64,000 bases of DNA from positions 310,001-374,000 of the forward strand of contig CANTFK010000785.1 in NCBI GenBank assembly GCA_947646735.1, written 5' to 3'. Position 1 is the first letter of the stretch. Each line of letters opens with the position of its first letter. The DNA comes from Peronospora farinosa. Its lineage: Eukaryota; Oomycota; Peronosporomycetes; Peronosporales; Peronosporaceae. Under the pieces are notes generated by a model, which was not told the origin of the DNA, did no database searches, and worked only from the letters and a program-made list of their open reading frames with translations. Position numbers and translations under genes: made by a program. Positions 1-64,000 of this stretch are shown piece after piece.

Positions 1-115
1 CAACAATGCCGTACATGCGTCAGCAGCTTAACGCCATTTTTCTGAATTCGGCTCTCTACCCTCGAGCTCCTACTTTTCTTGACGTACCCACTGCACCTTG
101 TAGATCCGATCTTAG
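1..115. other. unassigned 115 bp left of the first LTR
   Basis: No gene or repeat could be recognised here. The stretch is open in one frame for most of its length, so it may be a piece of a retroelement interrupted by the LTR that follows, but no family motif is visible. Confidence 0.3.
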
Positions 116-443
116 TGTAACGGGGTGTACCGTTACACAATTAGGTATAGTTAATTTCATATTACATAAGTAGTTATATGCTACACCCGAGATAACGGGT
201 GTAGCCATTCATATCTCATTTTGCAGGTAAGTCAGAATCAGTCTCGTTATTTGCCATTAGGAGAAAGATCTGTAGTTAAGTGGTTCCCATGAGTTTGGTA
301 ACCACTCGTGCTTAGTCTAAAAACATAAAAATATAATAATTAGAGTTGAAACTTACCTCAGCACGCTAGTTACTGCGTGCTCCCTTACGCTTCCTCGTAA
401 GACCTATTGTGTGTGTAAGTACCGGAGCTTTAGCCCCGTTACA
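116..443 (+). repeat. solo LTR, gypsy type (328 bp)
   Basis: The element begins TGTAACGGGG and ends CCCCGTTACA, the inverted termini shared by the other gypsy-like LTRs in this window. Internal blocks such as ATTACATAAGTAG and AGTGGTTCCCATGAG recur, in opposite orientation, in the solo LTR at 8996-9315, so the two belong to one superfamily. The flanking five bases (CTTAG and CTAGG) are not a clean duplication, so the insertion is old or its edges are eroded. No primer-binding site follows at 444, which argues against it being the 5' LTR of the remnant downstream. Confidence 0.7.
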
Positions 444-819
444 CTAGGGGAATGACAGTGCTTAACAAGGATCAATTACTCGCGCCTAGGTTCGTAATAC
501 TGATACCCTGAGACCTTCGGTCGAGAGCAACACACAATCACCTTCTATAAACATGCTAATGTTTTAATCTCCATGTTGTCAGCATTCTATTCCTGCTTGT
601 ACACTGCAGACTGAGCGTATAAACTAGGTGTTGGCTTGACGTTGGGGTATTGGATATAAATCAGCCATGTCATCAATTGGTAGCGCCGACTCAATCGGAG
701 CGTAGTTGGTAGTAAGTGCACGCTTACCCGAAGATGGGTCAACCAATGTCTGCGCGTTGCATTGAGCTGACGGGGACGCCACGTCGCGTGGCGTGGCGTC
801 GAAGCAACAGTCTTCGCCT
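444..819. other. 376 bp without a recognisable gene
   Basis: No coding frame with family resemblance was seen. The right end may contain scrambled gypsy integrase sequence preceding the recognisable C-terminal region, but indels prevent a firm reading. Confidence 0.35.
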
Positions 820-1530
820 TAGATCGGGTTATTACATTCGCACTCCAAGAATAGCGAGCTTCACTCTCGCGCCCGATTCATCGGTTCATTTAAGGTTCTG
901 AAGGCGATTGGTGATGCTTACACACTGGAATTTCCCTCTTCGTTGCGACTTCACCCGACGCTATACGTCGGGCGGCCAGAAGAATATCGACCGTCTACGC
1001 TTCACGAATTGGTTTTGATGCTAAGTTGAGGGGTCTGAAGGTCAAAAAGTCTTCCCATCGTGCTCGACGCGCCGATGACATCGGGCACGGTTGCGTTCCC
1101 GTCTGTTCATGAGCAAGGACCTGGCGTTTAAGAACCCTTATCCGCTCGAACAAATTACGGTTCGACTGCCTTATCTCGTTCGCGGTCTTCTCCGCCTGTG
1201 CAGCACGCTCAAGGGCAGCCTCAGCTTCCAGCTGAGCATCGGCAGCCTTATTTACGGCCTAATCAACAATCTCCTGGGAAAATAGGACGCCAGCATTACC
1301 GTCGCGAGGGCCCACAACTGCCTGTGGATGTGGAACGACAGATACGCTGGATTTTAACCCGCATTTGGGTCACAAGAACCCTCCTCGAGTGGGCTCATGA
1401 GAAGCGCGCGTTTCCATCCGCTCGCAGGTACCGAGTACGCTAACTTGGATTCCCTCCCGAGAAGGATACATGGGAACCGCGTTCCTCTCTCCTTTGTGAC
1501 GTTCCAGATGTTGTTTAGTCGTACGAGACC
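820..1530 (+). pseudogene. gypsy pol remnant: integrase C-terminus and chromodomain
   Basis: From about 870 the plus strand reads ARFIGSFKVLKAIGDAYTLE and then LRLHPTLYVGRP, the typical end of chromodomain-gypsy integrases in which the SH3-like tail is followed by HPxFYVxxLK. After a degraded linker, 1420-1510 reads a chromodomain core with one in-frame stop (YRVR, stop, LGFPPEKDTWEP), followed by the usual DVPDVV tail. Reverse transcriptase, RNase H and the integrase core are missing, so this is the 3' end of a dead element. A polypurine tract and LTR-like sequence follow at 2391. Confidence 0.75.
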
Positions 1531-1855
1531 ATGAAGTCGGGATATTACGATGCGAGCGCGAGCACGAACGCACTCGTGACAAACGAGAACGGTAAGGCGA
1601 CCCAAGCCGTCGAAAACGAGGAATATAACGTGAACGAGAACGAGAACGTCGTGGTGAATACATATCATCACGACTACGAGGCGAGAACCGCGCAGCAGGA
1701 CGGCATGCGAACATGTCGCCGCCCTGCGTTGATTGGGTTCAGCGGAGATCAGCTCCGCTGCCGAGAGTGGTGCTGCCAGCGAGGCGCACCACGAATAACT
1801 ACGCTTCTCCGTTCTCTCAGACTTTGCTCATACTTCGCTATCCAGCTTCGTTCAC

Positions 1856-2310
1856 TTAAGCTAAGTGGACGCCCAGCGATGTGTCGTCTCCAGTCGTCAT
1901 GAGTTGGACGAGGCATCGAGGTGCAAGATTGGCATCCTTCGTTGACATTACGAAAGCAGAGGCGGTCCTCATTCCAAACATTATCACACATAGCGCACCG
2001 ATGAGTTGATTGGCGCGAAGCTCCTCTCGATTGGCAAGCCACAGTGGGAGGCTGATACTATCCTCGAGCATCCAATTCCAACGTCGAATGAAGGCGCACC
2101 ATGAACGCTGCAGGGCCTTGTATCCGATTCCATTCAAATTATAACCACGCAGCCTCGAAATCGCCGGAAGTAGTCCCGCGTCATTTTCAGTGAGTCCGGA
2201 GCGCGGGCTCCGGACAAGTCATGCAGTGGCTAAGGATGAGTTGTTGCGCCATGATGCTGGTAGTTGCACTCCCGCTGATGGTGCTTGGGAGTACTGCAAT
2301 ATTTGGGGCC
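1856..2310 (-). pseudogene. antisense reading frame between chromodomain and 3' LTR
   Basis: On the strand opposite to pol, 2137-1856 encodes a 93-residue open stretch (NGIGYKALQRSWCAF near its start). A further open stretch begins with an ATG near 2305 (MSQHTAPNIAVLPS) and is broken by stops. It occupies the same place, chromodomain to polypurine tract, as the antisense frames of G1 (17513-18388) and G2 (58095-58911). A segment around SLPLWLANREELRANQL is loosely similar to IPFVLRSNETADDYE of G1. The similarity is weak, so homology is an inference. Confidence 0.35.
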
Positions 2311-2390
2311 GTGTGTTGGGACATCGCTTGGTCGTTTGCTAAAACTGGAGTTTCGACAGTTTAGCACTCACGGTTGGTGAGTGATGTCTT

Positions 2391-2755
2391 GAAAAGGGGG
2401 TGATGTGATGGGCCACATTGCACACATTAAATTTCTTTAAAAAAATAAACAATTACATATGTAGGCAGGTCCTATGCCCGAATAGCGGTCGCAGCGTGGC
2501 AATATATTATTGGATTATTATTGGTGCCTTAAGACCAAATATGCACTAATGATAAATAAATCTGAAAAAATTGTGGTTTCCGAAAGGCGGGAACACTGTC
2601 ATATCTGTTACGACTTAATAAAAATCTCGTAATAAGTACAATTGAAAAAAACAAATAAACCACAAAGTTAAAATTACTTATGCCTAATACTTGGGCTTGA
2701 GTCTTCCTCAAGCGCACGTGTGAGCTAGTGACGACACACCTCGACTTAAGCTCTT
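2391..2755 (+). repeat. polypurine tract and eroded 3' LTR of the first gypsy remnant
   Basis: The purine run GAAAAGGGGG ends at 2400 and is followed directly by TGATGTGATGGGC, a plausible mutated LTR start. Blocks inside (ATTACATATGTAGGCA, TATTATTGGATTATTATTGG, TTCCTCAAGCGC) resemble parts of the 8996-9315 LTR in the same relative order. The right boundary is uncertain. Confidence 0.45.
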
Positions 2756-4675
2756 ACGAAAGCATTACGGTAATATAAATACGTGCTTTGTATTAGTCTC
2801 CAGGTCCATTTCAAAAATGGCGTCAGCACGAAATATCGATTCATCTTACATGAATGACTAATATGGAATTGATCCTGATCGCTTTCTTTTAAATTTTCTT
2901 TCGAAGTTTTCCTGATACATATCCGTGAGCTTAAAGTAGCATCAAGCTTGAATTCTTTCCTCTTGTTGATCTTATTTAGTGTGTACTCATAATGATCCGA
3001 GGCCTTATCGGCCAAGTTCCAACGAAAAGATCACAACGAAACACTTTTATTTCTTGCACTTCCTAACTATATTTATCCAGTTCATCCGCGATATCCGTCG
3101 TTTATCTTTGCAGAGAAAGAGGCACTTGAAATATGGGACCGTGCATTCCTATTTGTTTTCGAAATAATGCGTCCATGTAGTGCCAAAGTGTGAATATCAT
3201 ACCAACAATAACTTTGTCTGCAGGTTATGAGAACTGCTCTGTCCAGCTTACCCTACGACACCAGCAACATGGCGGACAATCCGTCTAAAATTGAAGAGAA
3301 GGGAAACCCACCCCATCTTTTTCTTCATCTTCTCCAGAAGACAAAAGCACCACGAAGCTACAAGCAGTGTGTTTTTGTGAAGAAGGCGAGGAGTGTCTGT
3401 GCTTTCTCTGATGCAGTGGACAAGGATAATATTGCTCTTACTACCAGATAAAATTCTTTGTGTCTTGTTTAAGTTTGTCAGGAGCTAAATGCGTGTGATG
3501 AAATAGGATATTCGACGCTGTGAGCTGGCGAGTTTGTATGCTATTGCGTCTGTGAAATTGTCGTTTGCCATCGGAATTTCTTCAGTTCTTGTCGTTTTGC
3601 CTACCGATTGGTCTTTCTCTTGTTTGCGTTTCCGATTTCCAATTATGCTGAGGTAGTTTTGTCGCTTATAAAGCTTGTTCCATTCTCGTGACCGGAGAAC
3701 ACTCTCACTTCGTGCGTCAGAGACGGAGAGTGTCCTGCCACGGATGACGAGCTTTGACTTTCACTAGGGAGATCCGTGGTCTTCTGCTCGTGCTCCGGAA
3801 TCGCTCGTTGTTAAAACAATGTGTGTCGGTAGGCCACTTGTAGAACTTTTGGTGCAATCCGATCACCTCAGACCTTCTCTTACATCTTTTCATCCGAGAA
3901 ATCTGTCTGTTTCATCGGTTAAGAGATAATAGATAGTAAAACTTTTCTATGTTATCGTCGGTGAGGTGGGATGCGTGTACGGATGGAACATTCCGCACGA
4001 GCCAGTCGGTTGATGACTTATAGAAGGCCATCAAAGCAAAATGGCCGAACAGTACATGGGCGAGGCGGATTACCTGCAGGTCTTCCTGGCGAAGAAAGAC
4101 AACGCAAGGCTAACGGAAGAAGTAACCCCATAATTTTAAAGTTAGAGCATGAGTGGCACCCACTGCCCCCCCCACTTCTTTCCCATGCATATATTTATGC
4201 AGCTACTATAATTATAGGTGTTCCAACAGGTATAAAAAATCTAGTTGATTAGCCATGGTTCTTTAAAATTTGAAACCTCTTTATTATTTGTTTTAGGTTT
4301 TATTTTATTATTTGTTATGGGTGGTGCAACTAGTGTAGTGATGTCGAATTCAAGATATGACTGCTAATTTCTCGAATCTGTAGTCAGAACGAAGAGGATA
4401 AATTGTCAGCGCCAAATGATACGTGACTTTCGTTATGTTAGGACTAAGTATCCTGGCTGTGGCCGCTAGAGAAAATTCCATCGACGAAAAAGGATGTCTA
4501 CATAGTATAACTGAAAACGTTGAATTATTGTTGTTTGAATAAATGGTATGGTCACGAGTGCTTTACATTTGTCGCGATACATGACACGGTCAGTCCTACC
4601 TAATCTACCTATTAAGTAGATCATTTATCGTAAAGTTCCGGGAGCAGGTCACTTTCACTGTATACAAAGTAGGTG
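2756..4675. other. 1.9 kb gene-poor, AT-rich spacer
   Basis: Several short open frames occur, such as 3227-3451 (+, 74 codons) and 4041-4133 (+, beginning MAEQYMGEADYLQVF). None shows a recognisable domain or clear splice continuation. A minus-strand stretch near 3530-3570 (MANDNFTDAIAYKLASSQ) has protein-like composition but no extended frame. I cannot assign a gene here. Confidence 0.3.
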
Positions 4676-4867
4676 CTAGCACGCTCCATCACACTCATTG
4701 TTCGATGTAACGTACTCGTTTGACCTCAGGAACCGCTTGGTCGAGACAGAGGCCGCATCTAGCGTATCCATTGCGTGAGAGTTGCGCATGACATCATCGC
4801 CATGCATTGATGTTGCGGCCAGTACGCTCGTAGCTGACCATGTGGCCAGCGCGACAAGAATGAGCAC
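4676..4867 (-). pseudogene. RxLR-type secreted effector fragment
   Basis: The 63-codon frame starts with a hydrophobic segment (LILVALATWSATSVLA) typical of a signal peptide with cleavage after about residue 17. RFLR follows at residues 45-48, the position expected for the RxLR host-targeting motif of oomycete effectors. The frame stops 15 residues after the motif, so no dEER motif or WY-fold effector domain is present. The first codon of the window-level frame is GTG, and the in-frame upstream sequence reaches a stop without any ATG. An AG acceptor-like TTTTGCAG lies just upstream, but RxLR genes usually lack introns. This is therefore best read as a decayed or partial effector gene. A gypsy LTR fragment begins about 120 bp upstream, so retroelement insertion may have removed its promoter and start. 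Confidence 0.5.
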
Positions 4868-4984
4868 TGCAAAATTTGATTCGTTAAATGTTGATTTAAG
4901 ATTATTGAGTTATAATTTATAATTTATAATGTAAATGTTCGTTTTAGATATATCATCTCGCTAATATTTACATCTTTATCATTA

Positions 4985-5191
4985 ATGTATGTTGTACTTA
5001 GTACTGCTGTATCAATTATGAAACTGATACGGATAGTATTAGGTATAAGTAATACCTTTTAATATCATATTCATATAATACCCCTTTTTTGTAAAAAGGA
5101 TCGGTATAAGGAATGCATAATATGCAATATAAAACTTCAACCGTAATAGACTTTCGGTTTAATGTTATAACCGTCGTGTAAACCCGATACA
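4985..5191 (-). repeat. truncated LTR of the G2 gypsy family
   Basis: Read on the minus strand from 5191, the sequence begins TGTATCGGGTTTACACGACG and continues through TACGGTTGAAGTTT, TGCATATTATGCATT and AGTACTAAGTACAACATACA. These match, in order, the starts of the LTRs at 50713 and 58979. The match fades near 4985, so only about the first third of the LTR is present. Confidence 0.75.
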
Positions 5192-5757
5192 CTGTAGGTG
5201 GCGGCATATATATATTTGGCTCCGTGCTTTTTGTAAGGCGATCGCTATCAACATTTGATCTACTTGTTCTCACGAATTAATAATTGCAGCCAGGGCATCG
5301 AGTATTTCGGCTTCGCTCTTTTCGCATATCTTGATCTTCAACGTCTAAGTCGATAATAATGCGGTTACCTTCCTAGACTTCCATTTAGACTACTTATCAG
5401 TACAAAGTGGAATAATGTGTAAAGAAGACCTTCATCTCTCGGGAGACTACATGGAATAGCATATATTCAGAATCCGGATTAGAGCTAATTCCCTACACGA
5501 CCATCCCGTAATTGGTCTCATTTCGTTTCAGCGATTGGCTGGTAGAATGTTTTCGGCCAATATGTACCGTCAGATTTCTGTAGCAAAGCTGCTGAAACCG
5601 TTCCTCTACTAGCGTAGACGACAAGCATTGGTGGCCGATCTAAATATCCATCCTTATCAAGGTACAATCTGGATCGTTCTCCTTATTAAGGGTATGAATA
5701 GGATCGCTTCCAGCTAAATCGCCCTCTATATAAAGGATGATCGCGATGGAAATGATG
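5192..5757. other. 566 bp spacer without recognisable gene
   Basis: No domain-bearing frame was found. A TATA-like CTATATAAAGG lies near 5735, but there is no gene downstream of it. Confidence 0.3.
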
Positions 5758-5762
5758 ATCCT

Positions 5763-6221
5763 AATAATGGGGCACTCTCCGACTATACTGATTACAGTAT
5801 TGTCTACTTTCACTGATTACAGTGAAAGCAGGTGCCTCAAAACCTCACGTACACGTGAGCAGAGGAGGCTTATCAACTAAACAAACGCTTAGTTGAGAGG
5901 GAAAAGAAAATCTGTATTTAATATAGTTAACTATCTAATAAAACTAATCTGTTATAACCTATGTTCACTATATTAAACTACAACTATGTATGTTGACGAC
6001 TTGCCCTCCACTCATTGCGCGCGTCCATCGGTCATTGTTCAGCGCGTTGGTTGATATGATGGACCATATCAGCCAATGAGAGGGCATCTCCAACTTCAAG
6101 GAGATCTAGAGACAATATTATAAGAAAAAATAATATTGTCAAAATATTATTAGTTATAATAATATTTTTATTGACACTTCATATAAGTATCAATATTATG
6201 TAACGGGCTCACCCCGTTACA
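5763..6221 (-). repeat. solo LTR, family X, left copy (inversion breakpoint)
   Basis: On the minus strand the LTR starts at 6221 with TGTAACGGGGTGAGCC and ends at 5763. It is nearly identical along its length to the plus-strand copy at 24944-25406; the terminal TG at 5763 is mutated. The five bases to the left (5758-5762) are ATCCT and the five to the right (6222-6226) are CTTGG, so the two sides do not match each other. Each instead matches, reverse-complemented, the flanks of the other X copy: AGGAT at 24939-24943 and CCAAG at 25407-25411. This is the signature of recombination between the two LTRs. Confidence 0.9.
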
Positions 6222-6226
6222 CTTGG

Positions 6227-7740
6227 GGCCACGATCCCATCTTTCGCGTAGTTGCTGATGAACTTGAAACTGATGTCCACGTGCTTAATGCTTGACGTGC
6301 TCTTCTCCGACTCGATCGGTTTGATAGCCGCTTGGTTGTCCATCCACATTGGCATCGGCTTGATCACGTTCAACTTCAATTCGTCGAACAGTGCCTTCAT
6401 CCCCAGTAGTTCGCGTCCGGCTTAAGAAGCCGCGATGAACTCTGCCTCCATGGTGCTCAGCGATACTCCAGACTGCTTCTTGCACGACCAAAAAACAAGA
6501 GAGCCATCCATGGTCAGAACACAACCAGATACAGACTTCCGGTCCGACTTATCCGCCGCAAAGTCCGCGTCGCTCCAGCTTTCAATACGCATGTCCTTGG
6601 GTGCCGATCCATCGCCTCCCAGATGTAGCTTCAGATCCTTTGACATCTTCAAGTAGCGCATGATCCTTTTGGCAGTCTTCCAATCCTTGGTCGTCGGCTT
6701 GTGTGTTTGTCTCGTTGCCTTGCGCAACGCAAAACAAATGTCTGGCCGCGTGCACCTTGCGATCCATAGTAGGCTTCCCACCATCGACTGGAAAGACTTC
6801 ACGCTTGGATCGTTTTTTGCACTTCTCGTTGACAGAAGTTCTTGAGCATCTTCTTCCTCGAGGTTGCATTCGTCGCCTATCGGAGTCCTCACTCCGTTTG
6901 CCGAGTCCGGTCCGAACTCCTTCAGCAGCAATTCGATCGTCACTTGTTGGTCCAGAATGTACCCCTTAGACTCGTCCAGTTTGATGCGAAGTCTCAAAAA
7001 CTTGTTCACCACGCCCAGATCCTTGGTTGACAGACACGCCATGTCCGTTAAGAAGTTGTCCACTGCGCTTGGCTTAGTCCCTGTGACGAGGAGATCGTCG
7101 ACGTAGACTCCGACTACCGTGCATGTATTGCCTTCGTACTTGAAGTACAGACACATGCCCGTCGTACATTGTCGAAACCAGCTCTGTTGCAGCTTCGAAT
7201 CCAGTAGGTTGCTTTAGAGTCTTCCAGCCTGCTTGAGTCCGCACAGCGATTTCTTTAACAGCAGCGCTAAGTCGTTCGTCGATCTTGATTTCAGACCCTT
7301 GAGATCTTCTCCGTCGAAGGTCATGCCTTTAGGCACCTTTATGTAAATGTCTAGGTGCTCTTCCTTTTCTGCTATGACGTAAGCATTCGGCACATCACCG
7401 TTTCGAGCTGGTACCTTCCAGCGTCTTGATAGCATCAGGATCATTTTCACCGTGCTCAAGTCCATCACCGCTGCGAAGGTGAGGTTGTAGTCAACTCCGA
7501 AAACTTGTTCGTTCCCGCAGACGACTAAACGAGCCTTATATCGCTCTATGTCCCCGTTCGCATCCGTCTTGGTCTTGTACACCCACTTTTTGTGGAGCAC
7601 GTGCGCATTCTTAAGCGGTGAAACGACCATCCAGACATCGTTCACCTTCAACGCGTCCAGTTATTCGGTCATGGCGATCTTTCACTCTTGATGATGCTTG
7701 CTCTTGATCGCTTCTTCGTATCTTGTGCTATAACAGCATT
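6227..7740 (-). pseudogene. C1 reverse transcriptase and RNase H remnant
   Basis: Minus-strand pieces at 7651-7214, 7156-6422 and 6400-6227 together cover the copia RT and RNase H. Visible motifs are HKKWVYKTKTDANGD and FGVDYNLTFAAVMDLSTVK in the palm, YVDDLLVTG (the YxDD catalytic box) near 7100, and DADFAADKS and STMEAEF in RNase H. The pieces are in different frames or separated by stops, so no functional enzyme can be made. The frame is cut at GIVAP by the X LTR; the missing RFVKS continuation sits at 25407. Confidence 0.88.
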
Positions 7741-8096
7741 GACGACGTCCCTGGATCCAGATGTATCTTCGCTTGAAACCTCTTAAGTTTTTCTTCTGTT
7801 CGTTGATCTTGTATCATGGCGCTACCTCGTCCATTCGGGCTTGCGATTCTTGTGATGCTTCACAGTACGCTGCTTGCCGCGACATCGTACCTGAGGGTTC
7901 GGTTGATCGACCATCGTCAACTACTCCTGACGGCAGAGTTCATCTTGATCCGATATATGGTGATTATCGGTTGTCAACGATTCAATATTCTGAATATATT
8001 GAGTCACTAAGACCACCTTGTTCTTGGGGATGAATGTCTTGTACCCCTTCGTCTCATCGCTTTTTCCGATGATGATGGCTGTCCTTCCACACTCTC

Positions 8097-8730
8097 CTAG
8101 CGACTTGTTTCTCGCGTTGACATAACCAGCGCAAACGAGCCCAAAGCCACGATGTCTGTTAACTTGGGGACCTTTTTCGTTAGGAGCTTCATCGGGGATA
8201 CTCCACCCAGGTTTGACTTGGTCCTGCTTCGATTTATGATGTACGTCGCGTACTCCGCTGCATCCCCCCAGAACGATAAAGGTAGGTCCGAGGCGAATAC
8301 CATGCTTCGTACCATATCCATAATGGTACGATGCATGAGTTCAGCCTTGCCGTTGCTTGCTTGGTTCCTGGCTTCGCTGATTTGACGCGAGACTCCCGTT
8401 GCCTTGAAAACACGTCCAGAGTCTTAAACTCCCCGCCTCCATCAGTGCATAGCACGTGAATTTTGAGGCTGAACTCGCGTTCAAATTGCACGAGGAAGTA
8501 CTTGAACTTGAGTGCAGCAGAGTCCTTGGTCTTGGCCAGGAACACGCGGCAGTAGTTGGACCGGTGATCGATGAAGTTGACTAGGTACTGGTTGCCCAGA
8601 CGATCTCGTGGGGTCATCGGTCCTTTCAGATAAATGCATATCACCCCACCGATGCCATCGATGGGTGAATTTATGCCAGTATCCACCTTCGATTGCGCTT
8701 GCTTGGTCTGCTTGACTTAAGCACACGCCA
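8097..8730 (-). pseudogene. C1 integrase remnant
   Basis: The minus strand carries copia integrase core sequence: YLKGPMTPRDRLGNQYLVNF with the following FIDHRSNYCRVFLA, CTDGGGEFKTLDVF, and MHRTIMDMVRSMVFASDLP. The equivalent C2 segment has DLKGPM, so the first aspartate of the D,D-35-E triad appears as Y here. Overlapping frames show at least one frameshift inside the domain. The element is inactive for this function. Confidence 0.85.
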
Positions 8731-8995
8731 AGAAATTCATGCGTCTTGTGTCAGTCAGCTTGATGCATGATGCGGGGTCCTTGGCCATCTTGATGATCGT
8801 ATCGAAACAAAGGCGGCCAAGCCGGCGATGGAAGTGCATCAAGGTACCACGCTGAACATCCGAATCGGATTCATATTCAGGTTAATTGATCGCTTCCACC
8901 ATAACTTCCTTTGACATACCCATGACTTTCGCGCGGTGACCTAACACCTTCACAACCAACACGTTGTTTGTGCGGTCAGCATCCATGATTGGTGC

Positions 8996-9315
8996 TGTAA
9001 CGGGCTAAGGACCCGTAACCGTCTTACACTAAATGGACGTTGAGGAAGCGCTCTTAATTAACTCGTAAATATAACTCTGTTTTTATTTTTGTTTTAGTTT
9101 TAATTCGCAGTAAGTGCGAATATGTTCCCTAGCTCATGGGAACCACTCAATATGGAAGTCAATTTATTATTGGCTAATTATTGGGTCTGGCACCCCAACA
9201 ATAAACCAATAATAAAATGACGCGCAGTAGCCGCTAATCGGATACTGCCCTATGCCTATTTATGTAATTATGTATCATCCCTATAGCTACTTATGTAATA
9301 GGTTGCCCCATTACA
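8996..9315 (-). repeat. solo LTR inside C1, with GGTGC duplication
   Basis: A 320-bp LTR with ends TGTAACGGGC and CCCCATTACA interrupts C1 between protease and integrase. It is flanked on both sides by GGTGC (8991-8995 and 9316-9320), a perfect five-base target-site duplication. Read on the minus strand it shares ATTACATAAGTAG and AGTGGTTCCCATGAG with the LTR at 116-443, so it belongs to the same superfamily. No internal sequence remains, so a solo LTR was left by recombination. Confidence 0.9.
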
Positions 9316-9990
9316 GGTGCGCCCTTCGACCCGAAAGTCAACACACGCCCCTCTCCTCGATATTCGAGTACGCATCCTTTCGCCTCAAACTTCCCATAAG
9401 ATATGATGTTTCGCTCGAGGTTTGCAGCTTTCTGAACGTCGAGGAGCCTTATCGTTTTCATGACCCCGAGCGCGACAATCTTGATGTCAACGCTCCCCTG
9501 CTTGGTCACTCGGAGCACACCTCCGTCGGAGGCTGCAGTCAAGAATTCACCCCGACATTCTTCGAGGGTTGATCTGTAGACTTAGGTCGTTGACAAAGTT
9601 TCTGCTGGGCCCACTGTTGAGGATTTAGTGGTCCTCATGGAGGTCACCATTGTTCCCAATCGCGAAGGTAAAGTCAGCACCTGCACCCTTCTTCCGTGCC
9701 TGCGGACACTTGGACCTTATGTGTCCAACTTCTCCGCATTTGTAGCACACGCGTTGGTCGCTTACTTACATGTTCCTTCTTGGACTTGACTTGACCCTCT
9801 CTTTCGGCTCCTTTCGAGCCTCGGCTGCGTTCACCACATCGCGATTCAAGTTCTTCACATCCGACTCAATCTCGACTTGTTGTGCGAACTGAGCCAACTC
9901 TTCGGCTTGTCGTAGGGATTTGTGTCGGTAATAGTCCAACCTCGACAACATAATCATCCTCATGTTGGGTCCGCATAGTTAAACAATGCC
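9316..9990 (-). pseudogene. C1 protease and CCHC zinc knuckle remnant
   Basis: A zinc knuckle of the CX2CX4HX4C form (CYKCGEVGHIRSKC) lies at about 9754-9713 on the minus strand. The protease active-site region follows near 9620 as ILNSGPSRNFVNDLSL, where C2 has ILDSGSSRHLVNDLSL. The catalytic aspartate is thus replaced by asparagine, and an in-frame stop sits just before the motif. The C-terminal protease strand region (9542-9316) is cut by the solo LTR at 8996-9315. Confidence 0.85.
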
Positions 9991-9991
9991 T

Positions 9992-10905
9992 TTAAGTACT
10001 AGGTTGTCCATACCTCCGCATGCATCCCCTCACGGCCGTCAGATACAGGTAATGGTCCATCCAACTTCTGTGTGCTGCCTTCGGTGCGGTGAAGAGTTTC
10101 ATGCTCTGTGCGGGTGAGATCTTCGTGCTGAAAGTTTGCAGCATCCTATTCAAGGATTGGTCCAGAGTCTGGTTTTCAACCCACCAAGGCTCGACCTGCC
10201 GACGGTAGCAAATCTGGGCCTTGCCTCCTAGGTGTTGGCCCAGCACGTCGACCTTGATGTCCTCGGGCCATGCAAATCCGCATGCACGTTCCGCGAACCC
10301 AACTTGCCTGACAAATTGTTTGACCCATCCGATGAACCCAAAACCAAGTCCCTGGTAGAGCTCCTTGCCGTAAAATGGTTAAAGTGCGAGTTTTCGCTCC
10401 CTCGCATCCGGCATCCCGTAGACTTGGGGTTCTTCGCCAACAAAAAACCTGCCCGGCATAACCACATCAGGGTATGCATTTGGAGGTACCTCTTGCCTGT
10501 GGCGAGCCGGTTCAGGTAATGCACCCATCCTGGCTCCCACGCCACCGTAGGCGCCACGATGTGTTCCGTCGTTCCCGAAGTCTTGACGCCGTCCACCAAG
10601 GTAGGCTGGAGACTTCTTCCGGGTAGGCTTCCTCCAAGGCTTGCAGGGTCATCCCCGCTCCTAGTACTGACCAGAAAAGAGACTCCGAAGGTCCCTTGAC
10701 GTTCTTGCCAGCATGCTCTTTCTGTGACGACTCCAAGCGATTTTAACGATCGCTGATTCCCCCGAGCATCCCCATCATCTAGTCCATCGCCCCTATTAGC
10801 GCTACCGACTTCTCTTTAATTTGGTCCTCGGCGTGCTTGTTAGAACCGTCAGTAACTTTGGTCGGTTTGGCTTGTGCAGACGCACCGGCCTCGCGCTTGA
10901 TCGTT
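9992..10905 (-). pseudogene. C1 gag remnant
   Basis: Minus-strand segments contain the copia capsid-like sequence seen intact in C2, such as LGQHLGGKAQICYRRQVEPW and ISPAQSMKLFTAPKAAHRSW, split between frames by indels. The expected start codon next to the primer-binding site reads ATT where C2 has ATG. The upstream 10590-10740 part shows VDGVKTSGTTEHIVAPTVAW and other low-identity gag sequence. Confidence 0.75.
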
Positions 10906-10917
10906 GGGCTAATAACC

Positions 10918-10984
10918 TGTAGAAAAGTTGCGATTTGGAACTTTGTTGCACTTGTGTGCGAAGAGGTAGAAGTAGAAGTGAATA
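10918..10984 (-). repeat. C1 5' LTR, inner fragment (67 bp)
   Basis: This piece ends at the C1 primer-binding site and matches the last part of the C1 3' LTR (25890-25956). With 19095-19451 it makes 424 bp, exactly the length of the 3' LTR. Insertion of G1 at GAATA (10980-10984, repeated at 19090-19094) split the LTR. Confidence 0.92.
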
Positions 10985-11579
10985 TGTAACAGGGTATCTA
11001 GTTACACGTAAACATTAAGTAACACACTTAATGTTTGGTCTAAAAGTATCCATGATTACTTTTGACCTATCACTTGGGTGCGATACACAAATGTGATCCA
11101 CCCTCGTGAATGTGATATCCATTTATGGATTCACATGAGAAGGGATGACGCTAGTTGAAGCTAGGCATCACGACGTTTCAGAAGGACGTCAGTTGCGATC
11201 TTAAATCTAGATTTAAGCTCATGCGACAGGATACGCTTCTAAAGAGTCGCGTATCCGATCTATATATATAGCCAATCAGTAGTTAAGTATATATTTAGTT
11301 ATAATTAATTAAATATAGCTCAGTCTTGAATTTGCTTAAACAAACACACCACGCACCAGAAGTTGAGAAACTTCTGCGTGACGTCAGTGCCTTCTTGTTA
11401 AGAAGTTCGTTGCACTCTCGCTTAAGCGAGAGGCAACTGGTGGTACGACTGCTTAAGCAGTCGACCAACCTCCCAACCGCCCTCGCACGCGAAGGTAAGA
11501 CGGTCTAACCGCTTCCTCGCTTGTGCTGAAGGTGTGTGCTAAGTAGTACGAGGCAACTTCGTAGAAGTGCCCGTCTACA
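10985..11579 (+). repeat. G1 5' LTR
   Basis: The LTR starts TGTAACAGGGTATCTAG and ends GCCCGTCTACA, followed by TTGGTAGCACTTG as the probable primer-binding region. A TATA-like CTATATATATAG next to a CCAAT box lies near 11260-11275 and probably serves as the element's promoter. Several short inverted repeats (for example TTAAATCTAGATTTAA near 11200) are present. I could not identify the primer tRNA. Confidence 0.9.
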
Positions 11580-11639
11580 CTTGGTAGCACTTGTTGGTCC
11601 TTCCCACGACCCGTCTCTCTGAGCGTGCGTGTGGTTAAG

Positions 11640-12760
11640 ATGGTCCTTAATATGGATTGGAGTGACTTCCCTCACCTCTCCCAACATCATAGGGAGTTGG
11701 CAGAGCATATGGTGCAGGGACTTGGCGAACAAGCCCTGGTCAATCTCTTGCATTGTCCTCCTGAGCAACATGTTGCTCAGTTGGAGCAATTTGAGTCATT
11801 TGTGCTTGGACAGCGTAGAAACGCGTCCGAGGTAAACAGCCAAGCCACCGCTGAGTCCATCACTAAGACTCAGGATGAGCTTAGACTTGAGAAGGCACGT
11901 AATGAGGCGCTCAACAGAAATGTTGAGACGCTCTCTGCCCGGCCTAATCAACCGAGGCCCATTCGGATGGACTCTCCGAAGTTCGATGGAACTAGCCCTC
12001 ACACGATTGTTCACTGGCTATTAGCAGTGGAGTAATGTGGAGTGGCGCAGCTCATCGAAGACGACACCAGAATGGTGTCGTATGCCATGTCCAACTTGCG
12101 TGGCAAAGCGTCAGAGTGGGCATACTCTGCGCTGATGGCAAATGCTGATGCATTTCCATCATGGGCGATGTTTAAGACAAAGATTCGCGCCATGTATCAG
12201 CCACCTAACAACGAAGTGTTGCTTATGGCGCGCTTCTTTGGAGCACGACAGGCGAATCGATCTCTGCAAGAGTTTGTGCAGGAGATGCGTTCGCTGTCGG
12301 CGTCCATCACTGGGTAACCGATACCAGAGCGTATCAAGGTAGCCACGTTCATGAATGGACTTAGGCACGGCCCATCGCGTCAGGCCCTTTTCAGAAAGGT
12401 GCCAGCAACGATGGAAGAGGCAATTGACATTGCCTTAGTTGAGGAGCAATCCTACAACAGCGCCTCGGCGACAGCCTATTACAGGCCGTCGACCGAGAAG
12501 TCTGATGCCACTTCCATGGAGTTAGGCAATGCAGATGTGATCTGCTACAAGTACGGCAAGATCGGCCATATGATGGCTCGCTGCTATGCCAAAGTAGCTG
12601 CTGGTGCTGAGGCAGCCAGCAAAAGGTCTCCCAACCCAAAGGGAGGTGCGAAAACCAGCGTGCACGACGCACGGGTTCAGCACCTGCCCAAGATGGGTCG
12701 GGAAATGCGGGAGCGCAGTAGGGGCGGGATGCCCTACTGTCGCGGACTCTGAAGCTACCC
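11640..12760 (+). pseudogene. G1 gag (interrupted)
   Basis: The frame begins MVLNMDWSDFPHLSQHH, then a coiled, charged region (about residues 60-100) precedes the Ty3-type capsid: FDGTSPHTIVHWLLAVE, LRGKASEWAYSALMANAD, IRAMYQPPNNEVLLMARFF and LQEFVQEMRSLSASITG. Stops at 12033 and 12315 split it into three frames. The zinc knuckle near 12540 reads CYKYGKIGHMMARC, with tyrosine in place of the second metal-binding cysteine. It would have formed the structural capsid of the particle. Confidence 0.85.
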
Positions 12761-12849
12761 CCTATGTTCAAAGTGATCGAACAAATGGGTAGCATAGTCC
12801 CTGAGGTACCGAAAGGTCGGACCTCAACCTTTTAGGTCTATAGCGCTCT

Positions 12850-15535
12850 AGTACGAGTCTATGACCAAGTAATGCCCCTTATAGTTGATTCGGGCGCATC
12901 ACAGAATGTCGCTAAACTTGCGGCTCTGAAAAAGAGTCCGGTGAATTATGAGTCGCTTTGCCAGGATGGCAAGCGAGAAGAGGCGATCGTTCGTCTAGCG
13001 AACAGCGCTCTCGTGAAATCGGAGGGAGCATTAGTGTATTCTCTTATATAAAGAAGCTCACAGTGCTAGGTATGGAGAGTCCGTATGACTTCATCCTAGG
13101 CATTCCTTGGTTGGCTAAACACCAACGATGGATTGACTGGCGTACACGCACAGTCGCTAGTTCTACGCAAGGCACCGGAAAGGATGAGATCTTGGGAGAG
13201 GCTTATGTGGCTGATGCTGTGTCCAACACAGTCGAGGGTGCGATGACGGTATGCCAATTGACACTAGGTTCTACCCAGCTCGTTGAGCCTGGAGTAATAA
13301 GAAGTGTTCTGACAAAAAGTCAGGTGACACATATTCCTACCCAGGTCGAAAAGACTGGTGTAGTGAATGGGGCGATGACAGATAGTCATGCGTCCAATAG
13401 TCCTGCACAGAGCCGAGAGCCTGTGGCAGTTGATGGTGGGCTGACAGAAAGTCAAGCGCCACAAGAACCGGCATAGAGCCATGAGCCTGGTCCGGTTGGA
13501 AGGAGTGCGTTGACTAATACAACAACGACACCTTCTTCCAGGTAAAAGGTCGTGGTGACTCAAAGAACGAGCACCAGACGTATTAAGACGATCAAGGGCA
13601 CGTCGAAATGAGTGACCCTTATCTCAGTCTCGGTCCAAGAGGACGGACCTACGAACGAGTTGTTCGAGGCCGTCGAAGACAAAATGCCGGAGGCATCCTC
13701 TGTTGAGGTGCTCCAACTTGTCTTGGTATCTGCCGAGGAGATAGTAAATCTCTCGGAGATGACGTGGAATATGTTCCTGTCCGAACTAATGGAAGGAAAG
13801 ATCCACGAGATAGTCGCACCAGTTCCAGAAGAGAACGTGGTGGACTGTTGCTCTTCATTCACAATGGATGAGAGCGTCTTGGAGACCGACAAGAAGAAAC
13901 GGTTCGATGCTCAAGGCTGGGGTTCCTTGAAGGACAGCCCGTTCTATGATGTTCTGTGGAAACACCGTGATGTGTTTCCAGCAGAAGTGTTGAGCCGCCT
14001 ACCGGCCGATAGGGGAATCAGGCACGAAATTGACCTGGATCCTGGCACCAAGTATTGTGTGACCAGGCAATGGCCGTTGCCGTAGGAACAAGTCGATTAC
14101 ATCGATGAGTTCTTCGACAAGCGAGCCAAGGCGGGACATGTACGTGAGAGCAAGTCGCCTCACTGCAGCCGACCTTCTGTGTGCGTAAAGCCACAAGTGG
14201 ATGGCGTGTGGTTCATGCTTATAATTAGCTGAACACGGCCACCATTACGGCCCAAACGCCGATCTCGCGGAAAGATGTTTTGTTGAATTCCATGGGAAAG
14301 TCAACTATCTTTTCCGCGTTGGATCGGAAGGATGGCTACTATCAAGTTCTCGTGGAGATACTGATGTAGCGAAAACGGCAGTAAGCACCCCAAGCGATAT
14401 GCTGTGGGAGTGGCTTGCGATGCCACAAGGGTTGAAAAATGCTCCGGCAACATTCAACCGAGTGGTGACTCAAGTGATGCGTCAGCACCGTGCCTACGCG
14501 CCCCATTACTTTGACGATGTATTCGTGCATAGTAGGGAGGAGGACGGTCTGAGCGCGATAGAGTCGCACAAGCGTCATTTAGACGCTGTGTTGCAGACTT
14601 TGGGTGACGCCTCATTATACGTGAACTTGCAAAAGTGCGTAATAGGGGTCCCCGAGATACCGTTACTGGGCTGCCTCATAGGTGCACATGGTGTACGAGC
14701 AGACCCAGAAAAGGTAAAGGCTGTAAAGGAATGGCCAGTCCCACGACATGTGAAGGATCTGCGCCAATTCCTTGGGATCGCTAATTACTTGCATAAGTAC
14801 AGCAAGAGTTATGCGGAGCAGACAAAGCCATTGTCTGACCTTTTAAAAAAGGACACAGAATGGACTTGGTCAAAGGAACAAGAAGATGCGTTCACTTCAG
14901 TGAAGCAATCTCTTGTAGAGGCACCGATCTTGGTATTGCCAGACGCGGATAAGCCTTTTAGCGTCGTCTGTGATGCAAGCAATTTTGCAATCGGCAGCGC
15001 GCTCATGCAGAAGGATGACAACGGGGTTGACCGTGTCATATCTTATCAATATCGGCTTTTAAAAGCCGCAGAGCTGAATTACCCTGTGCATGACAAGGAG
15101 CTACTTTCAATTAAGTATGCCCTTGTGAAGTTTCGAGTGCACCTCTTGGGCACCGAACCTTTTGTGGTTTATACGGATCACGCATCACTGCGGACCGCTA
15201 TAAATTCACCGCACCTCTCGCCGAGAATGGTGAGATGGCTAGCATTCTTCTCTGAATTTGATTTCAAAGTTGAATATAAGCCGGGTAAGTCGAATGTCTT
15301 GGCTGACGCATTATCGCGCAGACCAGACTTCGAGGCAAGACACCAGGATAGTGTGTCTCGTGCGAAAGCACAAGTTGAGCCGTCAACATTGGCAGCCATG
15401 AAGGCCTACCATGTGACGAGCTCAATGGCCTCCGATATCAAGGAGTGTTACGGTCAGGACGAACATTGTCGCCTGCTGTGGATGATTTTGGTGGACGAAA
15501 GGTTACCCTTCCGTCGCACCTCAAAGCGAAACTAA
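12850..15535 (+). pseudogene. G1 protease, reverse transcriptase and RNase H (interrupted pol)
   Basis: The protease active site LIVDSGASQN lies near 12880-12905, and the strand GIPWLAKHQRWIDW near 13100. A linker at 13200-13480 has imperfect repeats of about 25-30 residues (MTVCQLT, VLTKSQVTHIPTQ, MTDSHASNSPAQS, LTESQAPQEPA). RT follows from about 13920; LPADRGIRHEIDLDPGTK, WLAMPQGLKNAPATFNRV and YFDDVFVHS (catalytic box) are visible. RNase H contains FSVVCDASNFAIGSALM and VYTDHASLRTA near 15170. Stops at 14086 and 14231 and indels near 14350 break the frame. The 14399-15535 part is a continuous 378-codon stretch. Confidence 0.88.
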
Positions 15536-17515
15536 ATCGCTTTAGTTACAGTGATGGCCTGTTATGGCATCAACAGTCACCCTGTGATCCTTTGAGAATC
15601 TATGTCCCTCATGACACAGATCTCAAGCTGATGATACTTCACGAGTGCCATGATGCGCCATCTAGTGGGCATCTGGGCCGTGAAAAGACAATCTTACGGG
15701 TGTCAGAGGAATTTTGGTGGCCCCACCTATATCGGTGGGTGGCCAACTATATTCGCTCTTGCGAAGAGTGTCAGCGCATAAAGCCTGCACCTTCGAACAG
15801 TGCGCCACTGAAGCCACTGCCGATTCCAACTGAATGTTGGAAGTCGGTCAGTTTGGACTTCATGTTTGGCTTACCGCCTGACCATAAAGGCAGGACGGGG
15901 CTCGTCGTCTTTGTAGACAGACTGAGCAAGATGAGGCATTTGGCACCATGTAGCACCAAGATCTCAGGAAAAGAGGCTGCCCTCTTGTTCCTGGATCACG
16001 TGTATCGACTACACGGGATGCCCGAGTCCATAGTATCGGACCGGGATCCGCGTTTTACGTCGGGTTTTTGGCGACATGTGTTCGAGCTGCTGGGTAGCAA
16101 GCTCCACATGTCTACCACTGATCATCACCAGACCGATTGCCAAACAGAACGGGCCAATCGAGTCGTGGCGGATGTGTTTCGAACAGTAGAGACTCCTAAA
16201 GAATGGAGGAAGCAATTGACATTCGTGGAGTTCGCTATTAATAATAGTGTTCACGTCAGTACGGGTGAAACACCGTTTTACATTAACGGACTGCATCATC
16301 CTCGAGCGCCAGTCTCGTTTGTACGCAGCCCGAGTCTTAGTGGGGGAGGGCCCCTCACTTCGCTCGGTGCAAACGCCAAAAAGAGCCAAGGTTGCCCTAG
16401 TGACACTGCTAATTTAGCAGTGGTCACGTCACCTATAGGTGTCACAGAGGAGGCACGGCAAGAAATGTTAGCGCTCCTTGATGATGACACTATAGTGTTA
16501 TCAACAGCGTCGACCCATGCACGACCTCTTGGAGGCGTCATAGGCGAGCTGGATGCTAACAGCGTGAGCGAAGCTCAGCGCTTTGTGGATGAGCGATTAG
16601 CCACCACACGTAAAGTACGTGACGCGATGGCAAGCGCACAGGACAAACAAAAACAATATGAAGACCAGCATGGTCGCAAAAACAATGAACACGATAGTGT
16701 GGGGACAAAGTGCTATTAAGTACTGCTACCCTACCTAAACATGCAATTTCTGTACTACCTGGTGGTACTACTAAGCTATTGCCCCGATTCATTGGGCCCT
16801 TTACAGTGGTTGAAGAAGTTGGAGACCTAAATTATAGGCTCACTCTCCCACCGTATATGAAGACGCACCCCGTATTTTACGTGGGTCGTCTGAAACGATA
16901 TGTTGATCCAGAAAAGATTACATATCCACATCGGTCTAACGAGACCGATGGTGACGTCGACTGTGAGTCGAGTGTCGCGACCGATCAGGCGACGAGGAAG
17001 CCGAGAGGCTCCCCGTATACGACCGAGGCGATAGAGAACTCGGTGATCGAGGAGGATTCCGCGCTTGACGCGGGTCTCTCATCACCAGTCGCTCTAAGAT
17101 GTCCAAGCGGGGCTTCAGGCGGTCATACCCCTGACGATCCCTCGCCCTCACATCGCGCAGATCCGAGGTCAGTCGCGAGACTTGACTCTCGAGATCTGCC
17201 ACCTACCTGCCTCTTTAGCGCAGCAGACTCAGCCTGCGACTGAACAGCAGCAGGGTAGGCAGCCGCGATTAGGTGGGCGTAATCGCCAGTCCTATCGGGC
17301 GCCACCTGTGTTGGTGGACACGGAAGGGAATACGCGCTTTCTTGTTGGAAGGCTGTTGGCCCACCGGTTTTGAAGCGAAAGCTCCAAATCCTTGTCCAGT
17401 GGAAGGGTTACCTAACGAGCTTTGACTCGTGGGAGCCTGTGGACGCTTTGCGCGTTGAAGTGCCTGGGCTGGTGACTGCTTATGTGAAGCAACACCAGCT
17501 GTCTTCTTTCTGCTA
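15536..17515 (+). pseudogene. G1 integrase and chromodomain
   Basis: The H2C2 zinc-binding domain is seen as HECHDAPSSGHLGREK and CEECQR (15640-15780). The catalytic core includes SLDFMFGLPPDHKGRTGL, VSDRDPRFTSGFW and DCQTERANRVV, giving the D,D-35-E triad. The C-terminal LLPRFIGPFTVVEEVGD and HPVFYVGRLKRYVDP lie at 16780-16910. A chromodomain, LQILVQWKGYLTSFDSWEP, lies near 17380-17440. A stop at 16717 and frameshifts near 17370 interrupt the protein. Chromodomains of this clade direct integration toward modified histones; that role is known from the family, not shown here. Confidence 0.88.
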
Positions 17516-18388
17516 GGTCCGGAAGGGGTTAGCAGAAGAAGCGTGGCGAGAATTAATTGGGGGTCGCTTACCACCCAAGATTTCATGCGCACGCTTCATG
17601 GCGAAGCTGATTCGCTGCGACCGTTGTTTAATTGCATTTTCATGCAAGGTAACACGGCTCCGAAGTTCAGCTTCATAGTCGTCGGCTGTTTCGTTAGAAC
17701 GCAGCACGAATGGAATTGGGAAAGCACGACCAAGTGCTTTGCCCTGCTTTTTCCACAAAGGAAAGACGCTATAGAACTTATGAGCGTCTATAGTGGCACG
17801 CTGCAAAAGCGATGCGCTAGACCCATCTGAGTGCATCCACTCAGATGGAGGTGGCATTGGTGGCAAGCCACCACTCACGTAGCCGCCCTCGCGACGGCGG
17901 GCTAGTGAGGCCGAAGGTGTACTTGGTGGAGAGCTTTAAGCTCACACTCACCTGAGTCTGACTCTCCATTATGGATTGTCAAGACATCAGCCTGAGAAGT
18001 TACATCTGACTGAGTCGCGACTACTCCTTTCGAAGTAGCGCGCTCAGTCTTAGTCGCTGCGCTCGTAGGCGCAGACGACGGGGTTTTACCTTCGCTTGTA
18101 GGAAGCATAGATGCTTCCTCAAGGACGGGTGCCTCAAATGATGGGGACATATGTCCCATCAATGCACTATGCTCATCGCCACTTTTGGGTGATGGCAATG
18201 GCGTAGTCTCATTGTAGTCTACAATGAGAGATGGATCTTCATCCACATTATCGTGAGATGGAAGATTCACCTCAGTGCCTGAAGCACTTTGCGACGACTG
18301 CGATAAATCGCGGCGCGTGCGCTTAGTGCTGGACTACATGGGTGCCTTTGCAGGTGACCCATCAGCCTTACCACGTTTCGGTGGCATG
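17513..18388 (-). pseudogene. G1 antisense reading frame between chromodomain and 3' LTR
   Basis: A frame of about 290 codons runs opposite to pol. It begins at an ATG near 18388 (MPPKRGKADGSPAKAPM), passes one stop (TAG) at codon 18, continues through a Ser/Thr/Glu-rich stretch (VNLPSHDNVDEDPSLIVDYN, ATKTERATSKGVVATQSDV) and, after one frameshift near 17930, ends with a more ordered domain (IPFVLRSNETADDYEAELRS, RISFAMKRAHEILGGKRP). It sits between the chromodomain and the polypurine tract. G2 has a counterpart at 58095-58911 with a similar segment, VPFLLFAGKTEDEIDSAF. I do not recognise the family. It may be a capsid-targeting or regulatory accessory protein of the element, but that is speculation. 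Confidence 0.55.
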
Positions 18389-18479
18389 AGAGTTGAGTAG
18401 ACTAAAACGGCGCGTTTATAACGGCTCGCAAGTCTCTCTGTCTCCTAGGCGATGTTTTACAAAATGTAAAATTCGTTCT

Positions 18480-19089
18480 AAAACGGGGGATGGTGTAACA
18501 GGGCATCTAGTTACACGTAAACATTAAGTAACACACTTAATGTTTGGTCTAAAAGTATCCATGTTTACTTGTGGCCTGTCACTTGGGTGCGATACACAAA
18601 TGTGATCCACCCTCGTGAATGTGATATCCATTTATGGATTCACATGAGAAGGGATGACGCTAGTTGAAGCTAGGCATCACGACGTCTCAGAAGGACGTCA
18701 GTTGCGATCTTAAATCTAGATTTAAGATCATGCGACAGGATACGCTTCTATAGAGTCGCGTATCCGATCTATATATATATAGCCAATCAATAGTTAAGTA
18801 TATATTTAGTTATAATTAATTAAATATAGCTCAGTCTTGAATTTGCTTAAACATACGCACCACGCACGAGAAGCTGAAAAGCTTCTGCGTGACGTCAGTG
18901 CCTTCTTGTTAAGAAGTTCGTTGCACTCTCGCTTAAGCGAGAGGCAACTGGTGGTAAGACTGCTTAAGCAGTCGACCAACCTCCCAACCACCCTCGCACG
19001 CGAAGGTAAGACGGTCTAACCGCTTCCTCGCTTGTGCATAAGGTGTGTGCTCGTAGTTAGAGGCAACTTCGTAGAAGTGCCCGTCTACT
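18480..19089 (+). repeat. G1 polypurine tract and 3' LTR
   Basis: The purine run AAAACGGGGGATGG directly precedes TGTAACAGGGCATCTAG at 18494. The LTR runs to 19089 and parallels the 5' LTR over its full length (596 versus 595 bp), with a handful of substitutions. GAATA follows at 19090-19094 as the right copy of the target-site duplication. Confidence 0.92.
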
Positions 19090-19451
19090 GAATATATTAA
19101 AATGTTATCTTTGTTCGCTAACACTGCAATATAACATGCACTGCAACTTGACCATAACATGATTGCGTCCGTCTCTCCTCTTGTCTTGTGAGCCGTCGCC
19201 ATGTCGCCCAACAGGTCATGTCGCTGCCTCGTCCCGCCACCTGTTCGGCACCGTCTTATCAAAACACCTGTTACGACGTCTGTCACAGTCGTCGCCTTGT
19301 CTCACCATCTGTCACCGTCGTCGCCTCGCTTCACCATCTGTCAAGTCGTTTGTGGACTCGACCAATCAGTTGTCACTGTCACATGGTATAGCAGTTGAAC
19401 CTTCAACACAACAATGACTGACAAGACGTTTCTAAACAGGCATTTCTAGCA
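19090..19451 (-). repeat. C1 5' LTR, outer fragment
   Basis: Read on the minus strand from 19451, this sequence (TGCTAGAAATGCCTG...) matches the C1 3' LTR at 25533 and following. The five bases outside it, 19452-19456 (TGAAG), are the reverse complement of CTTCA at 25957-25961, immediately after the 3' LTR. These are the two copies of the C1 target-site duplication, now 6.5 kb apart and in opposite orientation because of the inversion. Confidence 0.92.
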
Positions 19452-19456
19452 TGAAG

Positions 19457-20384
19457 TCCAGGGTGCTTTTCAGCTGCTCGCCAGTCCTTTAACAAGTGGG
19501 CAGAACTTACAGCAGCCAATCTGGCCACGAGTGTACTAGTACCTCAGAGCTTGAACTTCTGTTTGTCCAGGTGCTCGCTAGTTCCTGAAGAGCTTTATTG
19601 TTTGTAGCACCAGGTGCTAGCTAGTGGTAATCGGCCTGCGCATTTTTGTCTTCCATTAGTGCCAAATGGCGCAAGCGACAGAAGACCTCAATCTGATACT
19701 GAAATATTAAAATATTAAGCCAGGACCTGCTGGAGTTGACCGTGCCAAGAATTCCCTTATGTGAAAAAACAGGGTGCCGCTAAATCAACGGAAAAAGTCG
19801 AAGCAGTTTGCGCCGACAAGCAAAAAGACTCAAGCCAACAGCAGAGAAAGTAGCGTTTAGGCACATTTAAGAACAAGAAGGGCATGTTAGGAATAGGCAT
19901 TGCTGCAAAAACGATTAAAGTAACGGCTGACGACTTCGAGTTGGTAGGGATATTGTTTCAGCGATTGATCAAAACGGAACGATGGCTGGCTGGTTGATAG
20001 CAAGATTAGATAGGGCATTATAATAGCGAGACAAATAGCACAAAAGACAACAACAATATCTTTTATTACACCGCTACCGACTACCTCTCATGTGCTATGC
20101 TATTGTAGCCGTCGTAAAGGGCTACGGTTACAATAGCATAGCACTTGCAAATAGCGTCACGTCACAAAAAAATATGCAAATGTATGTACGGAAACTTGCG
20201 GTGTGCTATGATATGTTGCTATCAATAAGAGAACATTGACCCCGTGAATGTGAATATACCTTACATACAGCCTAACTGTACACAAAATCAGTACTGTATA
20301 AGCAATCCCGCTTGTGGTATTTCTACCAATCAACTGAGCCCAATCACTTTTCATCATCGTTGCTGTTGGCCACTTGAAGTGAGC
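19457..20384. other. 928 bp upstream of the sedoheptulokinase-like gene
   Basis: No gene was recognised. It contains a perfect 16-bp inverted repeat (see 20092-20144). The reading frame of the gene downstream extends to 20244, but only from a GTG; the first in-frame ATG is at 20385. Confidence 0.4.
20092..20144. repeat. 16-bp perfect hairpin upstream of the kinase gene
   Basis: GTGCTATGCTATTGTA at 20092-20107 is repeated as its exact reverse complement at 20129-20144, separated by 21 bases that themselves hold GCC/GGC complementarity. It lies about 240 bp before the kinase start codon. It may be a regulatory cruciform or the remains of a small inverted-repeat transposon; nothing further marks it. 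Confidence 0.6.
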
Positions 20385-22998
20385 ATGGAGGCGGCATCTA
20401 CGGCAACGCGTAGTCCAAGTATTTCTACATCTCCGGCGTCAATCGCAAGTGATCAAGCGAGCGTAAACCTTAATCTATCTACTGGTACTTCGATTGTACC
20501 TTCAGAAGCAGCAGGAGATCCTATTGAAGCTAGCGTAGACTCGACTGGACGTCGCATCCAGCAGCGCTCGAATTACTCGGTCAAGAAAAAGCGCGAACTC
20601 ATCGCGTTAGCGCAAGTCGCAGGTGTGCGGGAGGTCTGCAGGATGGAGGGCGTGCCACGTCGCACGCTGCGGCACTGGCTGGACGACGCCGAGAAGATTA
20701 ACAGCTTTGAAGGTCCAGATTCGCGGAAGTCCATTGGACGCTCAGGACGTCGCGAGATTTTACCATTTGGACGGCAATTGACTGAGTTTTTAGAGAATGG
20801 AAGACGACAAGGACGCGAGATGACGTCATCGCATATGATTGGATACATTAGACAGAATCATAGTCAGTGGCTGGAAGGCTATTTGGCAGACAAGAAGAGC
20901 GCCGAGAGTGGACAAGCTGCACTCACAAGACTTTGCCAGAGATTTGTCGAGAGGCACGGTTTTACACATATAGGTGTCGGCGCGATGCGGCCCCAAGCGA
21001 TGGCGGCTACAATAGCAGTGGAAAGTACGAACACTTCTGCAGTGCATTCGAATGGGACTGTGACAAGCTCTATTGAAAGGACATCCCACCCCACTAAAGA
21101 TGCGGTGCACAACGCTAACGATAATTCAAACGAGTATGACGTGGAAGATGATACTCCGTTACTTTTTGGACTGGATATTGGTACTACCGCCATCAAGTGC
21201 GTTCTAGTAAAGGTAGATGGCGGTCAAGTTGCTGCTGTGGCCAACGTATCTCTCAGTGATGTGATTGTACCGACTAGACCAGGAGAAGAAGCGGTGAAGA
21301 ATAAAATTGGCGTACTTAATGTGAACCAGGTGTTGTTGGCAGTGCAACGAGCCGCAAAAATGCTGCCGGAGATGGCAAGGCGGCGAGTCACGTCTGTTGG
21401 TATCTGCGGTCAAATGCACGGAATCGTATGGTGGTGCAGTCGTGCCGTACACGAGGTAGCAGAACGCTTATTGTCAGTGGGAGAAAATGGGATGCTTGAA
21501 GAGGATGGCTCTTCTTATGAACCTGTGTGGAGCGAGCTTATTACGTGGCAAGACCAGCGCTGTACACCTTCGTTTTTGGATAGCTGTCGGGAAAAGATCG
21601 CTCGGATTAAAGCTATGGGCGATTTTGCTTCAATGCCCAGCCGGATAGCTGCTGGCTACGGACTAGCCTCATTCGCCCATACATTAGAATACTCTCCGCG
21701 CGCATTAGTAGGCATGGACGCTTGCGGTACGATCCAGGATCTAGTGGCTTTTATATTGTGTGGTCACACGCTTCCAAGCGAAACCTTCATGGACACCACT
21801 GATGCTCACAGTTGGGGCGGTCTCAACTTGCAAACGCAGACTTGGGACCCTAGAGTGCTGCGTGCGCTACGAATTCCCTCATCAATGCTGCCAGCTGTAA
21901 AGAAGCCGGGCACTTGCATCGGTCACAGCTCTCCAGGTTTCTCTGGGTTCGGGTTGCCCGACAAGATACCAGTGTATGTGCCGATGGGTGACCATCCGTG
22001 CTCCGTCTATGCCGCTCTGGCGCAGCGCCAGTCATCTCCTACTAGTGACTCCAACATAACGTGTACGTTGCTGTTTATTGATTAAGGCGGCTACTTCGTG
22101 ACTGACACTGTGCTGCACACCTGTGCGTGATTGCTTGTGGTTGTAATAGTGGTGAATATCGGCACGTCAGCTCAAATGGCTATTGTACTGTCTAGTGCAG
22201 ACGTTGCAAAATTGTCTTCTTGCTCCGAAGATGCCTCGAATCCTATCGATAATATGGGCAACACAAGTTTTGAAGTACGGCCATTCCTTATCAAAGATCG
22301 CTTCTTAGGCGTGGCAGCCTCACTATCCGGGTCCGTCTCGTTTGCTGCTACCATTCCATTCCTCTATCTGCTGCTCTTTTTAATCATCTAGTTTGCATGT
22401 GCAGTGGCAACATATTTGCCTGGCTAGTGCATCAATGGCAACAATGGGCAGAAGAAATGGGAGTTGCTCCAACTCGTAGCGAGAGTAATGAAGAGCAAGT
22501 GGTGCAAAGCGAAGATGAGGTTTACGCCCGACTAATTGCGATGGGGCTGCAGCGCCAGGATACCGATCTGACATTCGTGCCGACGCTTAACGGTGAGCGC
22601 GTGGATCCTAGTGTCACTGGTAGCATTTCAAACTTGCGGATGAATAACTGGAGTATGGGCGACATCAGTGCCGCGCTGTCACGTGGTCTTATAGACAATC
22701 TCTTTGCCATGATCCCCAAAGAGTTGCAGCCGCTGGTGCTCGTGCAACCGTACGTTTAACCCTGCGACTTTTCTCCACAACTATCACGTGCTGTCGTATT
22801 GTTGACCGGTTGTATTTTGCAAACAGGATAATCGGTACGGGCAACGCCCTTGTGCGCAACGAACTGTTGCAACGATTTCTACTGCGGTGTTTGACTCAGC
22901 CCTCGCAGCTGCAGCTGCAGATGGTCGCAGATGCTGCCGTGGGCGCGGCGCTCACCCCATCGCTTCTATCAGGGTCCCCAGTCGTGCTTGATGTGTAG
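20385..22998 (+). CDS. sedoheptulokinase-like FGGY kinase with N-terminal CENP-B/psq-type DNA-binding domain
   Basis: Four exons (20385-22062, 22150-22330, 22405-22749, 22827-22998) total 2376 nt and give 791 residues. The introns (87, 74 and 77 nt) all begin GT and end AG, and the summed length is divisible by three. Residues 260-791 form a two-lobed sugar kinase: the phosphate loop LDIGTTAIKCVLVK, GICGQMHGIVWW, TWQDQR (conserved W-x-D-x-R), DAHSWGGL, GDHPCSVYA and NIGTSAQMA. The GDxxCSVYA and HSWG signatures point to sedoheptulokinase, which phosphorylates sedoheptulose to feed the pentose-phosphate pathway. Residues 61-200 instead resemble the helix-turn-helix of Pogo/CENP-B transposases (NYSVKKKRELIALAQVAG, PRRTLRHWL, RLCQRFVERHGF). 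Human SHPK is about 480 residues and lacks this. The start is the first in-frame ATG. The gene lies in the inverted block. Confidence 0.82.
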
Positions 22999-23589
22999 CA
23001 CGGTCCCGAAAAATATACCTTGATGAAGCAGGGTCAACAGTGAGCATCATCCCATGCAATGCTCGCGATAAGTACCTGACATACAGGCTTATGATCCAGC
23101 GCCAGCTTGCCGCTTGCGAATGAGCAGCTGCGGGTGTCATGGAGAACACGGTCTACTCTTAGAATTACAACGTACTTCGTTACACTGGCTAATTGTCATT
23201 TTTAGTCGTCCGTATTGACAGAAACTAGTCGATATAGAGAAATGTAAGTGTCGTGCTGCAAACAGTTTGCTTCCAGTCGTACTCTTGTTTGCTTTTGGTA
23301 CTTTGTCACTTCAATCTGTATCGACAACTTTGCAGATATGTTTATCTAACAATCAATACACTCACTTTGGTTTATACCTTTCAATTATCGAGCTTTTCAA
23401 CAGGTTAACAGCTGCAGGACACTCAAACAAAGCCGCACTCCCATCGACATCATCATGTCCGACAAGAAAGCTGAAGTCATTCTGGATAGTGACAACTGCT
23501 GCTAGAAACTGCATTATGTCGACTACAGAGCTTCTTTAATGGGGTAGGCATTGTTGTCAGTACCGTCAGATGCTAATGTAATTATTGTC

Positions 23590-23690
23590 TTAGCGGATGA
23601 TATTCAACAATATTATCTTACGAAATAATATTGTCGTTGTATCTCGTTCAAATTGGAGATGCCCTGCTTACTAGCCGATGATAGGCATAA
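23590..23690 (+). repeat. relic of LTR family X
   Basis: CAACAATATTATCTTACG, AATAATATTGTCGTTG and TTGGAGATGCCCT line up in order with the X LTR at 24944-25406 (TGACAATATTACCTTTTC, TAATATTGTCCC, TTGGAGATGCCCT). Only about 100 bp survive. Confidence 0.55.
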
Positions 23691-23729
23691 TTTGCATTTT
23701 GAAAGCAAAAAGTAGATTTTATGATCTGC

Positions 23730-23797
23730 AGTCTAGGTTTATTTAGATTTATATCAGGTTTGAACAAAACCTAAATAAAATCTGAAAGAAACCTAGA
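23730..23797. repeat. imperfect inverted repeat, arms about 30 bp
   Basis: TCTAGGTTTATTTAGATTT on the left is mirrored by AAATCTGAAAGAAACCTAGA on the right with a few mismatches around a short AT-rich loop. No gene is adjacent; it may be a remnant of a small inverted-repeat transposon. Confidence 0.45.
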
Positions 23798-24943
23798 TTG
23801 CGCACGTTGACTTATTTTTTGGCTATCTTCACAATTGATGACAGGGAAGACAAAAGGATTAATCTCGGGTGGCCCATCTATCGATCAAACAAATGGAAGA
23901 TCGTAAACAGTATGATCTTATTATCGCTGACCTCGTAAGTCGATGAGAAGATTCTCTCTGACGCATATTAATTCCAATTGGCCCCTGCGAGATGTTTAGT
24001 GAAAACAAGATGTATGCAAGCGAGATTCTGTCGAATTCTTGTAAATCGAAACAATTGTCTTACAGTGCTTGTAAGTATCATACTTCTGATTTTAAGGGCT
24101 CTACAACATCCGTTAAGACCGACTAGAAATCACTCAAGGCACGGCCTCTCTTATAATAATTAGTGTTGTTGTTTCCTTCCGGAATGAGAACCTTCCTTCA
24201 AGATGGTAACAATTGAGCTGTTTTCTTCGTTTGTGGTCATATCGGGTTAGAAGTATTTTAAAGTTGGCGTTAGGTAGCACTGTAAATTGAACCAATAATC
24301 TTGCGATAATTTTTTTGGCTAGATCTAATGTTCTGTCACTTAATCAAAACCTACTTTAGGCGCAATTTAAAAAAATTATATTCTATAACCTACCCAAACC
24401 TAAAACATTTAAACCTATGCCTGCCACCCCTGGATATAGGCCATGATATTTACCATCATCAGATTACAGTTTAGGACTCTAAGTGACAGATCTCGTGGAT
24501 TTTCGCTTTCCGTAACTCATTATGACGTTTGCCACTAAAGTGCAAATTGCGAAGTGACCTAACATTAATTACTAAACCTCAATCTGCAAGGTGAACATAT
24601 TAGCTTTGAAGTGATTCAATCTGCACACGGTTCAAATCAAACCGCGATTACAGAAGACGGACCGTTCAGGTAAATATTTAACATCGACCAGCACTTAAAC
24701 ATGGTAGACCGTCCACTGGCATGCCCCGGCCATCCAGATCATTATGGCGTCTGGAATAAATCCTCATACAGCTTTTAGGAATCAATTGCGAAATTTTTAA
24801 TGAAGCGACTGAAATAATTATAAACTTCCTAGTAACGACTGCATTAATCACAGTGTAGGAATTTATAGAACGATCCCAAATTTTACGGATGTGACTCCAA
24901 GAATGTAAATGCATCGGCTTGTACTGTTGAAGATGACAAGGAT

Positions 24944-25406
24944 TGTAACGGGGTGAGCCCGTTACATAATATTGACACTTATATAAAGTGTCAATAAAAA
25001 AATTATTATATTTAATAATATTTTGACAATATTACCTTTTCTTATAATATTGTCCCTAGATCTCCTTGAAGTTGGAGATGCCCTCTCATTGGTTGATATG
25101 GGCCATCATATCAACCAACGCGCTGACCAATGACCGATGGACGCGCGCAATGAGTGGAGGGCAAGTCGTCAACATACATAGTTGTAGTTTAATATAGTGA
25201 ACATAGGTTATAACAGATTAGTTTTATTAGATAGTTAACTATATTAAATACAGATTTTCTTTTCCCTCTCAACTAAGCGTTTGTTTAGTTGATAAGCTTC
25301 CTCTGCTCACGTGTACGTGAGGTTTTGAGGCACCTGCTTTCACTGTAATCAGAAAAAAAAAGTAGACTATACTGTAATCAGTATAGTCGGAGGGTGCCCC
25401 ATTACA
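24944..25406 (+). repeat. solo LTR, family X, right copy (inversion breakpoint)
   Basis: The 463-bp LTR starts TGTAACGGGGTGAGCC and ends GGTGCCCCATTACA. Its left flank is AGGAT (24939-24943) and its right flank CCAAG (25407-25411). The right flank continues the C1 pol frame broken at 6226, and the left flank matches the outer side of the other X copy. Both LTRs are probably chimeric products of one crossover. Confidence 0.93.
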
Positions 25407-25532
25407 CCAAGGTTTGTCAAGTCCCAAGCCATGATAGCAGACATTTTGACGAAGTCATTGTCGGCGCCAAGAATGAAAGAACTACGTGAAATGTTCGATT
25501 TGAAGACCACTTAGGCTGACACCGAGGAGGAG
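25407..25532 (+). pseudogene. C1 pol C-terminal end, separated from the rest by the inversion
   Basis: Starting within the CCAAG duplication, the frame reads RFVKSQAMIADILTKSLSAP and then RMKELREMFDLKTT before a stop at 25512. This corresponds to RFIKSEDMMADILTKALPAP at the end of C2 pol. The partner sequence ending GIVAP lies on the opposite strand at 6227. A purine run, GAGGAGGAG, ends at 25532 just before the LTR. Confidence 0.92.
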
Positions 25533-25956
25533 TGTTAGAAATGCCTGTTTAGAAACGTCTTGTCAGTCATTGTTGTGTTGCAGGTTCAACTGCTATACCA
25601 TGTGACAGTGACACCTGATTGGTCGAGTCCACAAACGACTTGACAGATGGTGAAGCGAGGCGACGACGGTGACAGATGGTGAGACAAGGCGACGACTGTG
25701 ACAGACGTCGTAACAGGTGTTTTGATAAGACGGTGCCGAACAGGTGGCGGGACGAGGCAGCGACATGACCTGTTGGGCGACATGGCGACGGCTCACAAGA
25801 CAAGAGGAGAGACGGACGCAATCATGTTATGGTCAAGCTGCAGTGCATGTTATATTGCAGTGTTAGCGAACAAAGATGACATTTTAATACATTCACTTCT
25901 ACTTCTACCTCTTCGCACACAAGTGCAACAAAGTTCCAAATCGCAACTTTCCTACA
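25533..25956 (+). repeat. C1 3' LTR (424 bp)
   Basis: The LTR begins TGTTAGAAATGCCTG and ends TTTCCTACA, followed by CTTCA (25957-25961). It matches the two fragments of the 5' LTR at 19095-19451 and 10918-10984, whose lengths add to the same 424 bp. Tandem GACAGATGGTGA-type motifs occur near 25640-25690. Confidence 0.92.
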
Positions 25957-25961
25957 CTTCA

Positions 25962-26810
25962 TACGCAAACAAAGCACGTAGACTAAGGGTGTGTTATAGG
26001 CAAGATGGGGGATGAATGTTCACACCAACATGCTTGTCAGACGGTTTCAATTTAAGCTCTTTAGCTTCATGGTGTAAAATGTATCAACATTTCCTGTTGC
26101 ATCGTAGAAATCCCCGTGTATGATATGTATCACTCGTTCGTATCTGCAGCCTCAGTGCCCGAGCGCTAGCAACAGCAAGTAAGCCCAGACAATTTATCAG
26201 GGCGAATAACGTATTTGACTGAAAATACGCTTCAGCTATACCCCTCCCTCGTCCCATTCACAGTATAAAGATCGTTGAATAGAGGTATGTGCAGCTAAAA
26301 TCAATTACCTTTAAAACGTCACGCAATGCTGCTTCCTTGGCCCCGTGAGATCTGTCGTACAACATAAAGAAGAAAAATATTTCCATGCGCCGTCACTCGA
26401 TGGTCTTGTAGTGACGAGAACTTGCGTGCTAAATATAATGCAGGCGATGACTACCTATATGCGCCAGCACTCGAGACAGGCCGTCGCTCAACGATGAAGA
26501 GCCTGACGGTCCCAAGTTAACCTTTTTGCCATTCCCATCGACTACAAAAGTAAAAGATGCTAGCGGGTGGCGAGGTTTCGCGCCATCAGGCCGGTCGAAA
26601 AGCAGGATCTACGCCATTTATAGAGATTAACAGGGAAGGGACACTCGAGTGGACCATTCAGTAGTTTTCCAGATGGATGCCTCGATAGCATCGATGCCAC
26701 TTAGTACGCGAACAAAGGTCACCTTAAAAGCCAAGGTATATAGCGTCGATAACGTAATTTAGTCGTAGTCCAGCAGATACTTCGTCTCTATACTCGTAGC
26801 TACCGCATCT
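25962..26810. other. 849 bp intergenic region
   Basis: No gene or repeat family was recognised between the end of C1 and the 3' end of the Tim17-family gene. Confidence 0.35.
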
Positions 26811-27242
26811 TCACTGCGAAACAGTGGTTTTTGTTGTTTCCCTTGGTACGAAGTGGTGTAGCGCCATCGAAGCTGAGCCGCAAAGAAACGCCGCCGTCAC
26901 GAGCGTGCGAGGGTTGCGCAGCTCTCCCGGCAGAATCACCATACCGGCTGTGAAGCCACCTACGAACGGGTTCAGTGGGTCTTTCTTGCCTCGTACCTTC
27001 TCCATTGCGCAGCTCATGCCGCCAAAGATGCCCAGGAAGCTGGCAAAGCCGAGCATGTTGCGCAAACTGAGACGTGCGAGTGACTTCGCCGCTTCACGCG
27101 CAATACTTGATCCTGGCCGCTTCGCTATGCGCTGCTTCCACTGATCGTCTGTCATGCTGGCTAATGCGTAGCCGTCCACGCTGATTGTCCAGGCCAGACC
27201 CGCCCCAAGACCTCGAAAGATCAGCAATGCGGTGGTCGACAT
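26811..27242 (-). CDS. Tim17/Tim22/Tim23-family mitochondrial membrane protein
   Basis: The 143-residue protein carries the family signature in its middle: FLGIFGGMSCAMEKVRGKKD followed by PLNPFVGGFTAGMVI. Three or four hydrophobic segments (about residues 5-22, 65-85, 95-115 and 118-132) are consistent with an inner mitochondrial membrane protein. Members form protein-import channels (Tim17, 22, 23) or complex I assembly and accessory subunits; which one applies cannot be decided from sequence. The ATG at 27242 follows the stop codon of a small upstream frame (27247-27450) by only four bases, in another frame. Divergent transcription with the coiled-coil gene at 27533 is likely. Confidence 0.65.
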   Translation of the reverse strand: MSTTALLIFRGLGAGLAWTISVDGYALASMTDDQWKQRIAKRPGSSIAREAAKSLARLSLRNMLGFASFLGIFGGMSCAMEKVRGKKDPLNPFVGGFTAGMVILPGELRNPRTLVTAAFLCGSASMALHHFVPRETTKTTVSQ

Positions 27243-27246
27243 GCAG

Positions 27247-27450
27247 TCAGAAGACGACGTCTTCGATAGTTTTCGGTGGCGCGTTTAGGGCATCTCGTCG
27301 ATCACCGACACAACAAATACCTGCTGCTGTCAGCAAAGGCAGCAGACTACCCACGAAGCCCATGGACAGCATACGGGACGTTACGCTCCTTCGATACATC
27401 ATACTGGTAGCAAAATGGTCAGTGTGGTGTAGTACCGTAAATGTGTACAT
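27247..27450 (-). CDS. small upstream ORF, four bases before the Tim17-family start
   Basis: The frame encodes up to 67 residues; an internal start at residue 17 or 18 (MMYRRSVTSRMLSMGFVGSL) would give about 50. It has a basic N-terminus followed by the hydrophobic segment FVGSLLPLLTAAGICCVG, which fits a small mitochondrial membrane protein. Its TGA is separated from the next ATG by CTGC. It may be a conserved micropeptide on a two-ORF transcript or the first part of one protein joined by an intron I could not define. No family was recognised. Confidence 0.4.
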   Translation of the reverse strand: MYTFTVLHHTDHFATSMMYRRSVTSRMLSMGFVGSLLPLLTAAGICCVGDRRDALNAPPKTIEDVVF

Positions 27451-27532
27451 ACATATCTGTGGTTGTTATAACAAGATTTGACAGAATAGAATTAACGCTT
27501 TCGATTTTGTGGCGCTAGACGCAAGCCGATGA

Positions 27533-28738
27533 ATGGAGAAGCAGGTTGGAGAAAAAGCCGATTGTTTTCTTTCTAATGATGTGTCAATAGACGCTGAAGA
27601 TGACGTGAAAGTTTCAATGGACGTTGAAGATGACGTGAAAGCTGCTACATCCGCTGTACAATTACCGAAGGACAATACGGAAGACGTCGGATGCCAACGA
27701 CCGTATCCCGAGATAACAAAGCAAAGTGACGATGAATTCGCCGTGAGGTTCTCGGCGGCTCAGGTGAAGGTTAAACTTGCTCAGGCCAAACACGAGGCTA
27801 TGCTAGCGGCGGATGCGGAGCTGCTGGTAGTCAGGAAAGAGCTTGTGGAGCGGCGCTACGAAGTTGCAGACCTCAAACGGGAACGGGATGCGGTAGTGAG
27901 TCAGTTTGAAGCTCTTCAGATGCGGTTGGATGCCGTACTACTGGAGCACAAGCAGACATTGTGTGGTATGCGCAAGGACCAGCAGCTGGAGAAGCTGCTG
28001 GTGACGTTGGACGTGGAGAAGGCCATTCGGCAGAAGCTTCAAGAAGCTTTTGAAAAGCAGCAGCAGACGCTGGCGCTGGCTCAAGAACGAGTGGAGAAGT
28101 TGGATGGGCAAGTTGCTAGGTACCAAAAGACTGAGACGGTACTGGCCCAGTCCGTTGCGCACTTGCAGCATCGCTTTGCCAGCAAAGACGAGCAGCGCAC
28201 AGCGTCAGTGGAGCACGTCCAGCGAGAGCTTATTGAGCAACATGAACAGGAAATGGCGGAGCTTCGCGAAAAAGTAGCAATCGCGCAGGGTACGGAGAAG
28301 ATGGCACAGGAGCAACTGCAGAAGCTTGAGAAGGAGCTCAAGGCATTGCGCGACCAAGAAAGTGTGGTAACACACGAGCATGAATTGCAGGTCAAGATCA
28401 CACAGCTAGAGACCGAAAAGGCTGTACTTCGGAGTAAAGCAGAACAAGTGCAAAAGGCGGATGCTCAGCTTCGCAGCCAGCTCCATGCTCAGAGCGAGGA
28501 GATCGCGTGTTTACAGCAAGAAAAGGAAAAGCTGCAGCGGGATAACAAGGAGCTGGGTGAGATCGCCAGCGACCTGATGCAGATGGCTGAGCGGCAGCAC
28601 TCTGAAAATGTGAACCGTGGTATCAGTCCTGCACGACCGACACGAGACACGTCAGTTGCCACACCTGGAAGCACACATGAAGCGGACGAAATCTTCTTGC
28701 AGAAGCGCAAAAAGCGCTTACGTTTGTCTCTCGGCTAA
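27533..28738 (+). CDS. long coiled-coil protein
   Basis: A single 401-codon exon starts at ATG 27533. Residues 1-60 are acidic and include a doubled segment (EDDVKVSMDVEDDVKAATSA). Residues 75-355 are an almost uninterrupted heptad-rich coiled coil (for example LQKLEKELKALRDQESVVTH and KEKLQRDNKELGEIASDLMQ). The tail is Ser/Thr/Pro-rich and ends with a basic patch, KRKKRLRLSLG, that could be a nuclear signal. The last coiled-coil block is reminiscent of TACC or centrosomal coiled-coil proteins, but composition alone cannot prove this. An out-of-frame ATG at 27529 overlaps the start and could dampen translation. Confidence 0.7.
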   Translation: MEKQVGEKADCFLSNDVSIDAEDDVKVSMDVEDDVKAATSAVQLPKDNTEDVGCQRPYPEITKQSDDEFAVRFSAAQVKVKLAQAKHEAMLAADAELLVVRKELVERRYEVADLKRERDAVVSQFEALQMRLDAVLLEHKQTLCGMRKDQQLEKLLVTLDVEKAIRQKLQEAFEKQQQTLALAQERVEKLDGQVARYQKTETVLAQSVAHLQHRFASKDEQRTASVEHVQRELIEQHEQEMAELREKVAIAQGTEKMAQEQLQKLEKELKALRDQESVVTHEHELQVKITQLETEKAVLRSKAEQVQKADAQLRSQLHAQSEEIACLQQEKEKLQRDNKELGEIASDLMQMAERQHSENVNRGISPARPTRDTSVATPGSTHEADEIFLQKRKKRLRLSLG

Positions 28739-28901
28739 TTTGCTCATTGTTTTATTAGCAAGAGCAGCTTAATTGAGATGGTCTGTTCCGCTTGATTCTT
28801 AAGCTTTGACAACTGACCAACTGCTTTCAAGTGTCTGTATCGCGAATAAAGAGCGCCGCAATGCAATGTTGACGGGCTGATAGCTGAAGTAGCGATGGCG
28901 T

Positions 28902-29808
28902 TTATTTCTTTCCTTTCTACAAGCCAGAGACGTATATTTAAACCATGATGTGAGAAGGCGGAGCTCAGACTTTGACAACACGTTCAGTAATTGACAACTC
29001 ACCTTTCGTTTCTTCTTGGACTTCTTCGATGAAATGTTTTTCTTTGGCTTGAAATCGTTTGCTTTGTCCATGGCTTTTCCGTCGTTGTCACCTTCGTCAT
29101 CGTTTTCATTGTCGTTATTGTTGTCATCGTCATTATCATCGTTTGCGATGTTGTTGTTGTCAACATCTTCTGCCTTAACAGACACGGAAGTAAACGCCGA
29201 CACCATCAATTCTTCATTTTGTGTCTCCATTGGCTTCTCTGGTGAGGTCATAGGTGACGTCTTTGTCTCCTTAGATGATGACGATTCCGCTCGCTTCGGT
29301 ACCGAAGATTTCGTCGACTTTGATGACGATGGCGCTTTAGCCACTGGCTTTGTAGCGATTTGGCCTCTTACGACGGAAGTTGCGTCGGCCTTGACGGAGT
29401 CGGCATAGTTTCTACAGTTGATGTCGGCTTGAGTATCGACGGAGCCATTGCTGGTGCAGCTAGTGGCGTCGATTCTTTGTCGTTAAGTCCCAGCAGGTCG
29501 ACGCTCTCCACAGCTTTCTTGGGCAGCTGAGGCTTGATTGACACCTTGGACGTGCTATCTCCAGCCGCAACGACAGCTGATGGTGACTTATAACTGCCGT
29601 TTGCACCCTCTTTCTTTGCGAGATCCACGTCTACCGAGTTTTCTCTGCAGCAGACAACATGACACAGTGAGTTAGTCGACAAGACTTTTAGCTGCTTCTA
29701 TAACAAGCACATGACGTACACTCGTTTGCTGCCGTTCCTGCTCTTGGGCAGCAGCGCCTCACTGCCGCTATTAAATCGGTCGTCCTCTCGAGACAAGCAG
29801 CAACCCAT
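28902..29808 (-). CDS. putative N-myristoylated/palmitoylated acidic-basic protein (MGCC)
   Basis: Exon 1 (29808-29720) begins MGCCLSREDDRFNSGSEALL, a classic myristoylation plus palmitoylation signal for membrane anchoring. A 75-nt intron (29719-29645, GTACGT...GCAG) leads to exon 2, a low-complexity Ser/Lys-rich region with SVDLLGLND and a highly acidic Asp/Asn tract (NDDNDDDNNNDNENDDEGDN). A GTGAGT donor at 29002 and acceptor at 28917 add a last exon encoding KGKK, giving a strongly basic C-terminus (KKSKKKRKKGKK). Near 29370-29400 the two halves of exon 2 are in different frames. Either an indel has broken the gene or a very small intron was missed. No known domain is present, and the function is unknown. 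Confidence 0.5.
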
Positions 29809-31171
29809 ACCAAATTCTTATCAAAGCTTTGCGAGTTCTTTTCACTTGTGTATCGAATGGTATAGATCTACATTAAACTATGCTCACTGGATTAAAATAA
29901 GCAAGCGTCCGTCCAAGATTTCTCGGTATCTTTTCGCCTGAGTTCGGTCTAAATCAGACCTAGCAGGAAAAAGTGAAGCTGCTGGACATTGTCACAGCAG
30001 CACTATCAATCACATGCATGATAAACGTAGAGTAAGAGGGTGTTGATGATGTGGATGTAAAGAGCGCTGGTACATGTATACGTAATCGAAATGCAACGCG
30101 TCGGCTCAATGACCATTACATTTAGCAAGCAAAACACCATCACTAGACACCACATAGCATGACTAATGATTGACTATAGGCACGTAGCTTAGATGCTGGC
30201 ATCTCCTGTCACGAAAGGATGACATCAGCGTAGACTGAGCAGATTGTCGCTATGGGCAGCTGCTCGTGCAATCGAATTTATGCGTACGGGAAGTTGGCGT
30301 CATCTAGCGCAGCAACTGCCAACTGCTTACAGCTTTATAGCGATCTCGTGTCTTCTATCACAAATAGCACAACGATTCGAAGACACGACCGACTATGAAC
30401 GGACTCTAATCTGTGACGGTGCAGCGATTCGGCTCGGTAGTTTTCATTCGGTGGCTCTGCACGCCAATCTTCTGTTTAATCTCAAAGAAAAAAGTGGAGT
30501 GCTTGATAAGTGTTAACAAACTCGTCTTCATGCATTAGTACGTCCTGGCGTTCACTAGGCATTGCTATTATGGTAGGACATCGGGGCTCAGGTCTGATGG
30601 ATTTGCGTTCGCAGTCGAGAGAAGAGATCGCTGCGTCGTCTTTTTACAGCGACTTAGCACGGGACAAAGTAGACCACAAGATGCACAGAAGGTTTCAAAT
30701 GACGTCCAAAGGAGAACGCAGATCGAGCCACGTGTGGACGAAGTAATAGGGTGAGGCACATTTGGCTCCACCAAAAAAAGTGGGCCATTGTATCGAAGTT
30801 CTGAAAGTCTGCGAGTGTGTGTCTGATTTCCAATCTCTTGCAACGGCCTACGCAACAAGTACCGATGGTGTCTCGGTCTTTAATCTGGAAGCAGTACAAA
30901 ATAGTGGGTTCATTTGGCATCGACGCGCTGACGTGTGAATAGCAGCTTCAAGACGCGATACTCATCGTGTGGGTCGGCTGTTTCGATGATTGTATTGCAA
31001 ATACCGAATGCGCTAAATCAAGGTCGACGAAGTCAGCATGAATTCAAGCGGTTAAAGCGTTCAAGTGACAGTTGGCCGATCTCTCCTGTCCCACGAGAAA
31101 AACACAACCGTGTCACTTATAAACAGGAAGCCTAACGCGCAAGACCCGAGTTTCCGTGCCCCCGCAGTCGA
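29809..31171. other. 1.36 kb with weak coding traces
   Basis: No intact gene. A plus-strand ATG at 30252 opens MGSCSCNRIYAYGKLASSS (48 codons), and 30510-30746 contains IMVGHRGSGLMD. The VGHRGSG string resembles the first active-site motif of glycerophosphodiester phosphodiesterases, but the following ENT and E-x-D motifs are absent. If a gene existed here it is degraded or split by introns that I could not define. Confidence 0.3.
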
Positions 31172-32668
31172 ATGGTGATCTATGCGTGGGCCTTGCTGCT
31201 GTTGTCACTGCTTTCACTTCCGGTGCGTGTATATGTAAACGTGAGCTCGTGTGCCCGTCAACTGGCTGGGGTGCCCCAGCACTGGCAGACTGCCGACGCA
31301 GTTGTCGTTCTGCATCCACTTGAAGAAGAGCGCTGGAGCCTTTTCCGCAGTGACAAACGACGTCCTCAGGCGCTTCAGATTGTCGAACCTGGTGCAGCTT
31401 CCATTGCTGTAAACATCAAAAACTTGAATTTGTTTCCAGGAGACAAGGTCGTAGTGCGTGATCCCAACAGAGTCTCGTCGATCACCATTACCACTGCAAA
31501 CGCCAGCGTACTCACTGAGAACGTGGCGTTTGACAAGTCACCTCATTCGCTGCTGCTGCGGACACACCCGCTCTTGATACTAGGTGACGCCGTGGTTGTC
31601 GAGTATATCCCGAGTATTCCAACACTAATGCTGCCATTCGTCGTCAGTCTGCGCGAAAAACCCGTAGTAGTTTTGGACTCGTATGTGGCCATTAGCTACA
31701 GTCTTGACTTTCGGCTTCCAACAGGAGTTGACACCGAGAGCACGGTAGGAGCTGTCGATGAAGCCAAAGAAGCCGTTTGCTACCGCAAGACGCAACCCAA
31801 AATGTACTCGAAAGCCCGTGCAGTGGCGCGGTTGATGATTCGCAATGAGCAGGAGCAAGCACCCTATACGTCTGTGGAAGTAGAAAGCTGGGTATTCTGC
31901 ACGGGTTGGCTCGTCGGACGGGGCAATTACTTGATCACTAGCCATCACTGCATTAAGGACGCGGCCGCAATCGAGCAAAACGGTAATCTTGCTCAGCACG
32001 AGAAAAAGAAGAAGGCAGCCAGCCCTAATGTCCTGTCGAATACTGCCAGCTCATGGCGCGATTATACTTCTTCGCCAGACAGGACCAACCGTATCGTTGA
32101 GGCCGTAGTGGGTTTCATGGCCGAGACTAAATGTTGTCGGGAGGTAGGGTTTATTGAGAATGTTGGCATTGTGGAGGCCACGCAAGTATCTGTGGTCACC
32201 GAGAACCCAGAACTAGACTATGCCCTGCTGCGTGTGCTCACAAATGACTCGACGGTTGACTTGGCAAGGCGCTACGGGTACTTGCGCCTGCGCGCTACTG
32301 GTCCCGTCGATGGGGAACCAATATACATCCCACAGCATCCACGGGGTGAGCCTAAGGAGATTGCTTCAGAGAAAAACGGAAAACCTGCGGTAGTGGAGGT
32401 GCTGCCAGCAAAGTCAGTAAGATTCTCTGCGCTCCTTTCTGACATCGAGCCGACTGTCTGGTACAATGCTGACACGGAGCCTGGTTCGTCTGGTTCACCC
32501 GTTTTGAGTCGCAAAGATAATACTGTCGTGGCACTACATCGCGCCGGATCCTCCGAGACTGGGTATTCAGCGTCTACGGGACTATTGAATGCGGGAATCC
32601 GCACAGACTTGATAGCACGTGACCTTCAGCGACGCTGCGCGTTGCCCCAAGATGCTTTGGCTACGTGA
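31172..32668 (+). CDS. secreted trypsin-like serine protease
   Basis: One exon encodes 498 residues. Residues 1-26 are a signal peptide (AWALLLLSLLSLPV core). Residues 60-180 form a beta-rich region without a recognised family. The protease domain covers about residues 235-490: LITSHHC with catalytic His259, ENPELDYALLRV with Asp349, and EPGSSGSPVL with Ser440, matching the TAAHC, DIALL and GDSGGP boxes of trypsin-like enzymes. SSGSP rather than DSGGP is typical of the V8/HtrA-like branch, where the pocket lacks the trypsin aspartate. An insertion with KKKK at 277-281 lies between His and Asp. Secreted proteases of this kind in oomycetes may act on host proteins, but a target is not visible. 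Confidence 0.75.
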   Translation: MVIYAWALLLLSLLSLPVRVYVNVSSCARQLAGVPQHWQTADAVVVLHPLEEERWSLFRSDKRRPQALQIVEPGAASIAVNIKNLNLFPGDKVVVRDPNRVSSITITTANASVLTENVAFDKSPHSLLLRTHPLLILGDAVVVEYIPSIPTLMLPFVVSLREKPVVVLDSYVAISYSLDFRLPTGVDTESTVGAVDEAKEAVCYRKTQPKMYSKARAVARLMIRNEQEQAPYTSVEVESWVFCTGWLVGRGNYLITSHHCIKDAAAIEQNGNLAQHEKKKKAASPNVLSNTASSWRDYTSSPDRTNRIVEAVVGFMAETKCCREVGFIENVGIVEATQVSVVTENPELDYALLRVLTNDSTVDLARRYGYLRLRATGPVDGEPIYIPQHPRGEPKEIASEKNGKPAVVEVLPAKSVRFSALLSDIEPTVWYNADTEPGSSGSPVLSRKDNTVVALHRAGSSETGYSASTGLLNAGIRTDLIARDLQRRCALPQDALAT

Positions 32669-34104
32669 TTATCATTTTTCCCCCACTGGGCGGTGTTACA
32701 GTATTTACGTAGCGCTTTCTCCACCTCGTAATGATATTCTGGTTAATCGTAGTACTTTGCGTTAGTATTGAGTTATAGCCATATAGCTGATGCTATTGCG
32801 CAATATCGCTCGTCTTGCTAATCATTTTACAGGGCAGACAATGAAACTTTTTCCATTCGGCTTGCAATATGAGCTACATACATAATCAGCTTTCAATGCT
32901 TACACTTTTGACCCAGACATGGTTTATTTGCGCCCACTTAACATGGTGTATCAGCGTCTCGTCTTGCAAAATGAGTCGATGCACGACATCCAAGTCTGGA
33001 TGCAAACAGAATAGCGGCAGCTGTAGTTTAAATCCTGGCTCACTAGAAAGACGACGTCAGAAATGATAATAGCTTTTAAGCTAATGCAGGGGTAGTATCT
33101 CCTCGTGCATACATATCGTACCAGATCACATCGTTTCCAGTTCTTTTTACGGGAGCGAAATGTGCTGCCACCACAAAATCCATGCATCTACTTGTGTACG
33201 TACAATATCTAGTCTCAGCCACCAGTCCCCAAAACAGTCACGTGCCACTCCGCTAAGTCAAGCGAGCGAATACCCAGTCATAGTGGAGACGTCAGTGCCT
33301 ACGCTGAGCACTACCGGTGTTGCATGAGCTGCACTTCTTGTGCGAACTTGACGCCATATATGTAGCCTCTCTCTCACTCCTCTTACGGCTGACTTACGTG
33401 CACTATCAATCCAGTCGCCTGTTTCTGTCTTACTGCTACTTCTACTAGCACAAGGCGATGCTGTTTGCTGTCGGCTCTTTCTTAAGGCGTTAGATGCTAT
33501 AATCCGTAATTTCTACAACAGGAACCCTCGCCTGCTCCTGCATTTCTATGAAGCTCTTATTGCCTTCCTGTTGACGACTCTACGGACCGCTGCATCACAG
33601 CGGCATCACTTACCGTGTAATGTCTTCTGGCGCTGCCGGGTTTACGTAGGCAACTGCAGCTGCTGCCATCCGGAATCACCGCGCCTTAACATTAGTTTCG
33701 CTGCAATATCTTCTCGAACCCGTATTAGGTAGATGATGTCAGCCGCAGTGTGTGGAATGAATTTCGATTGTGGCATCTTGTATGCCGCAGCTCGAGAACT
33801 AACTTCCGCATCCGGACAAATTCTAATGACATGGCTGCGAGGCTTAGCAACCACTCCTAAGACGCAAGCCATCGCGCAAAACAAAACGGATCTGTGGAAG
33901 TCCGCCAAAGTGCGCGCGTTCCGGGCCCCCAGGAACGATAGCACCGACGTGTCGAAGAGTAACGACCACATTACGCTTTCTTAATAGCACGGAAAGAGAA
34001 ACAGATCTTGTCTTAAGCTGCAAAAGCCTCATTCGAATGAAAGCAGCAGCAATGGGAGTTTTTGCCCAACAATTATAAGGTTCTTACTAAGAGCTGCTCA
34101 AATA
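32669..34104. other. 1.4 kb intergenic region with a weak minus-strand ORF
   Basis: A minus-strand frame at 33642-33971 (109 codons, MWSLLFDTSVLSFLGARNAR) starts at an ATG and has one hydrophobic segment (VLFCAMACVLGVV), but no family was recognised and another ATG frame overlaps its start. The rest contains no supported gene. Confidence 0.3.
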
Positions 34105-35553
34105 CTACTGACGAGCCTGCGATTCGAATGCGTTTGCCATCCGGTTGTGCTTCGCTGAAACGTTAGTAGCCGTCTGCTCTAATCCAGCACTATACATTAC
34201 TTGCTGGCGCGTCGTGGAGATCGTAGAAGGGTGGCAGCGGTCGTAGACCGTCAGTACAACGACTCGACAAACACTGATAAAGCGGTGCCAACTAGCGAGC
34301 AGTGAACTACGCGTTTCCTGGCCATTGAGATACCACACATCCAGCTCGGGTAGCGCATCTACTAAAGCGCTGAAGAGCGCATCAAGCTGTAGCTTCGTGA
34401 TTTTGCAGTCGTGCAAAACGTGTACCACTCGAGTCAGCAAGTGCTCCAGTAGGTGTTGAAATTCCTTAGGCTGAGACAGGCCAGCGCCAATGGTTAAAAG
34501 CCCATGTATAATTAGATACAACTTGCTCTCCAACTCGTCTAAGCTGCTAGCGTTTTCACGTAGCATTCCTTCTGCCGCAGTCGATGACCGCAACCTCGTC
34601 AGAACTTTTTCGTTGAACACTCTGAGGACATCATCGTCATTGATGAGATGGACTTTGAGATCGCGCAGACAGTTAGTCAAGAAATGACATAGATCCAGCC
34701 CAACCGTCTCCCACACGCTCGTAGGCTGCAGCCTCTCCTGCAAAAAAATAATTGCTGGCCAGTCCCCGGTGCTCGGAGAGCGCAGCGCGATCTGGGCACC
34801 ATTCTCAACCACAGTGTCTTCAGCTACGTACTTAGGGATGGGACTATTAGGGAACATGAGCTTCGGCAGTCTCTTTCGTTGCGGAAGCCAATGCGTCATG
34901 AGCAATACAGCGAAAAAGCGCAGATCGGACCACGTCAAAAAACCTGCATCAGGGTGGTGAGGGTGCACTTGGAACCTCGTGTGCAAAATAAAAAGTAGAC
35001 ACGCGTACTTGCTAGCAAGCTGCTCTGACAGCAGGAAGTGCTCGCTGACGGTGCGACATGGGAGGCCATGAAAGTTGGGTTCTTCCACAGCAGCGTAGAC
35101 CTTTCGAAGATTCTCCAAATGTCGACGACAGCTCTTGAATGTACGACCAGAATGCTCTGCCACATCGTCCAAGTCCTTCTCCAGTTGTCCAGAGAGCTTT
35201 TTGCCCAGCAACCAGCGGTCCACGTCGGCGTCCCGCGCGTAGTAGCGTTCTACCATGTAGTATTGTTGCGCTGGTGGGATCTGAAAAAGTAGCTGAGAGC
35301 GGAAGAGGCTCGGTTGTGACAGGTAGTGCTCCAGTTTATCGTAAAGACGATACTGGTCAACCGTGTCCCTCCAGACCAGTTCGCGCTGCTTAGCGACCGC
35401 GTTCTCGGTCATAAACGGCATTTGCACGGACGACGGAAGACGCAGACGAGCGGCCAATGAGTCTCTGGCATTGTGTCCTTCCAGCCACAGCGTATAAACG
35501 TCTTCGTTCACACGGATCGGATCCGTTAGGAAGGCTTCAAACACCTCACGCAT
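34105..35553 (-). CDS. FIBP (FGF1 intracellular-binding protein) family homologue
   Basis: The single-exon 482-residue protein matches the animal FIBP family, which is about 360 residues. The strongest block is residues 80-180: LFRSQLLFQIPPAQQYYMVE, KKLSGQLEKDLDDVAEHSGR, FKSCRRHLENLRKVYAAVEE and SEHFLLSEQLASKYACLLF. FIBP was named for binding acidic FGF in animals; in oomycetes, which lack FGF, the conserved cellular role is unknown. The C-terminal 200 residues are helical (LHDCKITKLQLDALFSALVD), and the last 40 are probably disordered. Start: first ATG after an upstream stop, with no alternative. The neighbour on the right (35826-37089) is on the same strand, 270 bp upstream. Confidence 0.8.
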   Translation of the reverse strand: MREVFEAFLTDPIRVNEDVYTLWLEGHNARDSLAARLRLPSSVQMPFMTENAVAKQRELVWRDTVDQYRLYDKLEHYLSQPSLFRSQLLFQIPPAQQYYMVERYYARDADVDRWLLGKKLSGQLEKDLDDVAEHSGRTFKSCRRHLENLRKVYAAVEEPNFHGLPCRTVSEHFLLSEQLASKYACLLFILHTRFQVHPHHPDAGFLTWSDLRFFAVLLMTHWLPQRKRLPKLMFPNSPIPKYVAEDTVVENGAQIALRSPSTGDWPAIIFLQERLQPTSVWETVGLDLCHFLTNCLRDLKVHLINDDDVLRVFNEKVLTRLRSSTAAEGMLRENASSLDELESKLYLIIHGLLTIGAGLSQPKEFQHLLEHLLTRVVHVLHDCKITKLQLDALFSALVDALPELDVWYLNGQETRSSLLASWHRFISVCRVVVLTVYDRCHPSTISTTRQQVMYSAGLEQTATNVSAKHNRMANAFESQARQ

Positions 35554-35825
35554 TAAGATCAGCTATACTATGGCGTTAGTACTGTATTTAGTGAATTAAT
35601 TATAAAATAAACGCTACTTCAGAAGAAAAAACCTTGGGACCAAAAGTAGGTGTGATAAAATAGAAGGACAGCGACGGCATATGTTAATTTTTCTAAATGA
35701 ATAGTATGATGTTAGCTGTCGAAAATGAGTGCACAATTGAAAGGCCGCTAATGGTAATATTAAGTTGATAATTGTCCGCCGAGGGGCGAGGAAACGCGCT
35801 ATCATCAGATGACCAGTAAACCCCA

Positions 35826-37089
35826 TTAAAACTTGCCGCTCCAGCAAATTATAACCCTGGTTACTTTAACAGGATCAGCAGATCTTGCAGTCAGACGAAA
35901 CTCCATCGTCCGGCTTTGTCTGATGAAAACGGCAGCAGGGTCAGGCTTTGAGCTATCAATGCGTAGGAAACGAGGTTGATCCATACCTTTCTTTTCAGTA
36001 GCATACCGGTAGCCGGATGCTCGGGTGTTTGAGTTGAAATGCAGAGGCCACACAGTGGAGTGGAAGGTGGAGGTGGTGTACATTCACGTTGCGAGAACAA
36101 CTTGTCGATTTCAACGAATAAATCTTCTTTCGACTCTTCTACTATACCACTGGTTAGTAATAATTGTTTTCTGGACAACAGCACAACAACAAAATTACCT
36201 GAGCAGGTTGGGTCACTAATCAATTGTAATGGTTTGCCATCTCGGAGGCGCTGCAGCCCCTGTTGAAACAAAACCAATGATCTAGTCAGCTGCTAGTATA
36301 AACACATCAACAATAGCAATATTTTGGCAGCACGTACGTCAACCCAGTACATTGCAGCTCTATGTGTCACCGCACGCAATATAATCATCGTACCGTTGAT
36401 TCCAAGTCGCAACAGTCTAGTATTTTCCTGACCTATGAAGGTGTGTGTGAGAAAATGTAATCGGCCTTGAAAGACTGAGAGGAAGATAAAGACTCACCGT
36501 TAGCCCCGTCATACTCCAGCGCGATCTGAAAGGCACTGCGGATATCTGTAGACATGACCAGCACCTGATGCGTGGACTGTACGATATCAATACCATAAAG
36601 TCTCAGTATGTACACATTGCACAGCGTATTGTATCATATACATACGTGAACTCGGTAGAGCATCAGTTGATGACCAATGGTCTGGAACAGAAACGGTCGC
36701 CAAGTTCCATTCAGCTTTCGATAGTCCAAAAACCCCGACAGTCCTTGTGATTCGTCGTATATGATCTTGCTATTCTTCTTAGAAAATGTGTAGTAAGCAG
36801 ACAAGTCCACACATTTGCCGGGCAACGCTGGCTCGACTGGTGAAGTGCTGAGTCGTTGCCCGGCCGTTGACTTAGGTCTTTCGTCCTTCACAGAGTCAAA
36901 GTTGTCGAAGGAGCCGCTGGCAAGCGTGACTGTGCTAGAGCTACTGATGGGAGCCACTTCTGCAGTCACGGAGCTGGTGCTGTCGATACTGGCAGCACTA
37001 CGAGCATGTGACCGGCACGAGGAGCTGCGGGTCGATCGTGCTGGCGTCCGCGTAGATGCGGACGAAAATGATCGAAACGTATGCTGCAT
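35826..37089 (-). CDS. PH-domain protein, six exons
   Basis: Exons at 37089-36646, 36576-36498, 36432-36338, 36259-36199, 36141-36088 and 35986-35826 sum to 894 nt, giving 297 residues with frame kept across all junctions. Introns are 57-101 nt with GT...AG ends. Residues 1-100 are Ser/Thr-rich and probably disordered. Residues 115-235 form a pleckstrin-homology domain: SGFLDYRKLNGTWRPFLFQT (strands 1-2), IRSAFQIALEYDG, LRLGINGTMIILRA, and the C-terminal helix AAMYWVDGLQRLRDG with its hallmark tryptophan. Such domains bind phosphoinositides or partner proteins at membranes. The last exon (MDQPRFLRIDSSKPD...) is predicted from splice sites; an alternative that skips the 101-nt intron would end elsewhere. 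The start is the first in-frame ATG. Confidence 0.7.
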
Positions 37090-37497
37090 CAGTTGTGCGT
37101 TCGACCTGTGAAGGAATGAAGTATTGTCGATCTGGACGACAATTGCCGCCAGTCGTAGGAGACATTCGACAACCGTTGATCCGACGTTTGAAACCTATTT
37201 CCATTTTGCAAGAGAAACAAAACGGCCAAGACCTAAATGCTGAGCTAATTGTGATCTGAGACAATGGACCAGATTTTGACATAATATGGAAGGTATTTCA
37301 TTCGAACATCCAATGAGACAACGGCCTTTAATGTGTTGATGCGCCTTGATGCACGTCGAATCAGACGCTATACGAACACTGTGACGACGCTCGGGATGGC
37401 GACGATGGCGCTTACCGTTTGCGCTGTAACAGTCGATGGAGATGTACGCAGAAGGTAAACAGTTGGGGTTGGGGCGGTAGTTAAAGAGAGCGAGGAG
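37090..37497. other. 408 bp between divergent genes
   Basis: Presumed shared promoter region of the PH-domain gene (minus) and the MICU-like pseudogene (plus). No motif was recognised with confidence. Confidence 0.3.
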
Positions 37498-38489
37498 ATG
37501 AGTGCGAGGCTCATGGGAGGACGCCGTCTGTTACTTAAGCAGCGAAGCAAACATCAGACCAAGATGCAGGAGGAGGACTAGATGAAGACGCATCTGGAGG
37601 ATTACAAAAAGTGTCGAGAGGAAATCAAAGTACTCCGTTCAAGGTTCGACATGTACGCAAGTGAAAGCATGGAGGAAACCAATGGGCAATGCGTTAAAAC
37701 CATGATCGTTACCGGCTTGTTGCACTCGTTCGTGCTGCCACAATTTTGTCTGCACTCGTCTGTAAGTTTGCGGACTGCTTTGGATTATACAACAGTTGCA
37801 ATTAACTTGTGTATACAACAATTGCAACTTACTTGTGTATAGAATGATTGACTTATGCTCATCATCAGCGACCGGGTTTGCTCCTGTAACTTTGTTGGAA
37901 AAGCCGACGAACTTGTCACGTACAAGGAGTGCTATCTACTCAACCATTTGCATCAGAGTACGTGTTTTTGTCTTCTGTTTGGATTGGAAATGTGTGCTGA
38001 TGAATAACTACTTTCGTTGCACTTGTTGTTGTTATCAGTTCCAAAGGAACTTTGGATGTGGCATTTTGCATGTTCAATCTGGATGGCGATGGGTCTGTAG
38101 ACAAGTCGGAGCTCTGCGCTGTGATTGAAAGCCTGCTGTGAACGATTGACGTCCGAGAAGTAACAGACGAGGTGTCGATATCTGCGGCGGACACACTGCC
38201 ACGATTTCTAAAATTAATATATGGGCGCTTTAGCAAAACAATATCAGCCAAGGATCTTGAGAAGATACTAGATGCACTTCACAAGCAAATCCTGAGGGCT
38301 GCATTCGATCTATATGCGACGGTAAATCCGCTGGCGAAGCAGCAGACCATGTCGGTGCATGACTTCGCGCTCACACTGATCTCGTGCTTCGATCCGGAGA
38401 AACTGCCGCCACTTCTGGAGCATGTGCAGACGCTAAGTACTAGCATTATAGGTCTTGGCAAACTGTTTCTCCAGAAATCAGGTCTATAG
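37498..38489 (+). pseudogene. MICU-like EF-hand protein gene with premature stops
   Basis: The first exon opens MSARLMGGRRLLLKQRSKHQ and reaches TAG after 27 codons, then continues in frame as MKTHLEDYKKCREEIKVLRS. A middle exon reads DELVTYKECYLLNHLHQ, and after an intron (GTGTTT...TATCAG) comes SKGTLDVAFCMFNLDGDGSV with the next residues DKSEL, a canonical EF-hand (D-x-D-x-D-G-x-V-D-x-x-E). A TGA follows (VIESLL, stop, TIDVREV), and the frame resumes to 38489 with DLYATVNPLAKQQTMSVHDF. The order resembles mitochondrial calcium uptake regulators (MICU), where a TYxEYLxLL motif precedes the EF-hand. Two in-frame stops (TAG and TGA) make it a likely pseudogene, unless sequencing errors are involved. 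Confidence 0.6.
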
Positions 38490-38526
38490 TCTAAACTTCC
38501 GTTTGTGTCTTAGGTTGCCTTGTCAC

Positions 38527-39036
38527 TTATAATTGTGTCTCAACCCCTGGCGACTGGCGCTCGGGGTGGAGATGGTTAATATTGTCGAGTGTGTTATGTT
38601 CCTCTCGTTTTTCAGCTTCAATATATGTTTCCTCCCTCTGTATTTCCTCGGCAGGAGTATCCTCGATTGTGAGCTTTCCCTTCTCGTCGCGAAAGATAGT
38701 CGTGACTTTGTTGCCCTTAGACGTGGCAGGCCGTTTAATGGTAATCTCGTCGCCATCCTCCGTCTTGACAGTCATTGTCCGTATATCCACCGTATCATCA
38801 TCGATTAAGTCCTCAGTAGGCGGCAGCTTCGTTGCGCTCCCGCTGCTTGCGTTGCTGGTGACGACGATCTCGGTACGCCGCCGCATGACGTCCTTGGCCA
38901 CGATGAAGCCGTCGCGAAACGTGCGCGTGGATAGCGCAGCGCTTTCTTGGCGTAGCATGAGTCCTGACAGAAGAAGCAATGCACCAGCCAGCACCAGCAA
39001 GAAGAACAGGCGTTCACGGAAGGCGTCGCGCCGCAT
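38527..39036 (-). CDS. single-pass membrane protein, unknown family
   Basis: The 169-residue frame starts at an ATG with a short basic cytosolic tail (MRRDAFRER), then a transmembrane segment at residues 10-28 (LFFLLVLAGALLLLSGLML). The rest is a hydrophilic domain rich in acidic residues (LPPTEDLIDDDTVDIRTMTV, VKTEDGDEITIKRPATSKGN, KLTIEDTPAEEIQREETYIE). The layout fits a type II membrane protein with a lumenal domain. No family was recognised. Convergent with the pseudogene at 37498-38489. Confidence 0.55.
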   Translation of the reverse strand: MRRDAFRERLFFLLVLAGALLLLSGLMLRQESAALSTRTFRDGFIVAKDVMRRRTEIVVTSNASSGSATKLPPTEDLIDDDTVDIRTMTVKTEDGDEITIKRPATSKGNKVTTIFRDEKGKLTIEDTPAEEIQREETYIEAEKREEHNTLDNINHLHPERQSPGVETQL

Positions 39037-39648
39037 GTTACTCGTCGAGGCCCAGCAAGTTTTATCGTCGCTGAAATGAAAATAAATTGGTAATACTTCA
39101 AATTAGACCTTAAGGGGTAATATATTCTGACACAAACTGTTTGATAATCTTTTTGGGTAATTTCAATGGTATTTACTAATGATCCCTCTTCTTGCAGCAC
39201 CATGTCGAACCAGCTTTCACTACATTTGTTCTGCCGCAATTAAAGTTCAACGTACCGAACATTACAAAAATATGTTGCACCACGAAGATTTCTTGAACAA
39301 CAGAATTTATACGATATATGTATTCGATACATGTACATGTAAAGAGATAGCTTGAGCAGGGGTCATCCGCTGATGTTGTGTAGACTCTGCCACTGAGATT
39401 GCCTAAAATTTGCCTTCGCTGCCGACTTATGAACTGCTATTGAAAAACCAAAGGGAGGGATTTTTTATCACCCACCCAACTTGTACCTGCCATCCTCTAG
39501 CTTCAAGTCGCCGTATACTGACCTTGAACAAGCATCCAGTGCTACGACTGAACCATCCTGCACCTGTACGTTTGAGGAATTTGATTGGGAGCAGACAAGA
39601 ATTACAGCTTCGTCTTTCCTGTTGCCGATCCTTCTTGTGTGTTTGAAT
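39037..39648. other. 612 bp spacer without a recognised gene
   Basis: Contains TATA-rich and ATGTACATGT sequence but no supported gene. An open frame at 39410-39646 lacks any domain. Confidence 0.3.
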
Positions 39649-39750
39649 ACAACATCATAAGCTTCCTAATGATGGTACAACATCATAAGCTTCCTAATGA
39701 TGGTACAACATCATGAGCTTCCTAATGATGGTAAAATATCATTATCTTCC
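39649..39750 (+). repeat. 28-bp tandem repeat, about 3.6 units
   Basis: The unit ACAACATCATAAGCTTCCTA plus ATGATGGT occurs at 39649-39676, 39677-39704 and 39705-39732 with one substitution (CATGAGC), then a degraded partial unit. Copia element C2 is inserted in or next to the fourth unit, duplicating CTTCC. Confidence 0.9.
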
Positions 39751-40126
39751 TGTTAGAATGAAGTGAAGTAGTGGTGCACTTGTGCACGTAGAGGTAGAAG
39801 TAAAAGTAAAATATATTAAGCATTAACTTTCCTCGTTCGTTAATACCTACACATGCATGCGAAACCGACTGCAACTATACCATCTATAGTTCACGTCTAT
39901 CCCGCTCCGTCCCATCTGTTACGACATCGACAAGACGATGTGGTAATCTCGTCGCCTCGTCCCATATGTCGCAACATCCTGATGGTCCGACGTGGCGATA
40001 TCGTCGCCTCGTCCCATCTGTCAGCACGTCAAATCTGTTTAGTCAATCAGGTACGGTTGTTAATTACCGCGTAACAGGGTATTGCCCTTGACCTTCACGG
40101 CCTATCAACAACAATAGCTTCTAACA
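39751..40126 (-). repeat. C2 3' LTR
   Basis: Read on the minus strand it starts TGTTAGAAGC and ends TTCATTCTAACA. It has short internal repeats of GTCGCCTCGTCCCAT-like sequence (plus-strand reading near 39945 and 40000). Aligned with the 5' LTR it shows two substitutions. Confidence 0.94.
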
Positions 40127-43100
40127 CTCCTCCTCAACCGCATCCTGGATGGTCTTCAACTTGAACATCGCTCGCAGGTCTTCCATTCTTGGTGCCGGTA
40201 ACGCCTTGGTCAATATGTCCGCCATCATGTCCTCAGACTTGATAAATCTTGGTTGCACGACACCTTCACGCACATGATGGAGTATGAACTTGAAACGGAT
40301 GTCCACATTCTTCGCGCTTGAGGTACTCTTCTTGGACTCGAGTTGCTCGATTGCCGCTTGGTTGTCAACCCGCATCGGCATGGGCTCGCTTATCTTCAGC
40401 TTCAATTCGCCGAGTAGTTCCCGTAGGCCCAGCAATTCACGTCCCGCTTGTGACGCTGAGATGAATTCCGCTTCCATCGTGCTCAACGACACCCCGGATT
40501 GCTTCTTGCACGTCCACATCACGACGGATCCGTCCATAGTGAGGACACACCTGGAGACTGACTTGCGATTAGACTTGTCGGCAGCGAAATCGGCGTCGCT
40601 CCAACATTCGACCCGGACATCATTGGATGTAGGTCCGACACCATTGAGGTGCAACTTCAAGCCCTTCAATATCTTCAAGTATCTTGAAATACGTTTTGCG
40701 ATCTTCCAGTCCTTTGTCGTTGGCTTGTGTGTCTGCCTAGTTGCCTTGTGAACAGCAAAGCAGATATCAGGACGCGTGCACCTTGCTATCCACAACAGGC
40801 TCCCAACCAGCGACTGGAACGACTTTACACTTGGTTCGCCCTTTGCACCCTTCGCAGATAGGTATTCCACAGTGTCCTCGTCTTCTGCATTGCACTCGTC
40901 CCCGATTGGGGTCCTCACCCCATTAGCTGAATCCAGTCCGAACTCCTTTAACAGTAAGTCGATCATGACTTCTTGGTCCAGAACGTATCCTGTCTCGTCG
41001 TTCAAATTGATTCGTAATCCAAGAAACTTGTTGACGGCGCCTAGGTCCTTGATGGACAGCGAGCTCATCTCCATGAAAAATTCATCCACGGCCCCTTGCT
41101 CAGTCCCTGTGACCAATAGGTCGTCCACGTAGACGCCAACCACCGTGCACGTCTCACCCTTGTACTTGTAGTACAAGCACATATCCGTGGTGCATTGTTG
41201 GAAACCACCTTGACGTAGCTTTAAATCAAGTAATTTACTCCAAAGCCTTCCAGCTTGCTTGAGGCCGTACAGTGACTTCTTCAACAGGAGGACCAGGTCA
41301 CTTGATGTTTCCACGCCATGCAACTTAAGCTCTTGGTCACTCAAAACCATGCCCTTGGGCACCTTCATATAGATGTCAAGGTGCTCCTCCTTTTCAGCCT
41401 TGACGTAGGCATTGGGAACGTCACCATGTCGGGCAGGCACGTTCCAACGCCTGGAGAGCACCAAAATCAACTTTACCGTTGCCAAATCCATGACGGCAGC
41501 AAACGTTAGGGTATAATCGACACCAAACACTTGCTCGTTCCCACAGACCACCAGGCGAGCCTTGTACCTCTCCACGTCCCCGTTTGCATCAGTCTTGGTC
41601 TTATAGACCCACTTGTTGTGCAAGACGTGTGCACCTTTCGGTGGTAGTACAATCGTCCACACACCGTTTGACTTCAGAGCATCCAACTCTTCAGTCATAG
41701 CCGTGGTCCATTTCTGGCGATCACCACTTCGCATGGCTTCGCCATAGTGCTTTGGATCTTGAGCGATGACTGCATTCACGACATCCTGTCGTTCAGCAGG
41801 GCCTTCACCAACAACTTTCTTAGCACGTCTGCTCGTTGACCTTGTGCCGTGTCGTTCCCTAGTCCATCCGGGCTTACGGCCACTTCGAGCTTTCGCCGCC
41901 CGTTTCTTGACACTTGAAAGTACTTGAACCTTCTGTTGATCACCGGTTGATATCTCCTCCTGATGTTCAATCCTTTCGGTGTACGAGTAGTCTTGACCGT
42001 TACGCCCATCCGACAGTGTTTCGATGTTGCGTACGTGCTGCGTTACCACGACCACCTTGTCCTTGGGGATGTACACTTTGTACCCCTTAGTCTCATCACT
42101 CTTTCCAATTATGATGGCCGCCTTCCCTCGCTCTCCAAGTGATTTGTTCCTTGCATCCACGTGCACCGTGCACGTGGAGCCGAACGCCACGATGTTGTTC
42201 AGGTTTGGCACCTTCGTGGTCAAAAATTCCATCGGAGACACCCCACCTGGATTCGACTTGGTCCTGCTTCTGTTGAGAATGTAAGTTGCATACTCAGCAG
42301 CGTCGCCCCAGAAATGCAAAGACAGGTTTGAAGCAAAAACCATGCTTCGGACCATATTCATAATTGTCCGATGCATCCGTTCAGCTTTGCCGTTACTTGC
42401 CTGATTTCTGGCTTCACTGACTTGACGCGAGACTCCATTCGTCTTACAAAACACGTCCAAGGTCTTGTATTCGCCACCTCCGTCCGTGCGTAGTACGTGG
42501 ATATTGCAATTGAACTCTCGTTCAAAGCTCATCAGGAAGTGCTTGAACTTGAGGGCAGCAACATCCTTGGATCTGGCCAAGAATACACGGCAATAATTTG
42601 ACCTGTGGTCAATGAAATTGACCAGGTAACGGTGATACAGACGATCCCTTGGAGTCATTGGGCCCTTGAGGTCGGAGCAAATTACTCCACCGATCACATC
42701 TATGGGAGAATTTTGGCCTGAGTCTTTTCTTGACTGTGATGCTTTGGTTTGCTTGCCTTGTGCACAGGCCAAGCAATTCATGCTCCTCGTGTCAGTCAGC
42801 CTGATACCAGATGCCGGGTCTTTGGCCATCTTGATGATCGTTTCGTAACACAGGTGACCCAAGCGACGATGGAATTGCATCAAGGTACCACTCTGAACAT
42901 CCGAATCGGAGTTATATTCAGGTGAATTGATCGCAACCGTCATCTCCCTTGGTGGTAAATGTGAGGTCTTGTTGCATGGTCCTGTCACTGCAACAACTAG
43001 CACATTGTTATTGCACTCCACATCCATAACCGGTGCACCTCCAAAACCAGAGGTTAACACACGTCTCTCTCCTCGGTACTCAAGTACACATCCCTTAGCC

Positions 43101-43969
43101 TCGAGCTTACCATACGAGATGATGTTTCGCTCGAGGTTCGCGGCGTACTGTACATCGAGAAGTTGGATGGAATTCACAACCCCGAGTGCAATAACTTCAA
43201 TGTTGACAATCCCTTGCTTGGTAATCCGGAGCACACCTCCATCTGTTGCAGCTGTCAAGCATTCGTTTCGACAGTCGCTCGGGTTGACGAGCAGAGACAA
43301 GTCGTTGACAAGGTGTCTGCTCGACCCACTGTCGAGGATCCAGTGATTGTCTTGGAGACGATCACCATTGTCGATCGCAAATGTGAAACTTGGTCTTGGG
43401 ACTTTGGACATCTGTCTCTTGGGGCACATCGATTTGATATGTCCCACCTCGCCGCATCTGTAACACGTTCGTTGGTCATTGTCATTCGATTCCTTCAGTA
43501 CCTTGTGCTTGACCTTGTCTCTTGACTCCTTCCTTGGTTCAACAGCATTGACCACGTCACGTCCGAGATGCTTCGCGTGGTTGTCAATCTCCGTTGACTG
43601 GGCGAACTGTGCCAATTCCTCGGCTTGGCGCAAGCAGTCGGTTCGATGAATGTCCAGCCTGGACATCATGGTCATTCGCATATGCGGGTCTGCATAATGG
43701 ACGATGTTATCCAACACCAGGGTATCTGCCCCTCCGCAAGCATCACTGACTGCCGTCAGGTACAGGAAATGGTCCGTCCAACTTCTGTGAGGTGCCTTGG
43801 GAGCCGTAAACAATTTCATGCTTTGGGCAGGCGTGATTTTAGTGCTGAAGGTCTGAAGCAGTCTTTGCATAGCATGCTCCAGGGTTTGACTTTCACACCA
43901 CCAAGTCTCCACTTGACGACGATAGTACGTCTGTGCCTTACCGGCCAGGTGTTGTCCTAAGACATCCAC
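40121..43969 (-). CDS. C2 polyprotein: gag C-terminus, protease, integrase, RT, RNase H
   Basis: A continuous frame of 1282 codons. In order it has capsid sequence (SMKLFTAPKAPHRSWTDHFL), a CCHC knuckle (CYRCGEVGHIKSMC), protease (WILDSGSSRHLVND), GAG-pre-integrase (HRRLGHLCYETI and CLACAQGK), an integrase core with DLKGPM, LRTDGGGEY and NGKAERMHRT supplying the D,D-35-E residues, RT with NKWVYKTKTDANGD, TFAAVMDLATVKLILV and YVDDLLVTG, and RNase H with DADFAADKS and STMEAEF. The frame ends at a TAG supplied by the LTR (EEEC, stop). Because the gag start lies upstream in another frame beyond a stop, this ORF begins with a GTG and is not a natural start. Confidence 0.93.
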   Translation of the reverse strand: MDVLGQHLAGKAQTYYRRQVETWWCESQTLEHAMQRLLQTFSTKITPAQSMKLFTAPKAPHRSWTDHFLYLTAVSDACGGADTLVLDNIVHYADPHMRMTMMSRLDIHRTDCLRQAEELAQFAQSTEIDNHAKHLGRDVVNAVEPRKESRDKVKHKVLKESNDNDQRTCYRCGEVGHIKSMCPKRQMSKVPRPSFTFAIDNGDRLQDNHWILDSGSSRHLVNDLSLLVNPSDCRNECLTAATDGGVLRITKQGIVNIEVIALGVVNSIQLLDVQYAANLERNIISYGKLEAKGCVLEYRGERRVLTSGFGGAPVMDVECNNNVLVVAVTGPCNKTSHLPPREMTVAINSPEYNSDSDVQSGTLMQFHRRLGHLCYETIIKMAKDPASGIRLTDTRSMNCLACAQGKQTKASQSRKDSGQNSPIDVIGGVICSDLKGPMTPRDRLYHRYLVNFIDHRSNYCRVFLARSKDVAALKFKHFLMSFEREFNCNIHVLRTDGGGEYKTLDVFCKTNGVSRQVSEARNQASNGKAERMHRTIMNMVRSMVFASNLSLHFWGDAAEYATYILNRSRTKSNPGGVSPMEFLTTKVPNLNNIVAFGSTCTVHVDARNKSLGERGKAAIIIGKSDETKGYKVYIPKDKVVVVTQHVRNIETLSDGRNGQDYSYTERIEHQEEISTGDQQKVQVLSSVKKRAAKARSGRKPGWTRERHGTRSTSRRAKKVVGEGPAERQDVVNAVIAQDPKHYGEAMRSGDRQKWTTAMTEELDALKSNGVWTIVLPPKGAHVLHNKWVYKTKTDANGDVERYKARLVVCGNEQVFGVDYTLTFAAVMDLATVKLILVLSRRWNVPARHGDVPNAYVKAEKEEHLDIYMKVPKGMVLSDQELKLHGVETSSDLVLLLKKSLYGLKQAGRLWSKLLDLKLRQGGFQQCTTDMCLYYKYKGETCTVVGVYVDDLLVTGTEQGAVDEFFMEMSSLSIKDLGAVNKFLGLRINLNDETGYVLDQEVMIDLLLKEFGLDSANGVRTPIGDECNAEDEDTVEYLSAKGAKGEPSVKSFQSLVGSLLWIARCTRPDICFAVHKATRQTHKPTTKDWKIAKRISRYLKILKGLKLHLNGVGPTSNDVRVECWSDADFAADKSNRKSVSRCVLTMDGSVVMWTCKKQSGVSLSTMEAEFISASQAGRELLGLRELLGELKLKISEPMPMRVDNQAAIEQLESKKSTSSAKNVDIRFKFILHHVREGVVQPRFIKSEDMMADILTKALPAPRMEDLRAMFKLKTIQDAVEEEC

Positions 43970-44652
43970 CTTGATGTCTTCCGGCCACGTGAATCCACAC
44001 GCACGCTCGGCAAAACCAACTTAACGCACAAATTCCTTGCCCCATCCGAGGAAACCACTACCAAGGCCATGGTATAATTCCTTCCCATCAAAAGCTTGTA
44101 GTGCAAGCTTCCGATGTTGCGCGTCTGGCATCCCCACAACCTGTTGTCCCAGGTTGGCATGCATCACGTTCGGCATACCCGCGCCGGTGAATAGCCTGGC
44201 ACCCCTGCCATAAAATGTGCAGGTTCCGGTGCTTGTCCCATGTTGCGGTCTACTGCAACATGGCCTGCTCGATGATTTGCATCATCAGCTTCGTAGTGTC
44301 GCCTGTCTCCAAAGTACGTAGCCGGCGATACGTCGTTCGGTGACCTCTTCCGGGGAGGGGTAAGTTCCAAAGCCTGGATGTTCATCCCTCCACCCGCTCC
44401 CAGAGCTGAACCAAAGACGCTTGACTCCGCAGAGTCCTTCCGGTGTCCACCGGCATGCTCCTTCTGGGAGACCTCCATCCGATTTAGCCGATCAGATAGG
44501 TCTCCGAGCATGGCAAGCACCTTGCCCAGTGCCGCATCAGGCACTGCCGACTTTTCTTCGAGGTGGTCGTCGTTAACCCGATTAGGGTCGCCGACTGCCA
44601 CGTTAGGCATAGCCTGTTTGGGCTTGCCCACAACACGTTCCGTTGGGCTCAT
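43970..44652 (-). pseudogene. C2 gag N-terminal part, one frameshift and one stop
   Basis: From ATG 44652 (MSPTERVVGKPKQAM) the frame runs 160 codons, with GKVLAMLGDLSDRLNRMEVS as a helical region. A shift near the GGGG at about 44200 moves it to the frame reading GAGMPNVMHANLGQQVVGM, which is capsid sequence. That frame meets TAA in KEFVR (stop) VGF, where C1 has a glutamine codon (QFVRQVG). Without these two lesions it would continue into the 1282-codon frame. C2 thus looks young but cannot make its full capsid unaided. Confidence 0.85.
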
Positions 44653-44656
44653 AACC

Positions 44657-45032
44657 TGTTAGAATGAAGTGAAGTAGTGGTGCACTTGTGCACGTAGAGG
44701 TAGAAGTAAAAGTAAAATATATTAAGCATTAACTTTCCTCGTTCATTAATACCTACACATGCATGCGAAACCGACTGCAACTATACCATCTATAGTTCAC
44801 GTCTATCCCGCTCCGTCCCATCTGTTACGACATCGACAAGACGATGTGGTAATCTCGTCGCCTCGTCCCATATGTCGCAACATCCTGATGGTCCGACGTG
44901 GCGATATCGTCGCCTCGTCCCATCTGTCAGCACGTCAAATCTGTTTAGTCAATCAGGTACGGTTGTTACTTACCGCGTAACAGGGTATTGCCCTTGACCT
45001 TCACGGCCTATCAACAACAATAGCTTCTAACA
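44657..45032 (-). repeat. C2 5' LTR and adjacent half-tRNA primer-binding site
   Basis: The LTR is the same length as its partner. Immediately inside it the minus strand reads GGTTATGAGCCC (44656-44645), complementary to GGGCTCATAACC of the initiator-tRNA anticodon stem-loop. Confidence 0.93.
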
Positions 45033-45037
45033 CTTCC

Positions 45038-45415
45038 TGTTGTGCATGGGCATTGAAATGCAGCTCCAGCTTGTTCCAGGGAAAGCAGAGGCAATCTGAG
45101 GAAGTGATGCAAGGCTGTTTTATTGTGGTTTTTGTGGAGATGATTATTAACGACATCACATTATAAAATTTGGGTGGGTAATTGATTAGCAAACAAAAAA
45201 TGCCTCGAGATCAACCTTTCATAGAAGCACGACATGATTACGGCAGCTTCGTGTACAGCATAAGCATGCGGTTGATTGGGTCACGCCTGCGTGCAAAAAA
45301 AGAACTCAAAGTCCGCAAAGCTACGTACAAACGGCGTAACACCGCGCGCATAAACCCTCTCAGATTTGAATCTGTTTGTAAAGACCAAAGCTCGAAGAAG
45401 GCGTAAAGACTCGCC
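45038..45415. other. 378 bp between C2 and the PH-C2-VASt gene
   Basis: Probably the promoter region of the next gene. A 74-codon basic frame at 45182-45406 lacks domains and is likely chance. Confidence 0.3.
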
Positions 45416-48400
45416 ATGGAGACTGCTACTTGCGCCCCCCTAAGCGATCCATTGGGTGGCAAGGCACACACGTTCCCCGACTTATTCATGATGGTGATTG
45501 TAGGAATTGCGCTTTGCGTCGTGCTCATCCGCATGCTGTTTATTGTATTTCCCATGTTAACACAGAGATCCAAGTCCAACAGTCTTACTACCAGTACTGG
45601 TGCTTTGCGCAGCCGGAAAACTCAGGACAGACATCCCGTTAAGAAAACGACCAGCGTACGCGACCGCTTGGAGCGTGACACGCACACGCGACTACCGCGC
45701 CGATCCACGTACTACTCGATGCCTTTCTTCGCCGACACGGTCGCTAACAAACAGGAATTTGTGGAGAGCCTTATGGAGCTTGGCGATGCATCGCTGGACG
45801 GATGGTTATTGGTAAAAAAAGGTCTACAACGCGGCAAACAGTGGAAGAAACGCTTTGTTGTTCTGGATGCACACGCGAGGATTAAATATTACCCGAATGC
45901 AGACGCAGCAAGACGCAATACGAACGTTAAGGGATTGCTTGCCGTGCACGCTGTCAAGCCCGCCAATCCCTTTGAGTTTGGCTCCAATACAATTGAGGTT
46001 AAAGGCACACTAGGTGGTACATACTTTTTTAGGGCGGAGGACGACATGGCTACGCGCTCGTGGCTGTGTGTATTGACGATGCGCGCCATCCAGGGCCACG
46101 TACCAGGACGCATCGACAGTGTGCTAAGTGCAGCGGTGGCTTCCCACCAGGCAGTATTGGCAGCGAATAGCTCTGCTACTACTTCGCTCTCGACGGCGGC
46201 AAAACTGCATTCGTTTTCCGACTCGAACGAAAATGGTTTCAATGCGCAAAATTTGCTGAGCGGTACTGGAGACGATGTCGAAGTTTCTCCTGTGCGGCTG
46301 AAATCACACGCTGTGGAGCTAGTAGTGCAGGATATGAGCTACGAGAAGGATGCATCGCTGCGCCAATTTTATGTGGTGGCCAAGTTTAAATCCGAGCTTC
46401 ATGACTACTCGGGCGTACCCGTGGGACAGACTTCTCCTAAGCCGAGGGGTGAGAAGGGTGAGAAAGGAGCTGCGGTTAATTGGAATGAAAAGCTGACATG
46501 GCACTTTCAAGACCACTTGTGCTCGGATTGCTTAGAGTGCCGCTCGCTGGGGGCAATGTCCGGCGCTTTTTGTGGCCTACCTGATATTATGGTGCTACAC
46601 GTATACGAGATCCATCTGCGCTACCTCACCACGAAAATTGGCGAAGTCTCTTTGTGTCTTCGCGAACTGCTGGGCTTTACAGGCATGCAAACTGCGCAAA
46701 TTACATGTGCATGGCCCGTCACGTCTACATGTGATACTATCGTTGGTCAGCTTATGCTTTCGCTGAAATACTCCGTGGACAATGCAGGTAGTGCAGAGCT
46801 TATACAATTTTTGGTGACGTCTACTGATGAACGCGAACAGGTAGGCGAATACCTGCTCCACACGAATCTAAGAAGCAGCTACGATTTTTTCCAAAATTTT
46901 CTAGCAAACGGCACGTCGGACCGCTTGAACGAGTACTACAAGGAGCGTGGTGATACAGAGATCGAAGTTGGTGACTGGATTTCATCGAAGGAGTTTGGTG
47001 GCCAAGTGCGCACAATAAGTTGCCGCTCACCTACGAATGCATCCATTGGTCCCTCTCACACCATGACAACCACGACTGAACACGTTCCTTTTGACGAGGG
47101 TGGCATTGATGCCAACGAGAAGCTCATCATGCAATCAAAGGTTGTCATGCACGATATTCCTTATGGCGACTGTTTCTCGGTCGAAAAGGTCACGGTAGTG
47201 GAACATGTCCAATCTAACGATGGAAGCGCAGGGCAGCTAGTAGCCAAGATTTACTTGGGTGTGCCATTTTCGAAGGGGTGTATGTTTAAGTCAAAGATCA
47301 TTTCGGCAACACGCGAGGCGATGAGTAGTTCATCGCGGTTGTATTTCCACATGGTGAACCGCTCGATGGAGAATTTTGGCACAGGTCTCGCTGGAGCACC
47401 ACGTAATCCATTTTTGATATCCAGCGACGAGGAAAGGCAGGTGGTGGGTGAGTATGAACTGCACCCGGCTATAAAAAACGCTTTACACTTTTTTGACCTA
47501 TTTTACGCCGACAATACGTTGTCGCGATGGCAAAATATTTTTAACGAAGCAGGAGATACGGATCATGTAGTCAGCAAGTGGGAGGATTCGAAAGAGTATG
47601 GTGGCCAGGTGCGTGAGATAAAATACCGTGCCAAAAGTACGTCACCGCTTGGACCTTCTTCGACGATGGCAGAACAGATTGTGCATGTCCCTTTCTCGTC
47701 TCAGGACCGTGACAGCTTGGATGCAGATCGACTCGTGATCGAACACAAGTTAACACTGCTTGAAATTCCTTATGGGGATTGTTTTCACGTCGAGACGGTG
47801 TATGCGATAGAGCCGTGCACGGATGCTATCGGGTCCCCAATGGTTGCTAAGGTGTATGTCGGAGTCCCGTTTTCAAAAAGCACAATGTTTAAGTCGAAGA
47901 TCATGTCCGCCACAAAAGAGGGTGTTGTTAAAAGTACAAAGATGGTCTTTGAGGGGCTCAAAAAAGCATTGGATGCGGAAGAACCAAAAGCTACATCTGG
48001 AGATGTCTACCACTTTTCTGGTGCTGAGCACGAAAATAGTACGCGTGGCCGACCGCAGAGGAGTTTATCCGCAGGGGTCGTTTCTAGCCGGCGACCAAGT
48101 GTTGTGCGCTACAACAGTACTCTCGACGGAAGCGTAGGACTTGAGGAGATTTTTGAAAACCAGCGTGTAAGCATGTTTGGAAAGTGGGCGCCCAATCACT
48201 TGCTGCCTACAGATCGCCCTCGCTTTTCAAACCGAGATGGTGACAAGGCAATGAGCTTTGAGCAGGTTTCGCTACCTCCTAATTGGAGCTGGACAACTCC
48301 GTGGCGGATTGACAAGAGTTACACGGATTGCGATGACGAGGGCTGGAGTTATGCCACAGATTTCCCGCGATTTAAGTTTCACCTAGCTCGTGGCAAGTCA

Positions 48401-48577
48401 AGTATGAAGCGTTTGGGAGCGTCGGTACGCCGCCGTCGTTGGATCCGAATGATGGCGTACGTACCGCCCGAGCTTACATCTGACACGTCAAGTCCGCCAC
48501 CTGCCGGTGACAATGCAACGCACCGAAAACGCAGCCGCGGTAGTCAAGGCAGCAGCAGCGGCTCCATGGGCTCCTAG
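45416..48577 (+). CDS. membrane-anchored PH-C2-VASt-VASt-dysferlin domain protein
   Basis: One exon of 1053 codons. Residues 22-47 are a transmembrane anchor (LFMMVIVGIALCVVLIRMLF). Residues 125-226 are a PH domain (DGWLLVKKGLQRGKQWKKRF, ending SWLCVLTMRA). Residues 297-455 are a C2 domain (VELVVQDMSYEKDASLRQFY, VNWNEKLTWHF, IMVLHVYEIH). Residues 475-650 and 677-850 are two VASt (StART-like) domains sharing EYYKERGDTE/IFNEAGDTD, SKEFGGQVR/SKEYGGQVR, DIPYGDCFSVE/EIPYGDCFHVE and VGVPFSKS-type motifs. Residues 955-1015 resemble a dysferlin/peroxin (DysF) module (WSWTTPWRIDK, GWSYATDFPRFKF, VRRRRWIR). VASt domains in Lam/GRAMD1 proteins carry sterols or bind anionic lipids at membrane contact sites. 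I infer a lipid-handling contact-site protein; substrate unknown. The start is the only upstream ATG in frame. Confidence 0.85.
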   Translation: METATCAPLSDPLGGKAHTFPDLFMMVIVGIALCVVLIRMLFIVFPMLTQRSKSNSLTTSTGALRSRKTQDRHPVKKTTSVRDRLERDTHTRLPRRSTYYSMPFFADTVANKQEFVESLMELGDASLDGWLLVKKGLQRGKQWKKRFVVLDAHARIKYYPNADAARRNTNVKGLLAVHAVKPANPFEFGSNTIEVKGTLGGTYFFRAEDDMATRSWLCVLTMRAIQGHVPGRIDSVLSAAVASHQAVLAANSSATTSLSTAAKLHSFSDSNENGFNAQNLLSGTGDDVEVSPVRLKSHAVELVVQDMSYEKDASLRQFYVVAKFKSELHDYSGVPVGQTSPKPRGEKGEKGAAVNWNEKLTWHFQDHLCSDCLECRSLGAMSGAFCGLPDIMVLHVYEIHLRYLTTKIGEVSLCLRELLGFTGMQTAQITCAWPVTSTCDTIVGQLMLSLKYSVDNAGSAELIQFLVTSTDEREQVGEYLLHTNLRSSYDFFQNFLANGTSDRLNEYYKERGDTEIEVGDWISSKEFGGQVRTISCRSPTNASIGPSHTMTTTTEHVPFDEGGIDANEKLIMQSKVVMHDIPYGDCFSVEKVTVVEHVQSNDGSAGQLVAKIYLGVPFSKGCMFKSKIISATREAMSSSSRLYFHMVNRSMENFGTGLAGAPRNPFLISSDEERQVVGEYELHPAIKNALHFFDLFYADNTLSRWQNIFNEAGDTDHVVSKWEDSKEYGGQVREIKYRAKSTSPLGPSSTMAEQIVHVPFSSQDRDSLDADRLVIEHKLTLLEIPYGDCFHVETVYAIEPCTDAIGSPMVAKVYVGVPFSKSTMFKSKIMSATKEGVVKSTKMVFEGLKKALDAEEPKATSGDVYHFSGAEHENSTRGRPQRSLSAGVVSSRRPSVVRYNSTLDGSVGLEEIFENQRVSMFGKWAPNHLLPTDRPRFSNRDGDKAMSFEQVSLPPNWSWTTPWRIDKSYTDCDDEGWSYATDFPRFKFHLARGKSSMKRLGASVRRRRWIRMMAYVPPELTSDTSSPPPAGDNATHRKRSRGSQGSSSGSMGS

Positions 48578-50707
48578 TTTGTACAAGATTGGATCGGTTA
48601 AAATTACTTGCCAAAGTCTTCAGTCTTTATATATAAATAAGCTTGAACGAAACTCGTTATCCTAAAGACTTAGCCCAACCTACTCGCATCTTGACGAAGC
48701 CTTCAAGGTTGAAGCGCCTAGCTCAAAATCAAACTACGAAGATGACCGAGCGTATATTCCGATGCAATGCTCGACTGGACTGTAAAGGCTTGTATCCGTG
48801 ACCAATTGTCGCCCAAAACAGCATCTATCGCGCGCGCAAGCTTTAAACCACTCCTCCTAACAAACGGGTGCTTCGAGAAGCGCAAGCGCGATTAATTAAC
48901 GGGAAAACTCCGACGATATCACAAGAAATCACGTACTTATGTTGCATAAACTTTATGCGTTTGTCTGTGGTTTGGAAATGTTTCACTGGATTATATCGTT
49001 AAACAGTATATCAACTGAGTTCACTTTGCCCCCTAAAGCAAGCCTGTTGATCCAGGTGTTGGTAGCTGACGCCTGACTAAGTTGATTCTTGCCAGATCAT
49101 TAGTCGTCCAGAAACTGATGTTTCTCAGTGTCGTTTGGGATGAAGACTCAAAATGGTAGGAGGAAAAAGATAACCGCAGTGTGAGCGTCCAATGACACGG
49201 AGTACGGATGCTAGAAATGCTGGTAAAGAGCCCGAATAGACCATAACAGTTTCGGCCAGGAAGAGGCTAAAAATTTCAGAGAAATAATGGACCGGAGGGA
49301 ACGAAGTACAATTGTCGTTAATACGAACAGAAGCTAATGTGTTGGCGTGATGAGACGAGGATGGCCAAGATCGTGACCGAGCGCGGACGCAAGAAGAGAA
49401 ACAAGACGCATCCAGAAACGTGCACGGTGATATCGGCCTATGTGAGAAGCATATCCCACTTTGACGCTCCGTTGTCACGTACATAAACACGATACACTGT
49501 AAAATGAATTGAGATGGCTTGCTTTGATTCCACTGAAAAGCACGAAAACATCATCATAATGAAGTAGGAAGGTGTTTTCACTATCATGTCCGATCCAGTC
49601 TGTATCATTCACCTAAATCCATACTTATGGGCTCTCGAAAAGGGCAGTTCCTATTAAAACTCCTCAGGAACTGGACGTGTACCACTTTGATCCCATTGTG
49701 ACGTAAATCAATGAGATCATTGCTTCTGCTATTCGAATCGTGACCACAATATTGACATTGTAACGACAGGACAAGGCCAAAAATAGTGCTGGACTCTCGG
49801 AACAAGGAAGTGTAAATTTTGAGAAGGCGACCCACTTTCTACACGCTTTGCAGTTTTCTTTCCTCCTGTGCAGCTTTAAATGAGTCAACTCGCTGTACAT
49901 CATATCGCTGAAGCCACTTTGGAAGTTTTTGCAGCCACCATTTGGTAAAAAGTTTACGCCTTATTTGTTAAACTAGGCCACGATATTAAAGAAATTCATT
50001 TATTGGTTTTTCCATATAATGCTAATTTTAATTACCTCTGATCTAGCTTATATATATGAATTTAATATGGTAATGTAGTAGTATAAAAACATTGCGAAAC
50101 CGGCCAGCCCCATTGCTACTGTAGATCGACCCACTACAATTCCCTTTTTAGATTGCATTATTATTCTTAATTTAATTTAACCAATTTGTTTTAATCATAA
50201 ATATTATGTCTCTGGCTGGCCAAAACGGATATGGTGACTAGAGAGGAAAATGTTTTGCTATAGCCAGCCTCAAGAGAACCAGCTAAATGATGGTCGTGAC
50301 AGACGATATCCAATACGTTAAAAACCATGCACATATGTATCAGCTCGATTGTAATTTAAGTGCATCAAAAATTTTAAATTGAGATGCTTTCCAATGTGAT
50401 ATTGTTTAAGCAATTGATTTGTAATCGGAAAGCCAACGATGTAGGATCTGCAAACTTAAGTGGCATAATGCCCGCACATGTGGATATTGTTTATACTACA
50501 CGAAGATATTTACAACGTTCGATTTATATCATGGCCAGCCAGTGAATTTATTCTTTTAAATGATTTTGCTATGGAATAAAGGAAATAAGGTGGGTCAATT
50601 TTAGCAATTCGATAATTGAAATCTTACATATATGTAATACGATATTAAATTATTATATATATGACCTATTATTACTGAATCAATAAAAATTGCTAAATTA
50701 ACCCACA
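48578..50707. other. 2.1 kb AT-rich intergenic region
   Basis: No supported gene. A minus-strand frame at 49125-49490 (121 codons) starts only from a GTG or an internal ATG and shows no domain. Another at 49605-49835 likewise. Sequence from 49970 to 50700 is strongly AT-rich. Confidence 0.35.
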
Positions 50708-50712
50708 CCATT

Positions 50713-51355
50713 TGTAACGGGGTTACACGACGGTTGTAACATCATTTCGAAAGTTTACGGTTGAAGTTTCCCTTTTAATGCATATAATGCATTTTGATAC
50801 TTCTCTTTATAGAGGTATTAAGGATAAGCGCTAAAGATACGGTATCCGGTAATACGTATCTTCTCTATTAGGATTCGATAATCGATAACGCTGTACTAAG
50901 TACATCATACACAGATGTTTAGACGATACGTCGTCCAATAGCAAAGTCTGCATATATTAATTACTATTATAGTAATTGATCTAGTGTAGTGTACTTAGAG
51001 TAGGACTATTCATAAAAACTTATTGCATAGATAAAATCAGCTCTCATTTTGAGTTTAAGATCGCAAGTCGTTCTGACTTGTTCTCTTGTGCACTTCGTGC
51101 GTTGGTTCTCTGAAACTTTAAGCTTCTAGCTTGTTCTTGCACTCTGAGGGTTGGTTCCCTGAACCTTAAGCTTATTGCTTGACTGACTAAAGGTCTCTTT
51201 CGTCGTTCCTTAGAAGGAGGATGACTTTTAAGTCGTTTGATTAGTTCCTTAGAACTAAGTGGCTTTTAGCCGTCAACTTTAGCTAGTTCTCTAGAACTAA
51301 GAGGCTTCCAGCCTAAAGTCTTCCTCTGGCTAAGGAGCTGTGCAGATCCGCTACA
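50713..51355 (+). repeat. solo LTR of the G2 gypsy family, CCATT duplication
   Basis: The 643-bp LTR begins TGTAACGGGGTTACACGACG and ends CAGATCCGCTACA. It is flanked by CCATT at 50708-50712 and again at 51356-51360, a perfect duplication, so it is a solo LTR and not the 5' LTR of G2. It shares its layout with the LTR at 58979-59603, including the repeated GTTGGTTC/CTTAAGC and AGAACTAAG blocks near the end. Confidence 0.92.
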
Positions 51356-51549
51356 CCATTACTAAAAGGACTTACCAGATCATTTATCCATTACTTTATA
51401 ACGACCTACCCCATTAATTGAATTGATCCAATCACGCGTCACAACGTGGGTATATTGTCGTGGTAATTCGAAAAGGTTTAGTAATAGGATGCTGGCTAAA
51501 GTATGCAAACAATTTGGTGTTTGTAATATCCATCGTTTGTATAATCTAG

Positions 51550-54528
51550 CTAATGGCCACGAGATCGCGACTCATTAATATTGGCCATTTCGGACTTAAC
51601 CGAAAATATGCGATCACACTTGGCGAAATTCACTCTTTCACTTCGCCACAATTTCCAATACCCCCGTGACTCGCCTGGCGCTAGGTTGAGCTCCATCTGC
51701 TTAGGCGATCGAGCAAATTCATCAACTTTTCTCAAACTCGCTATTGAATGCATAGAATCCAAATCACATGTATTTATTATCGGCTCGATTCGTGTATTAC
51801 CATCTTGATCTGTCCTTTTTCCTTCAACATATGCATAAATGCAGAGCCTAGAACGCTCGGCTCGTACCAGATTCCAACCTGGTGAGCGTCTAAGTTTAAC
51901 ATCTCCTCTGCCTTCGGTGGGAGCATCCCAGCGTGTTTGGTCGGTACGTACCATTGGCGAGCAGATTATAAAATTCCTCCATCGGGCATTTTCCTCCTTC
52001 GTGCATCTCTCCACAGGCAGTACACACGAAAGAACACTTGTCTGAAGGATCTCCTTTGCGCCCACTTCTGACAGGTCAACCGTTCCAACACCCACGATCG
52101 TCATGTTTTTTCGATCCGCAATGAGTGCAGGCTCTTGGTGGGTCAGTGTGACATGACTTTTGCCTTGATCGGTCACATTCTGTCGATCACGGTATAATCA
52201 TGACTTCTCCGCTTGATCCGGTGTATCCGCTGTAAACATACGACGTAGGTCAACTTCTACTTCAGATCCAAACGATTCCGACCCTGAACCACTGTTACCC
52301 TTTCCGATATGGATCGCTCTCACTGCACGAGTCGGTTTCGATGATGCTTGATCGAGCACAGGAGATGATTGCTGGCGAAATTTACTTGATCCCATCGTTG
52401 CTTTGCCTTGACGACTCTCCATGCGTTGATAGGCACTTAAAGTTTCCTCCATGTCGTCAGCATCGTCCAGCCTTAATAGAGTCAACTGCTTTGCCAAATC
52501 ACGATCATCTAATGTCTCGTTAAAGTGTTCCACATGCTCTCGTCTTGTGGCCGGTGTTCCTTCTCGGATCAAGATCTTTGCTCGTATTGCCGCCACATTT
52601 AATCGATAAAGATATTACAATGGATTCTCATTCGGCTGCTTCCTTGCGTGGTAATATTGTCTTCCGACGGATACGCCATATCCTCCATACTGTATCATGA
52701 AACTTTCCAATAGAAATTCCAATTATGGCGAGTTGTTCTGCTCAGCTGGCTATACCAATTTCGTGCTGGCCCCGTTAGCAAATCACACATTACGAGACAC
52801 TTTTCCGCGTCAGGAGATTGATCACGTAAGAAAGCAGACTTGACTTTACTGATCCAGCCGCTGGCTCGATCTTCGTCTCTGTCTCGTCCATTAAACTCCT
52901 TCAGATCTGCGATCGCCGATACCCGGATTCGCTGCGCAGAGAATCCACCATTTGGCGTATCTTATGCTGCTGCCATTAATGGTCGTTTTAGGTTAGGTCT
53001 TCAAGTCCTAGATCAAGCGGATCGCAATTACTTGATCGAATGTGACGCGATTCAACCGAATCCCTCTCCACATCTGGAACATGTCTTTCCTGAGGAGTGG
53101 TCTGGATCCTTGATCGATTAGCACTTTGCTGGGCTAAGATCCGTTGATCTGACTTGTACTTTCTCATGGCGGCTTCGAAATATGAATTCAGCTGCCCTGA
53201 TCCAATCGGAGTCGCTTGTTGAGCCATGGCCGCATCTGTCGATCGCACTTCAGTCTTGATTGGCACCGCTCGTCCACCAATGAATGCTGCGCCTGACGGT
53301 CCCAGTGACATCCGTTGAATACAGATCGACTCCTCTGAATCTTCTGCCTGTGACTTTGATTCTGCTGACGCATACTGAGACGATCCAGTCTGGTATGCTT
53401 CGGCGGTCGGCGTGATCGCCTGATCGGCCACATAACGTTTTCCAGTAAGAGGAATTAGTTTTTCGAACAGCGATCGTCCTGCCTTAATCACTTGATCTTG
53501 AACGCATTCTAGCAGTGTTTGCGCGTCAAACGCTCCAGGTGAGTCCGGCTTCCTTCATTAGTTCCATAAGACGACGGATCGCTTCCAGCTGGTTTGACGT
53601 TTCTTTAAAGGCTGATAACGGCCCTTGTAACGATCCAATTAGCTTCGGCTTCAAAATTCTCAGTACTGGGTCGCTTGAAAATAACGTCTTTAACTTCATC
53701 TGGTAGAAACACCTTTCCAGTTCTTCCATGTTCGGGGTTTCAGTTTTCGATACCTGATTTGTCGACTTCTTTTCTAAAATTCTGCGATCGGCCGATTTCT
53801 TCCCTTGAACTTCATGATCGGCTCGTGACACCTTTTTCTGCAACCGTATATTCTTCGAATCTTTCTTCGTCGGTTTTGCAGGAGTAGTTCTAGATAAAAC
53901 TCTTTCGATTTTGGCCGAAGGATTTATATCTGGCGAATCACGTTTTGCAACATGACTCGCAGGGGTCCCCGAAAGGACCTGGGGAGGGGGTAGAGGTTTT
54001 TCTTCCAGATCGAGCGATCGATCTTCCTCTTTTATTTTCCTCTCATCTGCATCCCTCTCAAAACGCTGATGATTCCGGGATTCTTTTTCTTCACGCGTCT
54101 GCGGCGATCCCTCTGCCTTTGACTCTTCAATCCCAGGTTCATTCTTGATCTTGACATCTTCTCTCAGGGACTCACGGCGATATCCCGAGTCACCAGAAGA
54201 TCCGGGCACGCGCGCCATTGTGGTGGAGTGGCGATCACAATATTTCTGATGTACTCCGTTTCCGTGCAACTTTCCTTCCTCACCTTGTGTACCCGTCGGT
54301 AGGGCGGGTAGCACTCTTCTCGGTGGACTTGAGTTGATGCTGAAGTTGACCGTGCTGAAGTTGACCGTGGTTGGAATTGGTTGGGGGTTTGATCGCGCGG
54401 AAATTTTCACGCGATCGAGGGTACTTGGGTTGGGCCACTCTATATGAGTCGCCCTGATCTCTCTTGAGATCGCCTTGTCCAAAAATGTAGATACTTAATC
54501 CACTTGATACACTTGACCTTCTAACCAC
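51550..54528 (-). pseudogene. gypsy element G3: leader, gag and zinc-knuckle remnant
   Basis: The minus strand carries a gag region in several frames. MDKAISREIRATHIEWPNPS (54482) starts a 318-codon charged segment, ending with LMELMKEAGLTWSV. LFEKLIPLTGKRYVADQAIT follows, then capsid sequence FNGRDRDEDRASGWISKVKS and LVMCDLLTGPARNWYSQLSR near 52740-52850, and IRAKILIREGTPATRREHVE with DRDLAKQLTLLRLDDADDME (52596-52450). Finally, double zinc-knuckle sequence CTHCGSKKHDDRGCW and CTACGEMHEGGKCPMEEFYN lies near 52130-51970. Frameshifts and stops are frequent. Pol does not follow; a solo LTR lies at 50713. G3 belongs to a gag type common in Phytophthora gypsy elements. Confidence 0.75.
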
Positions 54529-54869
54529 TTGATCTGTCTCGCGATCTTGTACCTTGTCCTTTTCTTGTTATGCTGCGTCCAATCGCAGGCGAAGTTTGTT
54601 TATGAGGATTATTGTAATCCCTGGCCAAACAATCCAGGGATATCACTTGTGTCGTAGCGTCGCAGATGATCTTGAGCCGTTGGGGGGGGCCCAAGTTATC
54701 CCACCCGAAAGAGAAGCTTGCGTGTCTTAGAAGTAAAATCGAACTCTGTTTAATGTTAACCAATCACATACCAAAACCTACGATTCTGCCTATCTGTAGC
54801 CTAGGATCTACTTCCACGTGTTGTCCTTCCGAAAAATCAGATCTCAATGCGTGGACCGCTTACCTCGGA

Positions 54870-55020
54870 TCGCGATAATGGATCGCTGTCGGAGGATAGC
54901 AGTCGGCGGATCGCGGATGACAGATCGCGGTCGACGGATCGCTGATGACAGATCGTGGTCGACGGGTCGTGATGGCGGATCGCGGTCGAAGGGTCGTGAT
55001 GACGGATCGCGGTCGATCTA
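54870..55020 (+). repeat. GATCG-rich minisatellite in the inverted-repeat spacer
   Basis: About five imperfect copies of a roughly 27-bp unit built on GGATCGCGGTCGACGG and GTGATGACG. The array produces the pseudo-repetitive frame DRGRRIADDRSWSTGRDGGS in one reading, so the 216-codon open frame over it is probably not a gene. Confidence 0.75.
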
Positions 55021-55454
55021 CAAGGTGTGGACCACATTTAATTTTGGGCGATCCACACTTTGCAAAATATTGCTCCTTTGCTTCTCCACAATCGATTACT
55101 TGGTTATACTATGGAATCGATCTGATTTTATCAGGTCGATCAATCGATCGTCTAGGGTTTTTACAGCCCAAGTGAAGATTACGACTACATGTCGACCTTT
55201 TATGCTCGATCATGATTATACGGAATCGCGATTGAGGCAATTGGCATGGATATTATTTCGGTCAGATCAACATGGATCCATTTGCGATCAAATCTACAAA
55301 AGCGACTACGATCGACAAGCACGATCACAGGTACGATCACGATCGAAAAATGCGATCATGATCGACATCGTAAGCAAGAGTGAGATCTCCGCTATATTAG
55401 AGTGGGCCACATATCGAGATCTGAATTTTTCGGAAGGACGACGCGGCACAAAAG

Positions 55455-55475
55455 ACCCTGGTATATAAATAGGCA
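55455..55475 (+). promoter_or_regulatory. TATA box in the right G3 LTR arm
   Basis: TATATAAATAG lies in the right arm upstream of the plus-strand G3 leader. The corresponding place in the left arm has CTACAGATAGG and lacks the TATA sequence, one of the few differences between the arms. Confidence 0.45.
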
Positions 55476-56097
55476 GCATCGTAGGTTTTGGTATGTGATT
55501 GGTTAACATTAAACAGAGTTCGATTTACTTCTAAGACACGCAAGCTTCTCTTTCGGGTGGGATAACTTGGCCCCCCCCCAACGGCTCAAGATCATCTGCG
55601 ACGCTACGACACAAGTGATATCCCTGGATTGTTTGGCCAGGGATTACAATAATTCTCATAAACAAACTTCGCCTGCGATTGGACGCAGCATAACAAGAAA
55701 AGGACAAGGTACAAGATCGCGAGACAGATCAAGTGGTTAGAAGGTCAAGTGTATCAAGTGGATTAAGTATCTACATTTTTGGACAAGGCGATCTCAAGAG
55801 AGATCAGGGCGACTCATATAGAGTGGCCCAACCCAAGTACCCTCGATCGCGTGAAAATTTCCGCGCGATCAAACCCCCAACCAATTCCAACCACGGTCAA
55901 CTTCAGCACGGTCAACTTCAGCATCAACTCAAGTCCACCGAGAAGAGTGCTACCCGCCCTACCGACGGGTACACAAGGTGAGGAAGGAAAGTTGCACGGA
56001 AACGGAGTACCCCCTCCGATAGTCGGCTGTCCGAACGCCAGTGGAAAGTCGGGATCACATCAGAAGTTTTGTGAGCCCTGCTCCACCACAATGCTCT

Positions 56098-57655
56098 AGT
56101 CAAATTCAGAGTTCATCTGCTGGGCTCAAAGCCTTTTGTGATCTATACCGATCATGCGTCTTTACGCACTGCGACTCAGTCGCCGCATCTCTCGCAGAAA
56201 ATGGCCAGATGGCTTTCATTCTTTGCTGAATATAACTTCGAGGTGAAATATATATAAGCCGGGCAAGCAAAATGCTTTGGCTGATGCGTTGTCACGCAAA
56301 CCTGACTATGAGCTTGCTCATGTTACGACGTTGTCGTCTTCTATAATTGATCTCATTCGATCGGCGTATGCTAAAGATGATCACTGTATAGCGTTGCTAC
56401 ATGCTCTTGGAAGTGATGAGTTTAAAGACTCGGAAATTAAAGTGTCGGCACGATTACGTGCGATCCTCCATCGATATTCTATCGATCAGAGGCTGTTGTA
56501 CTATGGCGGATCCTCCGCGTATTGTGGTTCCTCATGACGAGGACCTGAAGTATCGTATCCTCTATGAGGTACATGACACCGCCATCGGGGGTCATTTGGG
56601 TCGAGAAAAGACCTATGGGGTAGTATGCCCCATTCGGCAGCGCCGTTGGCTAGTTTTCCTATTCCCACTGGGTGCTGGGAGTACATTAGTGTGGACTTTG
56701 TGTTTGGACTACCGAAAGATTCGCATGGCAACACAGGTATTGTGGTCTTTGTTGACCGTTTGAGCAAAATGGCTTACTTAGCGGCTGTGCCAAACTCGAT
56801 CGATGGTGTGGGTACAGCGGAGCTGTTTATCGATCGAGTGTTTCGCCAACATGGCTTGCCAGTGGCAATTGTTTCTCACCGTGATCCTCGTTCTACGAGT
56901 AAGCTTTGGAAGTCCGTTTTTGTAGGTGCCAGGCACCCGAATGGACATGTCCACAGCGGATCATCCGCAGACCGATGGTCAAACTGAACGCGTTAATTCG
57001 CGTTATTGAAGATATCCTCCGCAGCGTTTGTGATAAATCGCCTAAGCGCTGGATCTCTATGCTCCCTGTTGTTGAGTTTGCACTCAATAATTCCGTGCAC
57101 GCCTCTACCGGCTACACTCCGTTCTATGCGAATGGCCTCACACACCCACGCGTTCCGTTAACGCTACCACCGAGTGTTTCAGGGCTTGGGTGGGGGAGAG
57201 GTTGCAGATCGGCTTGCTGATGTCAGCCCTAATACTGTTAAGAAACAGGTGAACGCGTTTGTCGCAACACGACTAAATGTCTTACGACATAAGCAAGACG
57301 CAATGGCTGATAGCCAACACAAACAGAAGGAATATGCGGATGCTAAAGGCAGAAGCTGTATTGATTGTTATGAGGTCGGAGACCAAGTATTACTTAATGC
57401 TAAAAACCTACCTACAATGTAGTGTCTGCTGTCTTTAAGACAAAATTGCGTCCGCGCTTCATCGGACCCTTTACGATCGTGTCCAAGAAAGGCTTAGCGT
57501 ATACGCTCAATTTGCCGCGCAAATTGCGTACACATCCCGTGTTCTACGTCGACATGCTCAAGCCATATCGGGATCCGTCCCAAGTGAACACTAAGGCGCT
57601 CGCGCCGAGCTCATCGGCATTGCCGCAGGACGAATCATCTGCCCCAAAAGATTAA
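56098..57655 (+). pseudogene. gypsy element G2: RNase H and integrase remnant
   Basis: The sequence switches abruptly near 56098 from G3 leader to RNase H of another element (FRVHLLGSKPFVIYTDHASL, MARW, and after a frameshift NALADALSRKPDYEL). The integrase follows: VPHDEDLKYRILYEVHDTAI and GGHLGREKTYGVV, then a deletion that removes the rest of the zinc domain, then VDFVFGLPKDSHGNTGIVVF, SHRDPRSTSKLWKSVF, EDILRSVCDKSPKRWISMLP and the C-terminal KLRPRFIGPFTIVSKKGLAY and HPVFYVDMLKPYRDP. The active-site strand has SHRDPR where G1 has SDRDPR. Several frameshifts; nonfunctional. The 5' half of G2 is missing. Confidence 0.85.
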
Positions 57656-57759
57656 GTTGCCCCTCCACTCGGTTTCGACTCTGCTCAAACGACTCGAGGC
57701 GAGTATTCATCTTCTGCAAAGTCTCACGAAGATACTTCACCACTTGAAGGATCTCGGCA

Positions 57760-58018
57760 TAAACTTGTGCCGGTACACCGGCCTCCTCCTACATTGCTCG
57801 ATGAGCAGGGGGACATTCAGCTTCATGTGAAACAGCTTCTTCAGAAGCGTCACCGCCATTGTCAAAACCAGTATCTGGTGAAGTGGCGTGGATACCCGAG
57901 TCGTATAAATTCATGGGAGCTCGAGGTTCCCTTACAGCAGTGTTGTTCGTACGCCGTGGACGGTTTTAAAAGTCGTGCGCAGGGCCAACCTGTTGGCGAT
58001 GGCGTTTCCCACCAATAG
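57760..58018 (+). pseudogene. G2 chromodomain
   Basis: The frame reads PPPTLLDEQGDIQLHVKQLL and QNQYLVKWRGYPSRINSWEL, a chromodomain with its aromatic and WxE features, at the end of the polyprotein. It parallels the G1 chromodomain near 17400 and ends before the antisense frame. Confidence 0.8.
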
Positions 58019-58094
58019 TGGTGGGAGTGGGAGAGCTCACGGCTGGGGACTGCTGAGAAATCACGGCTAAAGGCGTAGCCGATGTACTGGAATC

Positions 58095-58911
58095 TTAAAT
58101 GGCTGGCGCATAGCCCACTCGTTGTTTCCGCAATCGTCCTCTGGCATTTAATTTGGCGTATTCAAAACGCATCTTCCGTTTCAGACGAACGTCTGCCACA
58201 CTGGCACTTGCGCCAAAAGTCCACATGCTATTCAAACGCCGCACATAATGTGCCCAGTGGACAAAGGCGCTATCGATTTCATCTTCAGTTTTGCCTGCGA
58301 ACAGCAAGAAAGGAACTCCTTTCATAGGAGGGATAGAAGCACCCCGTGCTTGCCTATCTAGGCGCGCCTTGTATTGGCTTGGGGTGGTCTTGGCTGGCTC
58401 TAGGTACTTTAGGCAAGATCCGCTCGCGCGGAGAGCCCCTCGAGCGTGGTAGCATCCGTTCCTATGGACCATATATATAGCGAATGGCCAGTGGCCTTTT
58501 TGGTACGCTCGTCAATAGATCGTGGGTAAAATACATAGTCTAGATGCTTTTTGAGTTTGGCCATAAACTTTGCTTGGTGTGCAGAACTTGCTTCCGTTTG
58601 CAACTTCTGTGCCTGTTGCTCGTCGAGCGGGTTCGAGATAGTGGAAGTGGACGTTTCGCCAGGCGCTAAGCGCATGGAAGTTAGTGTGTCAGCGGCACCA
58701 CGTTCGGGAATGGGTTTAATTCATGACGAGAGACAACATCCACAACAGGAGAGCTAGACTTGGCCTCTTCGTCATCCACTAAGTTTGTGTCGCTCTCGTA
58801 GTCCACCATGTCTTCAAGACTTTTCTTTAAGAGAATATTAAGAGCCTCGGACTCCGTGCGAGGCGTGGTCATGGTCGTGGTACTTTGAACAACCGTCCGA
58901 TGTTTGTACAT
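58095..58911 (-). pseudogene. G2 antisense reading frame between chromodomain and 3' LTR
   Basis: Opposite to pol, 58911-58681 begins MYKHRTVVQSTTTMTTPRTE and is acidic (NILLKKSLEDMVDYESDTNL). After a stop it continues as MRLAPGETSTSTISNPLDEQ and then a shifted frame to 58095 with KTTPSQYKARLDRQ, GVPFLLFAGKTEDEIDSAFV and HWAHYVRRLNSMWTFG. Total about 270 codons in three broken pieces. Position, length and the segment PFLLFAGKTEDEIDSAF match the G1 antisense frame (PFVLRSNETADDYEAEL). The family is unknown to me. Persistence of similar coding sequence in two diverged elements argues that it was once a real accessory gene. Confidence 0.55.
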
Positions 58912-58978
58912 TTCGCAAACCTCTTGGAGGCAATGTGTCGATTGACGTGATGTGTAACGCCAGTCTGGTGGAGGAGAG

Positions 58979-59603
58979 TGTAACGGGGTTACACGACGAT
59001 TGGAACATCATACCGAAAGTACATCACGGTTGAAGTTTATATATTGCATATAATGCATTCTTAATACTGATCCTTCTAAAAAGGGGCAATATATATGAGT
59101 GATAATATAAGGTATTAATAATACCTTATATTATCGGTATCGGTTCCTTAACTGATACAGTAGTACTAAGTACAACATACACTGATCGATTGGATGATTC
59201 CATATCCCGATACAGTGTTATAATTATAATAATTGTAATTAATCTAGTGTAGGGTACATAGTAGGATTATTTATTAAATCTTAATGCATAAATAACATCA
59301 TATCTCATTTTGAGATTGAAGATCCCAAGTCCCTCTGAGACTTATTCTCTTGTGCACTTCATGCGTTGGTTCCTTAAATCGGAAGCATTTATTTAAACTC
59401 TTGCGCTTTGTGCGTTGGTTCTCTTAACCTTAAGCTATTGCTTGTAGATTAGAAGTCCCTCCTAGGTCCTAGAAAAGGTCGTTAATTAGTTCCTAAGAAC
59501 GAAGTGGCTTAAAGCCGTCCACTCCTAATTAACTCTATAGAACTAAGAGGCTTTCAGCCTAATAAGTCTTCCTCTGACTTAAGAGCTGTGTAGCTCCGCT
59601 ACA
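58979..59603 (+). repeat. G2 3' LTR
   Basis: A purine run, GTGGAGGAGAG, ends at 58978 and the LTR begins TGTAACGGGGTTACACGACG. It ends TAGCTCCGCTACA at 59603 (625 bp). It is similar throughout to the solo LTR at 50713-51355 and to the fragment at 4985-5191. Confidence 0.9.
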
Positions 59604-60150
59604 ACTTGAAACTTGCCACTCTTGTTTTTATGTGGCACTGATAGTAAGTTGTTGTTCATTTTCGGCGTGAACAGTGCATCCTTAATCTCAATATCGTGTT
59701 CGTCACCGTTGGGTAGAACTACTCGCTCGATAATGGTCCCCACACCTTTGATCGCGGCCTTGTTTTTGGGATCAGCTCTTACTGGATAATGTGTTTGGGG
59801 GTGAATAAGGTCACTTGCCTAACACATGTACTATTGACTTCGCATGGAGAGGTCGCTAGTACCCGGGGTCCCAAGGGTATCGTTGATCGCGGCCTTGTGA
59901 CCGTCAGCCACCTTTGTCTTGCTCTTTTAGCGTGGTGAACTTGGCCTCGCTGTTGCAGATATGGTGTGTCAACCAGGCATAATCTTTCCCGTCGGTTCGA
60001 AACAAGGAACCGTCGATTTCGCCATCACCCTTACACAAAAAATGATGTAGGATTTGTAAGTCTGTCTTGAAGGCAGAAGCTAAACAATAACTCAGTCTCG
60101 AATTAGTAATAGTTTTACCCCTTGAGACTAGTCTGGGTGAGCTGCTGTTC
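59604..60150 (-). pseudogene. copia protease-region fragment
   Basis: On the minus strand 59785-59604 reads [20 protein letters not shown] and then [20 protein letters not shown], the strand region that follows the active site of copia proteases. It is interrupted at GKFQ by the G2 LTR. Upstream, 60150-59904 (TDGKDYAWLTHHICNSEAKF) may be the preceding part with the catalytic motif altered. This element is distinct from C1 and C2. Confidence 0.6.
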
Positions 60151-60453
60151 ATGAGGAGCTTGTATACACACTATCTCTCTGCAAGGTGCTGCGTCACATT
60201 ATTGAGTATTTACGCTAACAGACGTGATTCCTACTGGGTACAAGCTTCAAGACCCCCAGATAATTATAGATAGACCTCTGTGATTGTGATATCGTGTGGA
60301 AAAAGGCCCTCGATTATAAAAGATTCTATTGTAACGGTATAACTTTGTATACGATATAAGCCTAAAATTAATTTAATTTAACTTCTTTTGTTTTATCATT
60401 TTAAAACGTTCAAACGTTTTTTTTTAACAAAATAGCTTCGAGCCAACCAACGG
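60151..60453. other. 303 bp upstream of the ATAD2-like gene
   Basis: AT-rich, with a T8 run near 60416-60425; presumed promoter and 5' leader of the next gene. Confidence 0.35.
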
Positions 60454-63400
60454 ATGAGCAGCGTCTTGGAACAAGCATCAGCATCTCCAAGTGCGAGCAG
60501 TGGTACGACGTGGCGTTTCTTCTTCTTCTTCTTCCTCTTTCTCTATTGACCACTTTTCTATCTTGTTATTCAAGTCTCACTCTCTATTATGTATTGTTAT
60601 TATATGCTCAGACTCCTCGCCAGTCCTCGTAGAATCTCCAGAGTGTCAGGAATTACGCTCTCGTTTAGTGGAGACAGAGGAAGACGAGGTATAAAGAGTG
60701 ACTATGAGGTTAATGTATGGTCCAATCTTTTAGAGACAGAAGACATTGACTGTGTCTGTCTATTGGTGTGCTGAATACAGTCGGAGGACGGAGACACGGA
60801 CGTGCTGGAGGAGAAAGAGAAGAAGACGACAAGGCGCTCTTCGGTGCGCACGCTTTTGCTTCTTCTTCTTCTTTTAATGCTTTTGTTGCTTGGTTCTCAC
60901 AAGTTTATTCTTCTTCTTTTTATAGCGACGATTGCAGACAGAGCTCGACATTGCCAGTCCACCAATTTCTGCAGGTCATGAAGACGCCAGTGGTGCGTCG
61001 CTGTCGTCGTCTTTGCGTTATTCTCTACGCACGCGACACAACAAACCCAAGCGTTTTGATGAAGCTATTTACAATGACGTGTTTATGAACTCACACTCGA
61101 CGTACGGCGCGTCGACGTCCGAGCGTGCAATGAACAGCAAGAAACGCAGACGACATCTCGATTGGAACCGGAGCTGCCGTGCTAAGAGGCAGCGTCGACG
61201 TGCAGGCGAGGAAAAGGAAGAAGATGAAGACGATGAAGATGATGACGAAGAGCACGAGGAAGAAGCAAATCATTTGGATCAGGAAATGAGCATACGCGAG
61301 ATCAATAAAAAGATTAAAGAACAGGAGGAGCGTGAGGAAAGAGGTAAAGCCCAGGAATTAAAAAGACGGTCGCGCTCGACACGCTATTCGCTGCGGTCAC
61401 GAGAGAGTCTCACATTGAGCGAGATTAACGGTGTGTCACCGCCTCAGAGAGAGAGAAAGTCTAGCGGGAAAAAGTGGTTGCAGCTGGAGGTAGACAGGGA
61501 AGACGATAACACTAAGGCCGGACACGACGGTAAAGGCGAAAACAACGACTCACAGTCCGAAAGCGGCGATGCAAACTCTGAGGACGAAAATGGTGATGAT
61601 GACGACGAAGAAGGACCATCACGTTCGACCAGGTACCACCTGCGCCAGCGGCGGCAAGTACCTCCTAGCAACAGTATGATCACTCGCAGCCGAACAAAGA
61701 TTGACTCGACTCCTGTATTCGAATCTGAAGCCCCATCGCGGCGCTATTCGCTTCGTGATCGTTCGAAAACCCTTAGGACGGATGCTGAAGAAGGCACTGC
61801 TGCCTCTCCGGAGACACTAGCATACGCGGCATATCATAAACGTCAAGCTAGTCATGCTGTTAGAAGAAATAATGCAAATGGATCCGGTAGCAACGTACGT
61901 CTTTTTCTGCCGGAAATGGATTCATCACCCCCTTCGCGCCGTCGTCGAAGCCGTGGAAAGTATGGTCGTGGACACCGAAATCGGCACCGTCGCTCTCTGT
62001 CGTCCTCTTCTTCTGGTTCGTCGTCATCTTCTGGTATGCACATAGACGACGAGGATTCTGACGGTGGGATGCGAACGAGCAGTCCGTGGCGGTCTTCTAA
62101 AGGTGGTCGGAAAAGCGGGAGTTCACGTGCTGATATCACACCTGTAGAAGTGGATCGCAGCATCACTTGGGACAGCGTGGGTGGTCTGAAGACGCACATT
62201 GAAGCGCTAAAAGAAATGGTAATGCTGCCGCTGTTGTACCCTGAATTTTACGATAAGTACAACGTGGCGCCACCGTCGGGTGTTTTGTTTTATGGGCCGC
62301 CTGGCACAGGAAAGACGCTGCTAGCACGAGCACTGGCGAATTCTTGCTCTTCGAATGTCAAAGACGAGCAAACCAGTGGCTTGAAAGGGACAGCGGGTCC
62401 TGCGCAGCATGGAAAAAAGAAAAAGAGGCGTAGGCGGCATGTTACGTTCTACATGCGGAAAGGAGCGGATTGCCTGAGTAAGTGGGTGGGAGAAGCAGAG
62501 AGACAGTTACGACTTTTGTTTGAAGAGGCGAAACGGAACCAGCCCTCAATAATATTTTTCGATGAGATCGATGGACTCGCACCTGTGCGCAGTGCCAAGC
62601 AAGATCAAATTCACGCATCTATTGTGTCGACATTGCTGGCCCTAATGGACGGCATGGATTCTCGAGGCCGCGTTGTTGTTATTGGAGCAACCAACCGACT
62701 TGACGCAATCGACCCTGCTTTGCGTCGCCCCGGTCGGTTTGACCGAGAACTTGGCTTCAAGCTGCCGAGTGTGAATGAGCGGAAGAGCATGTTGGCGATT
62801 CATTCGAAACATTGGAAGCCTCCGTTGTCAGACAGGTTTCTGGCAGAGCTTGCCGAGCAAACGGTAGGTTACTGCGGTGCAGACATCAAAGCGCTTTGCG
62901 CGGAGGCGGCTTTGTGTTCTCTGCGTCGCGTTTACCCGCAAGTGTACGCATGTGAAGACAAACTGCTGATTGATCTGGAAAAGGTGCTAGTAGCTCGCGG
63001 CGATTTTGCTAAGGCAGCGAAAAAGATCACCCCAGCTTCCCATCGTACTGTCAGCTCGTTTGCGTCACCGCTTCCACGAGTGGTCAAAGAGCTGTTACAA
63101 CAGCAGCTATCAAAAGTGTTGCGAGATGTATCTCGTCACTTTCCGCTCTTCCCTCTAGATAAAACATCCATCGATGACGCCGTTGCTACAGGCGACGACG
63201 CCGGCGAAGATTTAGAAGCTGAAGATGACGAAGATGAATGCTACGACGACGTTGACATTTATGCGATTGCGAACCATGGTGATTGTGACGTTTGCCATGG
63301 AAACGAGGGTGAGCTAATTTGCTGTAATGCATGCCCTGGAGCTTTTCATCGCGCATGCCTTTCGGACATGACTGTGACTGTGACTCTGGAGGAGAACGGC

Positions 63401-64000
63401 AACGATTTCTTATGCTTCGATTGTCGGGGCTCGAATTCTACAAAGCAAAGAGGAGCACATCGTGCACAAAAAAAGCGCGTCTCGTCTATAGCTTCGCTTC
63501 AGTTGCCTCGCTACTCAGGATTCCCTCGCGTTTTGATTGCAGGTAAGGCTGGCATGGGGCAGCAATATATCGGCCCAGCGTTGCTGCATGCATTGGAGGG
63601 ATTGACTCACTTTTCGCTGGACTATCCCTCGCTTGTGGCCGACTCGAACTCACACTTCCCGGAAGAAGCACTTATCAAGAGACTCACCGAGGCCCAGAAG
63701 TGCTTACCTTGTGTGCTCTATCTTCCGCAAATCGAGCTGTGGTGGAAGAATACTAGCGAGTCCATGCACTTGACCTTGAAGATGATGCTCATGAATCTTC
63801 AAGCACGGGCCAACCTCCCCATCCTGTTTTTGGCGTGCACAACGTCGTCCTCGTGTGACGAGCAGTGTTTACCGGAGGATTTGTTGGCGCTGTTTCGGGA
63901 GGATCCGAGCGTATCCATGACATCTGTGATAACGGAGCTAGATGCACCAAGCAAGGCTGCTCGTTTGGCTCATTTCGAAAAGATATTTAGCTCGATTGCG
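60454..64000 (+). CDS. ATAD2/Yta7-like chromatin AAA ATPase with PHD finger (3' end outside window)
   Basis: Exons 60454-60502, 60612-60688, 60781-60843 and 60926 onward keep one frame; the first three add 63 codons. The N-terminal 400 residues are disordered, with long acidic runs (EDDEDDDEEHEEE) and repeated basic RYSLR motifs (TRYSLRSRES, TRYHLRQRRQ, RRYSLRDRS). The first AAA domain has WDSVGGLKTHIEALKEMV, Walker A GPPGTGKT (about residue 520), Walker B SIIFFDEIDG, and the arginine-finger strand RRPGRFDREL. A PHD finger follows at about 63280-63420 (CDVCHGNEGELICCNACPGA, FHRACL, FLCFDC). A second, degenerate AAA domain begins VLIAGKAGMGQQYIGPALL, with no Walker A lysine-threonine pair. ATAD2/Yta7 proteins remodel histone H3-H4; their bromodomain would lie beyond the window. 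The PHD finger is not part of the animal or yeast proteins. Confidence 0.85.

Follow-up and report, generated by a model that had tools for sequence, protein, structure and literature searches.

Oppositely oriented Gypsy LTRs as the most likely source of an 18.7-kb inversion around a host gene in Peronospora farinosa

Two LTRs of one family lie in opposite orientation in the 64,000-base stretch of DNA analysed here (the window) and neither has matching flanks, which raises the question of whether the sequence between them has been turned, and by what route. We conclude with high confidence that 6222-24943 (18.7 kb) was most likely turned by one homologous crossover between these oppositely oriented Gypsy family X LTRs, involving the following features:

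5763..6221, minus strand: left solo LTR, Gypsy family X, outer end AA instead of TG
24944..25406, plus strand: right solo LTR, family X, with TG...CA ends
5758..5762, unstranded: ATCCT, outer flank of the left LTR, half of the insertion A duplication
6222..6226, unstranded: CTTGG, inner flank of the left LTR, relocated half of the insertion B duplication (CCAAG)
24939..24943, unstranded: AGGAT, inner flank of the right LTR, relocated half of the insertion A duplication (ATCCT)
6222..24943, unstranded: inverted segment, from the LTR match, C1 relatives and flank comparison

The two LTRs form an inverted 461-bp match of 95.7% identity (BLAST), consistent with the placement and orientation in the original prediction; the left LTR needs one correction, in that its terminal TG is replaced by AA. 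Both copies are complete to within two bases, and their borders run into non-X sequence with no interior attached. Strand was assigned from the coding strand of one full copy (L132) together with polypurine-like and primer-site-like neighbours of other copies. Judging from its coding content, X is a Gypsy retrotransposon family: the LTR sequence also forms direct pairs ~7.6 kb apart, and one interior (L132) has RVT_1, RNase H and Integrase_H2C2 matches.

Re-reading the sequence returned the flanks first reported, namely ATCCT/CTTGG on the left LTR and AGGAT/CCAAG on the right, where the outer flank CCAAG is also the start of the remaining end of the Copia element C1 (25407 onward). Turning 6222-24943 gives, as predicted, ATCCT/ATCCT and CCAAG/CCAAG, as well as CTTCA/CTTCA for C1, and the 5-bp duplications of both X LTRs agree only with the segment turned. 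ATCCT occurs 52 times on the plus strand of the window, and the odds of the ATCCT/AGGAT match alone arising by chance are about 1 in 1000, the CCAAG side being fixed by C1 relatives. C1 itself is split between the inverted segment and the sequence beyond the right LTR, and has been entered by a further element, N:

6222..10917, minus strand: larger part of the C1 (Copia) interior, frames broken, RVT_2 match at 6422-7213
10918..19451, minus strand: one C1 LTR, split by N into pieces 10918-10984 and 19090-19451
10985..19089, plus strand: nested Gypsy element N with RVT_1, RNase H and integrase matches
19452..19456, unstranded: TGAAG, C1 target duplication inside the inverted segment
25407..25532, plus strand: rest of the C1 interior (its other end), beginning with CCAAG
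25533..25961, plus strand: second C1 LTR (25533-25956) and target duplication CTTCA

The C1 duplications agree only after turning because the plus strand now shows TGAAG at 19452-19456 and CTTCA at 25957-25961, and turning brings them into one orientation as had been proposed. Further evidence comes from relatives of C1, in which the sequences corresponding to 6222 onward and 25407 onward lie side by side. Both halves are contiguous, with an exact 5-bp flank overlap, in all nine copies examined (8/8 fetched relatives plus C2, a second copy in the window), out of 21 matches that reach the junction, the query's own excluded. Because all nine are contiguous across the junction, the unturned order is the ancestral one for C1. 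The original prediction counted the LTR flanks, the C1 join and the C1 duplications as three independent sets of evidence; all three observations hold, but one breakpoint underlies both the CCAAG duplication and the C1 join, so their independence is only partial. N has its own target duplication, GAATA, at 10980-10984 and 19090-19094. Its LTRs differ by 4.0%, compared with 1.5-1.7% for the C1 LTR in its two pieces, and an N older than its host C1 was considered and rejected: LTR divergence is no clock for N because 12 of its 23 LTR substitutions fall at sites where other copies show both forms. Nested elements with LTRs more diverged than those of their host are also among the cases reported in plants (PMC7251063).

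Variation within the X LTR pair points to where the exchange may have occurred:

5868..6037, unstranded: 170-bp tract in the left LTR, identical to 25128-25297, likely crossover and conversion site
25128..25297, unstranded: counterpart of the 170-bp tract in the right LTR

Differences between the pair number 5/103 on one side of this tract, 0/170 within it and 11/184 on the other side (16/287 outside; 16/457 in total). Two alleles, an extra T at 5911 and C for A at 5966, are unique to the pair among 74 aligned copies (0/72 others) and both lie in the tract; genome-wide, one occurs at two places (this pair only) and the second at three, against 257 places with the usual form of the second. The alignment leaves out the duplicate locus L130 and matches shorter than ~440 bp. 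A crossover with gene conversion would leave such a tract and such shared alleles, and the crossover likely fell within the 170 bp where both X LTRs are identical. When 16-19 differences were placed at random, an identical run of at least 170 appeared in 0.25-0.8% of trials, a figure to be read with the caveat that the tract was picked after being seen. Across 2,700 other LTR pairs, five lack any difference in the tract columns, none of which has at least 14 differences outside. There is also counter-evidence: among 324 LTR pairs with about as many substitutions, 12 contain an identical stretch of at least 170 bp, and because 10 of the 2,700 other pairs likewise share at least two pair-private alleles, the shared alleles could be explained by sister insertion from one source copy, although the lack of differences in the tract could not. 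A comparison with nearest relatives in 120-column windows, where informative sites are few, gave no mosaic structure outside the tract, and the parent copies are indistinguishable because the variants that separate the two LTRs there are mostly confined to one of them.

Most X copies are full-length, with 519 and 577 places matching the two LTR-interior borders. In a census of 90 loci, 15 complete solo X LTRs were retained, of which only the window pair is reciprocal in its flanks. The other 13 comprise eight with perfect 5-bp duplications, two with one mismatch, two with two and one (L120) with four. Among the 77 pairs in which one or both members are mismatched, the window pair is again the one reciprocal case, the next closest needing five mismatches in ten. 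The census is enriched for solo LTRs, and thus gives no rate, because 60 of the 90 loci were hand-picked, favouring sites that lacked a neighbour on the same strand 5-9 kb away. Four loci (L100, L102, L103, L111) gave no row, and 12 of the 27 rows marked as possible solos were removed by hand for a missing or altered LTR end (L008, L027, L085, L095, L098 twice, L104, L110, L114, L119, L121, L129); L001, with its first two bases changed, fails the same end rule and was kept as the object of study. Together with the C1 relatives and the 170-bp tract with its rare alleles, the census supports the original prediction of an inversion by recombination between the two LTRs.

The inverted segment contains one full-length host gene:

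20385..22998, plus strand: host gene, a carbohydrate kinase of the FGGY family whose N-terminal part includes a helix-turn-helix-like stretch

The alignment of this gene with a 795-aa Peronospora effusa protein covers that protein from end to end; the P. effusa counterpart is KXD40_005987. At the ATCCT site, a search of this assembly found no empty site, spanning relative or unturned order, and no second full copy of either outer flank. In the same search, 5642-5762 had no match outside itself and 24400-24943 had two partial matches at 68-70%. A match of 24779-24844 in L056 (66 bp, 77%) does not lie on the strand that the unturned order requires and was taken as chance.

We infer an order of events in which C1 would have inserted first, creating the CTTCA duplication. 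One X copy would then have landed at the end of the C1 interior with duplication CCAAG (insertion B), and another ~19 kb away in opposite orientation with duplication ATCCT (insertion A). LTR-LTR recombination, earlier or later than the inversion, would have removed the interior of each X copy. The two LTRs may have paired and crossed over, with homogenisation along at least some of their sequence; this would swap one flank of each insertion and turn everything between them, including the host gene.

A false join through the two 460-bp repeats, with the real chromosome unturned, would produce the same flank pattern, as the original prediction had cautioned. That point stands, but we regard such an assembly chimera as very improbable given that the contig spans 575,196 bases, the window is free of N, and three X LTRs are placed in a row ~7.7 kb apart on contig C25. 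Because that row was assembled, repeats much longer than 460 bp appear to be resolved, suggesting long reads, and LTRs that differ at 16/457 sites would be separable by such reads. A false join also leaves unexplained why two rare shared alleles sit in a single identical tract. A real inversion could instead have arisen by crossover between full-length X elements, in any LTR or interior, with each becoming solo only afterwards by its own LTR recombination. The predominance of full-length copies in the family favours this route, which would leave the outer flanks exchanged in the same way; it needs two extra deletions after the inversion, however, and direct exchange between LTRs would be a simpler source of the shared 170-bp tract, so that we consider it unlikely.

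Breakage and end joining, with LTRs at the ends by chance or homogenised later, would not exchange flanks, whereas here the 5-bp exchange is exact on both sides and the LTRs are nearly complete. On the same contig a second inversion, of ~8 kb, seems to break inside an X interior, part of which is missing, with no X at the other end within the fetched stretch. Repeat-free joining thus does occur here because this inversion seems to lack X at one end, yet for the 18.7-kb segment we give end joining a negligible probability. Aberrant transposition (hybrid element insertion) in place of homologous recombination is another possible source of swapped duplications, one that PMC2775673 discusses for DNA transposons. 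It predicts identical copies, whereas the two LTRs have 3.5% divergence. X carries reverse transcriptase and an integrase zinc-binding domain and belongs to the Gypsy elements, which do not cut and paste. This route seems scarcely credible for the pair. Homologous crossover between the two LTRs is our preferred reading.

The locus shows how an oomycete inversion can be reconstructed when only a single genome is to hand: paralogues of the interrupted element prove the old order at one breakpoint, and the crossover is likely to lie within 170 bp. Downy mildew isolates have been described as nearly collinear in the account given by PMC11540230. We tentatively suggest, as a possibility that we hold to be less probable than its negation, that scattered 460-bp solo LTRs (3-6% diverged) repeatedly flip single genes in seemingly collinear downy-mildew chromosomes, each event leaving a readable record. 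If true, that record would consist of exchanged 5-bp flanks and a conversion tract, and one assembly, with no second genome, would be enough to read off ancestral order, crossover site and an upper age bound. A genome-wide scan for flank-exchanged LTR pairs could gauge retrotransposon-driven change of gene order in downy mildews.

For Peronospora effusa, PMC11540230 describes recently expanded Gypsy and Copia elements and two large inversions between isolates, and suggests LTR-related recombination for effector copy number; the account drawn on here traces no inversion to exchanged LTR duplications, and neither solo nor ectopic is used as a term in the main text. One literature collection, searched for Peronospora with inversion and solo LTR, returned no paper. 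In plants and human, LTRs are reported to exchange short tracts with non-allelic copies, and recombination can yield solo LTRs without matching duplications (PMC7251063; PMC4921805, as far as these accounts go). The word inversion is absent from the main text of PMC7251063, whereas the tract in the present pair is linked to a defined inversion. A close parallel is inversion 2z3 of Drosophila buzzatii, attributed to ectopic recombination between Galileo copies, which in the description drawn on here (PMC2775673) likewise has two opposite copies at its ends and exchanged target duplications, each reverse-complementary to its partner. The crossover stretch given there is 141 bp, compared with 170 bp here; 2z3 involves a DNA transposon with 7-bp duplications, in contrast to Gypsy solo LTRs with 5-bp duplications. 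For 2z3, the same account reports sequenced uninverted chromosomes and copies shown to be mosaic, whereas here the old order is read from the C1 side alone. The mechanism is thus already known, and the present case is a further example, unusually well documented from a single genome.

Two near-identical LTRs of the Gypsy family X lie in opposite orientation at 5763–6221 and 24944–25406 (95.7% identical) in contig C210 (575,196 bases, of which the window is bases 310001–374000; the assembly totals 46,851,245 bases in 274 contigs). Their flanks are exchanged, as the original prediction held, with ATCCT/CTTGG around the left LTR and AGGAT/CCAAG around the right. Re-inverting, or turning, 6222–24943 gives ATCCT/ATCCT and CCAAG/CCAAG, and also CTTCA/CTTCA around C1, a Copia element (by RVT_2 match) split between the two breakpoints; the predicted restoration of both target duplications together with that of C1 thus holds on the sequence.

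Features at and between the breakpoints
6222–10917, strand opposite to the last piece: main interior of C1
25407–25532, strand opposite to the main interior: last piece of C1
5868–6037 (left LTR) and 25128–25297 (right LTR): tract identical in both LTRs
20385–22346, 22397–22756 and 22828–22995: pieces of the gene between the LTRs, by alignment to a 795-residue P. effusa protein

The assignment of X to a Gypsy-type family follows from LTR copies paired as direct repeats at a spacing of about 7.6 kb and from one interior, examined piecewise, with RVT_1 reverse transcriptase, RNase H and integrase zinc-binding domains, the coding strand of which places X on the minus strand at the left LTR and the plus strand at the right. 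The X end pattern occurs at 369 places in the assembly (up to one mismatch) and the two LTR–interior borders at 519 (up to two mismatches) and 577 places (up to three). Three same-direction LTR pairs 15–18 kb apart (C13:332465/347607, C183:117759/135647 and C42:223722/239671), with matching outer 5-bp flanks (GTTAC, ATAAC and AGACT), are probably single X copies holding other nested elements.

The two C1 pieces are adjacent in all eight fetched relatives (L064–L071) and in C2, the related copy within the window, and in these nine the matches to the two junction flanks in the window share exactly 5 bp, corresponding to the CCAAG duplication. The nine are among 21 matches reaching the C1 junction, with 40 of 58 candidates scored; all nine are contiguous across the junction, bearing out the claim that turning rejoins C1. 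The unturned order is therefore ancestral at this breakpoint, where X inserted with a 5-bp duplication, one half of which now lies 18.7 kb away. The Gypsy element nested in C1 (10985–19089) has an LTR divergence of 4.0%, versus 1.5–1.7% in its host; since 12 of its 23 LTR substitutions fall at sites where other copies have both forms, the likely cause is template mixing or conversion at a later time, and not age.

At the ATCCT site (5758–5762) the evidence is the 5-bp match itself, with a chance of about 1 in 1000, and no relative spanning the site was found in the assembly. Resemblance of the left flank to a repeat stops at 5641, and for the right flank two matches were found, both partial (68–70%); neither flank has a second full copy in the assembly, so no other haplotype of the locus is present there. 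Directly left of the site, 5238–5641 is a remnant of another abundant repeat, ending at 5641, with 71–74% identity to copies among the 40 matches listed.

A control census took in 90 loci (30 best matches and 60 hand-picked to favour solos). Neither interior border was present in 27 rows, 15 of them complete, including these two LTRs. Among the other 13, eight have perfect 5-bp duplications, two have one mismatch, two have two and one has four. Across the 77 pairs in which one or both members are mismatched, reciprocal flanks occur only in the pair in question; the next closest would need five changes in ten bases.

All 16 differences between the two LTRs (457 aligned sites) lie outside the 170-bp tract (5/103 on one side, 0/170 within, 11/184 on the other), and random placement of 16–19 differences gives so long a run in 0.25–0.8% of trials. 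Tract columns do vary in the family, holding 45% of all differences across 2,700 further aligned LTR pairs; five of these pairs have no tract difference, none of the five with 14 or more differences elsewhere. The two LTRs have in common two alleles that the 72 other aligned copies lack, and both alleles lie inside the tract; the rest of the LTR has no such allele. Genome-wide, the first occurs at two places, both being these LTRs, and the second at three, of which one is on contig C263 and the others are these LTRs; the usual form of this second allele, by comparison, occurs at 257. Tract and rare alleles fit gene conversion around a crossover. Counting against conversion, a run as long occurs in 12 pairs out of 324 that are close to this one in substitution number, and 10 other pairs have at least two alleles private to the pair; of these 10, several consist of LTRs from a single element or of nearly identical copies (1% divergent), and some are divergent. 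If conversion is nonetheless the right reading, 0/170 sites caps post-event divergence at about 1.8% (rule of three), versus 5.6% outside the tract.

Some 170 kb left of the window is another likely inversion, roughly 8 kb long (L149 and L150, C210:126300–140300). Its LTRs (134302–134755 and 139337–139791) are oppositely oriented and 98.3% identical, share the outer flank CCCAG and two alleles private to the pair, and look like the two ends of one X element. Its interior is in two parts, one reading forward from 130250 and the other backward from 138214; a portion was not found, nor any X left of 130250 within the fetched stretch, so this inversion seems not LTR-mediated.

The gene carried between the LTRs (20385–22998), which is full-length, is 96% identical to a P. 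effusa protein over 99% of the 566-residue query and 88% identical to a P. destructor protein, matches that make a Peronospora or a near relative the likely source organism; the 795-residue P. effusa protein aligns over residues 1–795 (91–94% identical). FGGY_N scores above the Pfam cut-off and FGGY_C below, and relatives carry the name sedoheptulokinase or carbohydrate kinase. The present distance from the gene to the right LTR is 1.9 kb and to the left LTR 14.2 kb; if the segment was turned, these values were swapped beforehand. At the N-terminus is a stretch resembling a helix-turn-helix (HTH_23 match, scoring under the Pfam cut-off); this N-terminal fusion looks conserved, because the 795-residue P. 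effusa relative has the same sequence and most top Peronosporaceae matches are similar in length.

In P. effusa, near-collinearity of isolates is reported, together with two large inversions (PMC11540230). The marks described for the Drosophila buzzatii inversion 2z3 are opposite orientation, exchanged duplications and chimeric copies (PMC2775673), of which the first two are seen at this locus, and LTR–LTR conversion is reported from plants and human (PMC7251063; PMC4921805). With those two marks found here and conversion known elsewhere, we regard the locus as a well documented case of a known phenomenon, of moderate interest as method and as an oomycete case.
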